Position numbers and translations under genes: made by a program. The notes under the pieces are model-generated. The model saw nothing but the letters and a program-made list of their open reading frames with translations. It had not been told where the DNA came from and made no database searches. This document shows positions 1 to 64,000 of a stretch of DNA of 64,000 bases, piece after piece; within the stretch, counting starts at the first letter, position 1, and each line of letters opens with the position of its first letter. Source of the stretch: a virus; IMG/VR virus record IMGVR_UViG_3300027734_000045, positions 57,062 through 121,061 of that record, one strand, 5' to 3'.

Positions 1-1
1 T

Positions 2-3000
2 CGTGAACTGTATTTGAAAGATCTCTTCGCTAAGAAGAAGGCCGAAATAGACGAAGCTAGTAAAGCTACAGGACCTTCACCTGATGCTGCCGCTGAAGGC
101 AAGGTGAAGGCCAAGAACAAGGCCGAGGCAAAAGGCAAGATGGCCGAGCCTGCCACGGACGCGCAAAAAAACTACGTAAAGGCAATGCTGAAGAACCCAG
201 CAGTTCCAGACGATGTTCGCTCTAGAATTCAGGCTGACCTCGATGAGCAAGGCGACGCGATAAACAAGAACGACATCGGTCTTCACATCGCTGAGCTAAA
301 GAACTACCCGAGCAAGAGTCTGCCGACAGACAAGATGTATAACTCGATACAGCGTGAGCTCTACGCCCGCGGAGCCTCTCCTGAAGAAGTCGATAAGATT
401 CTTGCTGACCTGCCTAACATGGACAAGAAGCAGGCCTCAGACCTAATCGGTTCGCTGAAGGAGAAACCAGACCTTGCCGGCGAAGAGGCAACTAAAAACG
501 GATTTGAAGAAACCACCAATGAGTCTGATAAGTACGATGGTCAGCGCCGCTGGACGAAGGTTGAAGCAGGTAAGCGAACTACAGTTCTGCTAAACGGTGA
601 TGGCTGGAGAGTTAATCACCAAAGCAACGTAGACCCAGCAACTGGAACCTGGAACGACTCGCAAATGCAGTCGATAGACCACGACTCAGAAAAGAGTTCC
701 AGCGCCGACGACGTGTTTAAGAACGCGGCTGACACCCACGAAACTCTCGGAGCCAAGGAAGAGCTTCCAATCGACGAGAGTGCTGTTGCCGCTGACGTAG
801 CCGCAGAAGTTAAGGAGCTTAGCGACAAGCAAAAAGAGCCTGCCACCGATAAGCAGCGCGCGTTTGTTGATAGTCTTCTTGCCAACCCAAAGGTTCCAGC
901 CGACGTAAAGAGTGACATCGAGTCTAAACTTGCCGCAAAGCCAGACATGAACAAGGCAGAGATTGGCGAGATTATTGGTGCCCTAAAGAAGCTCCCTGGC
1001 TCAGACGCACCTACCAGTAAGATGCTCAACTCAGTAAAGCGCGAGCTCATCGCACGTGGCGTTCCAGTCAACGAGGCGAATGAGACTAGAGCTAACCTAG
1101 ACGGCATGAGCAAGAGCGAGGTCTCAGACCTAATCAGCAAGCTAAAGAGTAAGGACGATGCCGCAGGAGCTCAAGCAGCGGCTAACGGCTTTGTTGAGGC
1201 CACCACTCCAGAGGACCAGGCAGGCGGAGTTCGCAGGTTCAACCTACTTGGAAGTGACGATGAGCTTCTAGCTGCACTTACGCTAGACGGCGAAGGCTTC
1301 ACCGTGAACCGCAAGGATGAGAACGGCGAGGACGACGAGTTGTTCCTTGGTCGCAACCTAGGTAGCTTTGAGAGAATCGCAAACGCGGCTAAGGCTGCGC
1401 AGGACCTAAAGAACACAGACGTCACTAAGACTCCTGGATTCGACAGTGAGTCAGACAGAGAAAAGAAGATTGCTACGGCTACGTACAACAGACCTGGAGA
1501 CAGTGGCACCTGGATGGAGGGCAAGACTCCAGATGGACAGCGCGGTTGGTCGTACTACGATGCCGATGGAAATGTTACTGAGGTAACTGAAAATCCCGAT
1601 GGCTCATTTACTAGACGCAGCAGCGACGCCCCTGAGCCTGTCACCTTTGATAGCGTAGACGAGGCGTTCTCGCTTGACAGTAAGCCAAGCGACACTGGCA
1701 GTAAGATGTCAGACTTCCAGGACGACTTTGACGACATAATCGAGGCGGTTCAAGGACTAGACTTGTCAGGAGACGATGAGTCAAGCGACGACACTCCTGC
1801 GTCAGACCTAAAGAACTACGTGTCTAATCAAGTTACGCAAGCGGAAGAGCTCATCAAGAAAGGTGACCTTCTCTCCGCGCAGGCCTCGCTGGCCCTTGCC
1901 GCGGCTGACGCAAACGATTCAGACGTCCCTGGAGCAGATGAGCTAGGAGACGCGCTGAACAACGCAGCTAAGTCGATAGCTGACATTAGAGAAGCGCAAA
2001 AGGCACTTGGCCAAGGTAGTGGCGGCGGAGATGAGCCTCCAAGCACTAACGCTCCTTCGTCTGCAGGCGACGACGACTTTGAAAACAACGTACGTGACGT
2101 CTCTGGCGACATCATGAGCATAGGCGAGGAACTAGACAAGAACCTCAAGAGCTCTGCGATAAACGCCATAGAAGAGCGCGAGGTTGCAGACGGTAGAACT
2201 ATTCTAAAGAACGCAGAAGACTCAATGGGTCAGGCGCAGGAGGCACTTGCCGCTGGAGACACTGAGACTGCAAGAAAGCTTATCGACCAGGCAGCTAGTC
2301 AACTAGCCGACGCGTCAGACGTCTTCGAAAACATCTTGGACCAGTCCGATGAAGGCAAGGCGGTAAGAAAGCTTGGAAAGAGTGCCGGTGACCTCGCTCT
2401 TAAGATAAGAGAAACTCTTCTTGATGGACAACCGCGAGGCGGAGGATCTGCCGGTGACAGAATCTTTGGCAAGGCTGGAATCTCCGATGACAGAATCATG
2501 CAGGCCATGGAGGACGTTGACGACTGGGTGGCATCCGAGAAAGGCAACGAGGTTTCTGGATGGGATAACAAGGTAGGCAACCTAGACCAGATGATTTCTA
2601 GTTTCAACGACGAGCCAGAGGCGCGCATGCAGAAGACCGCAGAGGCTCTGTACGAGCTAGGTCGTGAACTTGAAGACAATGGCTACAAGGATTCTGCGAA
2701 CACCTTGTTCGACATGTCCAAGGCACTTTCAGACGAGTTCTACGGTGACTCTGACGAAGACGAAGACGAGACCTCCACTTCAGGCACTGCAGAGTACGCG
2801 CCGGCGACAGACTGGACTCCTGCTGAGAACGGGTTTAACTTTACTGGCGGAGATGAGCCGGGAGAGGTCTCAGCAGCCTTAGCTAAAAAGAAGAAAAAGG
2901 TAGAAGACCTTATCGCAGATGGCGACTACGGAGGCGCGCTAGACGAGCTCTTCGACGGAGCGGCGAGCATTCCAATGAGCCGCGCCATGGAAGACGACCT

Positions 3001-6000
3001 CTCTGGATCGTACGACGGCATTCAAGATGGAGACGTCTTCTACCAAAACGCCGATACCATAGTCTATAAAACCAAGGATGGTCGCTGGAGAGTCTACTCT
3101 AAAGACGAGACGGACGGGTTTATCGACACCGGAGAGCCTGCCACTGACCAACTAGCCGACGAGCTTCTTAAGGAGATGATGGCGCCAAAGAGTGATTGGA
3201 CACAGGCAAGATTCTATGACCCTCGCCTAAATGACTTGTTCCACGCCAACAACGCGCCTGGCCCGAGCGGAAACCCAGCTAACCACACGAGTACTCCTAA
3301 CTACAAGATTAGCTTCGACGGTCTTCGCATGCCAGACGACTGGGCAGGTGACCTTGGTCTTCCTGAAAAGGGCGAGGAAGAAGAACCTTACTCTGACGGT
3401 GAACTAATCGACACCTGGCTAAAAAATAACGGTCTAGATGAGCTTGGCGTAAAGTGGGACCCAAGCTCAACAGAGACTACGTTTGGCGGAGCAAACGTCA
3501 ACTTTGAGATTCCTGAAGGTGCCAAGGACAAGTTTGGCGAGGCCTACTATGGAGAAGGTGCCACCTGGAAGGACCTCGAAGACGACGAGATTCCAGAGGC
3601 CATCGAAGGCGGAGAACCCTCTTCATCAATCTATTCAGACACCGAGAAAGCTGCGATGAATCGCAATATCGGCGACAGCGTAGTAGTAGTTGGTAAGAAG
3701 GGCAAGGAGAAGCCTGGAAAGATTATCGGCGTCGTACCTAGTTCTATCGGACAGTACATAGTAGAGCACGATGATGGAAGCACCTCTCTTCCTTGGTACT
3801 TTGACCTCAAGCCAGAAGGCGCAGAAACTCCTTCCGCTGACAAAAAGCCTACAGAGGCCAGATTCAACGGCAAGATTGGCGACAGCGTAGTAGTAGTTGG
3901 TAAGAAGGGCAAGGAGAAGCCTGGAAAGATTATCGGCTACGTACCTGGCTCAATCGGGCAGTACATCGTAGAACACGATGACGGAAGCTCCTCTCTTCCT
4001 TGGTACTTCGACATGAAGGCAGACGGCTTAGAAACTCCTTCCGCAGATGGAGAAGGTACTACAACCTCTCCAGCAGAAACTGAGAAACCTAAAAAGGGTA
4101 ACCAGATTGGCGAACGTATCGTCGTGATTGGTAAGAAGGGCAAGGAGAAGCCTGGAAAGATTATCGGCTACGTACCTGGCTCAATCGGGCAGTACATCGT
4201 AGAACACGACGATGGAACAACATCTCTTCCTTGGTCCTACGAAACTAAACCTGAAGGTGGAGAAACTAACCTAGGCTCAAGCGGCAGAAGCTCCGAGCAA
4301 GTGGCTAGAGACGCAGAAAACGCTAAGAAGACTGCGAACGAGCTTGCCGCGGAGTGGAACAGCAAACCTTTCCCTATCGCAGACCCAGACAGTCTTGCCA
4401 GTGAAGAGTCTCTCACTAAGATGAGAAACATACTGCTAGACGGCGCAACCAACTCTGATTACTTTGGTCCAGCGTTGAAGGCAATAGACGACCCAAATCT
4501 GTCAGGCACCGAGAAACTACAAAGAATCGCTGACGCGCTAACTGAACGTGGAGTTGGCTCTGATGGAAAAGGCGTCGACCTCCCTAATGCAAACCCTGGA
4601 CTTCCTCTAAACGGAGACTACTCTGGAAGAGAAAAGGCCTTGTGGGCTAAGTCAAACATAACAAGGGCGCTAAATCTAAATGGAATTTTCTCTACCAAGG
4701 AAAAAGAAGCAGGAAAAGATAAGCTAAGTCCTAGGCTACAAAAAATCGTTGACGCAGAGCTAAAGAAGCGCAGTGAAGGTGACGAGGGCAACGAAGGTAC
4801 AGGTGGTGTCGACCCAAAAGTACCAAGCCCTAGTAAGCCAGGGGGAGGTGGCGCAGAGGCTAGTACCAGCGAAAACTCCTCGCCGGAGCTCACGTCAAAG
4901 GTAGAAGGAACAAACGCGCAGCTCACAAAGCGCTTTGCCTCTCGCGACGAACGAGACGCCTGGCTAAAAAGCATTCCTAAAGGAGCAGAGGCCGGAATTG
5001 CAATATCTATATCCAGCCCGACTGACTTTGATTTTTACAACAAAAAGCGTGAACACTACGAAGTAAAAATCGACTTCGACACGCGCACCGAGGGGCTAGG
5101 CGTGCCTAAGGGGTTAGGCGCAGGTAGAAAGAAGGCTATCGAGTGGGCCGAAAAGGAAGGATTCGATCTCTCTGAGGGAGAGCACAGCAGCGAATCCCTG
5201 GTTCCAAAGGTTAACGTTGACGACAAGATTACAATGTCCAACATTAGATTTGATGACAAGATCGACCAAGCCGAAAAGATTGAGGCTAAACTAAAGCCTG
5301 GAGAAGAAAAGGACTCAGCGAGACTTAGAATTAAGTTGGCTAGAGACAAGATTTCTAAGGCAAGAAAGGCTCGCCTAGACGGAGACCTCGAGGAAAGCGA
5401 AAAGCTAACTGAGGAGGCCTCGGCCGAGCTAACCGCGATGGCTGAGGACATAGAAAAATACATGGTTAGCCCAAAAAGCCAAGACGCTAAGTATGGATTA
5501 AAGAACAAAGAGATACGAGAAGACGCAGCAAAGCTAGCCAAAGCAGTCGAAGCAGTTACGGCAAAAAGTAGAATAGCCTTTGCTGAAGAAAAAGAGGCTA
5601 AGTCGACTGAGTCTTCTGCATCTAGCTCAAGTACCATAACAGGCGACAAGTACAAGAAACTTATCGACAACGCGTACGAAAAGTACGACCCGGGAGTAGC
5701 TCAGCACAGCTGGGACACAAAGGGAATTGGCGAGTCAATCATGTCTCACCTTACCGGGATAGCTGACGACATCAAGTCAGGCAAGGAACTAGACGCCAAG
5801 GACGCCGCAAAGAAGATGCGTCAGCTTGCCTCGATGTACAACGAACTTGCTGACGCAGCAACTGGCAGTGAGGGAGAAGATGGAGCTGAGTGGAGCACAG
5901 ACGACTCCTCGATACAGGACCTTATCCAAGGTGCCCAAGAACTTGAGAAGCAGGCTGACCTGCTTGACCCTAAGGCGGTCGATAGCCCAAAAGCTGAAGC

Positions 6001-9000
6001 GCCTAGCGAACCTGACAGCGGTGAAACACAGGAGCCTATTTCAGTAGACAGTGTACTTACAGATGGAAGTTTAGCCAGCAAAATTACAAAGAACGCAGAC
6101 ATGGACGCAGCTGAGCTCGAGCAGCTGAGCACCAGAATAGCTAAAGAGTTAGAGAACAATCCTCAACTAGCCGCGGTGCTAAAGCTTAGTGGAGATAGTC
6201 CTATTCTTAGCGCCCTTGAAGAACTAAACTCCTCTAATGGAGAGTCTTCACAAGGTTTAGAAGGCGACCTCAACGTTCTAAGAGACACCCTAGACTCTAC
6301 AATAGAAGACAGCGAACTAATAGACTCGCTAACTAGGCTGCTAAAGAGCGTAGAAAAGAAAAACAACACCAAGAACCTAACTGGTTTTAAAAAGATTAGC
6401 GAGGCCAAGGGCTCTAACCCAGGTGGAATCTACGAGGACCCTAAGACAGGCGAGCGCTTCTACGTAAAGTTCCCTAAGTCAACACTTCATGGCGAAAACG
6501 AGGCACTTGCCTCAGCCATCTACGAAGAGCTAGGTGTACGCTCAGTCAAGGTCGAGCAGGGAGAACTTGATGGCAAGCCTGTCACCTACACCAGGATGAT
6601 AGACGGCGCTAAGAGTGACCTAAAGGATAAGCTATCAGACAAGTTCTACATGAAGCAGCTGCAGGAAGGCTTTGCGGTTGACGCTCTTCTTGCCAACTGG
6701 GACGTGGCCGGCCTAGAGTACGACAACGTGGTATCTGACGCAGAGGGACTTCCTGTTCGCGTTGACCCAGGAGGCGCGCTTCTGTTCCGCGCTCAGGGAA
6801 CTCCAAAGACAGACGACCAGTTCAATGAAAACGTACCCGAGCTGGACACCTTTACCGACAAGAACAGCTCGCGTCCTGCCGCCAAGATATTTAGCTCGAT
6901 GACTGCAAGTGAAAAGTTGGACTCCGCGGTAAAGCTTAGTGACCTAGACGATGACGTTATCGATAACTTGGTGAATGAACACATCTCAGATGAAGCCGCG
7001 GCAGATAAGCTAAAGAAGCTCCTCAAGGCCCGTAGGGACAACATCCTAAGCAAACTAGTATCATCTAAGGTATTCGAAGACGAGGCCTCTAAGCAAGGCG
7101 AGAGCAGCGAACCGGACGAGGAATTCCCGCCGTACGCCTATGGCGAAAAGAAGTCGCACTCTGAAGGTGACCGAGTTGACGTGCTGTGGGACCCTAAAAA
7201 TGGCGTAGAAATGACAGGCGAGGTCGTGTCTGGTCCAACTGAAGACCAGATGTATAAGATTAGGCTCGATGACTCAAAGGTTAATGGCGACCAGGCTGGC
7301 AATGTAATAACTGCTAACATAGTGTCTCTTCGTCCAGAGCAGGCAAAGCCAAACTTTGATGAAGACGAGAAACCTGCTGCAGCTCCTGAGGTGAAGACCT
7401 CTACAGGCGAGCTAAAGCCTGGAGACAAGGTTGTCTACAAGGACGGCTCAACTGGAACTATCGTCAAGGCGGACAAGAACCCTAAGTACGTTCACGTTGC
7501 GATGGACAGCAAGGGTGGAAAGCTTCAAATCAAGGCTCTAAGCAAGTTGACCAAGGTCGAGAGTGCGCCAGACGAAAAGGCAGCGCCTGCTCTATCTCCA
7601 TCTGGTAAGAAAATCGTTCCTAAACCTACTGCCAAGACTGTGCCAACGAAAACTGAGCCAGAGCCAGCAGCGGATGCAGACGCCACCTCCACTGGATTCA
7701 CTAACTTCAAGGACGCGAACGGCGTCACTTGGTCATCGTCCATAACGCAGAAGTCCAATGGCGACACTGTAATTAAGTGGGATGGCACTAACGGAGAAAC
7801 GTTCCCGGTCTACCTAGAGTTAGATAGCTTTGCTGGTACTTGGAAGGTAATGAAAACTGACTGGGCAGGACATCCGTTTTTAGTAAAGGACACCTGGGAC
7901 TCAGACAGCGCCGGGGCTCTTAACTTCGTGGCCAATGAAATTAAAGGCGGCCAGGGCGCGACAGACGACCTTGGAGATGAGCCGTCTATAGTTCCACTGA
8001 AGCCAGTTGGCAACGACATGCTTGCGTTCAACGACGGCAATGGAACAACCTATCCCGAGCTGCCTTCAGTAGTGCTGCTAAAGGACCCTGACTCTGCAGA
8101 CTCTAACCCAAAGTATTGGATTCAAATTGAGCCTGCGGCAGACCAAAACTGGTCGCCATTTGAGGACCACATGAGCTCTCCCGCCACTCGTTCTCTTGCC
8201 GAGGCGATTAGCATAGTCAACTCTCATCTAAAGAATAAGGGAGTTACTAAGGAAAACGTCGATAGTCAAGTTGGAGACAAGGAAGTTGTAAAGTGGGACG
8301 TGTACGGTCCTGGTCTAGTGACAAGCAACGTGGACACCAAGGCCTTAGCTGAAACCGGATTGATGTCTCCAGTCGACCCGACTAAGCCGATGTTTAGGGT
8401 TAAAGAGACTCCTGAAGGGTCGCTGGACTTGGTAATAGTTCCGCCTGACACTAGCGGACTGGACTTAACTGCTATTACAGTTCCTGACTCTGAATCGCTT
8501 GACGTTGCCGTCTCGGAGGCTCTGGCTGCCGACTACAAGGAGACAAGCAACTATACGCCAAATGAAAAAGAGATTAACTGGATTCAGGCGCTTAGTGGAA
8601 ACCACCTCAAGGACACGTCTAAGTGGGACGTAGATATGCTAAAGAATGCGTCATCAACTGGCACCGATGTAACTAAAAGTGGCAACGCTGGAGACGGCTA
8701 CATCGTAGACTCTAAGCAGAGGCCAATAGGTAAGGGAGAACTTGTAGTTCTGTCTGACGGTAGAACTGGAATATTAGCCCACGTAGGTCTTCCAGATGGA
8801 GAGATAAAGTACGACGCTCCTCAACCTACCGCGACAATTGTTTTTGCCGATGGAAGCACTGAAGCTGTAGACTCAGACAAGATTAGAGGTATTGGAAGAT
8901 CTCTCTCGATGGGTTACAACGCAGGCAGTGAGCTAACTAGAATTAAGAGACGCTATGAGCTGCAGAACATGGAGAAGACAGGAGTGGACCTTACTCCTGA

Positions 9001-10804
9001 GCAAAAGGCCGCGGCGGCTTCTAAACCGTTCTTTACTGGTCGAATCGTGAAAGACGCGAAGGGGGAGGAAGGCTTTATCGTCGAGGATAAGGGAGACGGC
9101 TACTTCAAGGTCCAATTTGGCGATGGCCACATCAAGTCAAGAGCCGGAAGTAAGCTCACCGCGACCGATAAACAGGTTAGGGACTACAACGGTCTAATGT
9201 ACACAGCTACCCACGTTAGAAAAGGATACGTCAAAGGCCTAATGAACTACGGGCAGACTGGCGGAGAGGGACTCGCAGTCCCGGTTCAACTTTCTGACCC
9301 GGGACAGAAGACCACTGCCGCTGGAGTTTCATACGGCAACGTGAAGGTTACCAAGAACGCGCTTGGAGCTCAACAGGTTGTTGTCGACAACCCGTTGCCT
9401 CCAACTGAGTCCGGCTTTACCAGCATCCCATCTCTCTCAACGGCCGTAGAGACAACGCTAAACCCTGACGACCCGCAGGCCGCTCTTAGAGGAGCCTCCG
9501 CAGCCTGGGACTCAGACTCAATTGAGGACCTAGACGTTAGATTCATGAGAGCAATCAACGAAAAGGGTGAGGACTCACTGTCCGCGAAGTTTAAGCTAAC
9601 TGCCTGGGCTGGAGACGCGTTTATAAATGACCTAATGAAACGCGCGGCAGAAGGCGACCAGAGCGTGACTATCACTGACGCGCTGCGCGTTCCAAAGCAG
9701 GTGATTAACTCCAACGGTGTTCTTTCATACGACCCATCTGAGCTTTCTGCAGCAGGCTTGACAGGAGCCGCGTATTCAAGCAGCGAAGGAACTACCGCCA
9801 CGGTCACCTTAGACGATGGCACTAAGATTGTCTTTATGAGAGCTGATAACGCTACAAAGGCTAAGGGAGAAGGAGTCAACCTCTCGAGCGGCACCAACGT
9901 GATTGCCTTCCACAACAAGGTGCTGGTTCTCTTCCCAGAAGGAGCTAAGAACGACCCAGACGCAATCGCTAAGGTGCTGGCACAGGCTGGAGTCCGCGAT
10001 TCCAGGCCGGCGACAGAAGCGGACGCTAAGACACTTATAGAAAACCGCCTAATCAGCATCTTTGCTGGAAAGACCAACCCGAAAACAAATCCAGGTGGCG
10101 CGACTAGAGCTACTCTCCTTGACGAGGTAAAGGCTAAGTTCGACATCGGACCGGAGGACGTGACCATGTCCACCGGCGGCGGCGGTAGAGTCGAGATGAG
10201 GCTGTCAGAAGAAAAGGCCAAGGCGCTTGCTAAAAAGACAAACATCGCTCACTTCAAGCACACGTGGCACAGTACCGGTCAAATAGCCCAAAACATGGGA
10301 GAAAGCGACGAGGACTTTAGAGATAGAGTTGCAGACGCGGTAGCCGCTAAGCTGGCGACTCCTCAAGGCGGACTTCTTTCTACGACCACTCGCTGGACAG
10401 AGGGTATCCCGACGTCAGGAATGAGCAGCGCCTCTGACGTAAAAACAGGCGGTGGAGACTACGTGTTCTTGACCCCACAAGGCGCCTGGGCTGGCAAATC
10501 TGGAAGCTATTACAACGGAGCGCCTACCATCTACTTCTCTCCAGAGAAGCTCTTCCGTAGACTTGACTTCTGGGCGAACGCGACTGACAAGTATGGCGCT
10601 AGGTCCGAGAGCAAGACAGCCATGACCGACATGGTTCCTGGCTCCTACGAGGCCATGTTCAAGCAAAGAGTTAGCTTTGACGACCTAGACTCTCTACAAG
10701 TAAGAACAGATGCGCATAGGGATGCACTTATAAAGGCGCTTAAAAAGCGTGGAGTCTACGACTTTGGCGGAGTGCCAATTGAGCAAATAATACAGGTAAG
10801 CTAA
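2..10804 (+). CDS. Giant multidomain head-associated protein (5' partial)
   Basis: The reading frame is open to the left edge, so the true start is outside the window; the first in-frame start codon seen is a TTG at 14. At least 3600 residues are encoded. Numbering from that TTG: two copies of a helical module beginning EPATD..Q occur near residues 45 and 275; three KOW/SH3-like repeats (VGKKGKEKPGK core) lie near 1218-1408; a kinase-like domain lies at about 2120-2345, with a G-rich loop (GSNPGG), Lys in YVKF, Glu in HGENE, a catalytic-loop-like NWDVAGLEYDN and a metal-binding-like RVDPGGAL; further SH3-like segments (EGDRVDVLW, PGDKVVYKDG, GELVVLSDG) follow. The C-terminus has a conserved-looking TGGGDYVFLTP segment. 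Long acidic, Lys-rich linkers separate the domains. Position just upstream of the protease and capsid genes fits a minor head (MuF-like or polyvalent) protein that may be packaged and injected. The kinase assignment is by motif only. Confidence 0.8.
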   Translation, partial: RELYLKDLFAKKKAEIDEASKATGPSPDAAAEGKVKAKNKAEAKGKMAEPATDAQKNYVKAMLKNPAVPDDVRSRIQADLDEQGDAINKNDIGLHIAELKNYPSKSLPTDKMYNSIQRELYARGASPEEVDKILADLPNMDKKQASDLIGSLKEKPDLAGEEATKNGFEETTNESDKYDGQRRWTKVEAGKRTTVLLNGDGWRVNHQSNVDPATGTWNDSQMQSIDHDSEKSSSADDVFKNAADTHETLGAKEELPIDESAVAADVAAEVKELSDKQKEPATDKQRAFVDSLLANPKVPADVKSDIESKLAAKPDMNKAEIGEIIGALKKLPGSDAPTSKMLNSVKRELIARGVPVNEANETRANLDGMSKSEVSDLISKLKSKDDAAGAQAAANGFVEATTPEDQAGGVRRFNLLGSDDELLAALTLDGEGFTVNRKDENGEDDELFLGRNLGSFERIANAAKAAQDLKNTDVTKTPGFDSESDREKKIATATYNRPGDSGTWMEGKTPDGQRGWSYYDADGNVTEVTENPDGSFTRRSSDAPEPVTFDSVDEAFSLDSKPSDTGSKMSDFQDDFDDIIEAVQGLDLSGDDESSDDTPASDLKNYVSNQVTQAEELIKKGDLLSAQASLALAAADANDSDVPGADELGDALNNAAKSIADIREAQKALGQGSGGGDEPPSTNAPSSAGDDDFENNVRDVSGDIMSIGEELDKNLKSSAINAIEEREVADGRTILKNAEDSMGQAQEALAAGDTETARKLIDQAASQLADASDVFENILDQSDEGKAVRKLGKSAGDLALKIRETLLDGQPRGGGSAGDRIFGKAGISDDRIMQAMEDVDDWVASEKGNEVSGWDNKVGNLDQMISSFNDEPEARMQKTAEALYELGRELEDNGYKDSANTLFDMSKALSDEFYGDSDEDEDETSTSGTAEYAPATDWTPAENGFNFTGGDEPGEVSAALAKKKKKVEDLIADGDYGGALDELFDGAASIPMSRAMEDDLSGSYDGIQDGDVFYQNADTIVYKTKDGRWRVYSKDETDGFIDTGEPATDQLADELLKEMMAPKSDWTQARFYDPRLNDLFHANNAPGPSGNPANHTSTPNYKISFDGLRMPDDWAGDLGLPEKGEEEEPYSDGELIDTWLKNNGLDELGVKWDPSSTETTFGGANVNFEIPEGAKDKFGEAYYGEGATWKDLEDDEIPEAIEGGEPSSSIYSDTEKAAMNRNIGDSVVVVGKKGKEKPGKIIGVVPSSIGQYIVEHDDGSTSLPWYFDLKPEGAETPSADKKPTEARFNGKIGDSVVVVGKKGKEKPGKIIGYVPGSIGQYIVEHDDGSSSLPWYFDMKADGLETPSADGEGTTTSPAETEKPKKGNQIGERIVVIGKKGKEKPGKIIGYVPGSIGQYIVEHDDGTTSLPWSYETKPEGGETNLGSSGRSSEQVARDAENAKKTANELAAEWNSKPFPIADPDSLASEESLTKMRNILLDGATNSDYFGPALKAIDDPNLSGTEKLQRIADALTERGVGSDGKGVDLPNANPGLPLNGDYSGREKALWAKSNITRALNLNGIFSTKEKEAGKDKLSPRLQKIVDAELKKRSEGDEGNEGTGGVDPKVPSPSKPGGGGAEASTSENSSPELTSKVEGTNAQLTKRFASRDERDAWLKSIPKGAEAGIAISISSPTDFDFYNKKREHYEVKIDFDTRTEGLGVPKGLGAGRKKAIEWAEKEGFDLSEGEHSSESLVPKVNVDDKITMSNIRFDDKIDQAEKIEAKLKPGEEKDSARLRIKLARDKISKARKARLDGDLEESEKLTEEASAELTAMAEDIEKYMVSPKSQDAKYGLKNKEIREDAAKLAKAVEAVTAKSRIAFAEEKEAKSTESSASSSSTITGDKYKKLIDNAYEKYDPGVAQHSWDTKGIGESIMSHLTGIADDIKSGKELDAKDAAKKMRQLASMYNELADAATGSEGEDGAEWSTDDSSIQDLIQGAQELEKQADLLDPKAVDSPKAEAPSEPDSGETQEPISVDSVLTDGSLASKITKNADMDAAELEQLSTRIAKELENNPQLAAVLKLSGDSPILSALEELNSSNGESSQGLEGDLNVLRDTLDSTIEDSELIDSLTRLLKSVEKKNNTKNLTGFKKISEAKGSNPGGIYEDPKTGERFYVKFPKSTLHGENEALASAIYEELGVRSVKVEQGELDGKPVTYTRMIDGAKSDLKDKLSDKFYMKQLQEGFAVDALLANWDVAGLEYDNVVSDAEGLPVRVDPGGALLFRAQGTPKTDDQFNENVPELDTFTDKNSSRPAAKIFSSMTASEKLDSAVKLSDLDDDVIDNLVNEHISDEAAADKLKKLLKARRDNILSKLVSSKVFEDEASKQGESSEPDEEFPPYAYGEKKSHSEGDRVDVLWDPKNGVEMTGEVVSGPTEDQMYKIRLDDSKVNGDQAGNVITANIVSLRPEQAKPNFDEDEKPAAAPEVKTSTGELKPGDKVVYKDGSTGTIVKADKNPKYVHVAMDSKGGKLQIKALSKLTKVESAPDEKAAPALSPSGKKIVPKPTAKTVPTKTEPEPAADADATSTGFTNFKDANGVTWSSSITQKSNGDTVIKWDGTNGETFPVYLELDSFAGTWKVMKTDWAGHPFLVKDTWDSDSAGALNFVANEIKGGQGATDDLGDEPSIVPLKPVGNDMLAFNDGNGTTYPELPSVVLLKDPDSADSNPKYWIQIEPAADQNWSPFEDHMSSPATRSLAEAISIVNSHLKNKGVTKENVDSQVGDKEVVKWDVYGPGLVTSNVDTKALAETGLMSPVDPTKPMFRVKETPEGSLDLVIVPPDTSGLDLTAITVPDSESLDVAVSEALAADYKETSNYTPNEKEINWIQALSGNHLKDTSKWDVDMLKNASSTGTDVTKSGNAGDGYIVDSKQRPIGKGELVVLSDGRTGILAHVGLPDGEIKYDAPQPTATIVFADGSTEAVDSDKIRGIGRSLSMGYNAGSELTRIKRRYELQNMEKTGVDLTPEQKAAAASKPFFTGRIVKDAKGEEGFIVEDKGDGYFKVQFGDGHIKSRAGSKLTATDKQVRDYNGLMYTATHVRKGYVKGLMNYGQTGGEGLAVPVQLSDPGQKTTAAGVSYGNVKVTKNALGAQQVVVDNPLPPTESGFTSIPSLSTAVETTLNPDDPQAALRGASAAWDSDSIEDLDVRFMRAINEKGEDSLSAKFKLTAWAGDAFINDLMKRAAEGDQSVTITDALRVPKQVINSNGVLSYDPSELSAAGLTGAAYSSSEGTTATVTLDDGTKIVFMRADNATKAKGEGVNLSSGTNVIAFHNKVLVLFPEGAKNDPDAIAKVLAQAGVRDSRPATEADAKTLIENRLISIFAGKTNPKTNPGGATRATLLDEVKAKFDIGPEDVTMSTGGGGRVEMRLSEEKAKALAKKTNIAHFKHTWHSTGQIAQNMGESDEDFRDRVADAVAAKLATPQGGLLSTTTRWTEGIPTSGMSSASDVKTGGGDYVFLTPQGAWAGKSGSYYNGAPTIYFSPEKLFRRLDFWANATDKYGARSESKTAMTDMVPGSYEAMFKQRVSFDDLDSLQVRTDAHRDALIKALKKRGVYDFGGVPIEQIIQVS
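3668..4237 (+). repeat. Three 132-nt direct repeats encoding KOW/SH3-like units
   Basis: Units at 3668-3799, 3875-4006 and 4106-4237, each 44 codons, separated by variable linkers rich in Glu, Pro, Ser and Thr. The second and third units share about 82 identical consecutive bases, far more than protein selection would require, which indicates recent duplication or gene conversion inside the giant gene. Confidence 0.9.
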
Positions 10805-10811
10805 GGTAGAG

Positions 10812-11474
10812 ATGATGCAAGGTAAGCCAATTTTTAGAAAAATAGACCGCGGTGGCGACAAAATCTACATGCAAGGACCGGCTGTCCTGCAGATAGGCAA
10901 GCCACGCCTAGACGAGATAACCGGCTACGTTCCCATTGTGTCCGTGCAGCTAAACTACGATAGGGTGTCAAAGGCCTACTCAGTGATGGCCTCGGGAGTC
11001 TACAGAGTTAGAGAGTACGAGCTAAAGTCTATAAATGACTTTAAGTTTATGCCTACTCTCAATAAGATAACATTTGAGTTTCAAGGTACAATGTATACTG
11101 TACGACCGTTCAAAGACGAGGACGGCCACTGGGCTTCAAGCACAGAAGGTCCAGTTCCTTCAGACATACTAGAGGACATCCTGGTCAACAGCTTTAAGGC
11201 GGAAATTGGAGAAGAGAATCTGTTCATGAACGAATCATTAACGGCTCTTACAGACGAGACAACTGGCGAGGTTGTCTACCTGTTGTACACCGGAGCAAAG
11301 AAGACCTTCACGCGTAAAGGCGGAGAATGGCTTGAGCTTCACGACCCTAAGGGCGAGCTACTTGATGGACTAAACCTCTTTGACGTGGTTCCGGCCTTTG
11401 TAAAGTTCTATGACGAGAAGAACGGAAAGGTCTCTGAAAAGGACATCAATAAATTTGAAATGGAAATGAGCTAG
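10812..11474 (+). CDS. Unknown protein between giant head protein and protease
   Basis: This 220-residue protein starts at an ATG 7 bases after the giant gene stops; a second ATG follows immediately (10815) and has better spacing from the AAGG upstream. I recognise no domain. The sequence alternates short hydrophobic strands with charged turns (for example YVPIVSVQLNY, ITFEFQGTMYTVRPF), suggesting a beta-rich soluble protein, and ends in a Lys/Glu-rich tail. There is no signal peptide or membrane segment. Being packed between two head genes it is probably a virion or head-assembly component, but that is inference from position. Confidence 0.75.
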   Translation: MMQGKPIFRKIDRGGDKIYMQGPAVLQIGKPRLDEITGYVPIVSVQLNYDRVSKAYSVMASGVYRVREYELKSINDFKFMPTLNKITFEFQGTMYTVRPFKDEDGHWASSTEGPVPSDILEDILVNSFKAEIGEENLFMNESLTALTDETTGEVVYLLYTGAKKTFTRKGGEWLELHDPKGELLDGLNLFDVVPAFVKFYDEKNGKVSEKDINKFEMEMS

Positions 11475-11482
11475 GACACGCC

Positions 11483-14400
11483 ATGGCAAAAATAGCAGGG
11501 TACAATTCTTCTCTAGTTCTTTTGGTTGAAGGCGAGAACGCAGTCGTCGTTGACACCAGCAAAAACCTTGTGGTGGACTCTGGAACTAAGGAGGCTCTAG
11601 CCTCAAAGAAAAATTGGAAAAAGAGCAAGAGCTGCGAGGTTACTCCAGCGATGCTAGAGATAGCAGACGCAGCACTTTCGTCTCTAGACGTTTCGGTTAT
11701 CACCGCGGCTGCTGGTAGACTGTACACTGTCCCTAGCTCAGTGCAGGCAGAGGCAAAGAAGGCGCTTGAGTGGCGCAAGGAGCACAAGCGCGGCGGAACT
11801 CCAGTCGGTCTAAGCACCGCGCGCACTCTTGCCAAAGGCGGTCAAATTGGACTTCAAAAGGTTCGTCACATCGCGAAGTACTTCCCTCGTCACGAGGTAG
11901 ACAAAAAGGCTAAGGGCTACGAACGCGGTGAAGACGGATTCCCGTCTAATGGCCGCATTGCCTGGGCTCTCTGGGGTGGAGACGCCGGTTGGCGCTGGGC
12001 AAAAAACATCGTTGAGCGTGAGAACAAGAAGGCTCTTACCTCTGATGGATACGCTCTTCCGGGATACTCAATAGACGACGACACCTACGCTATTAGCGAG
12101 CCTGGCTACGGAGCAGATTTAAACGCATTTGGAGACGCGCACGCGTTAGACGATGGCGGTCCTGAGTTCATGGCTCGTGTTCGTATGGATGGCTCCGGCA
12201 TGGACCGTCTATACAAGGTCGACGTCGATGGGCGTGTCTACTTCTGGGATGACGGAGGCTGGGACGACCTAGGCTCTATCGATGGAGACATTTACTTCTA
12301 CGACAAGTCTCTTGATGACCCGTATGACGACTGTGATAAGTCTCACTTCATAATCGACCCTGACTCGGCGCTAATTATTTCTGCGCTTCTTCAACAGGAC
12401 CCGTACACCAACGTGTCGGTTGATGACATCGACTCACATGAGGCCTCTCTTGCTAGAAACGCCATCGCCGAAGAAGACTGGGGCATGGTTGACCGAGTTG
12501 CGCGGGCGAGCGACGAAGACCCTTACTATCCGATGATGGCAGCCGCGGCTATGCCGGTAGACAAAGAAGCAGAAAAAGAGGAAGCTCCTGCTCCTGCCGT
12601 AGACACTAAGGGAATCTTAGGAGAGCCACATAAGGAGGACAACGCTCCTGCCGCTAAAATCGACAGTGAACTTCCTGCTCTTACCGCAAAAGACCTTGGC
12701 CTAATTCTAAACGACTGGCCTGGTTGGGTTATGGACCAGAGAAAGACCACGACTGAGCAAGGACTAGTTGCACAGCGCACGACTACCTCCGATGACTACT
12801 CAGTCAGCGATTCAGTAGACACGGACAAATCCTATGAGCACCCTCTACTAAAGCCTTGGCTAGACAAAAAGGCCGCTGGCATCTCAACAAAGTCTACTGA
12901 TAACCCGGCGCTACTGTCTGCCGCTGAGCCAGTCTCAGCTAAGCCTACAACAGTAAAGGACATAGAAGAGGCTGCCAAGGAGACAAAACCTGGCTCCGAG
13001 GTCACTCCTGGCAAAACAGACGTGCAACCTATGTACCTAGCATTTGTTTCTCCTGATGACCCTCACGCGGTGTTTGACCTTATTGCACTTGTTCCAGCGA
13101 GCTCAACCTCTAACCAGCCGATGACATACCGTCGTCAGGATAAGAAATGGGTGCGCTATCCAAGTGCTCTGCAGGACCTAAAGTCAGCTACTCCTCCGCC
13201 AGTCGTGCCTCTTGATAAGGAAGCACTGGACGCTACTCTAAAGCAGATTGACGGCATGTACGAAGCACTAAACGCGTCAGTGTTTTCAGTTGACCACCAG
13301 CTGATGGTGCTTTGGGGTCCAAGCGCTGTACGCATGGAAGACGCGCTGGTCGCCGCAGGTGGAGTAGACAAGAACCGCGGCAACGCGGAAAGACTCCGCA
13401 GGTACTGGTCTCACGGCAAGGGAGCAGCTAAGATTCGCTGGGGCACAAAGGGTGACTGGTCTCGCTGTGTTCGTCATCTGTCTAAGTTCCTTGGAGTTAG
13501 AGCTAAGGGATACTGCCAGTTGCGCCACAAGGAAGCAACCGGCATGTACACCGCTACTCACGCCAAACTCGACCGCGCAAAGCATAACTCAAATTCAGAG
13601 TTTATTATGGAAGAGGTCTACGCTAAGAACACGGGAGTTCCGACTGCTGTGACTGAGCAGGACATGGCTAAGAAGTTAACCGAAATCATGGTTGAGCACG
13701 ACGACGTGTACGACCACCACTGGAAGCCTGAGCCACAGATTGTCGATGACCTAAAGAGGCTAAATCTTCTAGACGACGAAGAGTTCGAAGCGATAGTTGC
13801 GGCTGGAGGTTTTGACAGAAACCGCGGAAACGCAGAAGAGCTTCGCCGTTATTGGACTGTAGGCAAGGGCGCTAAAAAGATTCGCTGGGGAACCGGTGGA
13901 GATTGGACTAGATGTGTTAGGCAGCTGTCTAAGTACCTAGGCCCACGCGCTAAGGGATACTGTCAACTTCGTCACAAGGAAGTGACTGGTGAATACACCG
14001 GTGACCGAGCTCACATGGAAAAGTATGGCCATCTAAAGAAAAAGACCTGGCGCGACCGTCTAAAGCTATTTAGCATCGAGGAAAAGGTTATTGAACTTGC
14101 CGAGCGAGACGCACTGGCAGCAGGCCTACGAGAGAGAATGGGTCTCACTGCTTCAGCGGTAGAGACAGGCGCGGGTTCGGCGTTTAGAATTCCATTGGCA
14201 ATCCCAGAGGACGTCGAGTCTGGTGACGGCCGTCTATTCAAGAAGGACTCAATTACTGTTCGCGAGTTGCCTATCCCGCTTCTATGGCAGCTAAAGACAG
14301 GAGAGGGCCACAGTGGCTCTGTTGTAGTTGGTCGCGTCGACCGTCTTGAAAGAGTGGAAAACGGTATCGGAAATGCCTATGGTGTTTTTGATGACGGCAA

Positions 14401-15511
14401 GCATGGCAAAGAGGCTGAACGCCTTGTTCGTGCTGGCTTCCTTCGTGGAGTGTCAGCGGACATGGACCAGTTTGAGGCAAAACAAACTAAAAGCAAGAAA
14501 AAAGATGCTGCTGAGGACGACGACATCTCCGCTGAGAAAATCGTTATAAATAAGGCCCGTGTCATGGCCATTACAATAGTACCTAAGCCAGCATTTCAGG
14601 AATGCAAAATTCTTATCGACTCCGATGAGCTAGAAAATCCCCAGGAGGAAATTATGATTCTAAACGATGGAATCTATGTCGACGATGTCGACGCAAGTGA
14701 CGCAGCTGCACTGGTTGCCTGTGGAGCAGTTGCTGGATCGATTCCAGTAGTGCCACCGGCTAACTGGTTTGTAAACCCTAAGCTGTCTAAGCCGACTCCG
14801 CTAACTGTCGACGACAGTGGTAGAGTATTTGGTCACATTGCCGCTTGGCACGTTGACCACATCGGCTTGACCGCGGGTACTAAGCCACCGCGCAGCAGAA
14901 GCAACTACGCGTACTTCCACTCAGGAGTTGTCCGTGCCGATAATGGCAAGGACGTGCCTGTTGGCCAGTTGACACTCGCTGGTGGACACGCATCTATCGA
15001 GGCAAGTGCCTACGACGCAGTCAAGCACTATGATGACACAGCATCTGCCGTTGCAGACGTGCACGCTGGAGAAGACGAGTTTGGAATCTGGGTTGCAGGA
15101 GCTCTACGTCCTAGCGCGCAGCCGGAGCAAATTCGTGCACTTCGTGCTTCCGCTCCTTCAGGTGACTGGAGACCAATCAAGGGCTCACTTGAGCTTGTTG
15201 CAGTGTGTCAGGTAAACGTTCCTGGATTCCCAATTGCACGAGCACGCGTTGCCTCAGGTCAGGTTATGGCCTTGGTTGCAGCTGGTGCAGCGGTTCTTGC
15301 TAAACTAAAGCAGGACCCAATGACAGAACTGGCCTCCAGAGTACGTGAACTCGAGCAGTTTACTGGCAAGGAGCTTGCAACCAACGCGGCCAGTGCCAAG
15401 GCAAGATTCGCGTCTATCGTTGACGAGATGCCAAGCAAGAAGCCTGTGACTGCAAGCGTGGACTCCATGAGAGCCAAGATTGCAGCCGCCCAGGAGGCCC
15501 TGGGAAAATAG
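11483..15511 (+). CDS. Capsid maturation (prohead) protease with long N-terminal extension
   Basis: This 1342-residue protein should cleave scaffold and capsid during head maturation. The protease domain lies at about residues 900-1050: FRIPLAIPEDVESGDG, then EGHSGSVVVGRVDRLE with the candidate catalytic His, GIGNAYGVFDDGKHG, then LRGVSADMD with the candidate catalytic Ser, and ARVMAITIVPKPAF. This order matches the S78/U35-type prohead proteases of actinobacteriophages. The C-terminal part (PPANWFVNP, FGHIAAWHVDHIG, GSLELVAVCQVNVPGFPIAR) matches the tail I associate with such proteins. The N-terminal 850 residues are unusual: a WRKEHKRGGTPVG module near residue 93 and a duplicated segment, RGNAE.LRRYW through KGYCQLRHKE, near residues 630 and 775. 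The ORF ends in CTG GGA AAA TAG, a slippery context that may extend it (see 15491-15511). Confidence 0.88.
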   Translation: MAKIAGYNSSLVLLVEGENAVVVDTSKNLVVDSGTKEALASKKNWKKSKSCEVTPAMLEIADAALSSLDVSVITAAAGRLYTVPSSVQAEAKKALEWRKEHKRGGTPVGLSTARTLAKGGQIGLQKVRHIAKYFPRHEVDKKAKGYERGEDGFPSNGRIAWALWGGDAGWRWAKNIVERENKKALTSDGYALPGYSIDDDTYAISEPGYGADLNAFGDAHALDDGGPEFMARVRMDGSGMDRLYKVDVDGRVYFWDDGGWDDLGSIDGDIYFYDKSLDDPYDDCDKSHFIIDPDSALIISALLQQDPYTNVSVDDIDSHEASLARNAIAEEDWGMVDRVARASDEDPYYPMMAAAAMPVDKEAEKEEAPAPAVDTKGILGEPHKEDNAPAAKIDSELPALTAKDLGLILNDWPGWVMDQRKTTTEQGLVAQRTTTSDDYSVSDSVDTDKSYEHPLLKPWLDKKAAGISTKSTDNPALLSAAEPVSAKPTTVKDIEEAAKETKPGSEVTPGKTDVQPMYLAFVSPDDPHAVFDLIALVPASSTSNQPMTYRRQDKKWVRYPSALQDLKSATPPPVVPLDKEALDATLKQIDGMYEALNASVFSVDHQLMVLWGPSAVRMEDALVAAGGVDKNRGNAERLRRYWSHGKGAAKIRWGTKGDWSRCVRHLSKFLGVRAKGYCQLRHKEATGMYTATHAKLDRAKHNSNSEFIMEEVYAKNTGVPTAVTEQDMAKKLTEIMVEHDDVYDHHWKPEPQIVDDLKRLNLLDDEEFEAIVAAGGFDRNRGNAEELRRYWTVGKGAKKIRWGTGGDWTRCVRQLSKYLGPRAKGYCQLRHKEVTGEYTGDRAHMEKYGHLKKKTWRDRLKLFSIEEKVIELAERDALAAGLRERMGLTASAVETGAGSAFRIPLAIPEDVESGDGRLFKKDSITVRELPIPLLWQLKTGEGHSGSVVVGRVDRLERVENGIGNAYGVFDDGKHGKEAERLVRAGFLRGVSADMDQFEAKQTKSKKKDAAEDDDISAEKIVINKARVMAITIVPKPAFQECKILIDSDELENPQEEIMILNDGIYVDDVDASDAAALVACGAVAGSIPVVPPANWFVNPKLSKPTPLTVDDSGRVFGHIAAWHVDHIGLTAGTKPPRSRSNYAYFHSGVVRADNGKDVPVGQLTLAGGHASIEASAYDAVKHYDDTASAVADVHAGEDEFGIWVAGALRPSAQPEQIRALRASAPSGDWRPIKGSLELVAVCQVNVPGFPIARARVASGQVMALVAAGAAVLAKLKQDPMTELASRVRELEQFTGKELATNAASAKARFASIVDEMPSKKPVTASVDSMRAKIAAAQEALGK
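15491..15511 (+). promoter_or_regulatory. Candidate -1 ribosomal frameshift site at protease stop
   Basis: The zero frame reads CTG GGA AAA TAG. The heptamer G GGA AAA (15502-15508) is a canonical X XXY YYZ slippery sequence, one base different from the lambda tail-chaperone site GGGAAAG. A Shine-Dalgarno-like AGGAGG at 15492-15497 lies just upstream and could act as a stimulator, and the slow stop codon sits directly 3' of the slip site. Slipping by -1 gives GGG AAA ATA GTT GCG and enters the open frame that runs to 16065. Confidence 0.7.
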
Positions 15512-16065
15512 TTGCGGTTGAGGCCAGCGCAGCTGGACTTATCAACCAAGAAGGCGATAAGTACAATGCAGACACTCAACCGCGGGACATCAAGGGAAAG
15601 TTTAGAACAGTGCTAGCACGTCTAAAGCAAGACCTAGGTGTCGCCGGCCTTGACGCGGCTGTTAAAAAAATTGCCGAGGCAGAAAACATAAATAACGCCG
15701 GCAACTACGTAGAGGCTGCGGCTCGTGCAAACGACGTCATAAGTCTCGTCGACCGTGTTCATAGTGGAGCCCTAACCGGTCCGTCACTAGAAAACATTAG
15801 AGAGTCAGCTGGTGCTCTTGGAGCTGCGATGGCCAACCTGCCATTGCCGTTTGGTCAAGAGAACCAAAAGCTGGCATTCAGCGATCTTCCTCCTTCACTG
15901 AAGAATCTTGTGAAAAGCATGATTCCAAGGGTAGAAGCGAGGATAGGAGATAAAGACGCGCGAAGTGCAATCAAGCCTTTGCAAGACTTTATGTCAGGCG
16001 GAGCACTGTACAGTCAGAGCCAATTATCGGCCGAGATGAACACTTTACTCCGGTTGCTTACTTAG
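15508..16065 (+). CDS. Frameshift-dependent C-terminal extension of the prohead protease
   Basis: The -1 frame is open from 15424 to the TAG at 16065, but contains no ATG, GTG or TTG before the GTG at 15610. That GTG falls inside a well-formed protein segment (QPRDIKGKFRTVLARLKQDLG) and lacks a properly spaced ribosome site. The simplest reading is that this segment is translated only as a -1 frameshift product, adding 185 residues to give about 1527 residues in total. The extension is mostly helical (LKQDLGVAGLDAAVKKIAEAE, then amphipathic helices) and could be a scaffolding or capsid-binding tail made at a fixed ratio. Alternatives are initiation at the GTG (151 residues) or at ATA 15508 behind AGGAGG, or a sequencing error in the A run. 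Confidence 0.72.
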   Translation: MVAVEASAAGLINQEGDKYNADTQPRDIKGKFRTVLARLKQDLGVAGLDAAVKKIAEAENINNAGNYVEAAARANDVISLVDRVHSGALTGPSLENIRESAGALGAAMANLPLPFGQENQKLAFSDLPPSLKNLVKSMIPRVEARIGDKDARSAIKPLQDFMSGGALYSQSQLSAEMNTLLRLLT

Positions 16066-16184
16066 AAGCAATATACAATAATGTACTAGGTGGAGCGCCT
16101 ACATGCAAACGCGTGGAGTCCCTTTACCTTGAACTAACAAGTGGTAAGTGAAATACACTTACTCAACTGTCCTTAGGAGGAACA
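16066..16184 (+). promoter_or_regulatory. Capsid gene leader with 7-bp hairpin and strong ribosome site
   Basis: A gap of 119 bases upstream of the capsid gene. A perfect inverted repeat GTAAGTG-aaata-CACTTAC (16144-16162) is followed by AGGAGG at about 16174-16179 and a GTG start at 16185. A possible promoter is TTGCTT at 16054-16059 with AATAAT 17 bases downstream (16077-16082). The hairpin could stabilise the capsid mRNA 5' end; the promoter call is weak. Confidence 0.4.
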
Positions 16185-18230
16185 GTGGACCAGATTAAGT
16201 CACAGGTAGACAACCTGGCTGACCTTAGCGACGAGCAAGTCGCTGAGCTCCAGGCATCTATCATCAGTGAATTCGAATCGGTCGAGGGTCAGGAACCTAC
16301 TCCACAGACTGTTGACGCTATGACTTCGCTCGCAGACATGCTTGACACCGTCCGCGGTGAGACCAAGCGTCGCGAAGCAGCTACCCAGGAGCTTGCAACG
16401 CAAGCCGCCGAGGCTGCTATGCGTGTTAAGGGCGAGGAAGAGGCACCAGCTGACGCTGAGGCATCCCATGAGGAAGCACCAGAAGAAGTTGGAGAGACTC
16501 CTGAAGAGGAGAAGAAGGAAGACGAGATGACTGAAGAGTCAGCTGTGTATTCTGCCGAAGCCGCTCAAGAAGCATCAACAACTGCTGAAGCCGGAACCGA
16601 CGAACCTGTCGCCGATGAAGAAGTACCCCCAACCGAAGAAACACCTAGTGCTCCTCAAGAAGAGCAGAAAGAGCAGGCCCCAGTGACCGCTTCAGCAGAA
16701 GAGAGCTTCCAGGCTCCAGCTGACCGCCAGCCTGTAGTCGAAGTTAAGGAAGCAAAAGTGGCAATCACCGCTGGCGCTGACATTCCTGGCTACACCGCCG
16801 GCAGCACCATCGACAACCTAAGCGAAGTAGCTTCAGCTATGGAAAAGCGTATCCACTCGCTTCGCCGCGTTAACGGAGGAGACGGAGAGCAGCACATCGT
16901 TGCGTCCTTCACCACCGCGTACCCAGAGTCACGCACTCTAACAACCGACGCAGAGTCAAACTGGACCAAGATTCAGGCAGTCGCGGGACCTGAGGCACTT
17001 GTTGCTTCTGGTGGTCACGCTACTCCATTCGAGGTCAAGTACGACATCTTTGCAATCGGTTCTACCACCATTCGTCCTATTCGCGACTCTCTACCTCGCT
17101 TCCAGGCTGACCGTGGCGGTATCCGTTTCATCACTCCACCTAGCTTCGCTGGCGCAACATACGACAGCGCAGTTGGTATCTGGACAGCCGGTGTTGACCA
17201 ATACGGAGCAAACGGACTAACTGCATTGTCACTTAGCGCGACTGCAATTTCTGGTAGCTCAGGTGCATACGTAATTGGTGTAACTAACAACACTATTCCA
17301 GTTGGCGCAAAGGTAACCTTTGGTACTATTGGAACTGCTACTACACTAAGTAACATCACAGCTAACGTGACTGCGTCAACAAGCACCACTATTACCATCG
17401 ACACCACAACTGCTATTTCAGGCACTCCGTCTTCCGGTACCGTGTCTCCTGTAACAGTGAAGGGCTCATACACTGCATCTGCAGCTTCTGAAAACACCGT
17501 TGCAACTGACGCTGTAACACTACAGCTACAGTTCGGTAACTTGATGTCTCGTGCTTACCCAGAGTTGATTGCTCGTCACAACGAACTTGCTCTAGTACAG
17601 CACGCTCGTGAAGCTGAGGACAACCTGTTGGCTAAGATCAACGCGGGTTCTACTGCAGTCACCACGCAGACCAACCTTGGTTTTGCTCGTGACTTCCTAG
17701 TTCAGGTGCGTCGTGCAGCTATGGCTTACCGTTCACGTCACCGTATCGATCCTCAGACTCGTCTGAAGGCAATCCTTCCGGTGTGGGTTTACGAGGCAAT
17801 GGCAGCTGACCTAACCTTGGCAATGCCAGGCGACGGCACTCTAGCTGTGTCAAAGTCAGAGATCGATGGTTTCCTATCGGCTCTAAACGTTGACGTTGTC
17901 ACTCACCTAGACGACAGCTCAAACAACGGTGTATTCGGTACCCAAAGCGCCGGTGTACTGCTCGAGTTCCCGGACACCTTCCGTTGGTTCTTGTTCGCTG
18001 AAGGAACATTCTTGTTCCTAGACGGCGGAACTCTAGACCTAGGTATCATCCGTGACAGCTCTCTAGTTGGCACAAACGACTACAAGATGTTCATTGAAAC
18101 ATTCGAGAACGTTGCAAAGGTTGGTATCGAGTCTCTAGCGATTACCTCAACCATCAACGTATCTGGTGCAGCTGCGGCTCTTGTAACTGCAACATCAACA
18201 ACATCTGCTGCTACATCTAACGACCTGTAA
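16185..18230 (+). CDS. Major capsid protein fused to an N-terminal scaffold domain
   Basis: This 681-residue protein starts at GTG behind AGGAGG. Residues 1 to about 190 are helical, strongly acidic and rich in Glu, Ala and Pro (many EEAP/PEE stretches), as in scaffolding or delta domains that the neighbouring protease removes. The HK97-like capsid part follows: IPGYTAGSTIDNLSEVASAM, a region with AYPESRTLTTDAESN, then ATPFEVKYDIF, RPIRDSLPRFQADRGGIRF near residues 285-315, and helices with FARDFLVQVRRAAMAYRSRH near 500. Residues about 347-425 are a Thr/Ser-rich beta segment (TTITIDTTTAISG) interrupting the capsid fold, most likely an Ig-like surface insertion. The family assignment rests on gene position, the scaffold-like N-terminus and general sequence pattern. 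Confidence 0.85.
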   Translation: MDQIKSQVDNLADLSDEQVAELQASIISEFESVEGQEPTPQTVDAMTSLADMLDTVRGETKRREAATQELATQAAEAAMRVKGEEEAPADAEASHEEAPEEVGETPEEEKKEDEMTEESAVYSAEAAQEASTTAEAGTDEPVADEEVPPTEETPSAPQEEQKEQAPVTASAEESFQAPADRQPVVEVKEAKVAITAGADIPGYTAGSTIDNLSEVASAMEKRIHSLRRVNGGDGEQHIVASFTTAYPESRTLTTDAESNWTKIQAVAGPEALVASGGHATPFEVKYDIFAIGSTTIRPIRDSLPRFQADRGGIRFITPPSFAGATYDSAVGIWTAGVDQYGANGLTALSLSATAISGSSGAYVIGVTNNTIPVGAKVTFGTIGTATTLSNITANVTASTSTTITIDTTTAISGTPSSGTVSPVTVKGSYTASAASENTVATDAVTLQLQFGNLMSRAYPELIARHNELALVQHAREAEDNLLAKINAGSTAVTTQTNLGFARDFLVQVRRAAMAYRSRHRIDPQTRLKAILPVWVYEAMAADLTLAMPGDGTLAVSKSEIDGFLSALNVDVVTHLDDSSNNGVFGTQSAGVLLEFPDTFRWFLFAEGTFLFLDGGTLDLGIIRDSSLVGTNDYKMFIETFENVAKVGIESLAITSTINVSGAAAALVTATSTTSAATSNDL

Positions 18231-18245
18231 AAAGCAACGTCTTTT

Positions 18246-18277
18246 TGCTGGGGTGGTCTTTTATGGCCACCCCAGCA
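18246..18277 (+). terminator. Strong hairpin after the capsid gene
   Basis: TGCTGGGGTGG (18246-18256) and its exact complement CCACCCCAGCA (18267-18277) flank a 10-base loop, 16 bases after the capsid stop codon. No T-run follows (ATAAGAGTAAG), so a Rho-independent terminator is doubtful; a 3'-end stabiliser or partial attenuator is equally likely. Confidence 0.5.
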
Positions 18278-18311
18278 ATAAGAGTAAGATTTTAAATTAA
18301 GGATTTGAAAA

Positions 18312-19403
18312 ATGGCTTTTCCAAAGAATGGCGTAGTAGAGGCACCAAAGATTATGCCCTCCGCTTTTGGCCTACTTGCAGTAGTCAAGCCTGAGAATTC
18401 TGCAGACGAAGACATGTGGATTCGTGGGTTTTCGCAGGAATACGAAACTGAACTCTACGCAGCAAAAAACTGGGATGACACCGACACTACTAGTTCTGTA
18501 GTTGTAGCTGCAGGTGTCCCTAATTATTTCACTAAAATTGATCCCTTCTTTGTTGAAGTAGAAGAGCTTCGCTCAGGCTTAGGATTTCTAGGTCTTGACC
18601 GCATCGAACGTCTAAAGCGTCAACTTGAGGGTGTCACTCAAGACGCTATGGAGCAAGAACTTTGGGACGGTGGTATTCGAATTAGTGAAAGCCACCCTAA
18701 TCGCGCTTTAGTTTCTTCTGGAGTTACCGTTCTTGATGGTACGGGACTTTCATCAAAACGTGCTTTGGCAGTGCTAGAGCATGGCATTGGTGCGGCATCA
18801 GAATCTGGCGAGCAGGGAGTTATTCACGCAACTCGCGATGTAGTTGCTCTTTTTTCAGCCAACTCAAATATGCTTTTTCACGATAAAATTAGTGAACACT
18901 TGCAGACCTATGGTGGAACGCCTATAGTTGTCGGCAGTGGCTACAGTGGTAACGGTCCTCGTATTGCGGTTGCTACAGCAACTATTAGCGGTAGCACTAC
19001 GCTAACTATCAACACTTCAGGCGACCACTACCTACTTGCAGGTGACACTGTTCGCTACTCTGTAGTTGGAGCAAACATCAACCAGTCCTCTACTTCTACA
19101 GCAGTTGTCACTAAAGTCGACGCTGACACAGTAACAATTACTATTGCAAGTGCCACTAACCAAGGTCAAGAACCGGTTACTGGCTTTATTCAGCAGTTGG
19201 GAACCAACTCTGCAAAATGGATTTACGGCACAGGAACTGTTCGCTCATACGTGGGCAAGGTCGATGTCGTAAACGACAACTTAGCTCAAGGCTATGACGT
19301 GTCGGGTAACAAAAATGACATGCGTCTCAAAGCAATCCGCCCAGCGGCTGTTTACTTTGACACATCCATCCACCTAGCTGTTCGAGTCGATCTAACAGCC
19401 TAA
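18312..19403 (+). CDS. Second head structural protein (function unresolved)
   Basis: This 363-residue protein starts at ATG after a short AAGGA site, immediately downstream of the capsid gene. The core (FFVEVEELRSGLGFLGLDRIERLKRQLEGVTQDAMEQELW, split here by commentary: EVEELRSG, LGLDRIERLK, QDAMEQELWDGG) and the C-terminal AVYFDTSIHLAVRVDLT resemble phage capsid-like proteins. A Thr/Ser-rich beta segment (ATISGSTTLTINTSGDHYL to TITIASATN) near residues 222-290 looks like an inserted beta-sandwich related in style to that of the capsid protein. It may be a capsid vertex, decoration or head-completion protein. I cannot choose between these; position and composition support a virion role. Confidence 0.6.
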   Translation: MAFPKNGVVEAPKIMPSAFGLLAVVKPENSADEDMWIRGFSQEYETELYAAKNWDDTDTTSSVVVAAGVPNYFTKIDPFFVEVEELRSGLGFLGLDRIERLKRQLEGVTQDAMEQELWDGGIRISESHPNRALVSSGVTVLDGTGLSSKRALAVLEHGIGAASESGEQGVIHATRDVVALFSANSNMLFHDKISEHLQTYGGTPIVVGSGYSGNGPRIAVATATISGSTTLTINTSGDHYLLAGDTVRYSVVGANINQSSTSTAVVTKVDADTVTITIASATNQGQEPVTGFIQQLGTNSAKWIYGTGTVRSYVGKVDVVNDNLAQGYDVSGNKNDMRLKAIRPAAVYFDTSIHLAVRVDLTA

Positions 19404-19425
19404 CAAGAAATAAGGAGAAAAGGCT

Positions 19426-20958
19426 ATGCCTACTCAAGATTACGCAGCCAGCATCCAGGGTGTGGCCATCCGTGTCACCCGTTTGGACGCCGCTGGTAAG
19501 CTACTAAACGGACCAGGCGACAGCTACGTAACGTCAGCTTTCATGCGTGTTTCGTTCACTCCAGAATACGAAGAAGGCGACGAAATAACCGAGAAGTCGG
19601 CTAACGGCGCAGTTTGCGTGACCTATAAGTCTCCAGACACACTAAAGCGTATTACCATGGAACTTGCTATCTGTGAACCAGACCCAGAGCTAACTAACCT
19701 AGTTGCCGGTGGTCTGCTTCTTCGCAAGAACCTTGGAACAACACTCGCTGACGCAGCTACAAAGACCAGCTCAATTGGTTGGGCAGCTCCAGCTGTTGGA
19801 GACGACCCTGCTGGCTACGGTGTAGCTATTGAGGCATGGTCACTTGCAATCAAGGATGGAAAGAGGGCGACAAGCCTTCCTTTCTTCTACTGGGTATTCC
19901 CGTTCGTGAAGCTGCGCCAGTCTGGCGACCGCGTAATCGAAAACGGCATGCTTGCAAGCACCTTCGAAGGTTATGGTCTAGGAAACATCAACTTCAACTG
20001 GGGTCCTGATGGCCGTTGGGAATTCCCAACCGCCGCGGAGCGTCCGTACTCATACGCGCGTTCAGATTGGGCGCCAACTGGTCTAAAGGGTTTCTACACC
20101 TGGAACTACATCGGCGAAGGCTCTACTGAGCTCAACACTCCTGCCTACAACGCAGTTACCTCTCTAGACGGAATCTCAGCTGTAACAGCTACAGCTAAAC
20201 TAAGCTCTAACGTGGTGACCTTGACTACTACCACACCTCACGGTTTCGTAAACGGTCAGACCGTTACAGTTGAGGGTGTTGACCGTTCGTTCGTAATCAC
20301 TAAGAAGAAGCTAGACACTAACGTGGTTACACTTACCTTTGGAGCTAAGCACAACTTCATAGTTAACGACACCATCGTGGTTGCCGGAGTTGACAGCACC
20401 TTCAACGGCACCTACACCGTTGCAAGCGTGCCTGCCGGTGAAACTACTCTCACCTACGCGAAGACCGCGGACAACGTCACAGAGGTCAACGTCAGCGGCG
20501 GAACTGCTACTCGTACTCTGTTCGATGGTTCATACGCCATCAGCGGTGTACCGAGCACGACTTCGTTCACCTACGCACGTACTCACGCGAACGTTGCTGG
20601 AATGCTCTTGGCCGCAGGCACAAGCGGAAGCGCCTTTACCACTGCTTCAGCTCACGGCTTAGCGGTTGGAGACAGAATCAACGTCACTGAAGCTGTCTCA
20701 TCTGTTGCAGGTGCGTATAACGTAACTAACGCGCTTATCACAGCAGTCGGCAGCACGACAACCTTAACCATCGACACGACACCTTCGGGCACCTGGACAT
20801 CGGGCGGAACTGTAGCTCTTGTCGTACCTTCTGGTTCAGTTGTCTCAGTTCCATCGGTCAGCGGAGCTTCAAGCTACAACGTCCCTGGAAACGTCAACTT
20901 CAATGCTGACCTAGCAGTTGACCGCGTAATCAGCTCAAACGAGGACCCAACCGCGTAA
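19426..20958 (+). CDS. Putative major tail (tube) protein with repeated beta-sandwich domains
   Basis: This 510-residue protein has a ribosome site AAGGAG 10 bases before ATG. Residues 1-235 (YVTSAFMRVSFTPEYEEGDEI, PDTLKRITMELAICEPDPEL, WVFPFVKLRQSGDRVI) look like a tail tube protein of actinobacteriophages. Residues from about 240 onward carry at least three copies of a beta module with the pattern T.HGF..G..V.V.GVD..F.GTY.V, for example TPHGFVNGQTVTVEGVD and KHNFIVNDTIVVAGVD. These are probably surface-exposed Ig-like domains decorating the tail. Its position between head and connector genes is not the usual order, so identification as tube rather than another abundant structural protein is moderate. 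A strong hairpin follows, as expected for a highly expressed gene. Confidence 0.6.
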   Translation: MPTQDYAASIQGVAIRVTRLDAAGKLLNGPGDSYVTSAFMRVSFTPEYEEGDEITEKSANGAVCVTYKSPDTLKRITMELAICEPDPELTNLVAGGLLLRKNLGTTLADAATKTSSIGWAAPAVGDDPAGYGVAIEAWSLAIKDGKRATSLPFFYWVFPFVKLRQSGDRVIENGMLASTFEGYGLGNINFNWGPDGRWEFPTAAERPYSYARSDWAPTGLKGFYTWNYIGEGSTELNTPAYNAVTSLDGISAVTATAKLSSNVVTLTTTTPHGFVNGQTVTVEGVDRSFVITKKKLDTNVVTLTFGAKHNFIVNDTIVVAGVDSTFNGTYTVASVPAGETTLTYAKTADNVTEVNVSGGTATRTLFDGSYAISGVPSTTSFTYARTHANVAGMLLAAGTSGSAFTTASAHGLAVGDRINVTEAVSSVAGAYNVTNALITAVGSTTTLTIDTTPSGTWTSGGTVALVVPSGSVVSVPSVSGASSYNVPGNVNFNADLAVDRVISSNEDPTA

Positions 20959-20969
20959 GAGTATTAAGA

Positions 20970-21020
20970 AGGGCGGCGCGTCAAGAATAAATGCAATCTA
21001 GACGCGTCGCCTTCTTTCTT
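20970..21020 (+). terminator. Terminator-like hairpin after the tail protein gene
   Basis: A 13-pair stem (20970-20982 with 21001-21013, two G-U pairs, including GCGCGTC/GACGCGT) encloses an 18-base loop and is followed by the pyrimidine-rich CTTTCTT. It lies 12 bases after the preceding stop codon and 16 bases before the next ribosome site, so it could terminate or attenuate transcription into the connector genes. Confidence 0.6.
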
Positions 21021-21036
21021 AGCTAAAGGAGACTAA

Positions 21037-22134
21037 ATGACAGCTCTATGGGTAACACCGGCCGAACTTGGTCAATACGCTAACACCGAGTTTGCTCAGG
21101 AAGCCTGCGAGGCCGCTTCGTACCTACTCTGGGGAATGTCCGGTAGAAAATACACCGGAGTAACCACCGTCACCGAGAAATACGTTTGCGCGAAGCGCGC
21201 GTATCGCATCGGCGCGTCCTCTAAAAATTACTACGCCGCTCTTATCTCCGGCGAGGTATACAACATCCCAATCTCTGACTTCGACCAGTACGCCGAACTT
21301 GTCGCTGACGGGCTATCTCCAGAGTCTAGAGTTAGACTACGCGGAAGACCGGTCACGCAGATACATGCGATTAGAACTCGAGACGGTAAAATCGTAGACC
21401 CGAGCGGGTACTACTTAGTAGACCACTCAACAATCCAAGCCTCCTCAGGCGTGCCGTGGACTCCGTGTAACATAGAGGTCACCTATTCGTACGGCAGCGA
21501 GGTTCCAGCCGCTGGAAAAATGGCCGCTCGCACGCTGGCACTAGAATTTGCAAAGCTCTGGGCAGGAGACGATGACTGCATGCTTCCACAGCGTATTACG
21601 TCTATCTCTCGTCAAGGAGTCTCCTACACGCTGCTCGACAGCCAGGACTTTATCGCAGAGCTACGGACAGGTCTTTACGCCATTGACTTGTTTTTAAAGA
21701 CCGTAAACCCCGATGGAGCTAAGTCCCGTGCAAGAGTCTTTTCTCCAGATGTTCCACGGGCGCGTAGGTACACTCCAAAGAGTCCTGTTCTTGCGGCTAG
21801 CTCTTTGCTTGACATCGTCATAATCAAGGACAACACGGCTAACTACTCTACGGTCGGCAAGGGACTAGACACGACTATCTTTGTCGACGAGCCAGGCTGG
21901 TCTCCAAAAGTTGTAGTGCACAACTGGAGTGGCACCAAGTCCGTGCAACTACCAGGCGCATTAGTCGGCGCGTCTGACGTATCTTTTTCAATCGACTATA
22001 AGAACGCGTTGTCTATTCTTGGAATGGTCGACCCGGGAACCTGGACGCTATACGCAACTAAGATTGTCGGCGGAGTCGAGAGTCTAGTAGAATTAGCTAC
22101 AGGAAATCTAAAAATCCAGTTATACACCACCTAA
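21037..22134 (+). CDS. Head-to-tail adaptor
   Basis: This 365-residue protein follows a good AAAGGAG site and starts at ATG. The N-terminal 220 residues show the pattern of actinobacteriophage head-tail adaptors: a helical start (TPAELGQYANTEFAQEACEAAS), the WGMSGRKYTG turn, RVRLRGRPVTQIHAIR, DHSTIQAS.GVPW..CNIEVTYSYG and a helix KMAARTLALEFAKLWAG, ending PQRITSISRQGVSYTLLD. These proteins sit between portal and tail and extend the DNA channel. Residues about 255-365 form an added C-terminal beta domain (LLDIVIIKDNTANYSTVGKGL) not usual for the small gp6-type adaptors. Function is assigned by pattern and gene neighbourhood. Confidence 0.7.
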   Translation: MTALWVTPAELGQYANTEFAQEACEAASYLLWGMSGRKYTGVTTVTEKYVCAKRAYRIGASSKNYYAALISGEVYNIPISDFDQYAELVADGLSPESRVRLRGRPVTQIHAIRTRDGKIVDPSGYYLVDHSTIQASSGVPWTPCNIEVTYSYGSEVPAAGKMAARTLALEFAKLWAGDDDCMLPQRITSISRQGVSYTLLDSQDFIAELRTGLYAIDLFLKTVNPDGAKSRARVFSPDVPRARRYTPKSPVLAASSLLDIVIIKDNTANYSTVGKGLDTTIFVDEPGWSPKVVVHNWSGTKSVQLPGALVGASDVSFSIDYKNALSILGMVDPGTWTLYATKIVGGVESLVELATGNLKIQLYTT

Positions 22135-22150
22135 CAAAGAAAGAGTAATC

Positions 22151-22387
22151 ATGACAGTATACCAAACTAACTTTACTGCTGACGACGTTATCTACGTTGA
22201 AAACGGAGTAGTTGTCGCTGTTGGCCAGCAGAAGGTAGAAGAGCCTAAGGTTGTAGAAGAGCCTAAGGTTGCAAAAAAGGCTGAGGTTGTTGAAGAGCCA
22301 GAGGTTGTAGAACCTGAGGTTGTTGAAGAGCCAGAGGTTGTAGAACCTGAGGTTGTTGAAGAGGCAGTGTCAGAAGACGCTGAATAG
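22151..22387 (+). CDS. Small acidic protein with Val-Glu-Pro repeats
   Basis: This 78-residue protein starts at ATG 16 bases after the adaptor gene. Residues 1-30 form a short beta-type head (YQTNFTADDVIYVENGVVVAVGQ); residues 31-72 are tandem VVEEPEVVEPE-type repeats, reflected at DNA level by repeated gttgtagaacctgagg-like units around 22250-22370. The repeats are strongly acidic and probably extended and unstructured. Function is unknown; placement inside the connector operon suggests a minor virion or assembly role. Confidence 0.65.
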   Translation: MTVYQTNFTADDVIYVENGVVVAVGQQKVEEPKVVEEPKVAKKAEVVEEPEVVEPEVVEEPEVVEPEVVEEAVSEDAE

Positions 22388-22389
22388 CA

Positions 22390-22896
22390 TTGAGCCTGCC
22401 TGTAAACTTAGCTGACGTTTCGGTAGACGCCTTACATCTAAAAAACATGATGGATGGCGTCATCGAGCGCGTCTGCTCTATCTACCAATCGTACAACGTC
22501 CCACTTCCAAATAAGAAATACTGGACGATGGGAACGCCGGTTATAGACTGTGAACAGGTAGTTGCCTCATTTAGCCAGTTGTATTTAGGCGCGCCGGGAG
22601 ACCAGGCCTCAGAGCCACAGCGCTGTAACGTGCCAAGAACTGTCACAATGACCGTAAGTATCGCTAGATCGTTTCCTACGTCTGGTCAAAACGGACGACC
22701 TCCGTCTGCTGAGACTATAGAAAAGGCGTCATCTCTATCTGCGATAGACGCTTGGATTCTCATAGAATCTGTTCGTCTCTTTGACATGTGGGACGACAGC
22801 ACCTTTGGCCCTGGAGTAATTGCAACTGTCGACGTGGCAGAGCCTACCGGTGGAATCCAGTTAGTAAATATGCAGCTAACTATGGCGGTTCCATAA
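22390..22896 (+). CDS. Head-tail connector / tail terminator-like protein
   Basis: This 168-residue protein uses TTG at 22390, three bases after the preceding stop, so it is probably translated by coupling; no clear ribosome site is visible. The features PLPNKKYWTMGTPVIDCEQVV and QRCNVPRTVTMTVSIARSFP, followed by a helix SSLSAIDAWILIESVRL and a beta end GGIQLVNMQLTMAV, match a family commonly seen in actinobacteriophages between the adaptor and the gp10-like protein and usually called connector or tail terminator. The exact role (stopper or terminator) is not decided by sequence alone. Confidence 0.6.
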   Translation: MSLPVNLADVSVDALHLKNMMDGVIERVCSIYQSYNVPLPNKKYWTMGTPVIDCEQVVASFSQLYLGAPGDQASEPQRCNVPRTVTMTVSIARSFPTSGQNGRPPSAETIEKASSLSAIDAWILIESVRLFDMWDDSTFGPGVIATVDVAEPTGGIQLVNMQLTMAVP

Positions 22897-23315
22897 TGGC
22901 TATTCAGGTAGAAAAAATAGGCAATTTCAAAAAGAATCAGCCGGCGTTCGACAACTTTTTCAACGAGCCTGCCGGGCAGACCGGAAGATTTATACACAAG
23001 AGAATCACTAAAAAGATTCTTGTAGGCGCTAAGGGCAAGGTCGGCGTAAAGTCTGGAGCTCTTAGACAAAGCATTCGTCCAACACACATTAGAATTCCTG
23101 CCGGACAGTTTGTCATAATCGGCTCTGGGCTAGACTACGCGTACCTACATCACGAAGGAACACGGCCACATCTTATAGTGCCTAACCAGGCTAAAATGCT
23201 GCGTTTCGTTTCCCATGGAAGAATGGTGCACACGCGGATTGTACGCCACCCTGGAACAAGACCAAACCACTATCTAACACTTCCAATGCTAGAGGCTCTT
23301 TGGGGCATAAGGTAA
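22896..23315 (+). CDS. HK97 gp10-like neck/tail completion protein
   Basis: The start is the ATG at 22896, which overlaps the preceding stop as TAATG; the upstream in-frame extension is rejected. The 139-residue product carries the gp10-like pattern: KSGALRQSIRPTHIRI, then FVIIGSGLDYAYLHHEGTRPH, and MVHTRIVRHPGTRPNHYLT near the end. Such proteins join the tail to the head connector. Position between the connector gene and the tail assembly chaperones agrees with this. Confidence 0.75.
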   Translation: MAIQVEKIGNFKKNQPAFDNFFNEPAGQTGRFIHKRITKKILVGAKGKVGVKSGALRQSIRPTHIRIPAGQFVIIGSGLDYAYLHHEGTRPHLIVPNQAKMLRFVSHGRMVHTRIVRHPGTRPNHYLTLPMLEALWGIR

Positions 23316-23334
23316 TAAGTCACCTTTGCTGTAC

Positions 23335-23345
23335 GATGGTACAAT
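23335..23345 (+). promoter_or_regulatory. Possible extended -10 promoter before the tail chaperone genes
   Basis: The 98-base gap after the gp10-like gene contains TGGTACAAT (23337-23345), an extended -10 type element, 69 bases before the next start. No good -35 hexamer is visible 17 bases upstream (AAGTCA). Nothing else is recognisable in the gap. Confidence 0.3.
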
Positions 23346-23413
23346 CGTTTAGGGACAACACCCATATCCAAATACCGTAACACACACCCTATACAGCAGA
23401 TTGGAAAACGCTA

Positions 23414-23755
23414 ATGACAGCAAATAGATTCAAAGACTTTGGCTCTGGAGTATCAGACATCACAAAGGAACCTCTTGTATTTAAGCTCTATGGAGAAGAA
23501 TACAGATGCATGCCTAACGTTCAAGGAAAAGTTATGCTAGAACTTGTGGCCGACTCTTCCTCTGAGGACCCAGCGGTCTCAGCAAGAACACTTGCAACAT
23601 TTTTTAGCAAGGTACTTTTAAAGGAAGACCTTGAAAAGTTTAACGAGCTTCTCGACAGTCAGGACAAGATTGTCTCAGTTGAGACTCTAAGCGAAATCAG
23701 TGCTTGGCTTATTGAACAGTACACTTCACGCCCAAATCAGCAGCCAGAGGTTTAG
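23414..23755 (+). CDS. Tail assembly chaperone, short form (gpG-like)
   Basis: This 113-residue zero-frame product begins at ATG. It lies directly upstream of the tape measure gene, has an N-terminal beta part (EPLVFKLYGEEYRCMPNV) and C-terminal helices (ARTLATFFSKVLLKEDLEKFNELL), and overlaps a second frame that lacks its own good start. This is the classic tail assembly chaperone arrangement: the two products coat the tape measure protein during tail assembly and are not in the virion. The frameshift site is at 23731-23737. Confidence 0.85.
   Translation: MTANRFKDFGSGVSDITKEPLVFKLYGEEYRCMPNVQGKVMLELVADSSSEDPAVSARTLATFFSKVLLKEDLEKFNELLDSQDKIVSVETLSEISAWLIEQYTSRPNQQPEV
23731..23737 (+). promoter_or_regulatory. 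-1 frameshift slippery site of the tail chaperone genes
   Basis: In the zero frame the sequence is cgC CCA AAT, so C CCA AAT fits X XXY YYZ exactly. The only window where the two frames overlap openly is 23716-23755, and this heptamer lies inside it. After the slip the frame continues tca gca gcc into the downstream ORF without a stop. Confidence 0.85.
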
Positions 23756-24162
23756 CAGGCTGGGCAATAGACCTCTGGCACATAGTTAACGGAAGAGCAC
23801 TAGTGAATGGCCTTAGATTAGCGGACATGGATGCCGCAGACATGCTAGATGTCATTCACTACTTCTTCGACCAGGACATAAACTACGCATCGGGCGAGCA
23901 GGCGGAGGCGCACTCTCAGGTGCGTTCCGCTATGTATAAGGATTTATACAACATAGAGTACAAGTATGGAGTTAGCAGTAAGAACTCCAACAAGTACAGT
24001 TCTACTACATACGTAGCTGACTTCGACCTAGAGGAAGAAGAGCTAAAGCCTGTAGACCCAGTGAAAAAAGCAAGAGAAGTAAAGCCATACGTTGCTCCTA
24101 CTACGGTCGACGTAGATGGAAAGCGCCCCTTTGGCTCGATGCTAGACGCGCCATTAGCTTAG
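23737..24162 (+). CDS. Tail assembly chaperone extension (gpT-like, by -1 frameshift)
   Basis: The frame is open from 23716 after a TGA at 23713. A GTG at 23803 could start a 119-residue protein, but the segment just before it (RGLAGWAIDLWHIVNG) is clearly protein-like, typical of the second part of a chaperone fusion. Read through the slippery site the product is about 249 residues: 108 from the first frame and 141 from the second. The second part has helices (DMDAADMLDVIHYFFDQDI) and a Tyr/Ser/Asp-rich tail. The expected role is binding tail tube subunits to the tape measure during assembly. Confidence 0.85.
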   Translation, partial: SAARGLAGWAIDLWHIVNGRALVNGLRLADMDAADMLDVIHYFFDQDINYASGEQAEAHSQVRSAMYKDLYNIEYKYGVSSKNSNKYSSTTYVADFDLEEEELKPVDPVKKAREVKPYVAPTTVDVDGKRPFGSMLDAPLA

Positions 24163-24180
24163 GTTAGGAGGTGAGATGTA

Positions 24181-27100
24181 GTGGCCGGTAACATAGTCGG
24201 TAGTGCTTATGTGCACATTCATGCCATAACCAAAGGCATTGGTAGAGAAATTGAAGAAGGTCTAAATAAGACCAAGGTCAACACTACCGGCGCAGGCAAC
24301 ATCGGCAAGAAAATTGGCGACACAGTTTCTAAGAGCATCAGCGATGGAATGACTGGTGGACTAAACAGAGGAAGCGGACAGGCGCTCGCGGCGCTTCGTA
24401 AGACTCAAAATGAGGCTGCTAGAATGCAGCAAAAGTTTATTAGCAACGCTAAAAAGGGTCCTAAGTTTCTTGACGCTCTAATCGAGCCAGGCTCTGCGGT
24501 ATTCCAGGAAGTTAAGCAGGCTAGAGAATCCTTCAATCAACTTACCAAGTCCGGTATGAAGATGACAGCTATCATTGGAACTGTAATCACGAGCGTGTCA
24601 GACCTAGTCATTGGACTTGGAGCTCTTATCTTTGGTGCCGCTGCAGCAGCTCCAGCCTTCGTGGCTCTTGCTGGAGTCTTTATTCAATTCAAACTTGGAA
24701 TGCTTGCCACCAAACTTGCCATGCAGGGAGTTATGGAGGCTACCGGAGCTCTCTGGAAATCGCAGACCGCGCTGAATGACTCCTTCCGGGCGGCACGTCT
24801 TGAATTTAGAAATCTAAAGTTCGAGGCAGAGGGTGCAGCCTACGCAGAAGAAGGAGCAGCTCTTGCACTGCAGCAGGCTAAAATCGCGTTGCAAAGAGTT
24901 CAGGACCTTCCGCCTAATACTCAGGCAAGACGCCAGGCTGAGCTTGCGTACAAGCAGGCAGACCTATCATATAGACAGGCTATCGACAAAACAAAGGAAG
25001 CCACTCGCGCGGTAGATAAGGGTATTACCGCTACTCAGGCTTACCAGCCATTTGCCTCGCTAACTAAGACACAGCTTGCGTTTACTAAGTTCCTCGTGAC
25101 TCTCCGTCCAAAGATGCAGGAGCTTCGTGGAATAGCGGCTGACAGCTTTATTCCTGCACTGCGAGACGGAATCAGCACTCTTGTTAATCGCGACTTTGGA
25201 ATGTTTAAGACAGGAATTGGAAATCTGTCGAAGGGAATGTCAGGACTAGTAAAAGGTCTATTTGGCGCCTTTGACGACCCTAAGTTTAAAAAGAGTCTAA
25301 GCCAGGTTTTCGCTGGAGCAGGAGATACCTTACCTAAACTAGGAAAAACCTTTGGAAACGTATTTAAGCTTATAATGACGTGGGTTTCCGCCGCGCAACC
25401 TCTTATCAAAACGTTTAGTACCTGGCTTGAAAAGACCACGGGAAATGCGTCTAAGCTATTCCAGTCTAAGAAGGACAGCGGAGAGCTTACTAAGTTCTTT
25501 GAAAACGCGGGAGTAGTCGCAGCTAAGCTCGGCGCTATCATTAAAAACGTATTTACGATGCTTAACAGCTTTACCAAGGCTAACGCCGGACCAGGCTCTG
25601 GCGGGCAAATGCTTCTCGACTGGATAAAGGACGTATCCGGAAAGTTCGCCGAGTGGACAAAGTCCGCGCCAGGACAAAAGAGCCTGTTCTCCTACTTCAA
25701 GGATGGCGCCGCTAACTTCAAGCAGATGTCGCAGACAATCGGAAAGTTTATCAAGCCGCTATTCACGATGGCCGGTGACCCAGACATCAAGCAGATGTGG
25801 GCAACAATTGGAGAGGCTGCTCCTAACTTTGAAAGTATTCTAAAGAAGACACGCGAGGCAGCTCCCGCGATGGGAAGACTAGTCAAGCAAATCATTCGAG
25901 TAATCGACACCTTCACAGACCCAGGGCAAATCAAGGCGTTCTTTGACACGTTCACTAAAGCGCTAAAGATGGTTGGAGACTTCTTCAATCAGCCGTGGGT
26001 CAAGAGCATTATGACTTGGCTTGGTCCAATAACTGGTGTCCTGCTTGCGCTAGGAACAATCGGCTCAGTTGGACAAAAAGTCTTTATGGCCTTGGCCGGT
26101 CACATACAGGTGTTTGCCTCTCCAATGAAAAAGGCTATTGGGTACTTTACCGAACTAGATACTGGTATCATGAAGGTTGGAAGACACAGCAAGGCTCTTG
26201 ACACTCTTGCCGCGCCTTCGGACGCGCGGTTTAGTAAGATAGCTCGTGCAGGTAGACGAACTGAGTACATGGCACCTACAAGCAGACGCGCCATCAAGGA
26301 AATCACTGGGCAGGGTCTAGCGATTGGCAAGGCAGACGCGATGGCTGGAATGCCGATGACGTCAGTTCGCGCAGGCAGCAGAAAAGAGCTTAAGGCGTTT
26401 AGCCAAGGACAGAGTCTTGCTGCTGGCTCAGGTCCACTAACTTACGCTAAGGGAATTCCAGCTACAGACGCAGCCACTACTGGATTCCAAAGAATGGGTA
26501 TCGCTGCTAAGACCGCGCTGCGTGACATTGGCAAGGGCTTTGGAGCTCTAGGCGGAATGCTAAAGAGAAACTGGGTAATCCTAGCCATTGCCGCCTTGGT
26601 CGTGGCACTTGTTGCGTTGTACAACAAGTCTAAGGACTTCCGCGACCTTATGAACACCTACATGAACAGTGTAGGCAAGGTTCTTATGAAGACCTTCAAG
26701 AGCATCATGATAGCTCTACAGCCGTTGATCGACGCGTTCATGGAGCTGTTTGATGCTTTGTTTGGTGGAGAAGGCGGAGGAGGCGGCTTAGTAGGCATGC
26801 TTCTGACTGCACTTAAGCCTGTTCTTGGAATAATTATTGGCGTTATAGCTACAGTGCTTCAAGCAGTGGCTCCACTGATCGTTCTACTGGTCAAGGTGCT
26901 AGTTCCAGTTCTAACCTTTATAGTTGACATCATCACCGCCTTGGTCAACGGAATAAACCTTGTCGTTGGCGGAATACTTTCTATCTTTGGAGTAAAAAAC
27001 GACATGGGCTCTGTAGATTCAACTAGCAGTCCTGACCTGACCGACGTCACCGAGAAAAATAAAGTTGACTGGGCGCAAATAAACAAGGACCAAAAGGAAG

Positions 27101-28020
27101 CTGCCACTCGTCAAATGGAAGCCGCTAACCAACAGTTAGAGGCTGCCAAGGGAACTAAGGACAAGGGAGACGACAAACTAGCGGCAGCGTACGCAAACGC
27201 TGTAGAGATGCAAAACGTTCAGAAATCAAGCGCGTTTGAGCAACTAATTTACTACTTTGAAAAGTCTAAGAGCGAGACCGACCCGACCAAGGTTCGCGCA
27301 CAGCAGGCTAACATGATTGCTATAGCTAAAAAGATTCCTTTTGCTACGGCAGACATAAAGCGACTTAGTGGAGCTAAAAACACCGAGGAAGCTGCCTTTG
27401 CGGCGTACAAGGCTGCACTGGCCAACTTTAAGAAAAACTCCACCGATGAAAACGCAAAAGTAGTCGCGCAAAAACGGCTTGTCACCCAAAACGCAAGATC
27501 CACCTATCAAGGACTTCGCAGTCAGCTTACCACTAAATACGCTAGATACTCTATAGACCCTGCTACCGGAAACATCATAGACAGAGACGCTGGCGGCGCG
27601 CCGGTTGACACTGCTTCGACTCCTACCACGTCTTCTTCTTCACCAACTGGTACAAAAACTAGCACTGCTAAGACCACGACCACGACCACCGCGGTTCCTA
27701 CCGCTGGTTCTGTTGACTGGACCGCCATAAACGCCCAGTTGACGACGCAGAACGGCACGCTAGTAAGCATAAAGGAAAACATCGAGGGTGGAAATAGGCT
27801 TCTTAAAACTCTAGTCACTCTAGGCAAGGAAGACGCCATCAAGCAGACAACTCTAACCACGTTGTACGCTGCTGGATTTGGATTGACCCAGAGTGCATAC
27901 CCGGTGATTACGATTGGCGGAAAGAGAATGGGAATTTCTGAAACAAATGCTCTATCCCAGAATGTCCTAGGACTTTCTTACCAGGCCGTTTTAGACAGAA
28001 CTGATGAGTACGGACGCTAA
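24181..28020 (+). CDS. Tail tape measure protein
   Basis: This 1279-residue protein starts at GTG behind AGGAGGTGA and directly follows the chaperone pair, the canonical place for the tape measure. It begins with GSAYVHIHAITKGIGREIEEGL and has long helical stretches, Ala-rich coiled coil (residues about 215-275) and hydrophobic segments near 130-180 (AIIGTVITSVSDLVIGLGAL), 800 (WVILAIAALVVALVALY) and 870-935 (VLGIIIGVIATVLQAVAPL). It sets tail length and may help DNA cross the membrane. By the usual ratio of about 0.15 nm per residue a tail near 190 nm would be predicted. A Thr/Ser/Pro linker near 1140-1180 precedes the C-terminal helix. Confidence 0.9.
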   Translation: MAGNIVGSAYVHIHAITKGIGREIEEGLNKTKVNTTGAGNIGKKIGDTVSKSISDGMTGGLNRGSGQALAALRKTQNEAARMQQKFISNAKKGPKFLDALIEPGSAVFQEVKQARESFNQLTKSGMKMTAIIGTVITSVSDLVIGLGALIFGAAAAAPAFVALAGVFIQFKLGMLATKLAMQGVMEATGALWKSQTALNDSFRAARLEFRNLKFEAEGAAYAEEGAALALQQAKIALQRVQDLPPNTQARRQAELAYKQADLSYRQAIDKTKEATRAVDKGITATQAYQPFASLTKTQLAFTKFLVTLRPKMQELRGIAADSFIPALRDGISTLVNRDFGMFKTGIGNLSKGMSGLVKGLFGAFDDPKFKKSLSQVFAGAGDTLPKLGKTFGNVFKLIMTWVSAAQPLIKTFSTWLEKTTGNASKLFQSKKDSGELTKFFENAGVVAAKLGAIIKNVFTMLNSFTKANAGPGSGGQMLLDWIKDVSGKFAEWTKSAPGQKSLFSYFKDGAANFKQMSQTIGKFIKPLFTMAGDPDIKQMWATIGEAAPNFESILKKTREAAPAMGRLVKQIIRVIDTFTDPGQIKAFFDTFTKALKMVGDFFNQPWVKSIMTWLGPITGVLLALGTIGSVGQKVFMALAGHIQVFASPMKKAIGYFTELDTGIMKVGRHSKALDTLAAPSDARFSKIARAGRRTEYMAPTSRRAIKEITGQGLAIGKADAMAGMPMTSVRAGSRKELKAFSQGQSLAAGSGPLTYAKGIPATDAATTGFQRMGIAAKTALRDIGKGFGALGGMLKRNWVILAIAALVVALVALYNKSKDFRDLMNTYMNSVGKVLMKTFKSIMIALQPLIDAFMELFDALFGGEGGGGGLVGMLLTALKPVLGIIIGVIATVLQAVAPLIVLLVKVLVPVLTFIVDIITALVNGINLVVGGILSIFGVKNDMGSVDSTSSPDLTDVTEKNKVDWAQINKDQKEAATRQMEAANQQLEAAKGTKDKGDDKLAAAYANAVEMQNVQKSSAFEQLIYYFEKSKSETDPTKVRAQQANMIAIAKKIPFATADIKRLSGAKNTEEAAFAAYKAALANFKKNSTDENAKVVAQKRLVTQNARSTYQGLRSQLTTKYARYSIDPATGNIIDRDAGGAPVDTASTPTTSSSSPTGTKTSTAKTTTTTTAVPTAGSVDWTAINAQLTTQNGTLVSIKENIEGGNRLLKTLVTLGKEDAIKQTTLTTLYAAGFGLTQSAYPVITIGGKRMGISETNALSQNVLGLSYQAVLDRTDEYGR

Positions 28021-29414
28021 TGCCAACTAACCTACTGACTAATTCAAGTTTCGACGTCGACGCTGCGGGGTGGACGGCGCTAAACTCTACTATAGCCCGC
28101 GTAACTACTCCAGCTCCAAAGAGTGGCGCGGGCTGTCTAAGCGTGACCAAGCAGGCAGCAGCTAACACCGGCTTCGCGCTTACTAACAAGATAGCGCTTG
28201 CCTCGGCTCAAACTAACCCGGCCGACCCTACTCGAGTCTACGGCTTTACTGGAAATCTTTTGGTAAATCAGGTCGGGCACTCGTGCACGCTAAACATCTA
28301 CATAAGATGGTACGATGCGTCTAACACTCTAGTTGTCTCAACCACGCGCTCAGTCATAAACATCTACGCTGGCAGAGGCTGGGTGCCATTTGCTATGTAC
28401 GCGACTGCTCCTGTCACGGCAACACAGGCCACGGTTGAGATTTCACAAGCAGACGCTCCATCAAACGGAGACATCTTCTACGCTGACGAGCTAAGTTTCT
28501 TCGCGCTAACACAGAGTCAAAAGACCGAGATAGTTAACGAAGTAATCGCGCCGCTGCCAACGTCTATTCAAAACCGTCACCTTACTGGACCTCAGTTAAA
28601 GGCCGACATCTCCTTTGCAGGGCTTACTTTAAATACGATAGACGCGAGCAACGTAGTGTGGGTCTGCACTGACATGGTTGGCTGGTGGGGAATGTCAGAC
28701 ATCGAACTACCTGACATTCCGCGTGGTCTAGAAGACGGTTCCTTTGATTCGAATCCAAGAAGACTTGCTAGACAGATTAGCCTTACAGGCTCGTTCCTGC
28801 CACGTGACGCGAGCTACGTGGATGACGCTAAGTCTAACTTATTTAGGGCGATAAACGCAGCCCACGGTGGAGCCTGGCTCATAGTCGACGAGCAGCCGAC
28901 CAAGGCTGCGTACGTAAGACTTGCCGCTAAGCCAGTTCTTACAAACATGACAGCTCGTGGAAAGCATAACTTCGAGATTCCACTTAGAGCTCCAGACCCT
29001 ATAAAGTACAGCTGGAACTACGCCGATAAGCTTGGCTACGAGTCAGTCTCTAGCACAGCTCCAGCGACTGCTATTCCAATAAACAATCTTGGAAACATAG
29101 CCGTTGGCGCTGTCTTTACTATAACTGGTCCTGCGCCTATAGGCGCCTTCGTGACCTGCGTGTTTGACAACGACAGCGTGTCGACTACTGAAACAATTAC
29201 CCTCGTCAAAGCGCTAACTGCGGGGCAAAACTTGGTTATAGATACCTATGCTAAGAGTATAACTCTAGATGGTGCTACCGCTGGAGCAAGAGCGTACGTG
29301 TCCACTACCTTTGACTGGATAAAGCTACGACCTGGACAGAATAGTCTGCAGCTAACTAGCTCCGACAGCGGCGCTAGACTTGCGATTAAGTATCGCTCTG
29401 GCTGGACCGGATAA
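28020..29414 (+). CDS. Distal tail protein with N-terminal carbohydrate-binding-like domain
   Basis: This 464-residue protein starts at the TAATG overlap with the tape measure stop. Residues 1 to about 155 (NLLTNSSFDVDAAGWTAL to GDIFYADELSFFAL) have the look of a CBM4/9-type jelly roll: N-terminal asparagine-strand, aromatic sugar-contact residues and a final DEL strand. Residues about 195-335 fit the Dit fold (ISFAGLTLN, SLTGSFLPRDASYVDDAKSNL, HNFEIPLRAPDPIKYSW). The rest is a beta domain as in galectin-like Dit extensions. It would form the ring at the tail tip, with the added domain contacting surface glycans. Confidence 0.75.
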   Translation: MPTNLLTNSSFDVDAAGWTALNSTIARVTTPAPKSGAGCLSVTKQAAANTGFALTNKIALASAQTNPADPTRVYGFTGNLLVNQVGHSCTLNIYIRWYDASNTLVVSTTRSVINIYAGRGWVPFAMYATAPVTATQATVEISQADAPSNGDIFYADELSFFALTQSQKTEIVNEVIAPLPTSIQNRHLTGPQLKADISFAGLTLNTIDASNVVWVCTDMVGWWGMSDIELPDIPRGLEDGSFDSNPRRLARQISLTGSFLPRDASYVDDAKSNLFRAINAAHGGAWLIVDEQPTKAAYVRLAAKPVLTNMTARGKHNFEIPLRAPDPIKYSWNYADKLGYESVSSTAPATAIPINNLGNIAVGAVFTITGPAPIGAFVTCVFDNDSVSTTETITLVKALTAGQNLVIDTYAKSITLDGATAGARAYVSTTFDWIKLRPGQNSLQLTSSDSGARLAIKYRSGWTG

Positions 29415-29455
29415 AATATAACTTGACCATGAAAGACGATTAGACGGAGATTTAC

Positions 29456-32400
29456 ATGAGCGTTGACACTCCAAAGTATCGATACCTTGTCGCCAATTTT
29501 ATTACTGGTGAAGTTCTATTAGAGCTACAACTAACAAACGTATCGTTTGGTAGAAACCTAAAGTCTCCAGGACCGTTTTCTGGAACCATTCCAGTTCTGC
29601 CTGGAACAAACGTATCTGAGCTGTATAACGCGACTATGCCTGGTAAGACAGCGCTATACGTATTGCGAAATAACGCCGTTGTGTGGGGAGGGTTGCTTTG
29701 GACTCGAGAGTACAACATCTTTGAAAGAATAATTTCTCTAACTGGTTTGGAGTTTCCTAGCTATCTAAACCGAAGACTTATCTGGAAAACCTACTCATTT
29801 AGCTATAATTCAAGAGTGATTAGAGACTACACAGACGCCAGCGGAAAGGCACGCGTAGTTGTTGACAAAAACGACTCGCATGGTTTCATGCCTGGTGACT
29901 CAATAAATCTGCAGTACGACGGTGCGGCTATCTACTACAAGTACGACAATTTTAAGCTAAAGGTCTTAGCGGACCCTGTGCCAGTGAACGACGTAATTTA
30001 TGAGTCACAGGTTGTCGTGCCAAACGTTACGTCAACTAAGTACTCATACAACAAGGGGTATAAAAAGGTAGTTGCAGAGATAGTCCTAAACGACGACCCG
30101 ACTCTTCTTGCCAATCAGTGGTTCACAGTTTCTAATGTCTCTGAGTTCTACAATGGCAGCTACAGATGTATAGCCAGTCCGGGAGACGGAGATGACGTAC
30201 CATACTCGGTAATCTACGACATCGGGAAAAAAGACACTAAGATAGCCATAAATAAGATAGTCACCTCTAAAACCAGCGTGGCAGCTGACAGAACTGTGAC
30301 GTTCTTTTTAGATACTAAGCACGTTCACTTCTTTACAACTGGCACAGCCGTAAACATAACTGGCTTCGCTGGAAGCTGCATCGCTGGAACTGCAAGTGAA
30401 CTAAATCTGTACAACGGAGTCTACGTGGTCACAAGCGTGGACTACGTGGGAAACAAGTTTACCGCTAAGGCTCCGACCGGCGCGGTGAACAACAAGACCT
30501 ATACTAAATACAAGGTAGTAAATGGCAAGACGGTGACCAATCTTGCAGCCTCTAGCTCCTTTGGCGAGGTAGACATAGTCAAGCCAACAAGCAAAACGTT
30601 TACAACAGTCGTGGTGAGCCAGAGCGGCGGATTTGACAACTACGTGCTTACTCTAAACAACGTTACCGACCTCTACGTAGGGCAGTACGTGCAGCTCGCG
30701 GGAGTGCTGAACCAAGTTCCGCTCGGAGGAACTGGAACCTTTGACCTTGGAGACCTAAACGAGCAAGGGCTAATCGGCGACGCAGACGTGCTTCCGATAA
30801 TCACAAACGTAGACTCCGTAAATAGCAAGGTCACGGTAAAGAACCAAGGTCTGTCGTACTCTCCTACGTTAGGAACGTACAGCGGCGCTAACGTGACGGG
30901 GTCAGAGCTGACGCCATACATTCTAAGACCTACGTTAGTCGACCTAAACGTGCCAAAGAACGCTATCTCGTCTTTAGTCACTACGGCTACAACCTTCTGG
31001 GTGCAGTCAAGATACAAGATAACTGCGTGCAAGATCGACAAGACTGGAACTGTAACTGCTACGCTAGATACTGCAAATCACAGTCTTATTCAGGGAGCAG
31101 GCTTTTACGTCTACGGGCTAACAGGTAGCACCACGACTCAAAAGAACTACGCCGGCTACGTAAATAACAACGGATGGGATAGCACCGACTCCGTAAAGGC
31201 CGTAGGATACACGGTCCTGGACATAGGAAAAAATTCTCAAAAGAACGTCATAAAGTTCAAGGTTGCCGGAGACCAGAACGATAAAATAACCACCGCCGTC
31301 GCGCTGCCTGCTCAAACGACTGCGTATCTAGAGGTCTTTCCAAACACGGTGCAAACAAGTAAGTTCTGGGGTTCACCAGATGGCTCGCTTAGCGCTACCG
31401 TTTTGGTTGGCGTAAATAGCTACGAGTACGTAAGAGAGTTGCTGCGCAACGTGCTCGAGGACTTTCAGTCTTATCGCTTTGCGAACAACCAGATTGAGCC
31501 TGGAGTCACTCTGACCCAGACCGGCATCGTTGGCTATGATACCACTACTGCAAGCGGAGGTCGCGTAAAGGTTGTGCTCACCTTAGACGCTCCAAGTAAG
31601 CTTATAGTTGGAGAAAAGTTTAGAGTACTCAACGTTGGAACTGCGGAAGGTAATTTAGTTAGCGGGTTCTACACGGTGTCAGAGGTAAGCAACGATCTAG
31701 AGACCGAGGTATACACGGTATCCTACTACGTAGCCGCAAGCGAGGTTAGCTCGCCAGATGCGACGTACGAACTGGCTGAGACGCGCTTGTTCCCTAGGTA
31801 CAAGAAAATCTCTTGGGATGGAAAACTAAAAAAGACACAGTGCACTATACGAGTGTATAACCCAGACGCCGTGACTGACCTAATCTCAGACCTCTACACC
31901 AACATTTCTCTGAACATTGGAGACTACATAACCGCTAAAAGTATAGACCTGCCTAACAGTGGCTCTCTCCTATACGACACAAACGCGGCAAAGATAACAC
32001 GCCTAGTCTGGAAGAATAGTGGCGCAATTTCTAGCAAGTACGTAGAAGTGACCTATAACTCGCCAGCTCAAAGCGTGAAAGGAAAGCAGCCAGAGGGCGT
32101 GCAGGCTGAAACAAGTAAGAGCATTCAATTTGACTACCTAAAATACGCAGTCAGCGGTGGAGTTGCGACCGTGACGTTGTACGTTCCTGGAAACTATAAC
32201 CTGACCGACAACACCATAGGACTTAGAGAAGGTGACGTAGTTAACCTGAGTGTCACGACTGAAAAGGGCAAGACAAACTCTAACTCAGCGTATGACACCA
32301 CTAAAAAGAAACGCGCTATAGTTATTTCAACAACTGATTCGATGAGAAGTAAGTCAGTGGACAATCCAGACAAAAAGAGCACTGACAAAAAAATTACAAG

Positions 32401-34300
32401 AACCGAGGTAGTGCTACAGTACGAAGAAGTTCTTGCCACTAGACAGTCTACTAAGAACGCCTTTATAAAGCAAAGTGGAAAGATTACGTTCTACCTAAAG
32501 CGAATCGACGACTACGCCAAGGTTTCCGCGGGGCACGTCGCTCAACTCATAAAGCCATACGCGATTAGGTCCAAGTCATTTGGAGAATTCCCTAACTCAG
32601 CGGACATGGGCGGACTAAACTTTTCAATTGAAAAACAGATACAGAGCGTCGCGCTATCGAGTGACGGTATCGCTACGATAACGACAGCAACTCCTCATAA
32701 TTTCAACAGAGCATCAGTAGTCAACAACATTACGGGTATAGAGCAGTCTGGCACGACTACAACTATCTACTTTGACAGACGCCACAACATCTCTCCTACC
32801 GACACTGTAAAGATTTCTAACCTACAAATTCCTCTAAACCCGACTATACAAAATGAATACAACGCAACGTACATAGTCACCGAGGTAAATGGAACTGCAA
32901 ACTACGACGCCGGTCCATGGTTTGTAAAGTTTATACATGGAACAAGCAGAACTCTTTCACAGAGAACCGCGAGTGGTATCTTGTATAGCGGAAGCTCGCA
33001 GATAATTGTACGAATAATCTCTAGTGATAAGACTTTGTCTATTTTTAATGGAGACTACATAATCTATAGCGAGCCGACCTCGACAAGTTTCACCTACCAA
33101 CTTTCTAGAAGATGCGCGGTGCTACAGAATACTGAGATTATTAGCGTTGCTGGAAACGTGTCCAGGTTGAGATTTACTACTGACGCGACATATAACTACG
33201 CAGTCGGGCAAAACGTCAAATTGACTGGTGCGTCTGGAAGTCCATACAATGCGATAAATGGAGTCTCTCTTGAGGTGAAGGCTGTTGATACCTCTAGAAA
33301 CACCTTTGACGTAGACTTTAATAACGCGACTATCGCGGCCTTCGGCGAAAGCTCGGTACTTGACTTTGGCAGCAACGTTTTTGTGAGCTACCCGCAAATG
33401 ACTACTACAAACATTAGTGCTGTCACGACTACGCTTGCGACTGCCACTCTAGATGGAGGAATAGTTTCTGGCACGGACTTTATCAAAGGCTCAGACTATC
33501 AAAACGTGGCTAAGCACCTTGACACATACTCAAATTCAATAAATGGATTTGAATACCGAATAGACGCGAACTACAACGCGACTACTAATAAGTTTGAAAA
33601 AACGTTTGTGTTTATTCCAATAAACTTCTACGACCCAAAGCCGGGCGAGGTCTCTGACCCAAGCAGATTTGGCGCCGACCAGCTGCAGTTTGAGTACCCT
33701 GGAAACATAATCAACGTCTCTCTTGCGGAATCTGCTGAGGAAGGCAACACGAGGTTCTTCGTCGTTGGCGACACGCAGACAGGCGACGCAGAAACAAACC
33801 CGTACAGCTCAGCGGCTTCTTCGACTGACCTTCTTGGAGCCGGGTGGCCGCTGCTAGAGGGAACTGAAAAGGCGGAATGGCCTATCCTTGCCAACGCCTT
33901 CACCGGTAAAACTCCAGGCAACGTTGACCGCTGGAGTAATAACGATATAGAGGCTGACCTATACAAAACAGCTAGGCGCTATCTAACTCAAAGTAGACCA
34001 CCAACTGGGCAATTCAGCGTCGTGGTAAACGGAAACTTTGAGCCGCAGGTTGGTACCTACGCTCCAGGAGACTGGTGCCAGGTTAACATCGACAATCCAT
34101 TCCTAAAACAAAGACTGCAGAGCGGGCTGGAGCCAAGAAACACTACCTTTGTTAGAAAGATAGATGGGTACACGGTAGAGGTGCCAAACTCTCCGGCTGA
34201 ACCAGAGAGAGTCACTTTAAATCTAAAGACCGAGTGGATGGTCGACCGGTTCCCGGCGCAAATTGCAGCTGACGATGAATACATTCAGGGGTCTTACTAA
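29456..34300 (+). CDS. Large tail-tip / minor tail protein
   Basis: This 1614-residue protein starts at ATG after GGAG. The N-terminal 130 residues (YRYLVANFITGEVLLELQLTNVS, split: FGRNLKSPGPFSGTIPVLPG, TALYVLRNNAVVWGGLLWTRE) are typical of the tail protein that follows Dit in actinobacterial siphoviruses (Tal-like). The centre is a long series of beta-rich repeats with SHGFMPGD, KHVHFFTTGTAVNITGF and RHNISPTDTVKISNL motifs, the same module seen in the major tail protein. The C-terminal part (GNFEPQVGTYAPGDWCQVNI) resembles the closing domain of such tail-tip proteins. I see no obvious lysozyme or peptidase motif. Confidence 0.7.
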   Translation: MSVDTPKYRYLVANFITGEVLLELQLTNVSFGRNLKSPGPFSGTIPVLPGTNVSELYNATMPGKTALYVLRNNAVVWGGLLWTREYNIFERIISLTGLEFPSYLNRRLIWKTYSFSYNSRVIRDYTDASGKARVVVDKNDSHGFMPGDSINLQYDGAAIYYKYDNFKLKVLADPVPVNDVIYESQVVVPNVTSTKYSYNKGYKKVVAEIVLNDDPTLLANQWFTVSNVSEFYNGSYRCIASPGDGDDVPYSVIYDIGKKDTKIAINKIVTSKTSVAADRTVTFFLDTKHVHFFTTGTAVNITGFAGSCIAGTASELNLYNGVYVVTSVDYVGNKFTAKAPTGAVNNKTYTKYKVVNGKTVTNLAASSSFGEVDIVKPTSKTFTTVVVSQSGGFDNYVLTLNNVTDLYVGQYVQLAGVLNQVPLGGTGTFDLGDLNEQGLIGDADVLPIITNVDSVNSKVTVKNQGLSYSPTLGTYSGANVTGSELTPYILRPTLVDLNVPKNAISSLVTTATTFWVQSRYKITACKIDKTGTVTATLDTANHSLIQGAGFYVYGLTGSTTTQKNYAGYVNNNGWDSTDSVKAVGYTVLDIGKNSQKNVIKFKVAGDQNDKITTAVALPAQTTAYLEVFPNTVQTSKFWGSPDGSLSATVLVGVNSYEYVRELLRNVLEDFQSYRFANNQIEPGVTLTQTGIVGYDTTTASGGRVKVVLTLDAPSKLIVGEKFRVLNVGTAEGNLVSGFYTVSEVSNDLETEVYTVSYYVAASEVSSPDATYELAETRLFPRYKKISWDGKLKKTQCTIRVYNPDAVTDLISDLYTNISLNIGDYITAKSIDLPNSGSLLYDTNAAKITRLVWKNSGAISSKYVEVTYNSPAQSVKGKQPEGVQAETSKSIQFDYLKYAVSGGVATVTLYVPGNYNLTDNTIGLREGDVVNLSVTTEKGKTNSNSAYDTTKKKRAIVISTTDSMRSKSVDNPDKKSTDKKITRTEVVLQYEEVLATRQSTKNAFIKQSGKITFYLKRIDDYAKVSAGHVAQLIKPYAIRSKSFGEFPNSADMGGLNFSIEKQIQSVALSSDGIATITTATPHNFNRASVVNNITGIEQSGTTTTIYFDRRHNISPTDTVKISNLQIPLNPTIQNEYNATYIVTEVNGTANYDAGPWFVKFIHGTSRTLSQRTASGILYSGSSQIIVRIISSDKTLSIFNGDYIIYSEPTSTSFTYQLSRRCAVLQNTEIISVAGNVSRLRFTTDATYNYAVGQNVKLTGASGSPYNAINGVSLEVKAVDTSRNTFDVDFNNATIAAFGESSVLDFGSNVFVSYPQMTTTNISAVTTTLATATLDGGIVSGTDFIKGSDYQNVAKHLDTYSNSINGFEYRIDANYNATTNKFEKTFVFIPINFYDPKPGEVSDPSRFGADQLQFEYPGNIINVSLAESAEEGNTRFFVVGDTQTGDAETNPYSSAASSTDLLGAGWPLLEGTEKAEWPILANAFTGKTPGNVDRWSNNDIEADLYKTARRYLTQSRPPTGQFSVVVNGNFEPQVGTYAPGDWCQVNIDNPFLKQRLQSGLEPRNTTFVRKIDGYTVEVPNSPAEPERVTLNLKTEWMVDRFPAQIAADDEYIQGSY

Positions 34301-37300
34301 TGGGTAGTTATAACGAAGATAGAAAAAGAAACGTAGCTGCGTACATTCTTGACATGCAGAACAGGCTTTCACAGGTTGAAAGAAACAGGACCAGGACGAC
34401 TGGACTTGCCGCCAACGCGGTGTCGGCGACAAACCTAACGGGAGAAGTTGTTTTATCTGACAACACCATAAGAAGCGCTAACTACGTCGAGGGATACTCC
34501 GGCTGGAGTATCGACGGAGATGGAAACTCTGAGTTTGCAAACGTGTTTGTTCGTGGAAACATCAACGCAAACTCTGGAACAATTGGAAACTGGACCATCA
34601 GCAATGAGATAGTCACGCGTAGATTTAATAAAAAGGTAGCCACTATAACCGCGGTCACCTGGAGCGATGGAGTTATCAAGTTCACCGCTGCCAATACATT
34701 CAACGCCGGCGAGTACGTCACGATAAGCGGTATAGACCCAGATGACTATAACTTTTACGACATCGAAATCGATTCAGCTACGTCGACCTACTTTACTGTG
34801 CTTAGTGACGCCGCAGCAGACTACGTTAGTGGCGGAACTGCTGAGTTGGTATACGCTGGAACATACGTAGAAAACCTAGACATTGGACTTGATGACGAGA
34901 CTACGTCGAGTGGAAGCTACGTTGGGCTCTACACGTCGCCAAATCTAAGAACCGCTGGTCTCTATTTGCGAGACTACTCAAAGAGAGAATTTGACTACGG
35001 CTACTTCTCAAACGCGGGTGTCTCCTATGTCTCAGCTGAGGACATTAACTTATTAGAAAATCCGACCTTTGAATACAAGGATTCTCTAAACGCGATAAAC
35101 TACAGCGCGGCCTCCTGGACCGCTGGAACCGGACTAACTCTTTTGGCAGGTGGAAAGGACTTTACCGCTGGAACTCCGCTGTATGCAGCCTCGCCAAAAT
35201 ACGGAGCACAGGTCACGTGGACGACTGCAGTTTCAACGTACTTTACTGGAAAACTTCACTACACGGCTGGCAAGTCCTATGCCGTGTTTAAGAATAGAAG
35301 AAACCTGTACCTCGGACTAAAAGTCTTCCCGCTATACACTCCGGTCGAAAAAACCGTCACCGCGGTTGAAGGAGTACGAGTAAGTGGAACTGTCACCGGC
35401 GCAACTTCAACAGCGACAACGGTGACCTATACTGGAACAAGCCTACAGTTCGAGCTTGGCCAAAGGTTGACCGTCACAGGTTTTGGAAACGCAAGATGCA
35501 ACGTCTCTAATGCAATAGTCTCGGCAAAGAGTGGAACTACCTCGGTGACGGTGCTATCAAATGGCGATAGCGGCATTACTTCTACCGCGTCTACCGCGGA
35601 CAACGCAGTCACTGGACTTCTTAAGATTACCGCTGCCTCGCATGGATTTACTGCGGGGCAGGTAGTGTTCCTTGACTTTGATGCTGGGTACCTTGAGCCA
35701 GAGTTCGGTGAAGTAGTCAATATGTATTCCCCGCACACCATAGCCAATGGAACGAGTGGCTACACCTTCGTGGTAAGCACCTTTGGATTAGCCGCTGGGT
35801 CTTTCCACGTACCTGCTGATTTTTCTGACATAGAGGTCTCGGCCATGAGCGTAATTCCACATGGCTCTAGAGCGACTAAGGCGTTTAGCGTTTACGAGGC
35901 AGCCTTTGACCTATCTAGCATTCGTCTAAGGTACGACAATGGCAGCACTACGAATCTTTCTAGCGTACTTGCAGCCACGACGGCGGCCGAGTGGAGCGCC
36001 GGGACAAACAAGTATCTAATCAGCAACGCCAATTCATACATGCTCGGTAGACTTGACACCGCGGTAAAGATTCCGCCGATGACGCAAGCCAACGAGATAG
36101 TTATAAGTGGAGAGAAAGTCGAGGCAGCTTACCTGGCTGCCGACCCTACTGCCTATGGCTTAGACAAGGATATATTTATAGACCTTCCTGGCTGGCTCTA
36201 TCCGCACGATGGAAACGGCGTTGTGTCGAATACGCCTACTAAGATTGCAAGCATTGGATACATACTTGACGAAGTCTATTTCTCTTCATCTAACTCGTTC
36301 TTCTACGGAAGCGGCGGAGGCTCGTACCGCTGGTACGCGACTACTGACACGACTCCCAGCTACGACCCGGCACAGGCCTCGGTTGAGGGAACGAAGACCT
36401 GGCTAAACATCGACCTAGGCAACCAGTCAGCGTCGCTCGACTACTTTGACTACATCAAGTTTAAGCCACAGGTGTTCACCAAGGCTCTCAAGGAAAGACC
36501 TTCGATTGGCGTCTTTGACGCAGTCGTTCCATACATTAAAACAAACGACCCGGCTCCAGAGATTACCACTGTTAGCTCTGGACAGTACGAGTACATTATT
36601 GCAAGTGATTACAGAAACGTAAGCTCTCATCTAAAAACGACTACCGGAGAGCGGTCTTCTGCGTTTGAGATTTCTGCACTGTATCGGGACATCTCGGCGA
36701 GCTCTGGAAGTGAGACTGGTCGCAAGGGAGCGCTTGTCGGCGGAGTCTACGACGGCCTATCTAACTCGACAACCTTGTACCTATCTAGCGACTCTCTGCA
36801 GTGGAGTTCTAACTACATAAGTCCAACTAATCCAAACTACGCGCAAGTGAGATTTGCTGACAAGGCGTACTTTAACATTCCGGTGCGAATAGCAAGCAAC
36901 ATGTCTCTCAGTGGAACCTTCTATGGTGCTGGAAGCATCGTCACCTCAAGTGGAAACATTAGAACCACCTCTGGCAACGTCTACACTACAAGCGGAAACA
37001 TCTACACCACAAGCGGCAACATTTACTCTACGTCTGGAAACATCTACACCACGAGCGGCAGCATCACCGCAAGCACGTCACTGAACGGACAAACTCTAAG
37101 ACTTAGCTCGACTGACAACATCTCGCTAGGAAGCAACACTCACGCATTCCAAATCGGCGATAGCACTTCAACTAACCTTCGTTTAGACACCAACGAGGTG
37201 CAGGCGCAGGGATACACGTCTCCTAACCGGACTACAGCTGACCTATACTTAAATAAGCTTGGTGGAGACGTTTTCATTGGAAACACTGGAACAAGCAACC

Positions 37301-37875
37301 TAACCGCAAATGGAACTATCACTAGCGGTGGAATAGTCTACAGCGGTTCTAACTTATACACCAACGGCATAACTACAACCACGTCGTGGTTCTCAAACGC
37401 CACAGACTTTACGGCTTTGGTTAACGGCGTAATTCACTCAAGTAACACTGGTGGAGAAGCTCTGCGTCTGTCTAGAAAGAGCAGCACCGGCGCTGTAGTT
37501 AACTTCTACTACGGTAGCGCGACCGTAGCGGGTCACATCGACGTTACCGGCACGTCGTCGGTTAGCTACATCACTAGCTCTGACTATCGACTAAAAGAAA
37601 ATGTAGTCGCAATCAGAGACGCGGCGTCTAGACTTAAGAATCTAAATCCTGTGCGCTTTAACTTCAAGGATGAACCTGGACGAACCGTTGACGGTTTTCT
37701 TGCACATGAAGTTGCTGCGTACGTTCCGGAGGCGATTAGCGGTGAAAAGGACGCTGTAGACGAAGATGGAAACCCTATTTACCAAGGTATCGATCAATCT
37801 AAGATGGTTCCACTACTAACCGCGGCTTTGCAGGAGGCTATCGCAAGAATCGAAGTTTTGGAAGGAAGAGCATAA
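34300..37875 (+). CDS. Tail fibre with C-terminal intramolecular chaperone (peptidase S74)
   Basis: This 1191-residue protein overlaps the preceding gene by one base at TAATG. The N-terminus is a short helical attachment region (ILDMQNRLSQVERNRTR). The middle is beta-rich, with one SHGFTAGQVVFLDF module and, near residues 885-920, tandem TTSGNIY repeats that suggest a trimeric beta helix. The C-terminal 110 residues are the endosialidase-type chaperone: ITSSDYRLKENVV with the Ser-Asp cleavage site and Lys, LKNLNPVRFNFKDEPG, DGFLAHEVAAYVPEAI, and a final helix LTAALQEAIARIEVLEGR. The domain trimerises the fibre and then cuts itself off. Confidence 0.88.
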   Translation: MGSYNEDRKRNVAAYILDMQNRLSQVERNRTRTTGLAANAVSATNLTGEVVLSDNTIRSANYVEGYSGWSIDGDGNSEFANVFVRGNINANSGTIGNWTISNEIVTRRFNKKVATITAVTWSDGVIKFTAANTFNAGEYVTISGIDPDDYNFYDIEIDSATSTYFTVLSDAAADYVSGGTAELVYAGTYVENLDIGLDDETTSSGSYVGLYTSPNLRTAGLYLRDYSKREFDYGYFSNAGVSYVSAEDINLLENPTFEYKDSLNAINYSAASWTAGTGLTLLAGGKDFTAGTPLYAASPKYGAQVTWTTAVSTYFTGKLHYTAGKSYAVFKNRRNLYLGLKVFPLYTPVEKTVTAVEGVRVSGTVTGATSTATTVTYTGTSLQFELGQRLTVTGFGNARCNVSNAIVSAKSGTTSVTVLSNGDSGITSTASTADNAVTGLLKITAASHGFTAGQVVFLDFDAGYLEPEFGEVVNMYSPHTIANGTSGYTFVVSTFGLAAGSFHVPADFSDIEVSAMSVIPHGSRATKAFSVYEAAFDLSSIRLRYDNGSTTNLSSVLAATTAAEWSAGTNKYLISNANSYMLGRLDTAVKIPPMTQANEIVISGEKVEAAYLAADPTAYGLDKDIFIDLPGWLYPHDGNGVVSNTPTKIASIGYILDEVYFSSSNSFFYGSGGGSYRWYATTDTTPSYDPAQASVEGTKTWLNIDLGNQSASLDYFDYIKFKPQVFTKALKERPSIGVFDAVVPYIKTNDPAPEITTVSSGQYEYIIASDYRNVSSHLKTTTGERSSAFEISALYRDISASSGSETGRKGALVGGVYDGLSNSTTLYLSSDSLQWSSNYISPTNPNYAQVRFADKAYFNIPVRIASNMSLSGTFYGAGSIVTSSGNIRTTSGNVYTTSGNIYTTSGNIYSTSGNIYTTSGSITASTSLNGQTLRLSSTDNISLGSNTHAFQIGDSTSTNLRLDTNEVQAQGYTSPNRTTADLYLNKLGGDVFIGNTGTSNLTANGTITSGGIVYSGSNLYTNGITTTTSWFSNATDFTALVNGVIHSSNTGGEALRLSRKSSTGAVVNFYYGSATVAGHIDVTGTSSVSYITSSDYRLKENVVAIRDAASRLKNLNPVRFNFKDEPGRTVDGFLAHEVAAYVPEAISGEKDAVDEDGNPIYQGIDQSKMVPLLTAALQEAIARIEVLEGRA

Positions 37876-38003
37876 TGTACATGATTCTAAAGGTGTTGAA
37901 CGATGAAGTTGAGGAATTTGCGGTGTATGACCGAATCTCAAGAACCGAGGTGGCTAGGTACGCGACTTATGGCGAGGCACTAGAAGACCTCTTATCAAGA
38001 TAA
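37875..38003 (+). CDS. Small 42-residue protein after the fibre gene
   Basis: The ATG at 37875 overlaps the fibre stop as TAATG, the same coupling used by neighbouring genes. The product begins MYMILKVLNDEVEEF and ends EALEDLLSR. It is acidic, with no recognised domain, membrane segment or cysteine. Start overlap and intact frame support a real gene; the function is unknown. Confidence 0.5.
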   Translation: MYMILKVLNDEVEEFAVYDRISRTEVARYATYGEALEDLLSR

Positions 38004-38068
38004 CTAAGACTAAACCATATAGGATAGATAGGTAATACCCCACAGGACAAGGATAAGGAAAAGACAAG

Positions 38069-38266
38069 ATGGCTCAAGACAACCAAGCCGACCAAGGCGA
38101 ATTTTTAGGTAACGTTCTAGTGCTAACTAGAAATCAACTAGCGTCTGCTATGAACGCATGCACTGAACTAGAGGCTGCATTGACTATAGAAAGAAAGCGC
38201 AATGAAGAGCTAGCTGCTCGAGTCGCTGAACTAGAGTCTCAGACTAAGGCAGCTACGGATAAATAA
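38069..38266 (+). CDS. Small coiled-coil protein
   Basis: This 65-residue protein starts at ATG after an AAGGA..AAG purine tract. Residues about 20-60 form a heptad-type helix (LEAALTIERKRNEELAARVAEL) predicted to be a coiled coil. It ends at a TAATG overlap with the next gene, so the two are probably co-translated. No function is recognised. Confidence 0.6.
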   Translation: MAQDNQADQGEFLGNVLVLTRNQLASAMNACTELEAALTIERKRNEELAARVAELESQTKAATDK

Positions 38267-38736
38267 TGATTAACGTAAAAGATGGCGCCAGAACTCTTCA
38301 ATTTGATGGAGAGCTTTTAGGTACGTCTTCTTCATACAGGAGAGGCTCTGTCCGCTGGATTGAGTTTGAGCTGTATAGAACCAAGAGCGGTTCGTATGTT
38401 TTGTCTCGTGTTGGAGTTTCACTGGTCTTCCATGGAGCGGCGTGTCCTCTAGTAAAGAGATACAGTCTTACTGAGGCGCCGGTTGAAGACCTAACTGAAC
38501 GCTCTCTTCCTTGCGAGCAGTGCAACCCTACTGATGACGTAGATTTAGTGTTCCCCGAAAAGAGTAGAAGCTGGGCGCAGGTTAGCGAAGAGCCGCAGGC
38601 TGTTCTAGACGCGCTTTACAAGTACGATGACGGTGGAGCAAGGTACCTAACAAACGTGGCGCAAAGGCTATTAGAAGATTCAGCCGAAAAAGACTCCAAA
38701 ATAGATGAAGTCTACAGGATAGAACTTATCCCATAG
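38266..38736 (+). CDS. Unknown protein with Cys/His pair
   Basis: This 156-residue protein starts at the TAATG overlap. The N-terminal half is beta-rich (RGSVRWIEFELYRTKSGSYVLSR), with FHGAACPLVKRY and LPCEQCNP near residues 65-85; His, Cys and CEQC could bind a metal. The C-terminal half is helical (EPQAVLDALYKYDDGGARYLT). I do not recognise the family. It precedes the nucleotide-metabolism block. Confidence 0.6.
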   Translation: MINVKDGARTLQFDGELLGTSSSYRRGSVRWIEFELYRTKSGSYVLSRVGVSLVFHGAACPLVKRYSLTEAPVEDLTERSLPCEQCNPTDDVDLVFPEKSRSWAQVSEEPQAVLDALYKYDDGGARYLTNVAQRLLEDSAEKDSKIDEVYRIELIP

Positions 38737-38772
38737 CCTGTTATAATTGAACAAAGACGCAAAGGACAAAAG
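38719..38772 (+). promoter_or_regulatory. Promoter-leader before the kinase gene
   Basis: TGTTATAAT (38739-38747) is an extended -10 element with a perfect TATAAT; no good -35 is seen. It lies 31 bases before the ATG at 38773, and the leader ends with GACGCAAAGGAC, matching the leaders at 43683-43700 and 51430-51443. Confidence 0.6.
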
Positions 38773-39783
38773 ATGTTTATAGTAATCGAAGGCACAGACG
38801 CCTCAGGTAAGAGTTCACTTACTCAGGCTGTCGAAGAAGAAATCGCAAGCAGGCTCCAATCAAGGCTGCCTATCAACTCATTCCATAAGGGTAAACCTGA
38901 GGAAGAGACTCGTCGTTGGGTTTTGCGTGATTACGTTCTGTCAATAGAAGATAAGTCATTCGTAGACAAGGCGACACTCGCTGACCGCTGGCACTGGGGA
39001 GAAATAACCTACGCTCCGCTAAAACGTCCACACACTAACAAGGACGGATACGGCCTTCTTGGAGAGGCTGGGTGGCGCTGGGTGGAACTTTTTATGGCTT
39101 CCCGTGGTATCCAACAGTTCTGGCTTTACCAGCCTCTAAGTGTCATAGAGGGCCGTCTAAAGGCGCGTGGTGATGACTATGTCTTGCCTGATGAGCTACC
39201 TTTTATTCTAGAACAATACGGCAAGGCAGCCGAGCAAATCATTGGCCTAAAGAAACTTCAACCTGCTCCAGACAGCCTAGATGAGATTCCAAATCTCGCT
39301 AAGGAAATTGTTGACCTAGCGCTTGTCAAGGCTGAGTCCGTTAGAGCTCTAAGAGACTTTGGTCCGTACATCGGAGTTCCTAAGCCTAAGGTTCTGCTAG
39401 TCGGCGATAGGCACAATGCCACTAAGCGCTATGGGCACGAGACTAACCTTCCATTTATGCCTGTTGATGGGAACTCAGGCGAGTATCTTCTCACTGCTCT
39501 TCCGGCAGATGAGTGGAAGAACATCGGACTTATAAACATAAACGACCATCCGGAGATGTTCCGTTCTCTTTGGGAAGCGCTAGGCTGTCCGCCGATAGTA
39601 GCGCTTGGTCGCCTGGCCGAGCGAGGCCTAGTTAAACAAGGATTCATAGATTCTCAATACAACGTTGCTCCGCATCCGCAGCGGGTGCGCAGATTTGCAA
39701 ACTCTAGAAAACAAGAATACGGCGAGGCGATACTTAGATTAGCCGACACTACAGATAAGGAAGACAAATGGATACTGCGATAA
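38773..39783 (+). CDS. Deoxynucleoside monophosphate kinase fused to UDG-like domain
   Basis: This 336-residue protein has two parts. Residues 1 to about 180 are a thymidylate-kinase-type P-loop kinase: IEGTDASGKSSLTQ (Walker A), ATLADRWHWGE in the DR region and RLKARGDDYV in the lid. Residues about 205-330 resemble the uracil-DNA-glycosylase fold: VLLVGDRHN at the motif-1 position, LPFMPVDGNSGEYLL, IVALGRLAERGL, and VAPHPQRVRRF at the HP motif. The fusion is unusual. In this neighbourhood the kinase may phosphorylate a modified dNMP, as T4 gp1 does for hydroxymethyl-dCMP; the second domain could act on, or only recognise, a base. Both roles are inference. Its end overlaps the next gene by 16 bases. 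Confidence 0.75.
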   Translation: MFIVIEGTDASGKSSLTQAVEEEIASRLQSRLPINSFHKGKPEEETRRWVLRDYVLSIEDKSFVDKATLADRWHWGEITYAPLKRPHTNKDGYGLLGEAGWRWVELFMASRGIQQFWLYQPLSVIEGRLKARGDDYVLPDELPFILEQYGKAAEQIIGLKKLQPAPDSLDEIPNLAKEIVDLALVKAESVRALRDFGPYIGVPKPKVLLVGDRHNATKRYGHETNLPFMPVDGNSGEYLLTALPADEWKNIGLININDHPEMFRSLWEALGCPPIVALGRLAERGLVKQGFIDSQYNVAPHPQRVRRFANSRKQEYGEAILRLADTTDKEDKWILR

Positions 39784-40622
39784 TCAACATCAAAGACGGA
39801 GTCAATGGCTACGTTGACCTAGTGCAACATGTTTTAAAACACGGTAAGGAAGTGGCTCCACGTGGGCAGAAGACCAGAGAAATTGAAGACGCCATCATTA
39901 GAATCGATGATGTCTACAACACTTTGCCTTTAGGAATCAACCGTGGAACCGTTCCTGGAATCGGTGCTGTAGAGGCTTGTCAGCTACTTGGAGGAAGCAG
40001 CATCCCGGAGCTAGTGATAGCCGTTGGTCCACAGTTCAAAAACTTTGCCGAGGATAACGGAATCTTTCACGGTGCGTATGGACTTAGAACCAATGGGCAA
40101 TACGACGTTATTATCGAAAGACTCAAGGCAGACCCTGATACTCGCCAGGCCGTAGTCACAATCTGGAATCCAGAGTACGACCTGCAGCCAAGCAAGAGAG
40201 ACTATCCTTGCACGGTTTTACATCAATTTAGAATTCGTGACAATAAACTAAACATGAGCGTCTACATGCGTTCCAATGACGTTTGGCTTGGTGCCGCCTA
40301 CGACTTCTTCCAGTTTACCCGTGTTCAGTTGGCTATTGCTTCAGTGCTAGGAATCGAACCTGGAACTTATAACCACCACGTCGGCTCGCTTCACATCTAT
40401 GAGCAGCACTACGAGGCTGCAGACAGTCTCAAGTATAGTGATAAGATTATTGATGTGCCGTTTATAACTGGAGCAACATGGGCAGAGGTTAGCGACTCAG
40501 CAAATGACGCTTTGTTTGCCGCCATGGATGTTAAGCCACTAGATAGCATAAGCCAAGACGCACGCTGGTACGCCGAGGCAATGAAAAACGCAATCAAGCG
40601 CAACGCTGAGAAGAGTGAGTAA
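39768..40622 (+). CDS. dCMP hydroxymethylase-like (thymidylate synthase fold)
   Basis: This 284-residue enzyme has the ThyA fold: Glu69 in GAVEACQL, TRQAVVTIWNPEYDL, the nucleophile Cys148 in RDYPCTVLHQF, RSNDVWLGAAYDFFQFT and SLHIYEQHYE with the His and Tyr that bind the nucleotide sugar. The Asn of thymidylate synthase that selects dUMP (PFNI in E. coli) is replaced by Asp179 (AYDF). In the T4 enzyme the equivalent Asp marks dCMP specificity, and hydroxymethylation replaces methylation. I therefore call it a dCMP hydroxymethylase, giving 5-hydroxymethyl-dCMP from methylene-tetrahydrofolate. It overlaps the kinase gene and precedes dCMP deaminase, with glycosyltransferases downstream. A plain thymidylate synthase with altered specificity cannot be excluded. 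Confidence 0.78.
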   Translation: MDTAIINIKDGVNGYVDLVQHVLKHGKEVAPRGQKTREIEDAIIRIDDVYNTLPLGINRGTVPGIGAVEACQLLGGSSIPELVIAVGPQFKNFAEDNGIFHGAYGLRTNGQYDVIIERLKADPDTRQAVVTIWNPEYDLQPSKRDYPCTVLHQFRIRDNKLNMSVYMRSNDVWLGAAYDFFQFTRVQLAIASVLGIEPGTYNHHVGSLHIYEQHYEAADSLKYSDKIIDVPFITGATWAEVSDSANDALFAAMDVKPLDSISQDARWYAEAMKNAIKRNAEKSE

Positions 40623-40862
40623 ATGCCAGAAGACGGCGAGCAGTACATAGACCTAGGCATTAGCCACCTACGTATTGTCGCCGTTCAACTTCACGTGGTC
40701 TACAAAGAACTACGCGAGGCCGGATTCGATAAAAGTGAAAGCTTATATCTAATCTCGCAGCTGCTTGTTGTGTCTACTCCTGAAGTAGACAGTGGACCTT
40801 ATAGATACGACAACTACAACGACAATGAGAGAGACGATGACGATGATGGTGCAGGAGCCTAG
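40623..40862 (+). CDS. Small acidic-tailed protein
   Basis: This 79-residue protein starts at ATG directly after the hydroxymethylase stop. Residues 5-60 are helical (HLRIVAVQLHVVYKELREAGF, split by motif limits) with a conserved-looking ESLYLISQLL; the end is a run of Asp residues. Its 3' end overlaps the start region of the dCMP deaminase gene in another frame. The family is not recognised. Confidence 0.6.
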   Translation: MPEDGEQYIDLGISHLRIVAVQLHVVYKELREAGFDKSESLYLISQLLVVSTPEVDSGPYRYDNYNDNERDDDDDGAGA

Positions 40863-41319
40863 GCCGTCCTGGGACGAAGTTTGGATGGACGTTGCTAGAA
40901 CTATTAGCAAACGTTCAAGATGCTCTAGAGCGCACGTAGGCGCAGTAGTAGTTTCGGCTGAACAGCGAATAAGCGCGACTGGCTACAACGGCCCGGCTGC
41001 GAATCTAAAAGTACAAGGCGACTGCATAAATTGGTGCGACAGAGCTAAGGGTCTTACTCCACTTGACAATACCTATGATTCTTGTCCGTCTATTCATGCT
41101 GAGGCCAACGCTCTTTTATACGTAGACCGCTCGAGAATTGAAGGCGGAACTATCTACGTTACTGGTGCTCCGTGTATGCAGTGCGCCAAACTTATCAGCA
41201 ACTCTGGACTGCGTAGAGTCGTCTCCATTGTTAGGCAGATAGATGTGCACAGAAAGCCAGAACGCGTGATAGACTATTTACGTAGCTGCGGAATAGAAGT
41301 ATCTACCATTGAGGAGTGA
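40837..41319 (+). CDS. Deoxycytidylate (dCMP) deaminase
   Basis: Zinc-dependent deaminase converting dCMP to dUMP. The catalytic motif is SIHAEANALLY (His and Glu) and GAPCMQCAKLI (two zinc Cys), with an N-terminal RSRCSRAHVGAVVV and CINWCDRAKG that carries extra Cys residues as in allosteric or structural-zinc dCMP deaminases. Several in-frame ATGs occur at 40792, 40825, 40837, 40843 and 40846; I chose 40837 because AGAGAG lies 7 bases upstream and the domain begins soon after. The product is about 160 residues. In T4-like pathways this enzyme balances dCMP, dUMP and dTMP pools. Confidence 0.85.
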   Translation: MTMMVQEPRPSWDEVWMDVARTISKRSRCSRAHVGAVVVSAEQRISATGYNGPAANLKVQGDCINWCDRAKGLTPLDNTYDSCPSIHAEANALLYVDRSRIEGGTIYVTGAPCMQCAKLISNSGLRRVVSIVRQIDVHRKPERVIDYLRSCGIEVSTIEE

Positions 41320-41322
41320 CAA

Positions 41323-43143
41323 ATGACACGTGGATTAGAAGAAGTAAAGTTAGACCTAGTTGATAGCGTTGAAAAGGCAGGACAGTTTCTAACCTGGCTT
41401 GGAGAACGCAGGCCACACAACGCTATAGCCATTGACACTGAAACAGGAGAGCTTCCTGGTCGCCCGCGCTCAGATGCGCTTTCTCCTTGGCACGGCAGAC
41501 TTCGTTTAGTGCAGGTTGGGGATGCGATGCACGGCTGGGCGATTCCTTGGGACGAATGGGCTGGAGTCTTCTACCAAGCAATGAACAAATACGATGGTCA
41601 AATCGTGTGTCACAACATCGCCTTTGAAGCTAAGTTCTTTGAGATTCAGTCTAAGTGGAGTATGCCTTGGCAAAAGGCGCACGACACTATGATTATGGCT
41701 CAAATTATCGACCCGCTTGGCTCTGGCGCTTTGAAGAGGCTGACATCACAATACGTTGACAGCAGGGCGGCTGCTTTGCAGTCTAACTTAGATAACGCTT
41801 TGATAGACAACGGTTGGACCTGGGGAACTGTACCTACAAACTTTGAACCGTATTGGGCCTATGGCGCACTGGACACTGTGCTCACGATGAGACTGTGGGA
41901 AAAGTTCTGGGAGAAATGCGGACCTGATGGACCTTATAGCAGATCGTACGAGCTTGAGATGGCTGCAAGAAAAATAGTCACTCGCATGGAACTCAACGGA
42001 GCGCGCATCGATTTAGATTATTCGCGTAAGAAATACGAAGAACTTAACAGCTATACTGAGCAAGTGAAGGCTTGGGCAAGAGACACGTACAATGGAGTTT
42101 CTATTACCAGCAACATTCAACTAGTTAGGTTGTTTGAAAGCATGGGAGCTGAGTTCACTGAGTTTACTGCGACTGGCCAGAAATCTGCTACTAAGGACCA
42201 ACTAAGACTTCTAGTGCGAGACGGCTCCCCAGAAGTACAGAATTTAGCTCAAACAGTTTTGGCTCAACGTAAGGCAGATAAACTAGCCAACACCTACTTC
42301 CTAAACTTTATAAATGACAACATTAACGGATTCGTTCACCCGTCTGTAAAGACTCTTGGTGCGCGTACTGGTCGCATGTCTATCACTAATCCTGCACTGC
42401 AGACTCTACCTAAGGGCGATGACACTGTTCGCCGTGCATTTATTCCTAAGGACGAAGACCACGTAATCGTGACCTCTGACCTTGACCAAGTCGAGTTTCG
42501 TATGTTTGCGTCGATGTCCAAGGACCCTAACCTAATCAGCCTGTTCAACCTTGCTGACGCAACTGGTTCGGACCCGTTTACTGAGATTGGCCGTGAGATT
42601 TATGCTGACCCGTCTATGCAACGTTCAGATAAGAGACGTAATCTAATCAAAGGCGTAATCTACGGTCGTCTTTATGGAGCCGGAGTTGAGAAGCAGGCAA
42701 TCACTGCTGGTGTTGCAAAAACACAGATGCAGGCTGTGTCAGACGCCTTTGACACTAGGTTCCCAGGCATGTCCGTCTTTCAAAAGCAAATCGATGACCT
42801 TGGCATGCGCAGACTGCGAGCTGAAGGTCAAGGATACGTTCACACTTGGACTGGAAAACGTCTTCCTTGTGATGACGACCGCACCTATACCTTAGTGAAC
42901 TATCTGATTCAAGGTGGAGCTGCTGAGGTATTTAAGAACAACTTAGTAAAGTTAGACCAAGCAGATTTGACAGATTTGCTTATCGTGCCGGTGCACGATG
43001 AAATCGTACTAAACGCACCAAGAAAAGATGTCAAAGAGATTATGCAGACTGTAAAGGAGTGTATGACTACGACAGAGGGATGGGCAGTTCCGCTCACCTC
43101 GGGAATCGATGGACCACTTGAAACGTGGGGAGATAAATACTAA
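41323..43143 (+). CDS. Family A DNA polymerase (with 3'-5' exonuclease)
   Basis: This 606-residue polymerase starts at ATG behind GAGGAG, 3 bases after the deaminase stop. The exonuclease domain has AIDTETGEL (Exo I), VCHNIAFEAKFF (Exo II) and YGALDTVLT (Exo III). The polymerase domain has LGARTGRMSITNPALQTLP, motif A TSDLDQVEFRMF, motif B RRNLIKGVIYGRLYG and motif C VPVHDEIV. Tyr447 occupies the O-helix position that is Phe in E. coli Pol I, as in T7 polymerase. There is no 5'-3' exonuclease domain. It is the likely phage replicase, acting with the primase-helicase at 55321. Confidence 0.95.
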   Translation: MTRGLEEVKLDLVDSVEKAGQFLTWLGERRPHNAIAIDTETGELPGRPRSDALSPWHGRLRLVQVGDAMHGWAIPWDEWAGVFYQAMNKYDGQIVCHNIAFEAKFFEIQSKWSMPWQKAHDTMIMAQIIDPLGSGALKRLTSQYVDSRAAALQSNLDNALIDNGWTWGTVPTNFEPYWAYGALDTVLTMRLWEKFWEKCGPDGPYSRSYELEMAARKIVTRMELNGARIDLDYSRKKYEELNSYTEQVKAWARDTYNGVSITSNIQLVRLFESMGAEFTEFTATGQKSATKDQLRLLVRDGSPEVQNLAQTVLAQRKADKLANTYFLNFINDNINGFVHPSVKTLGARTGRMSITNPALQTLPKGDDTVRRAFIPKDEDHVIVTSDLDQVEFRMFASMSKDPNLISLFNLADATGSDPFTEIGREIYADPSMQRSDKRRNLIKGVIYGRLYGAGVEKQAITAGVAKTQMQAVSDAFDTRFPGMSVFQKQIDDLGMRRLRAEGQGYVHTWTGKRLPCDDDRTYTLVNYLIQGGAAEVFKNNLVKLDQADLTDLLIVPVHDEIVLNAPRKDVKEIMQTVKECMTTTEGWAVPLTSGIDGPLETWGDKY

Positions 43144-43610
43144 TGACAAAAATGATTTTAGCAGTAGACCCTGGCAAGGCGACAGGAATGGCGCTATTTA
43201 CCTTTGAGGTTGGCAGTGAGCCAGAACTAGTCTGGTCTATAGAGGTTCAACAGCACGAGTACGCTGAGCCTATTCGAAACACGCTGCTTCTTGCAGACTA
43301 CTCGGGTGTCTCTCTTGAGATAGTCTGCGAAAGATTTACGATAAACGCGCAGACAGTAAAGAACACTCAGGCGCCATACTCACTTGAGCAGATTGGAATT
43401 CTAAAGCAATGCATGATGGACAAGTTGATTGACCCGGACTCAATTGTGTTCCAGTCTCCAGCTGACGCTAAGAGAATGTTTACCAACGAGGCACTCAAGA
43501 AACTTGAGTATTGGCACAAGGGTGGAGAGGGTCACGCTCTAGATGCGATTAGACACGGGCTTCTTCGGCTAGTAAAAACTGGTTGGAAGCCTCTTAGACT
43601 GCTCCAATAA
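43143..43610 (+). CDS. RuvC-like Holliday junction resolvase
   Basis: This 155-residue protein starts at the TAATG overlap with the polymerase stop. It has the RNase H-fold acidic pattern of RuvC: AVDPGKATGMAL (first Asp), EIVCERF (Glu) and GEGHALDAIRHGL (last acidic pair). Length fits the single-domain phage resolvases. It would cut branched recombination or replication intermediates before packaging. Confidence 0.82.
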   Translation: MTKMILAVDPGKATGMALFTFEVGSEPELVWSIEVQQHEYAEPIRNTLLLADYSGVSLEIVCERFTINAQTVKNTQAPYSLEQIGILKQCMMDKLIDPDSIVFQSPADAKRMFTNEALKKLEYWHKGGEGHALDAIRHGLLRLVKTGWKPLRLLQ

Positions 43611-43627
43611 AAACAAGAAATAATACC

Positions 43628-43700
43628 ACATACTAATAGAAAACACAGACAAACTGTAAAAATCGTGTTAGTATGTTTTTAGTGACGAAAGGAATACACA
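43628..43700 (+). promoter_or_regulatory. Promoter-leader with inverted repeat before the helicase gene
   Basis: TGTTAGTAT (43666-43674) is an extended -10 element with CAGACA at 43646-43651 as a possible -35 (17-base spacing). It lies 32 bases before the GTG at 43701; the leader contains GACGAAAGGA. Overlapping it, ACATACTAA (43628-43636) pairs exactly with TTAGTATGT (43668-43676) followed by TTTT, so the site may also be an AT-rich terminator or an operator. Confidence 0.6.
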
Positions 43701-45509
43701 GTGCCAGTATACGCTGAAATTGACCCAAATGGTAAGCACGTAGTGCTAACCGCTGACTGGAGATTCAAGGAGCTCTGCAAGAGCGTTCCAGGCGCAAGCT
43801 ACAATGGCAAGGAACAAGTATGGAGAGTTCCTGTTTCTTGGGGAACATGCTTGGCCTTGCGTTCAACATTTAGAGATGAACTAATAATCGGCGAAAATCT
43901 TTCCACCTGGGCAAACAACGAATTAGCTACACGAATCAATCCTGCCAATGAGCTAAGAGACCTAGAGGTGCTGCCTGAAGGAGAAGGCGACCAAGACCTT
44001 TTCCCGCATCAACGTGCAGGAGTTAAGTTTTTGGCCACAGCTCGCAGAGCTCTTCTTGCGGATGAGCCAGGTCTAGGAAAAACCGCTCAGGCTATCCGAG
44101 CTATCAAGGAGCTACAGGATAGAGGTGAACAGGTGTTTCCTGCGCTTGTCGTTTGCCCGAACACGCTAAAGAAAAACTGGAAGCGCGAGTTTGAGAGATG
44201 GTGGCCTGGAGTCAACGTAGAAGTAATCAAGGGTTCGGCAACACAAAGGCGAAATCAGTTTGAAGCAGAGAACGTTGATGTCTATGTTATCAACTGGGAG
44301 TCTCTGCGCACTCATTCTCGCTTATCGGGATACGGTTCAATTGCACTTGCTCGTTGCATCGAGTGCGGAGGCCACGATGAAAAGGTCACGGCCAATCGTT
44401 GTGAGGTTCACCTACGAGAATTAAACAAAATCGACTTCAAGGCTGTGGTGGCCGATGAGATTCACAGGTCAAAGGAGCCTAAGTCTAAACAGACTAGAGC
44501 TCTGTGGGCCGCAACGGGAAACGCAGACATTAGATTTGCACTTACTGGAACACCTATAGCTAATAACGTGCTAGACCTATGGGCGATTCTTCACTGGATA
44601 GCTCCAGAGGAGTGGCCAAGTAAGAGTCGCTGGATTGACCGCATGATTGACATAATGCTAAACGCGTTTGGTGGAATGATGGTTCTTGGTGTAAAGCCTC
44701 TAATGGAGCCAGAGTTCCATGCGTCTATAAATCCTAGAATGCGTCGAATGCTAAAGGCTCGCGTGCTTCCATGGCTGCCTGAAATGATGTTCGAGAGACG
44801 TGATGTCGAGATGTCTACTAAGCAGAAGAAAGCTTACGAGCAGATGCGCGACAACATGATTGCAGAACTTGAAAACGGAGAGGCTATCACGGCTCCTAGC
44901 GCGCTGACTCAAACTACGCGTCTATTACAGTTCGCTAGTTCATACGCAGAGAACACATTTGACGAGGTCTCAGGTGAAACTAGAACTGTGTTGACAGCTC
45001 CGTCTGCCAAGGTTGATGCTCTAATGGAAGACATTAGCAATGGAGACTTTGGAGATGACTCTGTCGCAGTGTGCGCGGTGTCTAGACAGCTAATTGAAAT
45101 TCTTAGCGCTGAGCTAACAAGCGCTGGAATAGCCCATGGACTAATTACAGGTGCTCAAAATGAAGATGAACGTCAGAAGTCAATTGACGACTTCCAGTCC
45201 GGTAAAACTAAATGGATTCTGTTTACAGCTCAGGCTGGAGGTGTCGGTGTGACCTTGACTGCAGCTCGCAGACTAGTTATGCTCCAGAGACCTTGGTCTC
45301 TAGTCGACCACAAGCAGGCTCTAGATCGAATCCATAGAATTGGTTCCGAAATACACGATTCAGTAGTTATAATGGACTATATAACTGAAAACACGATTGA
45401 GGAACGAGTACTTCAAGTCTTAGAAACTAAGGCTGATAACTTCGAGCAAATCGTGAAGGATAAAGACAAATTACTAGCGATGCTCAAGGACGACAAGGAA
45501 AGCAAATAA
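43701..45509 (+). CDS. SNF2-family DNA helicase/translocase
   Basis: This 602-residue protein starts at GTG behind GAAAGGA. Motif I ADEPGLGKTAQA is near residue 120, motif II VADEIHRSKEP is a DEIH box, motif III FALTGTPIAN, and the C-terminal lobe has LFTAQAGGVGVTLTAA and MLQRPWSLVDHKQALDRIHRIG. The N-terminal 100 residues (KHVVLTADWRFKELCKSVPG, KEQVWRVPVSW) are like the HARP-type region of annealing helicases such as SMARCAL1. Probable role: fork remodelling or strand annealing during phage recombination. It is coupled to the next gene by TAATG. Confidence 0.9.
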   Translation: MPVYAEIDPNGKHVVLTADWRFKELCKSVPGASYNGKEQVWRVPVSWGTCLALRSTFRDELIIGENLSTWANNELATRINPANELRDLEVLPEGEGDQDLFPHQRAGVKFLATARRALLADEPGLGKTAQAIRAIKELQDRGEQVFPALVVCPNTLKKNWKREFERWWPGVNVEVIKGSATQRRNQFEAENVDVYVINWESLRTHSRLSGYGSIALARCIECGGHDEKVTANRCEVHLRELNKIDFKAVVADEIHRSKEPKSKQTRALWAATGNADIRFALTGTPIANNVLDLWAILHWIAPEEWPSKSRWIDRMIDIMLNAFGGMMVLGVKPLMEPEFHASINPRMRRMLKARVLPWLPEMMFERRDVEMSTKQKKAYEQMRDNMIAELENGEAITAPSALTQTTRLLQFASSYAENTFDEVSGETRTVLTAPSAKVDALMEDISNGDFGDDSVAVCAVSRQLIEILSAELTSAGIAHGLITGAQNEDERQKSIDDFQSGKTKWILFTAQAGGVGVTLTAARRLVMLQRPWSLVDHKQALDRIHRIGSEIHDSVVIMDYITENTIEERVLQVLETKADNFEQIVKDKDKLLAMLKDDKESK

Positions 45510-46444
45510 TGACAACAGTAGAACCAATCAAAATCTCTAACTCTGAGATTCAAACATTCAAGGATTGCCGTCGCAAGTGGTGGTTAGCTTATTACCGTAG
45601 ACTGCAACCAAAAAACAAAAACAAGACGGGCGCACTTGCACTTGGTTCTCGTATTCACGAAGCACTTGACATGTACTATTCAACTGGTCAGGATTTGCTC
45701 GAGGCTCACGCAGAACTTCTAAACAAAGACCGTGAACTGTATAAAGCGGAATGGCGCGACCTAAGTGAGCTTGAGTCTGAAGGCGAACTTGGCCGCATCA
45801 TGCTTGAAGGCTACCTGCAGTGGGTAGACGAAGAAGGCATCGACGCTGAGCTAGAAATGATTTCCACTGAGGAGATTATCTCAATGCCTTTGATGGAAGG
45901 CCGCGTAGAGCTACAAGGTAAACTAGACATGCGTGTTCGTCGCAAGGGCGACGGAGTGCGTATGTTTAGAGACTTTAAAACCGTTGGCGGTTCTTTCTCT
46001 GACTTTGCAAACCAGGCTCAAATGAACGAACAGATTCTTACCTACATGCTTCTTGAGTCAGCTCAGAACAAAGAAGGTGAACGTTCCGAAGGTGGAATCT
46101 TTACCATGCTAAAAAAGGTAAAGAGAACCGCGAACGCAAAGCCTCCGTTCTTTGAACAGATTGAAGTTCGCCACAACGTGTTTACTATGCGTTCGTTTTG
46201 GCAGAGACTGCACGGCACGCTTACCGACATGCTTCGAGTGCGCGATGCTTTAGATGAAGGTGCAAACCCGCAGTTTGTAGCTTACCCGACTCCATCTAGA
46301 GACTGCAAGTGGAAGTGCCAGTTCTATTCAGTGTGTCCGCTAATCGACGACGGCTCTGCGGCAGAGCAGGCAATCAGCGAGCTATTTGAAGAATCTAATC
46401 CGTACGCATACTATGGTCAGGAAGACCCAAAGGGTGATGCGTAA
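45509..46444 (+). CDS. PD-(D/E)XK nuclease, RecB/Cas4-like, with Fe-S cysteines
   Basis: This 311-residue protein has the RecB-type pattern: ISNSEIQTFKDCRRKWWLAYY at the N-terminus, LGSRIHEALDMYY, then the active-site strands LQGKLDMRV and MFRDFKTVGG (Asp, then Asp/Lys). Cys20 and three Cys near the end (DCKWKCQFYSVCPL) form the four-cysteine set that holds a 4Fe-4S cluster in Cas4/AddB-like nucleases. It sits between the SNF2 helicase and the RecA-like ATPase, so it is probably an end-processing exonuclease of the recombination module. No cas genes are nearby. Confidence 0.85.
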   Translation: MTTVEPIKISNSEIQTFKDCRRKWWLAYYRRLQPKNKNKTGALALGSRIHEALDMYYSTGQDLLEAHAELLNKDRELYKAEWRDLSELESEGELGRIMLEGYLQWVDEEGIDAELEMISTEEIISMPLMEGRVELQGKLDMRVRRKGDGVRMFRDFKTVGGSFSDFANQAQMNEQILTYMLLESAQNKEGERSEGGIFTMLKKVKRTANAKPPFFEQIEVRHNVFTMRSFWQRLHGTLTDMLRVRDALDEGANPQFVAYPTPSRDCKWKCQFYSVCPLIDDGSAAEQAISELFEESNPYAYYGQEDPKGDA

Positions 46445-46508
46445 TGAAGACTTTATTGCAATTCCGCAATGAGAAAACAACAACAACAAATGAAGGAAGG
46501 ATGAGAGT

Positions 46509-47264
46509 ATGTCAGACGTTCAACGTTCACTAACCATAATGGTTTATGGCGAGTCTAAGGTTGGTAAGTCAACCTTTGCTGTTACAGCACCATACCCACG
46601 TCTCATGCTTGACGTAGAAGGCGGACACCGTTTCTTGCCTATCAACGTAAAGTACTGGGACCCACTGCGCGAGGAGCCACCAGTTGCCGACGGCACTTGG
46701 GACACCTGCGTAGTACCAGTTCGTGATTACGATACTGTCCTAAAGGCTTATCAATGGCTACAGCTTGGTAAGCACCAGTTCAAATCACTTATCATCGACT
46801 CAGTATCTGAGTTGCAGGTTAAGTGTATGGACAACATCGCTGGAGTAAATCAGATGCAGATGCAGCAGTGGGGCGAACTACTTCGTCACATGGGTTCTCT
46901 GCTTCGCGATTTGCGTGACCTAACGATGCACCCTACCGCTCCGCTAGAAGCAGTAGTTCTAACCGCGATGGCAAGACCTAGCCAGGATGGACGCACGCGT
47001 CCTTACCTGCAAGGACAACTTGCAATCCAGGCTCCGTATTTTTACGATGTCCTTGGAGCAATCAACGTTGAAACCATCCAAAATCCTGACCCAACTCAAC
47101 CTCCATACCGCGCTCGTCGCATGTATGTTGAAAGAACTGACAAATACGAAGCCGGCGAACGCGTCCAGGGCCGTCTTGGTCAAATCGTTGAGCAGCAGGA
47201 CCTCGGAATCGAGCGTATGCTCGACATGATTTTCGGTCCAAAGACCGAGAGCAAGTCGGTCTAA
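46509..47264 (+). CDS. Sak4-type RecA-like recombination ATPase
   Basis: This 251-residue protein starts at ATG after AAGGAAGG. It has an N-terminal Walker A (YGESKVGKSTFA, residues 13-24), Walker B-like strand SLIIDSVSEL near 98-107, and VVLTAMARPS with a polar sensor. These features and the size fit the single-domain Sak4 family, which anneals or exchanges strands with a phage SSB. The ssDNA-binding gene follows directly, the usual partner. Confidence 0.82.
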   Translation: MSDVQRSLTIMVYGESKVGKSTFAVTAPYPRLMLDVEGGHRFLPINVKYWDPLREEPPVADGTWDTCVVPVRDYDTVLKAYQWLQLGKHQFKSLIIDSVSELQVKCMDNIAGVNQMQMQQWGELLRHMGSLLRDLRDLTMHPTAPLEAVVLTAMARPSQDGRTRPYLQGQLAIQAPYFYDVLGAINVETIQNPDPTQPPYRARRMYVERTDKYEAGERVQGRLGQIVEQQDLGIERMLDMIFGPKTESKSV

Positions 47265-47310
47265 CCAATCCCGGTTAGTCGATAACTACAGAAAGATAAG
47301 GAATCTCATT

Positions 47311-47862
47311 ATGAGTTCATTAAACTGGGGAGACCTAGTAAAGGACGCCGGAGAATCTTCCGGCGGTCAATACGAGCCGTTGCCAGACGGTGACTACGAC
47401 CTGAAGGTAATCGAGGCTTCGGCCGCGGTTTCACAGTCAGGTAAAACCATGTTCAAAATCACTACTGAGGTTCAGGCAGGTGCGTTCGCTAAGCGTCGTA
47501 TCTGGGACAACTTGGTAGTATCTCCAGACAGCCCAGCTGCTCTAGGCATCTTCTTTTCGAAGATGGCCGCGCTTGGTCTGCCTCGCGAGTACTTCATGGG
47601 AAACCCAAGCAACGCGACTATTGAAGCCGCTATTCTAAATCGTGCATTCCGCGCGCAAATTGGCTCACGTGTGTGGCAAGGCGCTAAGAAGAACGAGATT
47701 AAGAAGTACTACGTTGCTCCTGCGGCTGGCGTTGCTGCCGCTGTAGCTCCTGCTGCTCCAGCACCCGCTCCAGCACCCGCTGCTGCTCCAGCTCCAGCAC
47801 CCGCTCCAGCGCCGGCCGCAGCTCCTGTAGCTGCTGCTGCTCCACCTGCATCGCCGTTCTAA
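47311..47862 (+). CDS. Single-stranded DNA-binding protein (DUF669-like) with Ala-Pro tail
   Basis: This 183-residue protein starts at ATG behind AAGGA. Residues 1 to about 125 form an OB-type domain (PLPDGDYDLKVIEASAAVS, MFKITTEVQAG, RRIWDNLVVSPD, RAFRAQIGSRVW) as in phage SSBs adjacent to Sak4. Residues about 132-181 are an Ala-Pro repeat (PAPAPAPAAAP) that should be an extended tether. The chain ends in Ser-Pro-Phe: the terminal Pro-Phe pair is the same as the tip of bacterial SSB, but the usual acidic residues are absent. Confidence 0.8.
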   Translation: MSSLNWGDLVKDAGESSGGQYEPLPDGDYDLKVIEASAAVSQSGKTMFKITTEVQAGAFAKRRIWDNLVVSPDSPAALGIFFSKMAALGLPREYFMGNPSNATIEAAILNRAFRAQIGSRVWQGAKKNEIKKYYVAPAAGVAAAVAPAAPAPAPAPAAAPAPAPAPAPAAAPVAAAAPPASPF

Positions 47863-47869
47863 ACGGATA

Positions 47870-47911
47870 GTTGTTGTCCTGGGTTCTCTGATAGAGTGCC
47901 CAGGACGCAAC
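47870..47911 (+). terminator. Long intercistronic hairpin after the SSB gene
   Basis: GTCCTGGG (47876-47883) pairs with CCCAGGAC (47899-47906); inside, CTCT pairs with AGAG around a GAT loop, and outside GTTG (47870-47873) pairs with CAAC (47908-47911). No T-run follows, so it may be an attenuator, a processing site or an mRNA 3' stabiliser for the highly expressed SSB. Confidence 0.5.
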
Positions 47912-47930
47912 TCTAACTTCAAGGACTACA

Positions 47931-49145
47931 ATGAAAATTCTTATGACAGGCTATACAGCCTTGCAGATTGGTAATCCAGTCCGCAGTATTCAAAAAATCA
48001 ACGTTCCAGCATCTATCGTGAAGGCGCTGCGTGACGCCGGACACGAGGTCGATTGGCGGAAGGTCACCGTTGGCGAAGACCTATCTATGTACGATGTTGC
48101 CTGGATAAACTTGGCGCCAATGAACTCGCTAAATGGACGCCATGGAGCGATGGGTACTCTGTACACTTTAGCTTCTGGTCTACCTTGCGTAGGCTTCTTC
48201 GATGACTGGCAGTTCAACGCTGTGTTCAACGGTGCACGCGCGCTAAAGCGTGACACGACTAAGATGCTTTATAAGCACCTGTTTGGTCCAGCAGACGCTC
48301 GTGGCACTGAGGCAGCTACGCATTTTAGCCGCAAGTCAGTAGACGAGGCTATAGCTCGTATTGAAGCTGTAGACCCGGCTCGAGCAAAGAAAATCTCCTT
48401 CGAGAGATACTACATGTTAGACAAAGACGCAGACGTCGAGCCTTACGAAAAAATGCTCATTGAGTCAGCTAGTCTTCTTCTAAATGATCGTTGGGCTGAA
48501 GGAATGGTTCCAGTGTGTCCAATGTATGGTTTTGGTGATCGTTCACTTGTGCGCAAGCGTATGCCAAAGGACATGGGCGCAATCGAGGCGCTAGACCCAA
48601 GCCCGACTATTTATGAGCTTCTAAATGAGGTTGCTCCGGCTGCACCTGAAACCAAAAAACGCGGCTGGGTACTTGGCGCGCTTATGCCACACGACACCTG
48701 GTTAGATAAGAAAACTATTTCCTGGCCTGTAGAAATCGTTGGTAGTCGCAAACTTGTTCGTGAACGCGGCGGTCAGCGCTTTGACACAGAGAAAGAAGTG
48801 CTAGAGTTCTATAACCAGCACTGGGGAATTATGTCTCCGCCTTACATGCACTCTGGCTCAGGCTGGTGGCGTAGTCGTTTTATGTACGCAGCCCGTGTTG
48901 GTTCTATCCTGTTGACTGAGAAGGGTGAAGCCAATGGGCTTGGCTCAGCTTACAACGTCACTCTCGCTCAGGTTGAGAAGATGTCAGACGAGGAGCTAAA
49001 GGCTACAGCAGACGCACAGGCCCAAGCGCTTCGCGCATTTATGCCAACCTATCAAAGCTTCGCTGAACACTGTGTAAGAATCGTAGAACGAGCTGTGAAA
49101 GAAGACAAGGGCCTAAAGCTAAATCCTGACGGCACTCGAGCATGA
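47931..49145 (+). CDS. GT-B-like glycosyltransferase candidate 1 (DNA base modification?)
   Basis: This 404-residue protein starts at ATG after AAGGA. It opens with a Rossmann-type strand (MKILMTGYTALQIGNP), a helix SIVKALRDAGHEVDW and a YDVAWINLAPMNSL strand, the pattern of the N-terminal half of GT-B enzymes. The C-terminal part has GWVLGALMPHD, SWPVEIVGSRKLV, and WWRSRFMYAARVGSILLTEKGEA, which is like the sugar-nucleotide-binding half. By eye the strand order and spacing recall T4 DNA beta-glucosyltransferase. The next gene is a shorter paralogue overlapping by 4 bases. With a dCMP hydroxymethylase in the same region, the natural inference is glycosylation of hydroxymethylcytosine in DNA. 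A protein or cell-wall glycosyltransferase is the alternative. Confidence 0.62.
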   Translation: MKILMTGYTALQIGNPVRSIQKINVPASIVKALRDAGHEVDWRKVTVGEDLSMYDVAWINLAPMNSLNGRHGAMGTLYTLASGLPCVGFFDDWQFNAVFNGARALKRDTTKMLYKHLFGPADARGTEAATHFSRKSVDEAIARIEAVDPARAKKISFERYYMLDKDADVEPYEKMLIESASLLLNDRWAEGMVPVCPMYGFGDRSLVRKRMPKDMGAIEALDPSPTIYELLNEVAPAAPETKKRGWVLGALMPHDTWLDKKTISWPVEIVGSRKLVRERGGQRFDTEKEVLEFYNQHWGIMSPPYMHSGSGWWRSRFMYAARVGSILLTEKGEANGLGSAYNVTLAQVEKMSDEELKATADAQAQALRAFMPTYQSFAEHCVRIVERAVKEDKGLKLNPDGTRA

Positions 49146-50164
49146 GCAAGATTTTGGTGACTGGAATGTCAGCACCACAGGCGTCTCAAAAGGCTAACTC
49201 TCGAGGTTTAAGTTTTACTAAAGTCGTAGTTGACGCGTTGTCTGAGCTTGGCCACGAGGTTCACTGGTCTCTGCCCTCGCTAGACTGGACTGAGGAAGAC
49301 TTGTCTTTATTTGACTCGGTTGTAGTTGGAGTTTCTCCGCTAACGAGTCTAAGTGCTAACTACTCATACGGTGGTCTTCATGCTATTGGAGAACTAAAGG
49401 ACAGTGACAAACTTACCCTACTAATCGATGCTCCACAGGTTGCTCAAATAGGTGCGGGTCTACGGGCAGTTAGAAGTAATCCTGATAGCCTCACTAAGGC
49501 ATTCTATTCGAATAGGCCAGGGTATCAGCGGGTGACGGATTCGAGTGTCTCTAAAAGGCTTCTAGCCACCGCCGAGTGGTTGCTGGACGAGCAGTGGCCA
49601 ACAACTATCTATCCCGAGTTGCCGTGGAAAGATTCCGACTCGACAGAGCAACTTCTTCCTAGTGGAGCTAAAGGTGCGTTAGTTGGAATCAACCGAGACA
49701 TCGCTCTAATCGAAAAAGACCTACTTACTGCAAGAAGAGAGAAGTGGGTAGTCGACAGCTACACGACTCCATGGGCTAAGTCTACAGTAAAAACTATCTC
49801 ACTCCCGACTGCTCCTATGAAGTGGCATAAGGGATGTGACGACGTCATGGTCCAAACTCAAATTGCTCGGTCAATTGGAGCACTAATAACTCCTTACAGA
49901 CAAGACGGCACTTGGTGGAGCTACAGATACGCTCAAGCGCTGTCTGCCTACACACCAATAGCTACAGGCTGGCAAGAGAGCGGGAAACTGCACGACTCCT
50001 GGAGTTTCTTAGCGGCAACTATTGAAAGTGCAAGTCAGAATATACGTGATGGTATTTCTATAGAACAGCGTGAGTCCTACGTGGCGGCCATTCCAAGTAT
50101 AATCGAAACCAATAAGAAACTTCAAGACACACTAAAAATTACAAAAAGAAAGGTAATACTATGA
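49142..50164 (+). CDS. GT-B-like glycosyltransferase candidate 2 (paralogue)
   Basis: This 340-residue protein begins at an ATGA overlap with the previous stop. It shares its layout: SKILVTGMSAPQASQ at the start, VVVDALSELGHEVHW, FDSVVVGVSPLTSLSANYSYGG (compare the INLAPMNSLNGRHGAMG of the neighbour), KLTLLIDAPQ, and a C-terminal WWSYRYAQALSAYTPIATGW with the same double-Trp/Arg signature. Two tandem copies suggest sequential sugar addition, as in T-even phages making mono- and diglucosylated bases, or enzymes for different linkages. This is inference from gene order; the paralogy itself is seen in the sequence. Confidence 0.6.
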   Translation: MSKILVTGMSAPQASQKANSRGLSFTKVVVDALSELGHEVHWSLPSLDWTEEDLSLFDSVVVGVSPLTSLSANYSYGGLHAIGELKDSDKLTLLIDAPQVAQIGAGLRAVRSNPDSLTKAFYSNRPGYQRVTDSSVSKRLLATAEWLLDEQWPTTIYPELPWKDSDSTEQLLPSGAKGALVGINRDIALIEKDLLTARREKWVVDSYTTPWAKSTVKTISLPTAPMKWHKGCDDVMVQTQIARSIGALITPYRQDGTWWSYRYAQALSAYTPIATGWQESGKLHDSWSFLAATIESASQNIRDGISIEQRESYVAAIPSIIETNKKLQDTLKITKRKVIL

Positions 50165-50649
50165 GCGATAACGTGCTTTTTAAAAAGTGGCTCGAGAAAA
50201 CAAGAGAGCTTCAAAAAGAAGTTTACAAAATAGACTACGCCTCAATGGAAGGCGATAGCCCAGAAAACATCAATAACCTAGTTGAGTACATTCGCTGGAA
50301 CATGCTTGCCATTGACGATGAGCTAGCAGAAATGCGCCAGGCAATCTCGTGGAAGCCGTGGCAGCATGACGAGCCATACGCAGACCGCGAGGAGCTAATC
50401 AAGGAAGCCGTAGACGTTCTGCACTTCGTGGCTAACATAATCGTAGCTGCTGGAGGAACTGACGAGGTACTAGATGAGTTCTACGTAGCTAAGATGGAAA
50501 AGAACCGTGCAAGACAGACCGCTGGATACAAGGTCAAGGCCGAGGGAATCAAGTGCGTAATGTGCTCGCGCGCGTTAGATGATGTGGCACCTAGCGAAAA
50601 TCATCCAAATGTATGCGTAAAGTGTGATGAAGAAGATAGGAACAAGTAA
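50161..50649 (+). CDS. dUTPase/dCTPase-type (MazG-like) pyrophosphatase with zinc ribbon
   Basis: This 162-residue protein overlaps the previous gene by ATGA. Residues 1 to about 120 follow the all-alpha NTP pyrophosphatase pattern: NMLAIDDELAEMRQAISWKPW (acidic EL.E set and WKPW), ELIKEAVDVLHFVANI (E..D set) and FYVAKMEKNRARQTAGY. The C-terminus adds a four-Cys ribbon (CVMCSRAL...CVKCDEE). The fold is shared by dimeric dUTPases and the T4 gp56 dCTPase/dUTPase, which strips dCTP so that only modified C enters DNA. That role fits this cluster but the substrate cannot be read from sequence. Confidence 0.75.
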   Translation: MSDNVLFKKWLEKTRELQKEVYKIDYASMEGDSPENINNLVEYIRWNMLAIDDELAEMRQAISWKPWQHDEPYADREELIKEAVDVLHFVANIIVAAGGTDEVLDEFYVAKMEKNRARQTAGYKVKAEGIKCVMCSRALDDVAPSENHPNVCVKCDEEDRNK

Positions 50650-51068
50650 TGGGAAGCGTAGATTTTGAATGGGTAAGACAACAGTTTATTGAGTCTAAAA
50701 CTAAAATCGTAGTTGGTCTAGCCGTAATGAAGCTACTTGAAACTTGGCAAGAGATTGACCTAACACCAGACCAGGCAAAAGAAGTCTTTGAAATCCTAGG
50801 TTCTTTAGCGCAAGGTCACGCCATAGCAGCGAGCAAACCTGATGAGGTCTGGGTTGGCGCTAGACGTGGAGACCTAAAGGTTGGAGACGAAGTTCGTGTC
50901 AAGCGTGACGCCTACTCTGGAGAGCTAGGTACTCTTCACAATGGGCGCCGAGGAAAAATTATAGCAATTAGAAGTGGTGACATCATCATAAGAACTCTTG
51001 ACAACAAGAGTCCATCATTAGATGGAGTACACTACGCTCCTGACCAGTTAGAAAAGAGAATCGTCTAA
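50649..51068 (+). CDS. Unknown protein with C-terminal KOW/SH3-like domain
   Basis: This 139-residue protein overlaps the previous stop (TAATG). Residues 1-70 are helical (IVVGLAVMKLLETWQEI, TPDQAKEVFEILGSLAQGH); residues 75-139 are a beta barrel-like segment (LKVGDEVRVKRDAYSGELG, GRRGKIIAIRSGDIIIRTL). The KOW-like part suggests nucleic acid or protein binding. The family is not recognised. Confidence 0.65.
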   Translation: MGSVDFEWVRQQFIESKTKIVVGLAVMKLLETWQEIDLTPDQAKEVFEILGSLAQGHAIAASKPDEVWVGARRGDLKVGDEVRVKRDAYSGELGTLHNGRRGKIIAIRSGDIIIRTLDNKSPSLDGVHYAPDQLEKRIV

Positions 51069-51376
51069 TGACAGAAGAATCTAAAAATGAACTTCCTAGA
51101 ATTGAGGCTTTGCGTGAGGCTGCAAGAATTATCTCTGGTGATAGAGACGTGCAGTATGGAGCTCCAGAAGATAACCTAGGACGTATAGCTAAGCTGTGGT
51201 CGGTTTTATTTGAAAAAGAGATTACGGCTCAAGACGTGGCGATGGCGATGGTCGCACTAAAGATGGCTCGCTATGTGAACAAGGGAGACTTCCAGCCCGA
51301 CACCTGGATTGACATCGCTGGATACGCTGGAATTGGCTATGAAGTTGGCAAACCTAAGAACGAGAGCAATCTATAA
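51068..51376 (+). CDS. DUF6378-like small protein
   Basis: This 102-residue protein starts at the TAATG overlap. The pattern EAARIISGDRDVQYGAPEDN, AKLWSVLF, ITAQDVAMAMVALKMARYV and DTWIDIAGYAGIG is one I know as a widespread phage family (DUF6378), helical and often beside nucleotide-metabolism genes. The biochemical function is not established to my knowledge; a MazG-like role has been suggested by context only. Confidence 0.75.
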   Translation: MTEESKNELPRIEALREAARIISGDRDVQYGAPEDNLGRIAKLWSVLFEKEITAQDVAMAMVALKMARYVNKGDFQPDTWIDIAGYAGIGYEVGKPKNESNL

Positions 51377-51389
51377 AATCTTTGCAAAT

Positions 51390-51443
51390 GTGACTATTTT
51401 TCGTATTTATAGTTTATAATGGAATTATTACGAAAGGACAACC
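51390..51443 (+). promoter_or_regulatory. Promoter-leader before the pyrimidine-dimer glycosylase gene
   Basis: A perfect TATAAT (51415-51420) lies 29 bases before the ATG at 51444; GTGACT at 51390-51395 is a poor -35 at 19 bases. The leader ends ACGAAAGGACAACC, like those before 38773 and 43701. Confidence 0.6.
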
Positions 51444-51983
51444 ATGCAAACATTCGTTCCACTGACAACTAAGTTCTCTGACATAGCGCAGGTTCTAGAC
51501 AACAAGCGACTAAACAAGCAGGCACTAGAAGGCTGGCAGATTCTTATGGTTCTGACCAGGCTAAACCCAGACGGCTCACAGCGCGTAGTCAAAGGCTGGG
51601 CGAACCATCCAGCAGTCAAGATGTGGGAAGGCCACGAAGTAGCTCTTCACGACTACATCCAGGAGATGGTTATCGAATGGAAAAAACGTGGCTTCAAGTC
51701 GACCATCGGAGACAAGGCTGCACAGACCATGCAGCACGCCAAGGCTAACGGTTTTGACATCGATACGTACACTCTCCCGTCTTGGATGGTTGACCATGAA
51801 GTTCATGAACTCGTTGCGGCTAGTCACCGGGTAGCTCTTCTAAACAAAAACTATCAGTGGTACACGCAGTTCGGTTGGCAGGAAGACGACGGAATCTATC
51901 CTGAAGTTTACACGTATGTTTGGCCTAATGTTGACGGCACGTACATCATAGGTGAACCAAGAGCCACTTTAGCCAACAAATAG
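51444..51983 (+). CDS. Pyrimidine-dimer DNA glycosylase-like protein (DenV / MSMEG_6728 type)
   Basis: This 179-residue protein starts at ATG behind AAAGGA. The pattern MQTFVPLTTKFSDIAQVLDNKRLNKQALEGWQIL (shown in parts: VLDNKRLNKQ, LEGWQILMVL), WANHPAVKMWEGHEVALHDYI, and VHELVAASHRVALLNKNYQWY matches the family that includes T4 endonuclease V relatives and the actinobacterial MSMEG_6728 proteins. It would remove UV-induced pyrimidine dimers. The pattern match is good; the catalytic N-terminal amine mechanism cannot be confirmed because the residue after Met is Gln rather than Thr. Confidence 0.72.
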   Translation: MQTFVPLTTKFSDIAQVLDNKRLNKQALEGWQILMVLTRLNPDGSQRVVKGWANHPAVKMWEGHEVALHDYIQEMVIEWKKRGFKSTIGDKAAQTMQHAKANGFDIDTYTLPSWMVDHEVHELVAASHRVALLNKNYQWYTQFGWQEDDGIYPEVYTYVWPNVDGTYIIGEPRATLANK

Positions 51984-52117
51984 AGGTCACCAGGCGGTCG
52001 TAGAGACACTTTCACGCCTGCGCCCAGGTACTAATACCCCCTAAAAATTCAAGAAACACCGGGGCTTTTACCCAAAACTTTTGCTCTAAACCCTGTAATA
52101 TTTTTATAGGCGCTGGA
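51984..52117. other. Intergenic gap with small hairpin and repeated motif
   Basis: The 134-base gap holds CAGGCG (51990-51995) pairing with CGCCTG (52014-52019), and AAGAAACACCGGG at 52050-52062, which recurs at 57957-57969 with further matching blocks downstream. A possible -10 (TGTAATAT, 52094-52101) precedes the next start. No gene is seen. Confidence 0.4.
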
Positions 52118-52465
52118 ATGGAAGCAATGAAAAGAGAATCTCGCATAGGTGAGTCTCTGTGGCAGGAGTGGACCGGAGACGGCTACGAATCTGCTAACGA
52201 AAATGCCGTCGTGTTCTTTACAGAGGAGCACGTCGACGTCGAAATTGACGTAGTGCAACGCGCACTTGCTTCCGCTTTACAGCGAGACGGCTCTGTCTCC
52301 TCTCTCGGACAGGGCTACAAGGCGATTGAAGACGCCATAATCACGCAAGGATACGCTGGACAGGTTGACGGAGAACCGGACCTAACTCTATGCGATGACC
52401 AGGGAGAAACCAGGTATGGAGACTGCGTTGAAAGCGTAGTTGCCGTCACCTGGGTAGAGGTGTAA
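52118..52465 (+). CDS. Unknown acidic protein
   Basis: This 115-residue protein starts at ATG 52118, with an alternative ATG at 52127. It is acidic, with FTEEHVDVEIDVVQRALASAL and VESVVAVTWVEV strands and a Gly-Asp-rich centre. No domain is recognised. It is the gene just before the WhiB regulator, one base apart, and is probably co-expressed with it. Confidence 0.55.
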   Translation: MEAMKRESRIGESLWQEWTGDGYESANENAVVFFTEEHVDVEIDVVQRALASALQRDGSVSSLGQGYKAIEDAIITQGYAGQVDGEPDLTLCDDQGETRYGDCVESVVAVTWVEV

Positions 52466-52466
52466 G

Positions 52467-52976
52467 TTGACAAAAAATAACGACATGTCTTGGCAAAAAG
52501 ACGGAGTCTGCGCTAGACCAGAAAACAAGGGTAAAGAGACGTTCTTCTTCTCAAGTAAGACGGACGAAAAATACCAGGCAAAGAACATGTGCTTCTCCTG
52601 CCCTGTAAGACGAGACTGTGTCAAGTTCGCTCTCGAGACAAAACAAATCTGGGGTATCTGGGGTGGAAAAGACGAAGGAGAAATCCGCAGGACTCTTTCT
52701 GTGTCCTGGAACGGTCAGGAATCAAGAAGACAGAGACCGCCTCAATGTCCTTATTGCAACGCAAGAACTAGTAAGTTGCAGACTATAGTGGCTGACGTTC
52801 CCGGCGGTGGGCGATGGACCACGATGAAACTTGTAAATTGCACTGAGTGTGACTTTACTTGGAGAAGTAGAACTAGTGCTAACGCTGTAGAGACTTATCA
52901 CATTCAAAGAAGCGAAAAACTCGCAAAGAGCGAAGAAGAAAAGAAAGCTAAGAAGCCTAAAGCTTTACCGGAATAA
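52467..52976 (+). CDS. WhiB-family regulator with added zinc ribbon
   Basis: This 169-residue protein uses TTG at 52467, which is supported by AGGTG six to ten bases upstream; the internal ATG at 52485 has none. Residues 1-75 are a WhiB domain: Cys15, Cys42, Cys45 and Cys51 to hold a 4Fe-4S cluster, followed by the IWGIWGGKDEGE turn. Residues about 92-140 add a CPYC...NCTEC zinc ribbon, and the end is Lys/Glu-rich. WhiB proteins occur in actinobacteria and their phages and bind the sigma factor SigA to change transcription, so this gene identifies the host group. The extra ribbon is unusual. Its 3' end overlaps the convergent gene by 20 bases. Confidence 0.88.
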   Translation: MTKNNDMSWQKDGVCARPENKGKETFFFSSKTDEKYQAKNMCFSCPVRRDCVKFALETKQIWGIWGGKDEGEIRRTLSVSWNGQESRRQRPPQCPYCNARTSKLQTIVADVPGGGRWTTMKLVNCTECDFTWRSRTSANAVETYHIQRSEKLAKSEEEKKAKKPKALPE

Positions 52977-54144
52977 CTCGTACATATTCTCGCGGGTCAA
53001 AGTCTCCGCCAATAACCATCGTCAGTAGACCTGGCTTGGATTCTAAGCCCGCTCGGTCTCTAAACCACTCAGACCCGGGGTCAGTTGTTGGCGCCTGTAC
53101 CCAGAAGCGATGGCCGATGTCCATACACTTGTAGTTGTGGAAGTGTCCTGACACCCAGACGTCTGCCATTCCAAGTGAAGTCTGTCCTGCCGCTTGAGCA
53201 GAGATGTACTTCAATGGGTCTCTTGCCTGATGTCCATGAAACAGACCAAGCATGCAGCCGTCTATGTCTACTGTTAGAGTTTGGTGACCTGACGATGGGT
53301 AGCGAAACTCAATGTGTTGCAGCGCTGGATTCTCTGCGCAGGCGTCTTGGACTGCCGCTGCAATCTCAACGTTCCAGCCGTCTGCCGGGTCAGCCGCAAC
53401 TAGCCTAGTGGCTTCATCGTGATTGCCGTTTACAACGGGTATGACCATTCGTTCCGCTAGCGGAGCAAGAGCCTTGACCTGTGCCATAAGCAAGCGTCTT
53501 GCAACGCGAACCTGCTCAGTTAGTCCTAGGTCAGAAGCTGCCTGCCCTTGAAGTCTTCCACCTTGAGAAACGTTTCCTTCGACGTGGTCTCCAGGTAAGC
53601 CTAGAACTATTGTTCCTAGATTTAATCCCATGCGAGTTAGCGCCTGATAGTGAGCAACGCTTCCCTCGGTTAGATGAAGGATTCTTTCAATGGACTGCTG
53701 AGTTCCTTGGCCGTTAGCTTTCTTACCGATTTGCTGGTCGCTTGGAAATACTGAATAAGCGCCTTGTCCGGTGTTTGGCTTAATTCCTTTTTCTGGGCGC
53801 CACTTTTTAATTTCGTCTATAAGCTGTTCGGCGTCAAGTCTATTGTCGTTTGAGTAGCCGGCTGGAGCCAGGTTTACTCTAAGTGACTCTAAAAACTCTC
53901 CATCATACTTCTGCCACTTGCCTCTTCTCATCGAGGTAATCACCCAGTCGTTTGGGTTTAGGCCAAAATCTTCTAGCACTGCTCTTGCGTCCTGCAGCTC
54001 ACTCGCTGGGCGAGGAGTTGAGATTACGTATCCACCTCGCTGGTCGTCAAGGTCCATGCGAGCACGCCAGTCTTCTGGCACGTTCAACGACTTGTAGTCT
54101 GAACCAGAGTTTCCTGGACTAGATAAACTTTCAAAAAGACCCAT
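52957..54144 (-). CDS. Metallophosphoesterase (SbcD/Mre11-like)
   Basis: This 395-residue leftward gene starts at ATG behind AGGA. The calcineurin-like motifs appear in order: VLGLPGDHVEGN (GD..E/H), VVNGNHDEATR (GNHD), LFHGHQAR (GH) and WVSGHFHNYK (GHFH). The N-terminal 130 residues (DWRARMDLDDQRGGYV, DFGLNPNDWVITSM) are an added domain of the kind seen in phage DNA-processing phosphoesterases. Likely a DNA nuclease in repair or recombination; no SbcC partner is seen in the window. Confidence 0.85.
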   Translation of the reverse strand: MGLFESLSSPGNSGSDYKSLNVPEDWRARMDLDDQRGGYVISTPRPASELQDARAVLEDFGLNPNDWVITSMRRGKWQKYDGEFLESLRVNLAPAGYSNDNRLDAEQLIDEIKKWRPEKGIKPNTGQGAYSVFPSDQQIGKKANGQGTQQSIERILHLTEGSVAHYQALTRMGLNLGTIVLGLPGDHVEGNVSQGGRLQGQAASDLGLTEQVRVARRLLMAQVKALAPLAERMVIPVVNGNHDEATRLVAADPADGWNVEIAAAVQDACAENPALQHIEFRYPSSGHQTLTVDIDGCMLGLFHGHQARDPLKYISAQAAGQTSLGMADVWVSGHFHNYKCMDIGHRFWVQAPTTDPGSEWFRDRAGLESKPGLLTMVIGGDFDPREYVRVIPVKL

Positions 54145-54148
54145 GTCG

Positions 54149-54433
54149 CTATCCTTGCTTTTCCGGTGAGTAGCAACCGCAGACAGTTCTGCGATGGCGA
54201 TCGATCATTGTTGTTGAGACGTGAATGCCTTCGTCTCGGAGAGCTATGACTATGTTCGCAGACGTGACCCTGCCCGGGTGACCTTTTGGAGATTCAACGG
54301 CTTCCTTGAGTCGTTGCTGGTCGTTGCTCTGTAGCCGCTCGTCTTCAAACGCCTTGGCTATTGTGCACTTGCGAGTGCTCCTAGTTGGAACGCTGTCAGC
54401 ACCGCCGCTCTTGAGTCGCTCACTAAACGACAT
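54149..54433 (-). CDS. Small HTH-type DNA-binding protein
   Basis: This 94-residue leftward gene starts at ATG after AGGAA and ends 4 bases before the phosphoesterase start. The C-terminal half, TSANIVIALRDEGIHVSTTM then IDRHRRTVCGC, looks like a helix-turn-helix with a short Cys-rich end that I associate with small phage DNA-binding proteins, some similar to terminase small subunits. The N-terminal half is basic. Target and role are not known. Confidence 0.6.
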   Translation of the reverse strand: MSFSERLKSGGADSVPTRSTRKCTIAKAFEDERLQSNDQQRLKEAVESPKGHPGRVTSANIVIALRDEGIHVSTTMIDRHRRTVCGCYSPEKQG

Positions 54434-54493
54434 GTTGGTTCCTGTCTATCTGGGGCTTTGTACCCGTTTAGACAATTGTATACCTTGGAAAGT

Positions 54494-54521
54494 AAAATAA
54501 CTATGCCACGAGGAGCATAAT
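54494..54521 (-). terminator. Possible leftward terminator after the membrane protein gene
   Basis: On the minus strand ATTATGC (54521-54515) pairs with GCATAGT (54506-54500, one G-U) and is followed by TATTTTA. It lies 12 bases beyond the stop of the leftward gene at 54533. The rest of the 54434-54532 gap may hold a leftward promoter (TATACAAT on the minus strand). Confidence 0.4.
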
Positions 54522-54532
54522 AATTGGAGCAG

Positions 54533-54850
54533 CTATTTGCGCTTTTTTGCTACAGGCTTGTCTGAAGCCACCATGGCGACAAGAATCTCCTTGACCAATT
54601 TGATTTCCACTGATGTCTCGCGGCTGCAGGCTTCGATGTTGTTTACCCTGTCTGCCAATGAGGTTCCACCGTTTTCCCAGAGCTGATGCTCGACTCTGTC
54701 TAATCTGTCGGCTATAGTTCGTCCTTGCTCGTCTTTTCCAATTGCATCTGAGACCTTGCGGGCTACGTTGTATATCGCTATTAGCGCTCCAACTATCACA
54801 CCGATAGCTGTAATAACGGCGGAAATCATGAAAATACTATCGAACTGCAT
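54533..54850 (-). CDS. Single-pass membrane protein, holin-like
   Basis: This 105-residue leftward gene starts at ATG behind GAGGA. Residues 6-28 (IFMISAVITAIGVIVGALIAI) form one membrane segment, followed by a charged helix (DRLDRVEHQLWENGGTSLADRVNNIE) with the NGG.SL.DRV signature seen in many siphophage membrane proteins, some annotated as holins, and a Lys-rich tail. No endolysin is in the window, so a lysis role cannot be supported by context. Confidence 0.6.
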   Translation of the reverse strand: MQFDSIFMISAVITAIGVIVGALIAIYNVARKVSDAIGKDEQGRTIADRLDRVEHQLWENGGTSLADRVNNIEACSRETSVEIKLVKEILVAMVASDKPVAKKRK

Positions 54851-55090
54851 TAGGTCCTCTATCGCGTGTTTTTGGATTACCTATATTATACGGGCAGATT
54901 TAGAGGCCGTGCTCCCATATAATCTCTAAAACAGGCGAAGCTGTGCTGTGTAGGCTTAGGCAATGGATTATAGTAGACATACTGCAAACACCGCAAATTG
55001 AATAAATTGCGAAATGACAGAAGACATCTAAATAAAATGTTTAGCATCTGTAGACAGTTGTCACAGACGTGGGTTATCGGAGAGGCTCAA
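54851..55090. promoter_or_regulatory. Divergent control region between leftward and replication genes
   Basis: The 240-base gap separates divergent operons. Minus strand: TATAAT at 54890-54885 is a candidate -10 for the 54850 gene. Plus strand: TATAAT at 54918-54923 and TATAGT at 54969-54974 are candidate -10 elements. A near-palindrome GCAA...TTGC (54993-55010) and GACAgtTGTC near 55053 could be operators for the adjacent HTH protein. No -35 is convincing. Confidence 0.35.
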
Positions 55091-55321
55091 ATGCAACAGA
55101 CAAAAAGACGAATGAGTATAAGAAACGTGGCTATGACCTATGGTATTCCAGCCCGTACTGTTGCTAGAGCTGTAGAGCAGGGGGAACTGCCAGCCTTGCG
55201 CACCATAACCGAAACAGGCAGAGAACGCGCGTATATATCTGCGGAAGACGTAGAACGTTGGCTTTCCTTACTCTCAGTTGAAAATCAGGCGACTAGTAGC
55301 AGAAGCGCGCAGGGACAGTAA
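55091..55321 (+). CDS. MerR/excisionase-like HTH protein
   Basis: The ATG at 55091 is preceded by GGAGAGG at correct spacing, so I prefer it to the upstream TTG at 54998. The 76-residue product has the winged-helix pattern SIRNVAMTYGIPARTVARAV, a Gly-turn and RAYISAEDVERWLSLL, as in excisionase/MerR-type helix domains. It overlaps the primase-helicase start (TAATG) and may autoregulate that operon. No integrase is present in the window, so an excisionase role is not supported. Confidence 0.72.
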   Translation: MQQTKRRMSIRNVAMTYGIPARTVARAVEQGELPALRTITETGRERAYISAEDVERWLSLLSVENQATSSRSAQGQ

Positions 55322-57954
55322 TGACTTCATGGGAATCAGCAAAAGGTAGACTTCTTCCAGGAGCCGAATGGTACGCGCAACAAGGTTGGAGAATTCTTCC
55401 ATGCTATGGAATAGTTGATGGCCGTTGTACCTGTAATGGATTACACACCGAGCCTAAGGACGTCGGTAAGCATCCAAGTATTAGTGAGTGGCAAGTCTAC
55501 TCTAGCACTGACCCAGGCACAGTTCGCAAGTGGTGGGAGTCAGCGCCTGAAAGCAACATCGCAGTTTTTTGTAAGGCATCAGGTTTTCTAGTTATAGACG
55601 TTGACCCTCGTTCCGGTGGTGAGGCTTCGTTTGAAAAGTTTGAAGAGCTCGTAAACTTCAACTTGCCTAAGACCGTCGAGGCTCTAACCGGCGAGTATTC
55701 ATACAAGGGAAAGCTTGCCAGAGGGCGACACCTATACTATAGGGTAGACCCAAATGAACAGCTAATTGGAAGACTTGACAAAGAGCTTCCCGGAATTGAC
55801 ATCAAGCACAACGGATACGTGCTGGTCGCGCCGTCGCGACACTTCTCTGGAAACACCTACGACTGGAAACCTGGCCAAGCTCCATGGGAAATCGAGATTG
55901 CACAGGCTCCCGAGGAACTGCTTCAAGTCTTACGAAAAAAGAACCGTAGAAGCGGAAGTGCGCTTGGCCAAGGTGACTGGTCGTTCATGGACAACCTTGA
56001 ATACAGTGGCGAACGAGTAGACATCGAGAAGATGCTTGATGAAGGAATTGCCGAAGGTTCTCGCGCAGTTGACATCTATCGACTTGCCTGTGCACTTGCA
56101 AACAAGATGGGCGTTGACACTGAGTACAAGAGACTGGCTCTTGAAACTCTAATGATTCGCTTCAATCACGAGAAGGTTCGTCCGCCTATGGACCTCGAGG
56201 GACCTAACTCGTTGCTAATGCACGTGAGACGCGCCATGGACTTTGTAGCTGAGAATGGACATAGACGAGATGGAATGTTCCCCGGAGTACTCAGTGAGTG
56301 GGCTAGAAGGTCTCAGGCTGAGTCTCAGAGCAGTGCACAAGGTGGTGACACCGAACGAGTCGGAACGTCTGACCCAGATGACTCGCGTGATAGCAACGTA
56401 AATCAGCTTCCTGGAACTTTAGGTGGCTCAGTAAAGGCCTCGGTCACGGGCGGAATCTCTATAGCGCAGGCTTTTGCTGGCAGCAACGTTGATGTTCCTA
56501 AGGACCCAGACGCGCTTAGCGAGGCTGAAGGTGGTACACCTGGAATGCGTACTCTAAGTGATACTGGAAACGGCCGTAGACTCATTGACACCTTTGGCTC
56601 CGCCGTTCGGTACACTCCTGGACTAGGTTGGTTCCACTGGAATGGAGACTACTGGAAGCCAGACGTTGAAGAACTTGAAATGCGTGAGCTTGCAAAGCGC
56701 CTAGCGACCGTAATCGCCTCTGAGGTCGTCAACTACACTGACCTAAAAGAGCAGAACGACGTTGTTAAGTGGGCTCAACAGGCTAAGTCAAATGGTCGTC
56801 TTTCCGGCGCGCTAGAGTCCGCGACATCTGACCCTCGCGTGACTGTTGGAGTAGACACCTGGGACAGCGACTCTCACCTGCTTGGTGTTCAAAATGGTGT
56901 CATTGACCTTCGCACTGGAGAGCTACTAAAAGGTCAACCTAATCTTTACATTACTAAACGCGCTCCTGTGGCGTACACTCCTGGACTTACAAACGTTCGC
57001 TGGCAGGAATTCATAGACTTCGCTACAGGTGGTGACAAGGAGCTTCAGGACTGGCTACAGAGAGCTGCCGGATACTCGTTAACCGGTCTGCGTACTCAAG
57101 ACGTTATGTTCTTAGTTTATGGTCCGCCTGGCTCCGGTAAGAACACCCTGGTCGAGGCTATCGTAAAGTGCATGGGTACTCAACAGTATGCGTGGCCTTT
57201 AGACTCTAGCATTCTTGCTCAAGGAGATGGACAGGCTCATGGTTCGGACCTTTATCACTGGGCTGAGCTTCGTGGTCGTCGTATGGTTTGGGTTGATGAG
57301 CTTCCAGAGTCTGAGCGCATGAAGGAAAACTCCGTTAAGAAGCTAACTGGTTCATCTGAAATCTCTGCTCGTTCTCCTGGAGAGAAGCCGTTTACGTTCC
57401 AGTCACAGGCAAAACTTTGGGTGACAACTAACCACAGACCGATAATCAACGATGACGCGATGTGGCGTCGTCTGCGTCCAATTCCACTTATAAAGACTCC
57501 AGAGAAGCCAGACCCAGACCTGAAGGAATACTTCTTCGACCCAGAAGGCGCTCTGCCTGCCGTCCTGTCTTGGGCAGTTGAAGGTGCTATCAAGTACCTT
57601 GGTTCTTCTGCTCGTGACCCACTTGGTTGGTGCGCAGCTGTTGCTGACGCCGCTGAAATCTATCGCAAGAACGAAGACAGAATTGGCATGTTCCTAAACG
57701 AAGAAACTCTTGAGGTAGCAGGAGCTGCGGTGTCTATCAAGGACGTCTACGCGGTCTACCGGTTCTGGAGTGAAGGCCGTGGAGAAAAGGCACTATCGCA
57801 GATAGGTTTCCATAGGAAACTTGCTGACCGTGGAGTTGAAATCCTAGGTCAGGGCTCAAGGGCTGAGATTTTAGGAAGAGTAATGGCGCCTAGGGCGGTT
57901 GAGCGCAGTGAAGTATCCTGGACAGAAAACGTGCTAAAGGCAAAGACATACTAG
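55321..57954 (+). CDS. Primase-polymerase / SF3 helicase (D5-like)
   Basis: This 877-residue replication protein starts at the TAATG overlap. Residues 1 to about 215 are a bifunctional primase-polymerase domain: WYAQQGWRILPCYG, a Cys pair (GRCTCNGL), FLVIDVDPRSGG with the catalytic acids, RGRHLYYRV, and GIDIKHNGYVLVAPSRH. After a linker come the D5_N-type region (LGVQNGVIDLRTGEL) and an SF3 helicase: VYGPPGSGKNTLVEA (Walker A), MVWVDELPE (Walker B), KLWVTTNHRPII (motif C) and WRRLRPIPL (Arg finger). It would start and unwind phage replication forks, with the family A polymerase as partner. Confidence 0.93.
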   Translation: MTSWESAKGRLLPGAEWYAQQGWRILPCYGIVDGRCTCNGLHTEPKDVGKHPSISEWQVYSSTDPGTVRKWWESAPESNIAVFCKASGFLVIDVDPRSGGEASFEKFEELVNFNLPKTVEALTGEYSYKGKLARGRHLYYRVDPNEQLIGRLDKELPGIDIKHNGYVLVAPSRHFSGNTYDWKPGQAPWEIEIAQAPEELLQVLRKKNRRSGSALGQGDWSFMDNLEYSGERVDIEKMLDEGIAEGSRAVDIYRLACALANKMGVDTEYKRLALETLMIRFNHEKVRPPMDLEGPNSLLMHVRRAMDFVAENGHRRDGMFPGVLSEWARRSQAESQSSAQGGDTERVGTSDPDDSRDSNVNQLPGTLGGSVKASVTGGISIAQAFAGSNVDVPKDPDALSEAEGGTPGMRTLSDTGNGRRLIDTFGSAVRYTPGLGWFHWNGDYWKPDVEELEMRELAKRLATVIASEVVNYTDLKEQNDVVKWAQQAKSNGRLSGALESATSDPRVTVGVDTWDSDSHLLGVQNGVIDLRTGELLKGQPNLYITKRAPVAYTPGLTNVRWQEFIDFATGGDKELQDWLQRAAGYSLTGLRTQDVMFLVYGPPGSGKNTLVEAIVKCMGTQQYAWPLDSSILAQGDGQAHGSDLYHWAELRGRRMVWVDELPESERMKENSVKKLTGSSEISARSPGEKPFTFQSQAKLWVTTNHRPIINDDAMWRRLRPIPLIKTPEKPDPDLKEYFFDPEGALPAVLSWAVEGAIKYLGSSARDPLGWCAAVADAAEIYRKNEDRIGMFLNEETLEVAGAAVSIKDVYAVYRFWSEGRGEKALSQIGFHRKLADRGVEILGQGSRAEILGRVMAPRAVERSEVSWTENVLKAKTY

Positions 57955-58048
57955 CTAAGAAACACCGGGTCTGCTCTATTTAACAATTTCAAGACGTTAT
58001 AGGATAAACTAGCGTTAGCGACGTCTTTGGGAGATAGGCGTCTTGGAG

Positions 58049-58072
58049 AGCCGGGTTCGCGTAGACCCGGCT
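58049..58072. terminator. Bidirectional terminator-like hairpin between convergent genes
   Basis: AGCCGGGT (58049-58056) pairs with ACCCGGCT (58065-58072) around TCGCGTAG, in the 130-base gap between the converging primase-helicase and 58087 genes. A second, wider inverted repeat AAGACGT/ACGTCTT (57991-57997, 58021-58027) is upstream. T-runs are weak on both sides. Confidence 0.55.
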
Positions 58073-58086
58073 TTCCAAACAACAGT

Positions 58087-58398
58087 CTAAACCTCTAAAT
58101 CGACTAGGTCTGTTTCGTAGAGATTTTTAGAAGTCGCAGTCAGCTTTCCTTCTTCGTTGAAATAGACTATCTTTTTTGTCATAAGGTAATCTAAAATTCT
58201 TTCTCTTTCGAAGATAGCGCCAATCTCAAACGAGGCAGTTGCCTCGACAGTGGTCCTGACCGCGTCTAACAGCGTGACAACCTCTCTTTGCAGCTCGTCT
58301 ATCTCGGTCTGCTGGTCTTGTATAATCACTTGAAAAACTGCGTTATCAAGCATTAGGTCAGTCATTCTTTGTTTTCTTTTTGAGACTCTTCCAAACAC
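58087..58398 (-). CDS. Small coiled-coil protein
   Basis: This leftward gene of about 103 residues starts at the GTG at 58398, five bases after GGAGG; a GTG at 58404 is too close to that site. Residues about 15-60 form a helix with heptads (VFQVIIQDQQTEIDELQREVV). The rest includes IFERERILDYLMTKKIVYF, with no known domain. It diverges from the 58473 gene. Confidence 0.6.
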   Translation of the reverse strand: MFGRVSKRKQRMTDLMLDNAVFQVIIQDQQTEIDELQREVVTLLDAVRTTVEATASFEIGAIFERERILDYLMTKKIVYFNEEGKLTATSKNLYETDLVDLEV

Positions 58399-58433
58399 GA
58401 GCACCTCCGGATGTTAACTACGTGATAGATTTA

Positions 58434-58443
58434 TTCTATAGAA
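58434..58443. promoter_or_regulatory. 10-bp palindrome between divergent genes
   Basis: TTCTATAGAA is a perfect palindrome in the 74-base gap between the leftward gene starting at 58398 and the rightward gene at 58473. It could be an operator or contain -10 elements (TATAGA) in both directions. Confidence 0.3.
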
Positions 58444-58472
58444 GTAATTGAATAGAGTAGGGCAAAACACCA

Positions 58473-58646
58473 GTGTCCGATAGCAAGTCTAAGTCGAACG
58501 CATGTCAGAAATGCGGAGAGGTTTACGTAGTCAATACGCTGGCGCGTTGCTGCGAGCTTAAGCACGAAGGACGCGTGTTTGTTAGAGATCCAAGACAGGA
58601 GCCAAGAAATAAGCGTGACAGAAAGAAGAGCGATGAAGACAAATAA
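58473..58646 (+). CDS. Small zinc-ribbon protein
   Basis: A GTG at 58473 opens a 57-residue frame. It encodes ACQKCGEVYVVNTLARCCEL, a CxxC plus CC arrangement like a small zinc ribbon, and a basic-acidic tail (PRNKRDRKKSDEDK). It overlaps the following gene by 14 bases, the same overlap style used between the next two genes, which supports reality. No ribosome site is strong. The function is unknown; nucleic-acid or protein binding is likely for such ribbons. Confidence 0.55.
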   Translation: MSDSKSKSNACQKCGEVYVVNTLARCCELKHEGRVFVRDPRQEPRNKRDRKKSDEDK

Positions 58647-59652
58647 CTTAGTGAGTGAGGCGTTGTCCAATGGTGGAAAATTAGTTCCGCTCGTGATTCC
58701 GAGTGAGCTGCCGCTTGGAGCAGGAGTTATGAATCCGTCGGTGTTTGTAAACTCTAAAGATGAGATTTTAGTAAACGTGAGGCACATAAACTACACCTTG
58801 TACCACGCTGAAAACAACCAAAGATTTATAAGTCGCTGGGGTCCACTTGCGTATTTGCACCCTGAACAGGACATGGCGCTTAGAACTACTAACTACATCT
58901 GCAAGTTAGATGAAAATCTTGCTATGACTGGATACGGAGTTGTTGACACATCTAAGTTAGACGTTACGCCGCTGTGGGAGTTCACCGGAGAGGAAGACTG
59001 CAGGCTAGTTCAGTGGGAAGACAAGTACTACGTAGTCGGCGTGCGCAGAGACACTACTCCAAACGGACAAGGTCGAATGGAGCTAAGCGAGGTAGAGATA
59101 GACGAAAGCTCGTGGACGATAAAAGAAGTTTCTAGGCTTAGAATTCCACCGCCTGTTGACGTTCACTCTTATTGTGAAAAAAACTGGATGCCGATTTTAG
59201 ACATGCCTTATCATTTTGTGAAATGGACTTCTCCGACTGAGGTTGTTAAGACCTATCCAAAATTGCCTCCTAGGTGCGAGCAGGTTATCGTCTCTGAAGG
59301 AGTAAAGGCAACTAAAGACCAAAGAGGCGGCTCTCAGGTTTTAAGGTGGAATGACCACTACATAGCTATAACGCATGAGGTTGACTTGTATAAAAACTAC
59401 CTTGGTCAAAAAGACGCTGTGTACCGCCATCGGCTTGCGGTCTGGGACGACTCGTTTACCCTTGTTGGTTTATCTAAGCGTCCTATCTCTTTTCTTGACG
59501 CGCAGGTAGAGTTTGTGGCTGGAGCTGCACGCTACAAAGATAGCCTATTGATAAGCTTTGGATTCCAGGATAACGCTGCGTACATTCTGCAGACTCCATC
59601 GAGCGTTGTAGATAGACTAATAGAGGAAGCGATAGAGGATGAGCTACGATAA
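58633..59652 (+). CDS. Five-bladed beta-propeller, glycosidase-like
   Basis: I chose the ATG at 58633 (339 residues) over the TTG at 58579, because the longer form would overlap the whole zinc-ribbon tail and adds residues without family-like character. Motifs: MNPSVFVNSKDEILVNVRHINY, FTGEEDCRLVQWEDKYYVVGVRRD, SYCEKNWMPI, FVKWTSPTEVV, RGGSQVLRWNDHYIAITHEVD and LISFGFQDNAAYIL. They resemble the five-bladed propeller of GH43/GH32/GH130-like enzymes found near surface-glycan and fibre genes. It may modify or recognise host glycans or decorate fibres; the acids at NPSVF and EEDCRL are candidate active-site residues. Confidence 0.65.
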   Translation: MKTNNLVSEALSNGGKLVPLVIPSELPLGAGVMNPSVFVNSKDEILVNVRHINYTLYHAENNQRFISRWGPLAYLHPEQDMALRTTNYICKLDENLAMTGYGVVDTSKLDVTPLWEFTGEEDCRLVQWEDKYYVVGVRRDTTPNGQGRMELSEVEIDESSWTIKEVSRLRIPPPVDVHSYCEKNWMPILDMPYHFVKWTSPTEVVKTYPKLPPRCEQVIVSEGVKATKDQRGGSQVLRWNDHYIAITHEVDLYKNYLGQKDAVYRHRLAVWDDSFTLVGLSKRPISFLDAQVEFVAGAARYKDSLLISFGFQDNAAYILQTPSSVVDRLIEEAIEDELR

Positions 59653-60220
59653 GCAAATAGGAAGTCTGGTCTCTGAGCTTTCAAATGAACCGTTCAGTCC
59701 CTCGCTAAACTTTAGAATAGGCTTAGAATACGAAAAAATAGGACAGGCTGCGTCGGCCGTTAGCTTTTTTCTTAGGGCAGCGGAGTATGGCTATGAGACA
59801 GACCCACTCTTAGTCTACTCATCGCTTCTTAAAATCTCACTGTGTATAGAAGAACAGAGTGACAGAAAACACACGGTAAGCAACGCTATTCTACAGGCCA
59901 TTGCGTATAGGCCGGAGAGACCTGAGGCGTACTTTCTGCTTTCAAAGTTTTACGAAAAAGAAGGCAACTGGCAGGAGTGCTACACCTTTGCAAGTGTAGG
60001 CCTGTCGTGCCTAAAAAATTCTATCGTAAAGCTTCCGGTGGCTATTGGAGAGTACCACGGAGACTACGCTCTTGAGTTTGAAATTGCGATTAGCGCCTGG
60101 TGGATTGGCAGAAGAGAAGAGAGCATCGAACTTCTTAAAAATCTAAGCGCTAGACCTGAACTAAGTCTTTTGTATAGAAACGCCGTAGAAAATAACCTAA
60201 AAAACCTAGGTATTTATTAG
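59639..60220 (+). CDS. TPR-repeat protein
   Basis: This 193-residue protein overlaps the propeller gene by 14 bases (ATG at 59639). It is helical with TPR-like units: LNFRIGLEYEKIGQAASAVS, ERPEAYFLLSKFYEKEGNWQE and ISAWWIGRREESIELLKNL. Such TPR proteins often accompany glycosyltransferases and glycan enzymes, consistent with the neighbouring propeller. No catalytic motif is seen. Confidence 0.65.
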   Translation: MSYDKQIGSLVSELSNEPFSPSLNFRIGLEYEKIGQAASAVSFFLRAAEYGYETDPLLVYSSLLKISLCIEEQSDRKHTVSNAILQAIAYRPERPEAYFLLSKFYEKEGNWQECYTFASVGLSCLKNSIVKLPVAIGEYHGDYALEFEIAISAWWIGRREESIELLKNLSARPELSLLYRNAVENNLKNLGIY

Positions 60221-60221
60221 T

Positions 60222-60464
60222 CTACCACTTACCAAGCGGGCACTTAGCTGCCTCTAGTTTTGTTTTAAATTCCATAAAACAGCCGCACTTCTTGCACTGG
60301 TCTATAACTTTGATAAGTTCTGGGCAAGCTCTGCAGATAGCCATACGCTCTTCAGCGTGACTCTCGTCAATCTTACGAGTCTTCGGGTTTAGCAGGTCTA
60401 ACGGTGTTACACCGTTCTTTTCCTTGTACTGCTCCCAGCGGGACTTCTTAGGCTCCGTGCTCAC
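60222..60464 (-). CDS. Small Cys-rich metal-binding protein
   Basis: This 80-residue leftward protein starts at GTG, with its start inside the 3' end of the preceding gene (17-base overlap). Six cysteines in the order RMAICRACPEL, IDQCKKCGCFMEF and AAKCPLGKW make a zinc or Fe-S site. I know this pattern (C..C, C..C.C, C) from uncharacterised proteins of aquatic phages. It ends two bases from the convergent TPR gene. Confidence 0.7.
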   Translation of the reverse strand: MSTEPKKSRWEQYKEKNGVTPLDLLNPKTRKIDESHAEERMAICRACPELIKVIDQCKKCGCFMEFKTKLEAAKCPLGKW

Positions 60465-60849
60465 CGTGGAACGGCTCCAATCCAGTCATGTCTCTTTCAA
60501 GGATTACAAACTCCCCATTTACAAAAAGTGCATTTGGAGACTCAACATATAGACCATAAGGATAATCAGTTAAAACCAATACCTGTGGATTACTTAGTAA
60601 GATACTTCCAAAATAGTCTGAAGTCTGAAACTCTTCCAATACCTGATTATCTTTTAAGAAACGAACCGTTACTCCATCATGCTCTGGATATTCATTTGAT
60701 ATATCCACTACCTCGTCTGCATCGGTAAAAATACTAGCATGTTGTTGCGACAAAGGCAAGTCATAAAGACATTGTGTGTCTATAACCCAAACTAGTGCAA
60801 CACCTCTAGTTCCACTTGGAGTAAAAATTATTGAGTCATCAGTAAGCAT
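60448..60849 (-). CDS. Unknown beta-rich protein downstream of the fibre genes
   Basis: This 133-residue leftward protein starts at ATG behind AGGA. It is acidic and strand-rich (GVALVWVIDTQCLYDL, GVTVRFLKDNQVLEEF, ALFVNGEFVILERDMTG). It seems richer in A and T than neighbouring genes, which may mean separate acquisition. Lying after the fibre and its FN3 partner, it may be a fibre-associated protein; no domain is recognised. Confidence 0.55.
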   Translation of the reverse strand: MLTDDSIIFTPSGTRGVALVWVIDTQCLYDLPLSQQHASIFTDADEVVDISNEYPEHDGVTVRFLKDNQVLEEFQTSDYFGSILLSNPQVLVLTDYPYGLYVESPNALFVNGEFVILERDMTGLEPFHGEHGA

Positions 60850-60858
60850 ATTTATATC

Positions 60859-61329
60859 CTAACAATCGTAAGTCCATCCACCTGGATCAACAGGAGAACA
60901 GGTAGCACCTACACCTAGGTCTGCTGGAGCACAAACAGATGTTGATTGGCAACAGCCAAGAGATACTTGTCCACTTGTGCACCGTTTTCCAGACCCACCT
61001 CCTGATGGAGTAACCGAGTTGCTTGGAGAAGACGGCACACTTAAGACGTTGATTCCAGTCCCATAGTTTGCTGTAGCGGTTACGGTAAAAGTATACGCAG
61101 TTCCACTAGTTAGTCCGCTAACTGTTATCGGGCTAGTTGCACTAGAACCCGTGATGCTTCCAGGACTGGAAGTAGCTGTGTAGGTTGAAATTGTATTATT
61201 TTTACCTTTGTAGACAGACGCAGTGAATGGTACGGTAGCACTAGTAGTTCCCGCTGTTGCAGTGCCTATGGTTGGAGCGGCTGGCTGCTTGCCATCTCCT
61301 GACGCTACGACTCCTATGTGTAGTGGCAT
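60859..61329 (-). CDS. Fibronectin type III domain protein with Cys-rich tail
   Basis: The ATG at 61329 overlaps the preceding fibre stop (TAATG), so the longer form is rejected; the product is 156 residues. Residues 15-110 are one FN3-like domain (APTIGTATAGTTSATVPFTAS, ITVSGLTSGTAYTFTVTATA, PSSPSNSVTPSGGG). The C-terminal 45 residues have six Cys (KRCTSGQVSLGCCQ, VCAPADLG, TCSPVDPGGWTYDC), the last residue being Cys. It is probably displayed on the fibre tip and may be disulfide-bonded, contacting the cell surface. Confidence 0.65.
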   Translation of the reverse strand: MPLHIGVVASGDGKQPAAPTIGTATAGTTSATVPFTASVYKGKNNTISTYTATSSPGSITGSSATSPITVSGLTSGTAYTFTVTATANYGTGINVLSVPSSPSNSVTPSGGGSGKRCTSGQVSLGCCQSTSVCAPADLGVGATCSPVDPGGWTYDC

Positions 61330-64000
61330 TAGGCGCTCAAGTCTCCTGCAAGTAGCCAGGTGCACGAGGACGCTCCGCTTGCAAGGCATATCAGCGTGGC
61401 GACTGAGTACTGGGCTCTTATTTTAGTTCCTGGAGTTGAGTAGCCTGTTACGCCGGCGCCGGTAAACGTGACTGTTACGCCTGCCGTTAGAGCTACTAGA
61501 GTTATTTGCGTGCCTACTGGTGCGTTGTAAAGTCCTGTGCCAACAGTGAACGCAAACGCACCGTTCATTTGGACCACTGTGTTATAGTCAGACGTAGTGA
61601 GAGTGTACGCTGCTGTTTTAGCTGTTCCATTTACGCCTGGGAAGTCTCTACCTTGAATACCCTGTGTGCCTTGAATACCTTGTGTACCTTGCACGCCTGT
61701 CGCACCTTGCGCGCCTGTTGTACCTTGAATGCCTTGTGTACCTTGCGCGCCTTGAACACCTTGCGAGCCTGTTGCTCCTTGAGAACCTGTTGCGCCTGTA
61801 GTTCCTTGAATACCTTGCAGGCCTTGTGTTCCTTGTGAGCCTGTTGTTCCTTGTGAGCCTGTGGCACCTACTTCACCTGCTATTGCTAGTATCCAGTTGC
61901 TACTTGAGCCTGAACCGACAAATCTGTCAATAGTAACACTTATTCCAATACCTTCTTCATAGAAAGCACCAATCGTTCCTTCTAGGTATTGAGCGGCATT
62001 AGCACCATTAATAATCCTGATACGCATACCAATGTAATAAGCACCATATTTATTTAGGTCAAAAGATTTACCGCCAGTAGCAAAAGTATTAGAAGTTGTA
62101 CTTAGAACTCCATCGTATCCAGTGCCAGTAGTACCTTGTGTACCTGTAAGACCTTGTGTACCTGTTGTACCTGTCGTTCCTTGTGTACCTGTCGTACCCT
62201 GTCTTCCTTGAATGCCTTGTGTACCTTGTGCGCCTGTTGTACCTTGAATGCCTTGTGTACCTTGCGCACCTGTCGCACCTTGTGCGCCTGTTGTACCTGT
62301 TGTACCTGTTGTACCTGTTGTACCTTGTGTACCTTGCGCACCTGTTGTACCTGTTGTACCTGTTGTACCTGTTGTACCTTGAATACCTTGTGTACCTTGC
62401 GCACCTTGTGCGCCTGTTGTACCTGTTGTACCTGTTGTACCTGTTGTACCTTGAATGCCTTGTGCACCATTTGTTCCTGAGGTACCTTGTGCGCCTGTTG
62501 TACCTGTTGTACCTGTTGTACCTTGAATGCCTTGTGAGCCTGTTGTTCCTTGTGTGCCTACTACTGTGCTCCAGGTAGGCGTTGCGCCTGCACCAGCTGA
62601 AGTTAGGACTTGACCTGAAGTACCTGCGGAAGTGTTAAGAATAATAGGTGAAGTAGTGCTAGATAGAGTTAATCCTGGGACACTTATAGCACCGTAAATA
62701 GTTCCTCCAGCACGAGGCATCATTGTCTGTGACCACATGTCGGAGTTGAAGTTGTACGCCCATAGATGCTGGAGTCTAAGTTGAGTGCTGTTAGGTGCTG
62801 AAATTGTGTAGCGAACTTGGTTGATACCTGTGGCGTTGCTGTTGGTTAGTCCAGAAACTGAGGTAAATATGTCTTCGCTGGTGTTTGACGTAGTTGTAGA
62901 CACCGTGACCCATGAGCTGCTGTCTAGTGAAAATACTTCTATGGTTACGCTGTTAGCTCTAAAAGTAGTGCTTCCAAAACTAATTCCAACCCAGGCACCG
63001 TAGGTGAGTGTTCTAGGAAGAGGAACAGTAATGACAAGTGGGAAAGTAAATCCGCTGGTTGGGCTGATGTTGAAAAAGCTAGCCGTGCCGTCGAACATGG
63101 CGTCCCAGTTGGCATTTGAGATTGAATAGGCGCTTCCGTTTTGTGTTGCAGCTACAGCGGAGCCGCGGAGCCTAGCGTTAGCCATGTCGTTTGTAAGGTA
63201 GGTGTTGTACATCAACCTACCCTCTGGGTTATGACCAGCAAAGTAGCTAGACGTGGTAGAAATAAATGATGACGACCATGTTGGAGTTGTTCCAGCGCCT
63301 GCTGAAGTAAGAACTTGTCCAGTAGTTCCTTGTGCGCCATTCAAGGTTAGTGGCGACGTTGCTCCTGAGAGTGCGACACCTGCTGGAGTTGCGATGTTTC
63401 CAGTGAACGAGTTCGTGGCAGCGGTGTACGTTAGTGTTCCCTGGCCATTAGTGCCATTGCCACCAGAAGCGATAATACGAGAATCAAAGTCAATCGCTGT
63501 TGCGCCAGAGTGGAAGTCGATGAACGGAGTTGTCGCCGCTCCGCCTGTGTAGCCGATTTCGAAACCAACGCTTGCGTTTAGACCTGGACCAAGGTTTACA
63601 GAGTTGTTCCAAGTCTGGTTGCCTGTAAAAGTGTTATTAGCAGAAAGTCTAGGAACTTTAGCTGTATCAATGTCAATAGTTACGGCTGCAGAACCAGTGA
63701 AGGGGCTTGTTCCAGTTGTGGCTGTAAGACCTTGAGTTCCAATTGTGAGTGCGTTAGCTACTACAGTTCCTTGACTTCCCTGTAGACCTTGAGTTCCCTG
63801 TGCACCTGTTGCGCCTTGCGTACCTGTGATTCCTTGAATGCCTTGGATTCCTTGTGTTCCTTGAGAACCTGTAGCGCCTGTAGTTCCTGTTAGGCCTTGG
63901 ATTCCTTGTGTTCCTTGCGAACCTGTAGTTCCTTGTGAGCCTGTTGTTCCTTGTGAGCCTGTGTCGCCTTTATCGCCTGTTCTTACAAAGGTGACTATAA
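61329..64000 (-). CDS. Collagen-like tail fibre (5' partial)
   Basis: The minus-strand frame is open from the stop at 61331-61329 to the right edge of the window, so the start lies beyond 64000; at least 890 residues are encoded. It contains three tracts of Gly-X-Thr/Gln triplets (GTTGTQGIQG-like): about 63980-63740, 62560-62110 and 61870-61650. Between them are beta domains, for example SANNTFTGNQTWNN, NGAQGTTGQVLTSAGAG, and ATPTWST, and a C-terminal domain PGVNGTAKTAAYTLTTSDYN ending in SCTWLLAGDLSA. This architecture gives long trimeric fibres for host binding. No N-terminal attachment domain is visible because of truncation. Confidence 0.85.
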   Translation of the reverse strand, partial: IVTFVRTGDKGDTGSQGTTGSQGTTGSQGTQGIQGLTGTTGATGSQGTQGIQGIQGITGTQGATGAQGTQGLQGSQGTVVANALTIGTQGLTATTGTSPFTGSAAVTIDIDTAKVPRLSANNTFTGNQTWNNSVNLGPGLNASVGFEIGYTGGAATTPFIDFHSGATAIDFDSRIIASGGNGTNGQGTLTYTAATNSFTGNIATPAGVALSGATSPLTLNGAQGTTGQVLTSAGAGTTPTWSSSFISTTSSYFAGHNPEGRLMYNTYLTNDMANARLRGSAVAATQNGSAYSISNANWDAMFDGTASFFNISPTSGFTFPLVITVPLPRTLTYGAWVGISFGSTTFRANSVTIEVFSLDSSSWVTVSTTTSNTSEDIFTSVSGLTNSNATGINQVRYTISAPNSTQLRLQHLWAYNFNSDMWSQTMMPRAGGTIYGAISVPGLTLSSTTSPIILNTSAGTSGQVLTSAGAGATPTWSTVVGTQGTTGSQGIQGTTGTTGTTGAQGTSGTNGAQGIQGTTGTTGTTGTTGAQGAQGTQGIQGTTGTTGTTGTTGAQGTQGTTGTTGTTGTTGAQGATGAQGTQGIQGTTGAQGTQGIQGRQGTTGTQGTTGTTGTQGLTGTQGTTGTGYDGVLSTTSNTFATGGKSFDLNKYGAYYIGMRIRIINGANAAQYLEGTIGAFYEEGIGISVTIDRFVGSGSSSNWILAIAGEVGATGSQGTTGSQGTQGLQGIQGTTGATGSQGATGSQGVQGAQGTQGIQGTTGAQGATGVQGTQGIQGTQGIQGRDFPGVNGTAKTAAYTLTTSDYNTVVQMNGAFAFTVGTGLYNAPVGTQITLVALTAGVTVTFTGAGVTGYSTPGTKIRAQYSVATLICLASGASSCTWLLAGDLSA
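61650..62560 (-). repeat. Tandem 9-nt (Gly-X-Y) collagen-type repeats
   Basis: The plus strand shows long runs of ACCTGTTGT-type 9-mers (for example 62287-62325 and 62414-62450) and CCTTGTGTA variants, coding on the minus strand for GTT and GTQ triplets. The almost identical units are prone to slippage, so the repeat number should vary between relatives or within assemblies. Confidence 0.85.

Follow-up and report, generated by a model that had tools for sequence, protein, structure and literature searches.

A freshwater-type virus of actinobacteria very probably replaces the cytosine of its DNA with sugar-bearing hydroxymethylcytosine, as phage T4 does. The genes concerned lie in a 64,000-nucleotide window that comprises bases 57062-121061 of the 121,061-base IMG/VR record IMGVR_UViG_3300027734_000045. 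Their sequences and modelled structures make a T4-like cytosine hypermodification pathway with unrecognised glycosyltransferases the likely reading. Cytosine hydroxymethylation and glycosylation are well described in T4-like phages of Gram-negative hosts. We found no report of cytosine hypermodification in actinobacterial phages in the literature, in agreement with an earlier note on this DNA, which knew of no well-described system of this form in the host group. In window coordinates, the genes are as follows.

38773..39783, + strand: kinase fused to a UDG-fold domain (AF2 model, PDB matches, weak PF02223 and PF03167 in relatives)
39768..40622, + strand: predicted dCMP hydroxymethylase of the thymidylate synthase (TS) family (PF00303, PHROG 5131, active-site residues)
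40792..41319, + strand: dCMP deaminase (PF00383, E 9e-21; PHROG 174, E 2e-46)
47931..49145, + strand: GT1, predicted DNA glycosyltransferase of GT-B fold (AF2 model, PDB matches)
49142..50164, + strand: GT2, probable second glycosyltransferase (homology to GT1 by hhalign)
50161..50649, + strand: dimeric-dUTPase-family (dUTPase_2) dCTP/dUTP pyrophosphatase (PF08761, hhalign to T4 gp56)
51068..51376, + strand: DUF6378 protein (PF19905, E 9e-28)

The first six genes are all intact and all on the + strand. Between the two gene groups are genes for PolI, RuvC, a helicase, a PD-(D/E)XK nuclease, a RecA-like ATPase and a DUF669 protein. Because these replication and recombination genes separate the groups, the pathway genes are dispersed yet co-directional with replication genes, and the six-gene block described in the earlier note is present in full.

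Active-site residues of the TS-family protein (PF00303, E 2.9e-27; PHROG 5131, E 3.8e-47) point to a dCMP hydroxymethylase rather than a thymidylate synthase, with the residue roles taken from published work (PMC6400193, PMC5175136, PMC8670742). Its best sequence match in the PDB is the CMP 5-hydroxymethylase MilA (5b6d, 5jnh; E 2.5e-22; PMC5175136), which likewise has Asp for cytosine. At T4 position 179, E. coli TS and the SPO1 enzyme have Asn, whereas the window enzyme and all relatives aligned, including those of Gordonia phages, have Asp (D179); the dUMP-specific Asn is thus lacking. D145, three residues ahead of the catalytic Cys148 in the window enzyme, is Leu in E. coli TS; T4 requires it for activating the water from which the hydroxymethyl group derives (PMC6400193). 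The D145/D179 pair is also found in two Gordonia enzymes. The window hydroxymethylase also has E69, R126 and S169. Of these, Ser169 and Arg126 occupy the positions of Ala176 and Lys133, by which MilA differs, and represent the deoxyribose-preferring state (PMC5175136). The active-site residues of dCMP hydroxymethylase are found in 14/14 aligned enzymes of the phage group. The window enzyme departs from the signature at the position of T4 Ser94 (Ser or Thr, two before Tyr96), which is Gly102, with Tyr104 kept; the SPO1 dUMP hydroxymethylase has Ala there.

These residues bear on two other readings of the enzyme. The genes might serve ordinary thymidylate supply (dCMP to dUMP to dTMP to dTDP, and dUTP to dUMP), with a raised dTTP pool and unrelated glycosyltransferases, in line with the annotation of homologues as thymidylate synthase, thymidylate kinase or dUTPase and with the thymidylate-kinase-like nature of the kinase. 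However, the replacement of the dUMP-specific Asn by Asp179 and of a hydrophobic Leu by Asp145, the best PDB match to a cytosine hydroxymethylase, the occurrence of GT1 only with the gene set and the shift of site avoidance from C-containing to C-free palindromes (see below) make this very improbable. Searches of the 121,061-base record for a second thymidylate synthase found neither another PF00303 gene nor ThyX. Alternatively, the enzyme could be a dCMP C5-methylase that yields 5-methylcytosine throughout, as in phage Xp12, with the glycosyltransferases acting elsewhere. An Asp at position 177/179 also makes TS act on dCMP and yield 5-methyl-dCMP (PMC8670742), C-modified DNA would resist many enzymes (Xp12, PMC7653180), and Ser94 is not conserved. 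Against this, the water-activating D145 of T4 (PMC6400193) is kept in every aligned relative, and the linked GT1, with its BGT-like fold, would have no obvious target on 5-methylcytosine; we consider a methylase about as improbable as thymidylate supply.

The dUTPase_2-type protein (PF08761, E 3.7e-10) is, by profile comparison, a detectable relative of T4 gp56 (hhalign, 97.6 %, E 4.6e-12). The Zn ribbon described for it in the earlier note holds for the window phage, in which the C-terminal CxxC...CxxC is complete, but the second CxxC is incomplete in many relatives. The deaminase has the zinc motifs HAE and PCxxC; its GTG start is uncertain, and its relatives have shorter N-terminal ends. 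The dNMP kinase (Walker A, GTDASGKS) is thymidylate-kinase/YorR-like rather than gp1-like and carries a fused domain that the earlier note had missed. Its AF2 model (pLDDT 94) matches YorR (3kb2, TMt 0.80) and thymidylate kinases over residues about 1-195, and its C-terminal part, a UDG-superfamily-fold domain of residues about 200-336, matches TmUDG (1l9g, TMt 0.49). PF02223 is weakly detected in 25/37 relatives and PF03167 in 12/37. The fused kinase is predicted to phosphorylate hm-dCMP. DUF6378 was considered as a dUTPase relative and rejected, since the two lack profile similarity.

A search of IMG/VR returned 114 related loci. Among fully spanned loci, the kinase, hydroxymethylase, deaminase, dUTPase and DUF6378 genes are together in 17 and all absent in 5. 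These core genes occupy two sites about 9 kb apart and are gained or lost as a set, and their co-occurrence is far beyond chance. GT1 is present in 13/17 loci with the hydroxymethylase and 0/5 without, and DUF6378 in 17/17 and 0/5, whereas GT2 is present in 22/22 spanned loci, including those without the pathway. The co-occurrence check named beforehand in the earlier note thus succeeds for the kinase, hydroxymethylase, deaminase and dUTPase, with GT1 found only alongside them, and fails for GT2. Independent gain or loss events are few, because the pathway-minus loci belong mainly to one clade, plus L250 and L128. Pathway-minus genomes carry no TS-family gene elsewhere. A TET/JBP oxygenase, as another source of hydroxymethylcytosine (hmC) in hydroxymethylase-minus relatives, was not found in 18 records.

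GT1 and GT2 have no Pfam match. The GT1 model (pLDDT 80, pTM 0.83) has, among its best PDB matches, T4 beta-glucosyltransferase (BGT) structures 1qkj (E 3e-5), 1nzd and 1bgt with E 3e-5 to 8e-4 and TMt 0.53-0.55, and it also matches T4 AGT (1xv5) with E 7e-4; non-DNA GT-B enzymes, SenB, PimA and Gtf3 among the matches, score similarly. The GT-B fold is common to many glycosyltransferases that do not act on DNA. GT1 is, by its model, a GT-B enzyme with a BGT-like fold and a predicted DNA glycosyltransferase. Comparison of GT1 with the BGT sequence profile gave no relation (hhalign, 0.4 %), and comparison of the kinase with T4 gp1 gave 0.5 % over the P-loop only; no sequence homology to BGT or gp1 was detected, and GT1 is assigned to a family of its own with a predicted BGT-like function. 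The GT1 and GT2 profiles align with each other (hhalign, 99.7 %, E 3e-26); GT2 is a homologue of GT1 and a probable second glycosyltransferase. Its substrate is less certain, because it is kept in relatives without the hydroxymethylase. A C5-cytosine methyltransferase was considered as the reason for GT2 in pathway-minus relatives, but is absent there. Counting against the proposed pathway, such a methyltransferase occurs in most relatives, but not in the window genome.

Perhaps 5-hydroxymethylcytosine replaces cytosine, but GT1 and GT2 glycosylate cell wall, teichoic acid or capsid protein rather than DNA. The fold matches to SenB, PimA and Gtf3, the persistence of GT2 in pathway-minus phages and a distant GT1 homologue in the Kyanoviridae phage C48C1, which lacks PF00303, agree with such targets, and a UDP-galactopyranose mutase in the related phage DSL-LC01 was read by its authors as a cell-wall gene (PMC10611076). 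Conversely, GT1 was seen only in loci with the hydroxymethylase, GT1 homologues accompany a "pyrimidine hmase" in MW202657 and occur in the T4-like phage phiAS4, and the slot lies within the replication block and adjoins the dUTPase. We therefore regard non-DNA targets as unlikely, though less so than the two readings above. A search for GT1 homologues in bacterial genomes, aimed at a cellular host, found none.

The slot before GT2, which GT1 occupies in the window phage, varies among relatives: it holds GT1, GT1 with UDP-galactopyranose mutase, or another likely glycosyltransferase with sugar-activation enzymes. In several relatives, a nucleotidyltransferase, a HAD phosphatase and an APH-type phosphotransferase are beside the likely glycosyltransferase. 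Among 19 records searched whole, DSL-LC01 alone has UDP-galactopyranose mutase; L112 and L159 also carry it in this slot. No sugar-nucleotide genes were seen in the window genome (ORFs by eye, few scanned), and the sugar would therefore come from the host. We give even chances to a modular cytosine glycosylation in actinobacterial phages, in which a fixed hmC core is combined with exchangeable cassettes in one slot, so that close relatives bear different sugars, including galactofuranose in the DSL-LC01 clade, where the mutase gene lies between those of GT1 and GT2, and, in the L075/L081/L085/L153 group, a sugar activated by the phage itself. We know of no DNA base that is galactofuranosyl-hmC, which would be new if true.

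Palindrome avoidance fits cytosine that is shielded from host cutting enzymes. A mean-score test over single loci proved noisy, and the figures given here come from explicit counts that include non-palindromic words as controls. In pathway genomes, 19/224 C-free palindromes are avoided versus 18/1264 C-containing ones (p 1.7e-7), whereas in pathway-minus genomes the counts are 0/68 and 14/229 (difference p 6.7e-4); these p-values are exploratory, as the thresholds were chosen after a first look, and host differences between the groups are uncontrolled, so that restriction-enzyme repertoires may differ. Non-palindromic A/T words served as the control, with 0/664 avoided. DSL-LC01 has 0 ATAT (126 expected) and 0 TTAA (123 expected). 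C-free palindromes are thus avoided with the pathway and only C-containing ones without it, as protected cytosine predicts. Against this, the C-containing GATC occurs 63 times in the window genome versus 376 expected, and is avoided in three other pathway genomes too. In support, glucosyl-hmC DNA of T4 resists 214/227 enzymes, but its TTAA and AATT sites remain cleavable (PMC7653180).

In the proposed pathway, the gp56-like pyrophosphatase would convert dCTP and dUTP to dCMP and dUMP, and the deaminase would divert part of the dCMP to dUMP, toward dTTP. Hm-dCMP, the predicted product of the hydroxymethylase, would be phosphorylated by the phage kinase to the diphosphate and by a host kinase to the triphosphate, which the phage Pol I would incorporate. 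After replication, GT1 and probably GT2 would attach a sugar, drawn from a nucleotide-sugar, at the hydroxymethyl group, and cytosine would be largely or wholly replaced by glycosylated 5-hydroxymethylcytosine, blocking restriction enzymes at C-containing sites. Sequence and structure show the families, the active-site residues, the linkage, the GT-B fold and the site avoidance; which reactions the enzymes catalyse and in what order, which sugar is used and how much cytosine is replaced are inferred.

The functional set is that of T4 (gp42, gp56, Cd, gp1 and alpha-/beta-GT): a hydroxymethylase with the same key residues, a gp56-related pyrophosphatase, a deaminase, a kinase and two glycosyltransferases, of which GT1 has a GT-B fold in common with BGT and matches it in structure. 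The T4 likeness claimed earlier is therefore sound for the core enzymology, but does not extend to the kinase and glycosyltransferases as sequence relatives of gp1 and BGT. The homology of GT1 and GT2 to each other and the exchangeable sugar cassette in an actinobacterial virus also set the system apart from T4. The pathways for arabinosyl-hmC in phage RB69 and for pentose-cytosine in Shewanella phage Thanatos (PMC6024577, PMC12838424) combine hydroxymethylase, deaminase and dCTPase with a phage-made activated sugar, like several relatives here, but no sugar-activation genes were recognised in the window phage, and glycosyltransferase family and hosts differ. The 5-carbamoyloxymethylcytosine phages found by MetaGPA (PMC8670742) have a TS homologue with Asp177 and a transferase acting on hmC, which is a carbamoyltransferase in place of GT-B glycosyltransferases. 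DSL-LC01 (OQ999401) has the same gene set and order, and in the Gordonia phages GodonK, Forza and GMA2 the set is largely the same and the layout partly conserved, although their enzymes, like that of DSL-LC01, are annotated as thymidylate synthase; we found no papers reporting a cytosine-modification pathway in these four phages.

If the proposed pathway is correct, GT1 and GT2 represent an unrecognised DNA-glycosyltransferase family without a Pfam entry, and the avoidance contrast is a sequence-only readout of a protected base that is usable for uncultured viruses. Protected DNA would then be carried by many actinophages of fresh water and soil as well as by some cultured Gordonia phages, which would affect sequencing and library preparation, resistance to restriction and CRISPR, and the hmC-directed defences to be expected in their hosts. 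The exchangeable cassette would be a source of new base chemistries.

An earlier note had read window positions 38773 to 50649 as a T4-like cytosine hypermodification set in an actinobacteriophage. All of the genes it named were found, intact and on the plus strand, in this window (bases 57062-121061 of the 121,061-base IMG/VR virus record). The label 'actinobacteriophage' is reasonable because a WhiB-family gene lies in the window (52467-52976; identified by eye and by its match to an annotated WhiB gene of DSL-LC01) and because the phage is closely related to Actinomycetia phage DSL-LC01 and to Gordonia phages.

Genes of the block (window positions, strand, description)
38773-39783, +, kinase; YorR/thymidylate kinase-like model, uracil-DNA glycosylase (UDG)-fold C-terminal third
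39768-40622, +, TS-family enzyme, predicted dCMP hydroxymethylase from its residues and its best solved relative, MilA
40792-41319, +, dCMP deaminase; both zinc motifs present
47931-49145, +, GT1, glycosyltransferase candidate; GT-B fold model
49142-50164, +, GT2, glycosyltransferase candidate; homologous to GT1
50161-50649, +, dUTPase_2-type pyrophosphatase; detectable relative of T4 gp56 dCTPase
51068-51376, DUF6378; member of the set through co-occurrence

Genes for PolI, RuvC, a helicase, a PD-(D/E)XK nuclease, a RecA-like ATPase and a DUF669 protein lie, in that order, between the deaminase and GT1. Another T4-like gene, encoding a DenV-type pyrimidine dimer DNA glycosylase (PF03013; 51444-51983), adjoins the cluster and is missing from part of the clade that lacks the pathway. 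Elsewhere in the window phage genome is an N6/N4 DNA methyltransferase gene (L002:13505-14830, record 13505-14830).

IMG/VR scans yielded two sets of 80 loci, one surrounding the hydroxymethylase and the other the RecA-like gene, and gene order is kept in nearly all that reach far enough. Among the 22 loci spanning the whole block, the kinase, TS-family, deaminase, dUTPase and DUF6378 genes are all present in 17 and all absent in 5. These genes occupy two places separated by ~9 kb, between which the replication genes are retained. GT1 occurs in 13 of the 17 loci with the pathway versus 0 of the 5 without, whereas GT2 is found in 22/22 and is thus not linked to the pathway. No TS-family gene was found anywhere in pathway-minus genomes, including those of 126, 135 and 137 kb, nor TET/JBP in those of 126 and 135 kb. 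The Fisher p value of 4e-5 for linkage overstates independence, because the minus loci are mainly one clade, sister of the window's own, together with L128 and with L250, which was found later; there may have been only two or three events. Six loci (L106, L111, L150, L163, L245 and L250) keep a single GT2 gene without GT1 or the five co-occurring genes. A C5-cytosine methyltransferase (PF00145, CPPC motif intact) lies downstream of DUF6378 in most hydroxymethylase-bearing relatives (for example, L005:22375-23619, L131:15102-16361 and L164:15139-16404), and is absent from the window genome, G006 (L095) and the minus relatives searched.

The best solved relative of the TS-family enzyme is the CMP 5-hydroxymethylase MilA (E 2.5e-22). 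When the window enzyme is aligned with T4 gp42, SPO1 gp29 and E. coli TS, its D179 falls on T4 D179. Cytosine is selected through this residue (PMC8670742, PMC6400193), which is Asn in TS and SPO1. D145, three residues ahead of C148, is Leu in TS, and in T4 activates the water that yields the hydroxymethyl group (PMC6400193). S169 and R126 replace Ala and Lys of MilA, a deoxyribose-preferring state (PMC5175136). Gly stands at the position of T4 Ser94, and one proposed hydroxymethylase signature is therefore absent. The window phage genome has no second PF00303 or ThyX gene.

The dUTPase_2 protein matches T4 gp56 dCTPase (hhalign 97.6 %, E 4.6e-12). For the kinase, the structure model (pLDDT 94) resembles YorR (TMt 0.80) as well as thymidylate kinases. 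A UDG-superfamily-fold domain is fused to this phage dNMP kinase (window 39370-39780) in the DSL-LC01-like clade, for which 37 homologues were aligned; the last third of the model resembles uracil-DNA glycosylase (1l9g, TMt 0.49), and 12 of the 37 show a weak match to UDG family PF03167. Annotated Gordonia kinases are ~260 residues long and apparently lack the domain. The fusion is notable in that some host defences are known to be members of the UDG superfamily that remove hmC from DNA (Brig3, PMC13160076).

No credible Pfam match was obtained for any of 32 GT1 or 36 GT2 homologues. The GT1 model (pLDDT 80, pTM 0.83) has a GT-B fold. Among the PDB structures that it matches are T4 beta-glucosyltransferase (1qkj, E 3e-5; 1nzd and 1bgt, TMt 0.54-0.55) and alpha-glucosyltransferase (1xv5, E 7e-4), and also further GT-B enzymes, SenB and PimA for instance. 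Matches to viral proteins include glycosyl transferases from Bacillus phage SP-15, in which thymine is hypermodified (PMC5977210). An hhalign comparison of their profiles shows GT1 and GT2 to be homologous (99.7 %, E 3e-26). GT1 homologues are also present in T4-like Aeromonas phages, including phiAS4, where TS-family matches at three places are interpreted here as a split td gene plus a homologue of gp42. Another occurs in MW202657, a record with a 'pyrimidine hmase', and a distant one in Kyanoviridae phage C48C1, which lacks PF00303.

Between the DUF669 gene and GT2 is a slot of variable content. It holds GT1 alone in the window and most relatives, a GT1-like gene with a UDP-galactopyranose mutase in DSL-LC01, L112 and L159, and nothing in L092 and L095. 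In L151 it encodes a 412-417-residue protein, an APH-type phosphotransferase, a HAD phosphatase and a nucleotidyltransferase, a set found whole or in part in L075, L081, L085, L134, L136 and L153; the 412-417-residue protein stands by itself in L086 and L140. This protein has no Pfam match, and is read here as a putative glycosyltransferase from its position and N-terminal sequence. This arrangement recalls RB69 and Thanatos, phages that make their own activated sugars (PMC6024577, PMC12838424). The DSL-LC01 mutase is a host cell-wall gene according to its authors (PMC10611076), but its location between two glycosyltransferase genes suggests that it serves a DNA sugar rather than the cell wall.

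Where cytosine is shielded, restriction enzymes remain active at sites that lack C. T4 glucosyl-hmC DNA resists 214 of 227 enzymes, and is cut by MseI (TTAA), MluCI (AATT) and NdeI (CATATG) (PMC7653180). For 41 diverged units that have the pathway and 7 that lack it, we compared the numbers of 4- and 6-base palindromes with those expected from a Markov model. With the pathway, strong avoidance affects C-free palindromes in 19/224 tests versus 18/1264 for C-containing ones (p 1.7e-7); without it, the counts are 0/68 and 14/229 (difference between plus and minus units, p 6.7e-4). Non-palindromic A/T words are avoided in 0/664 tests in plus units.

Palindromes in individual genomes (found/expected)
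DSL-LC01 (L294-L300, 129 kb), with pathway: ATAT 0/126, TTAA 0/123
L010, with pathway: TTAA 0/34
G008, with pathway: ATTAAT 0/25
G009, with pathway: ATTAAT 0/19, AATATT 0/15
Window phage genome, with pathway: ATAT 66/215, TTAA 192/412
G004, without pathway: AGCT 0/171, GATC 0/102, GCGC 0/44, CCGG 2/36

GATC, which contains C, is an exception, being avoided in the window genome (G000, the window plus L002-L004; 63 found, 376 expected), G006 (10/364), L010 (0/40) and L092, and some C-containing palindrome is avoided in 14 of the 41 plus units. The overall pattern fits shielded cytosine, and is supportive rather than proof, because thresholds were fixed after a first look at the data, units of the same clade are non-independent and hosts may differ between the two groups.

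A T4-like pathway is the best explanation of the gene set, given the families, residues, fold, linkage and site pattern observed, from which we infer the activities, the sugar and the pathway's completeness. Searches of an open-access library turned up no account of such cytosine modification in phages of actinobacteria. The hydroxymethylase is a relative of gp42 and the pyrophosphatase of gp56, whereas the kinase and glycosyltransferases are, by the tests run, not members of the gp1 and BGT sequence families. The set would work as in T4: dCTP would be removed, dCMP would then be hydroxymethylated and phosphorylated, and the product would be incorporated and lastly glycosylated by GT1 and probably GT2.
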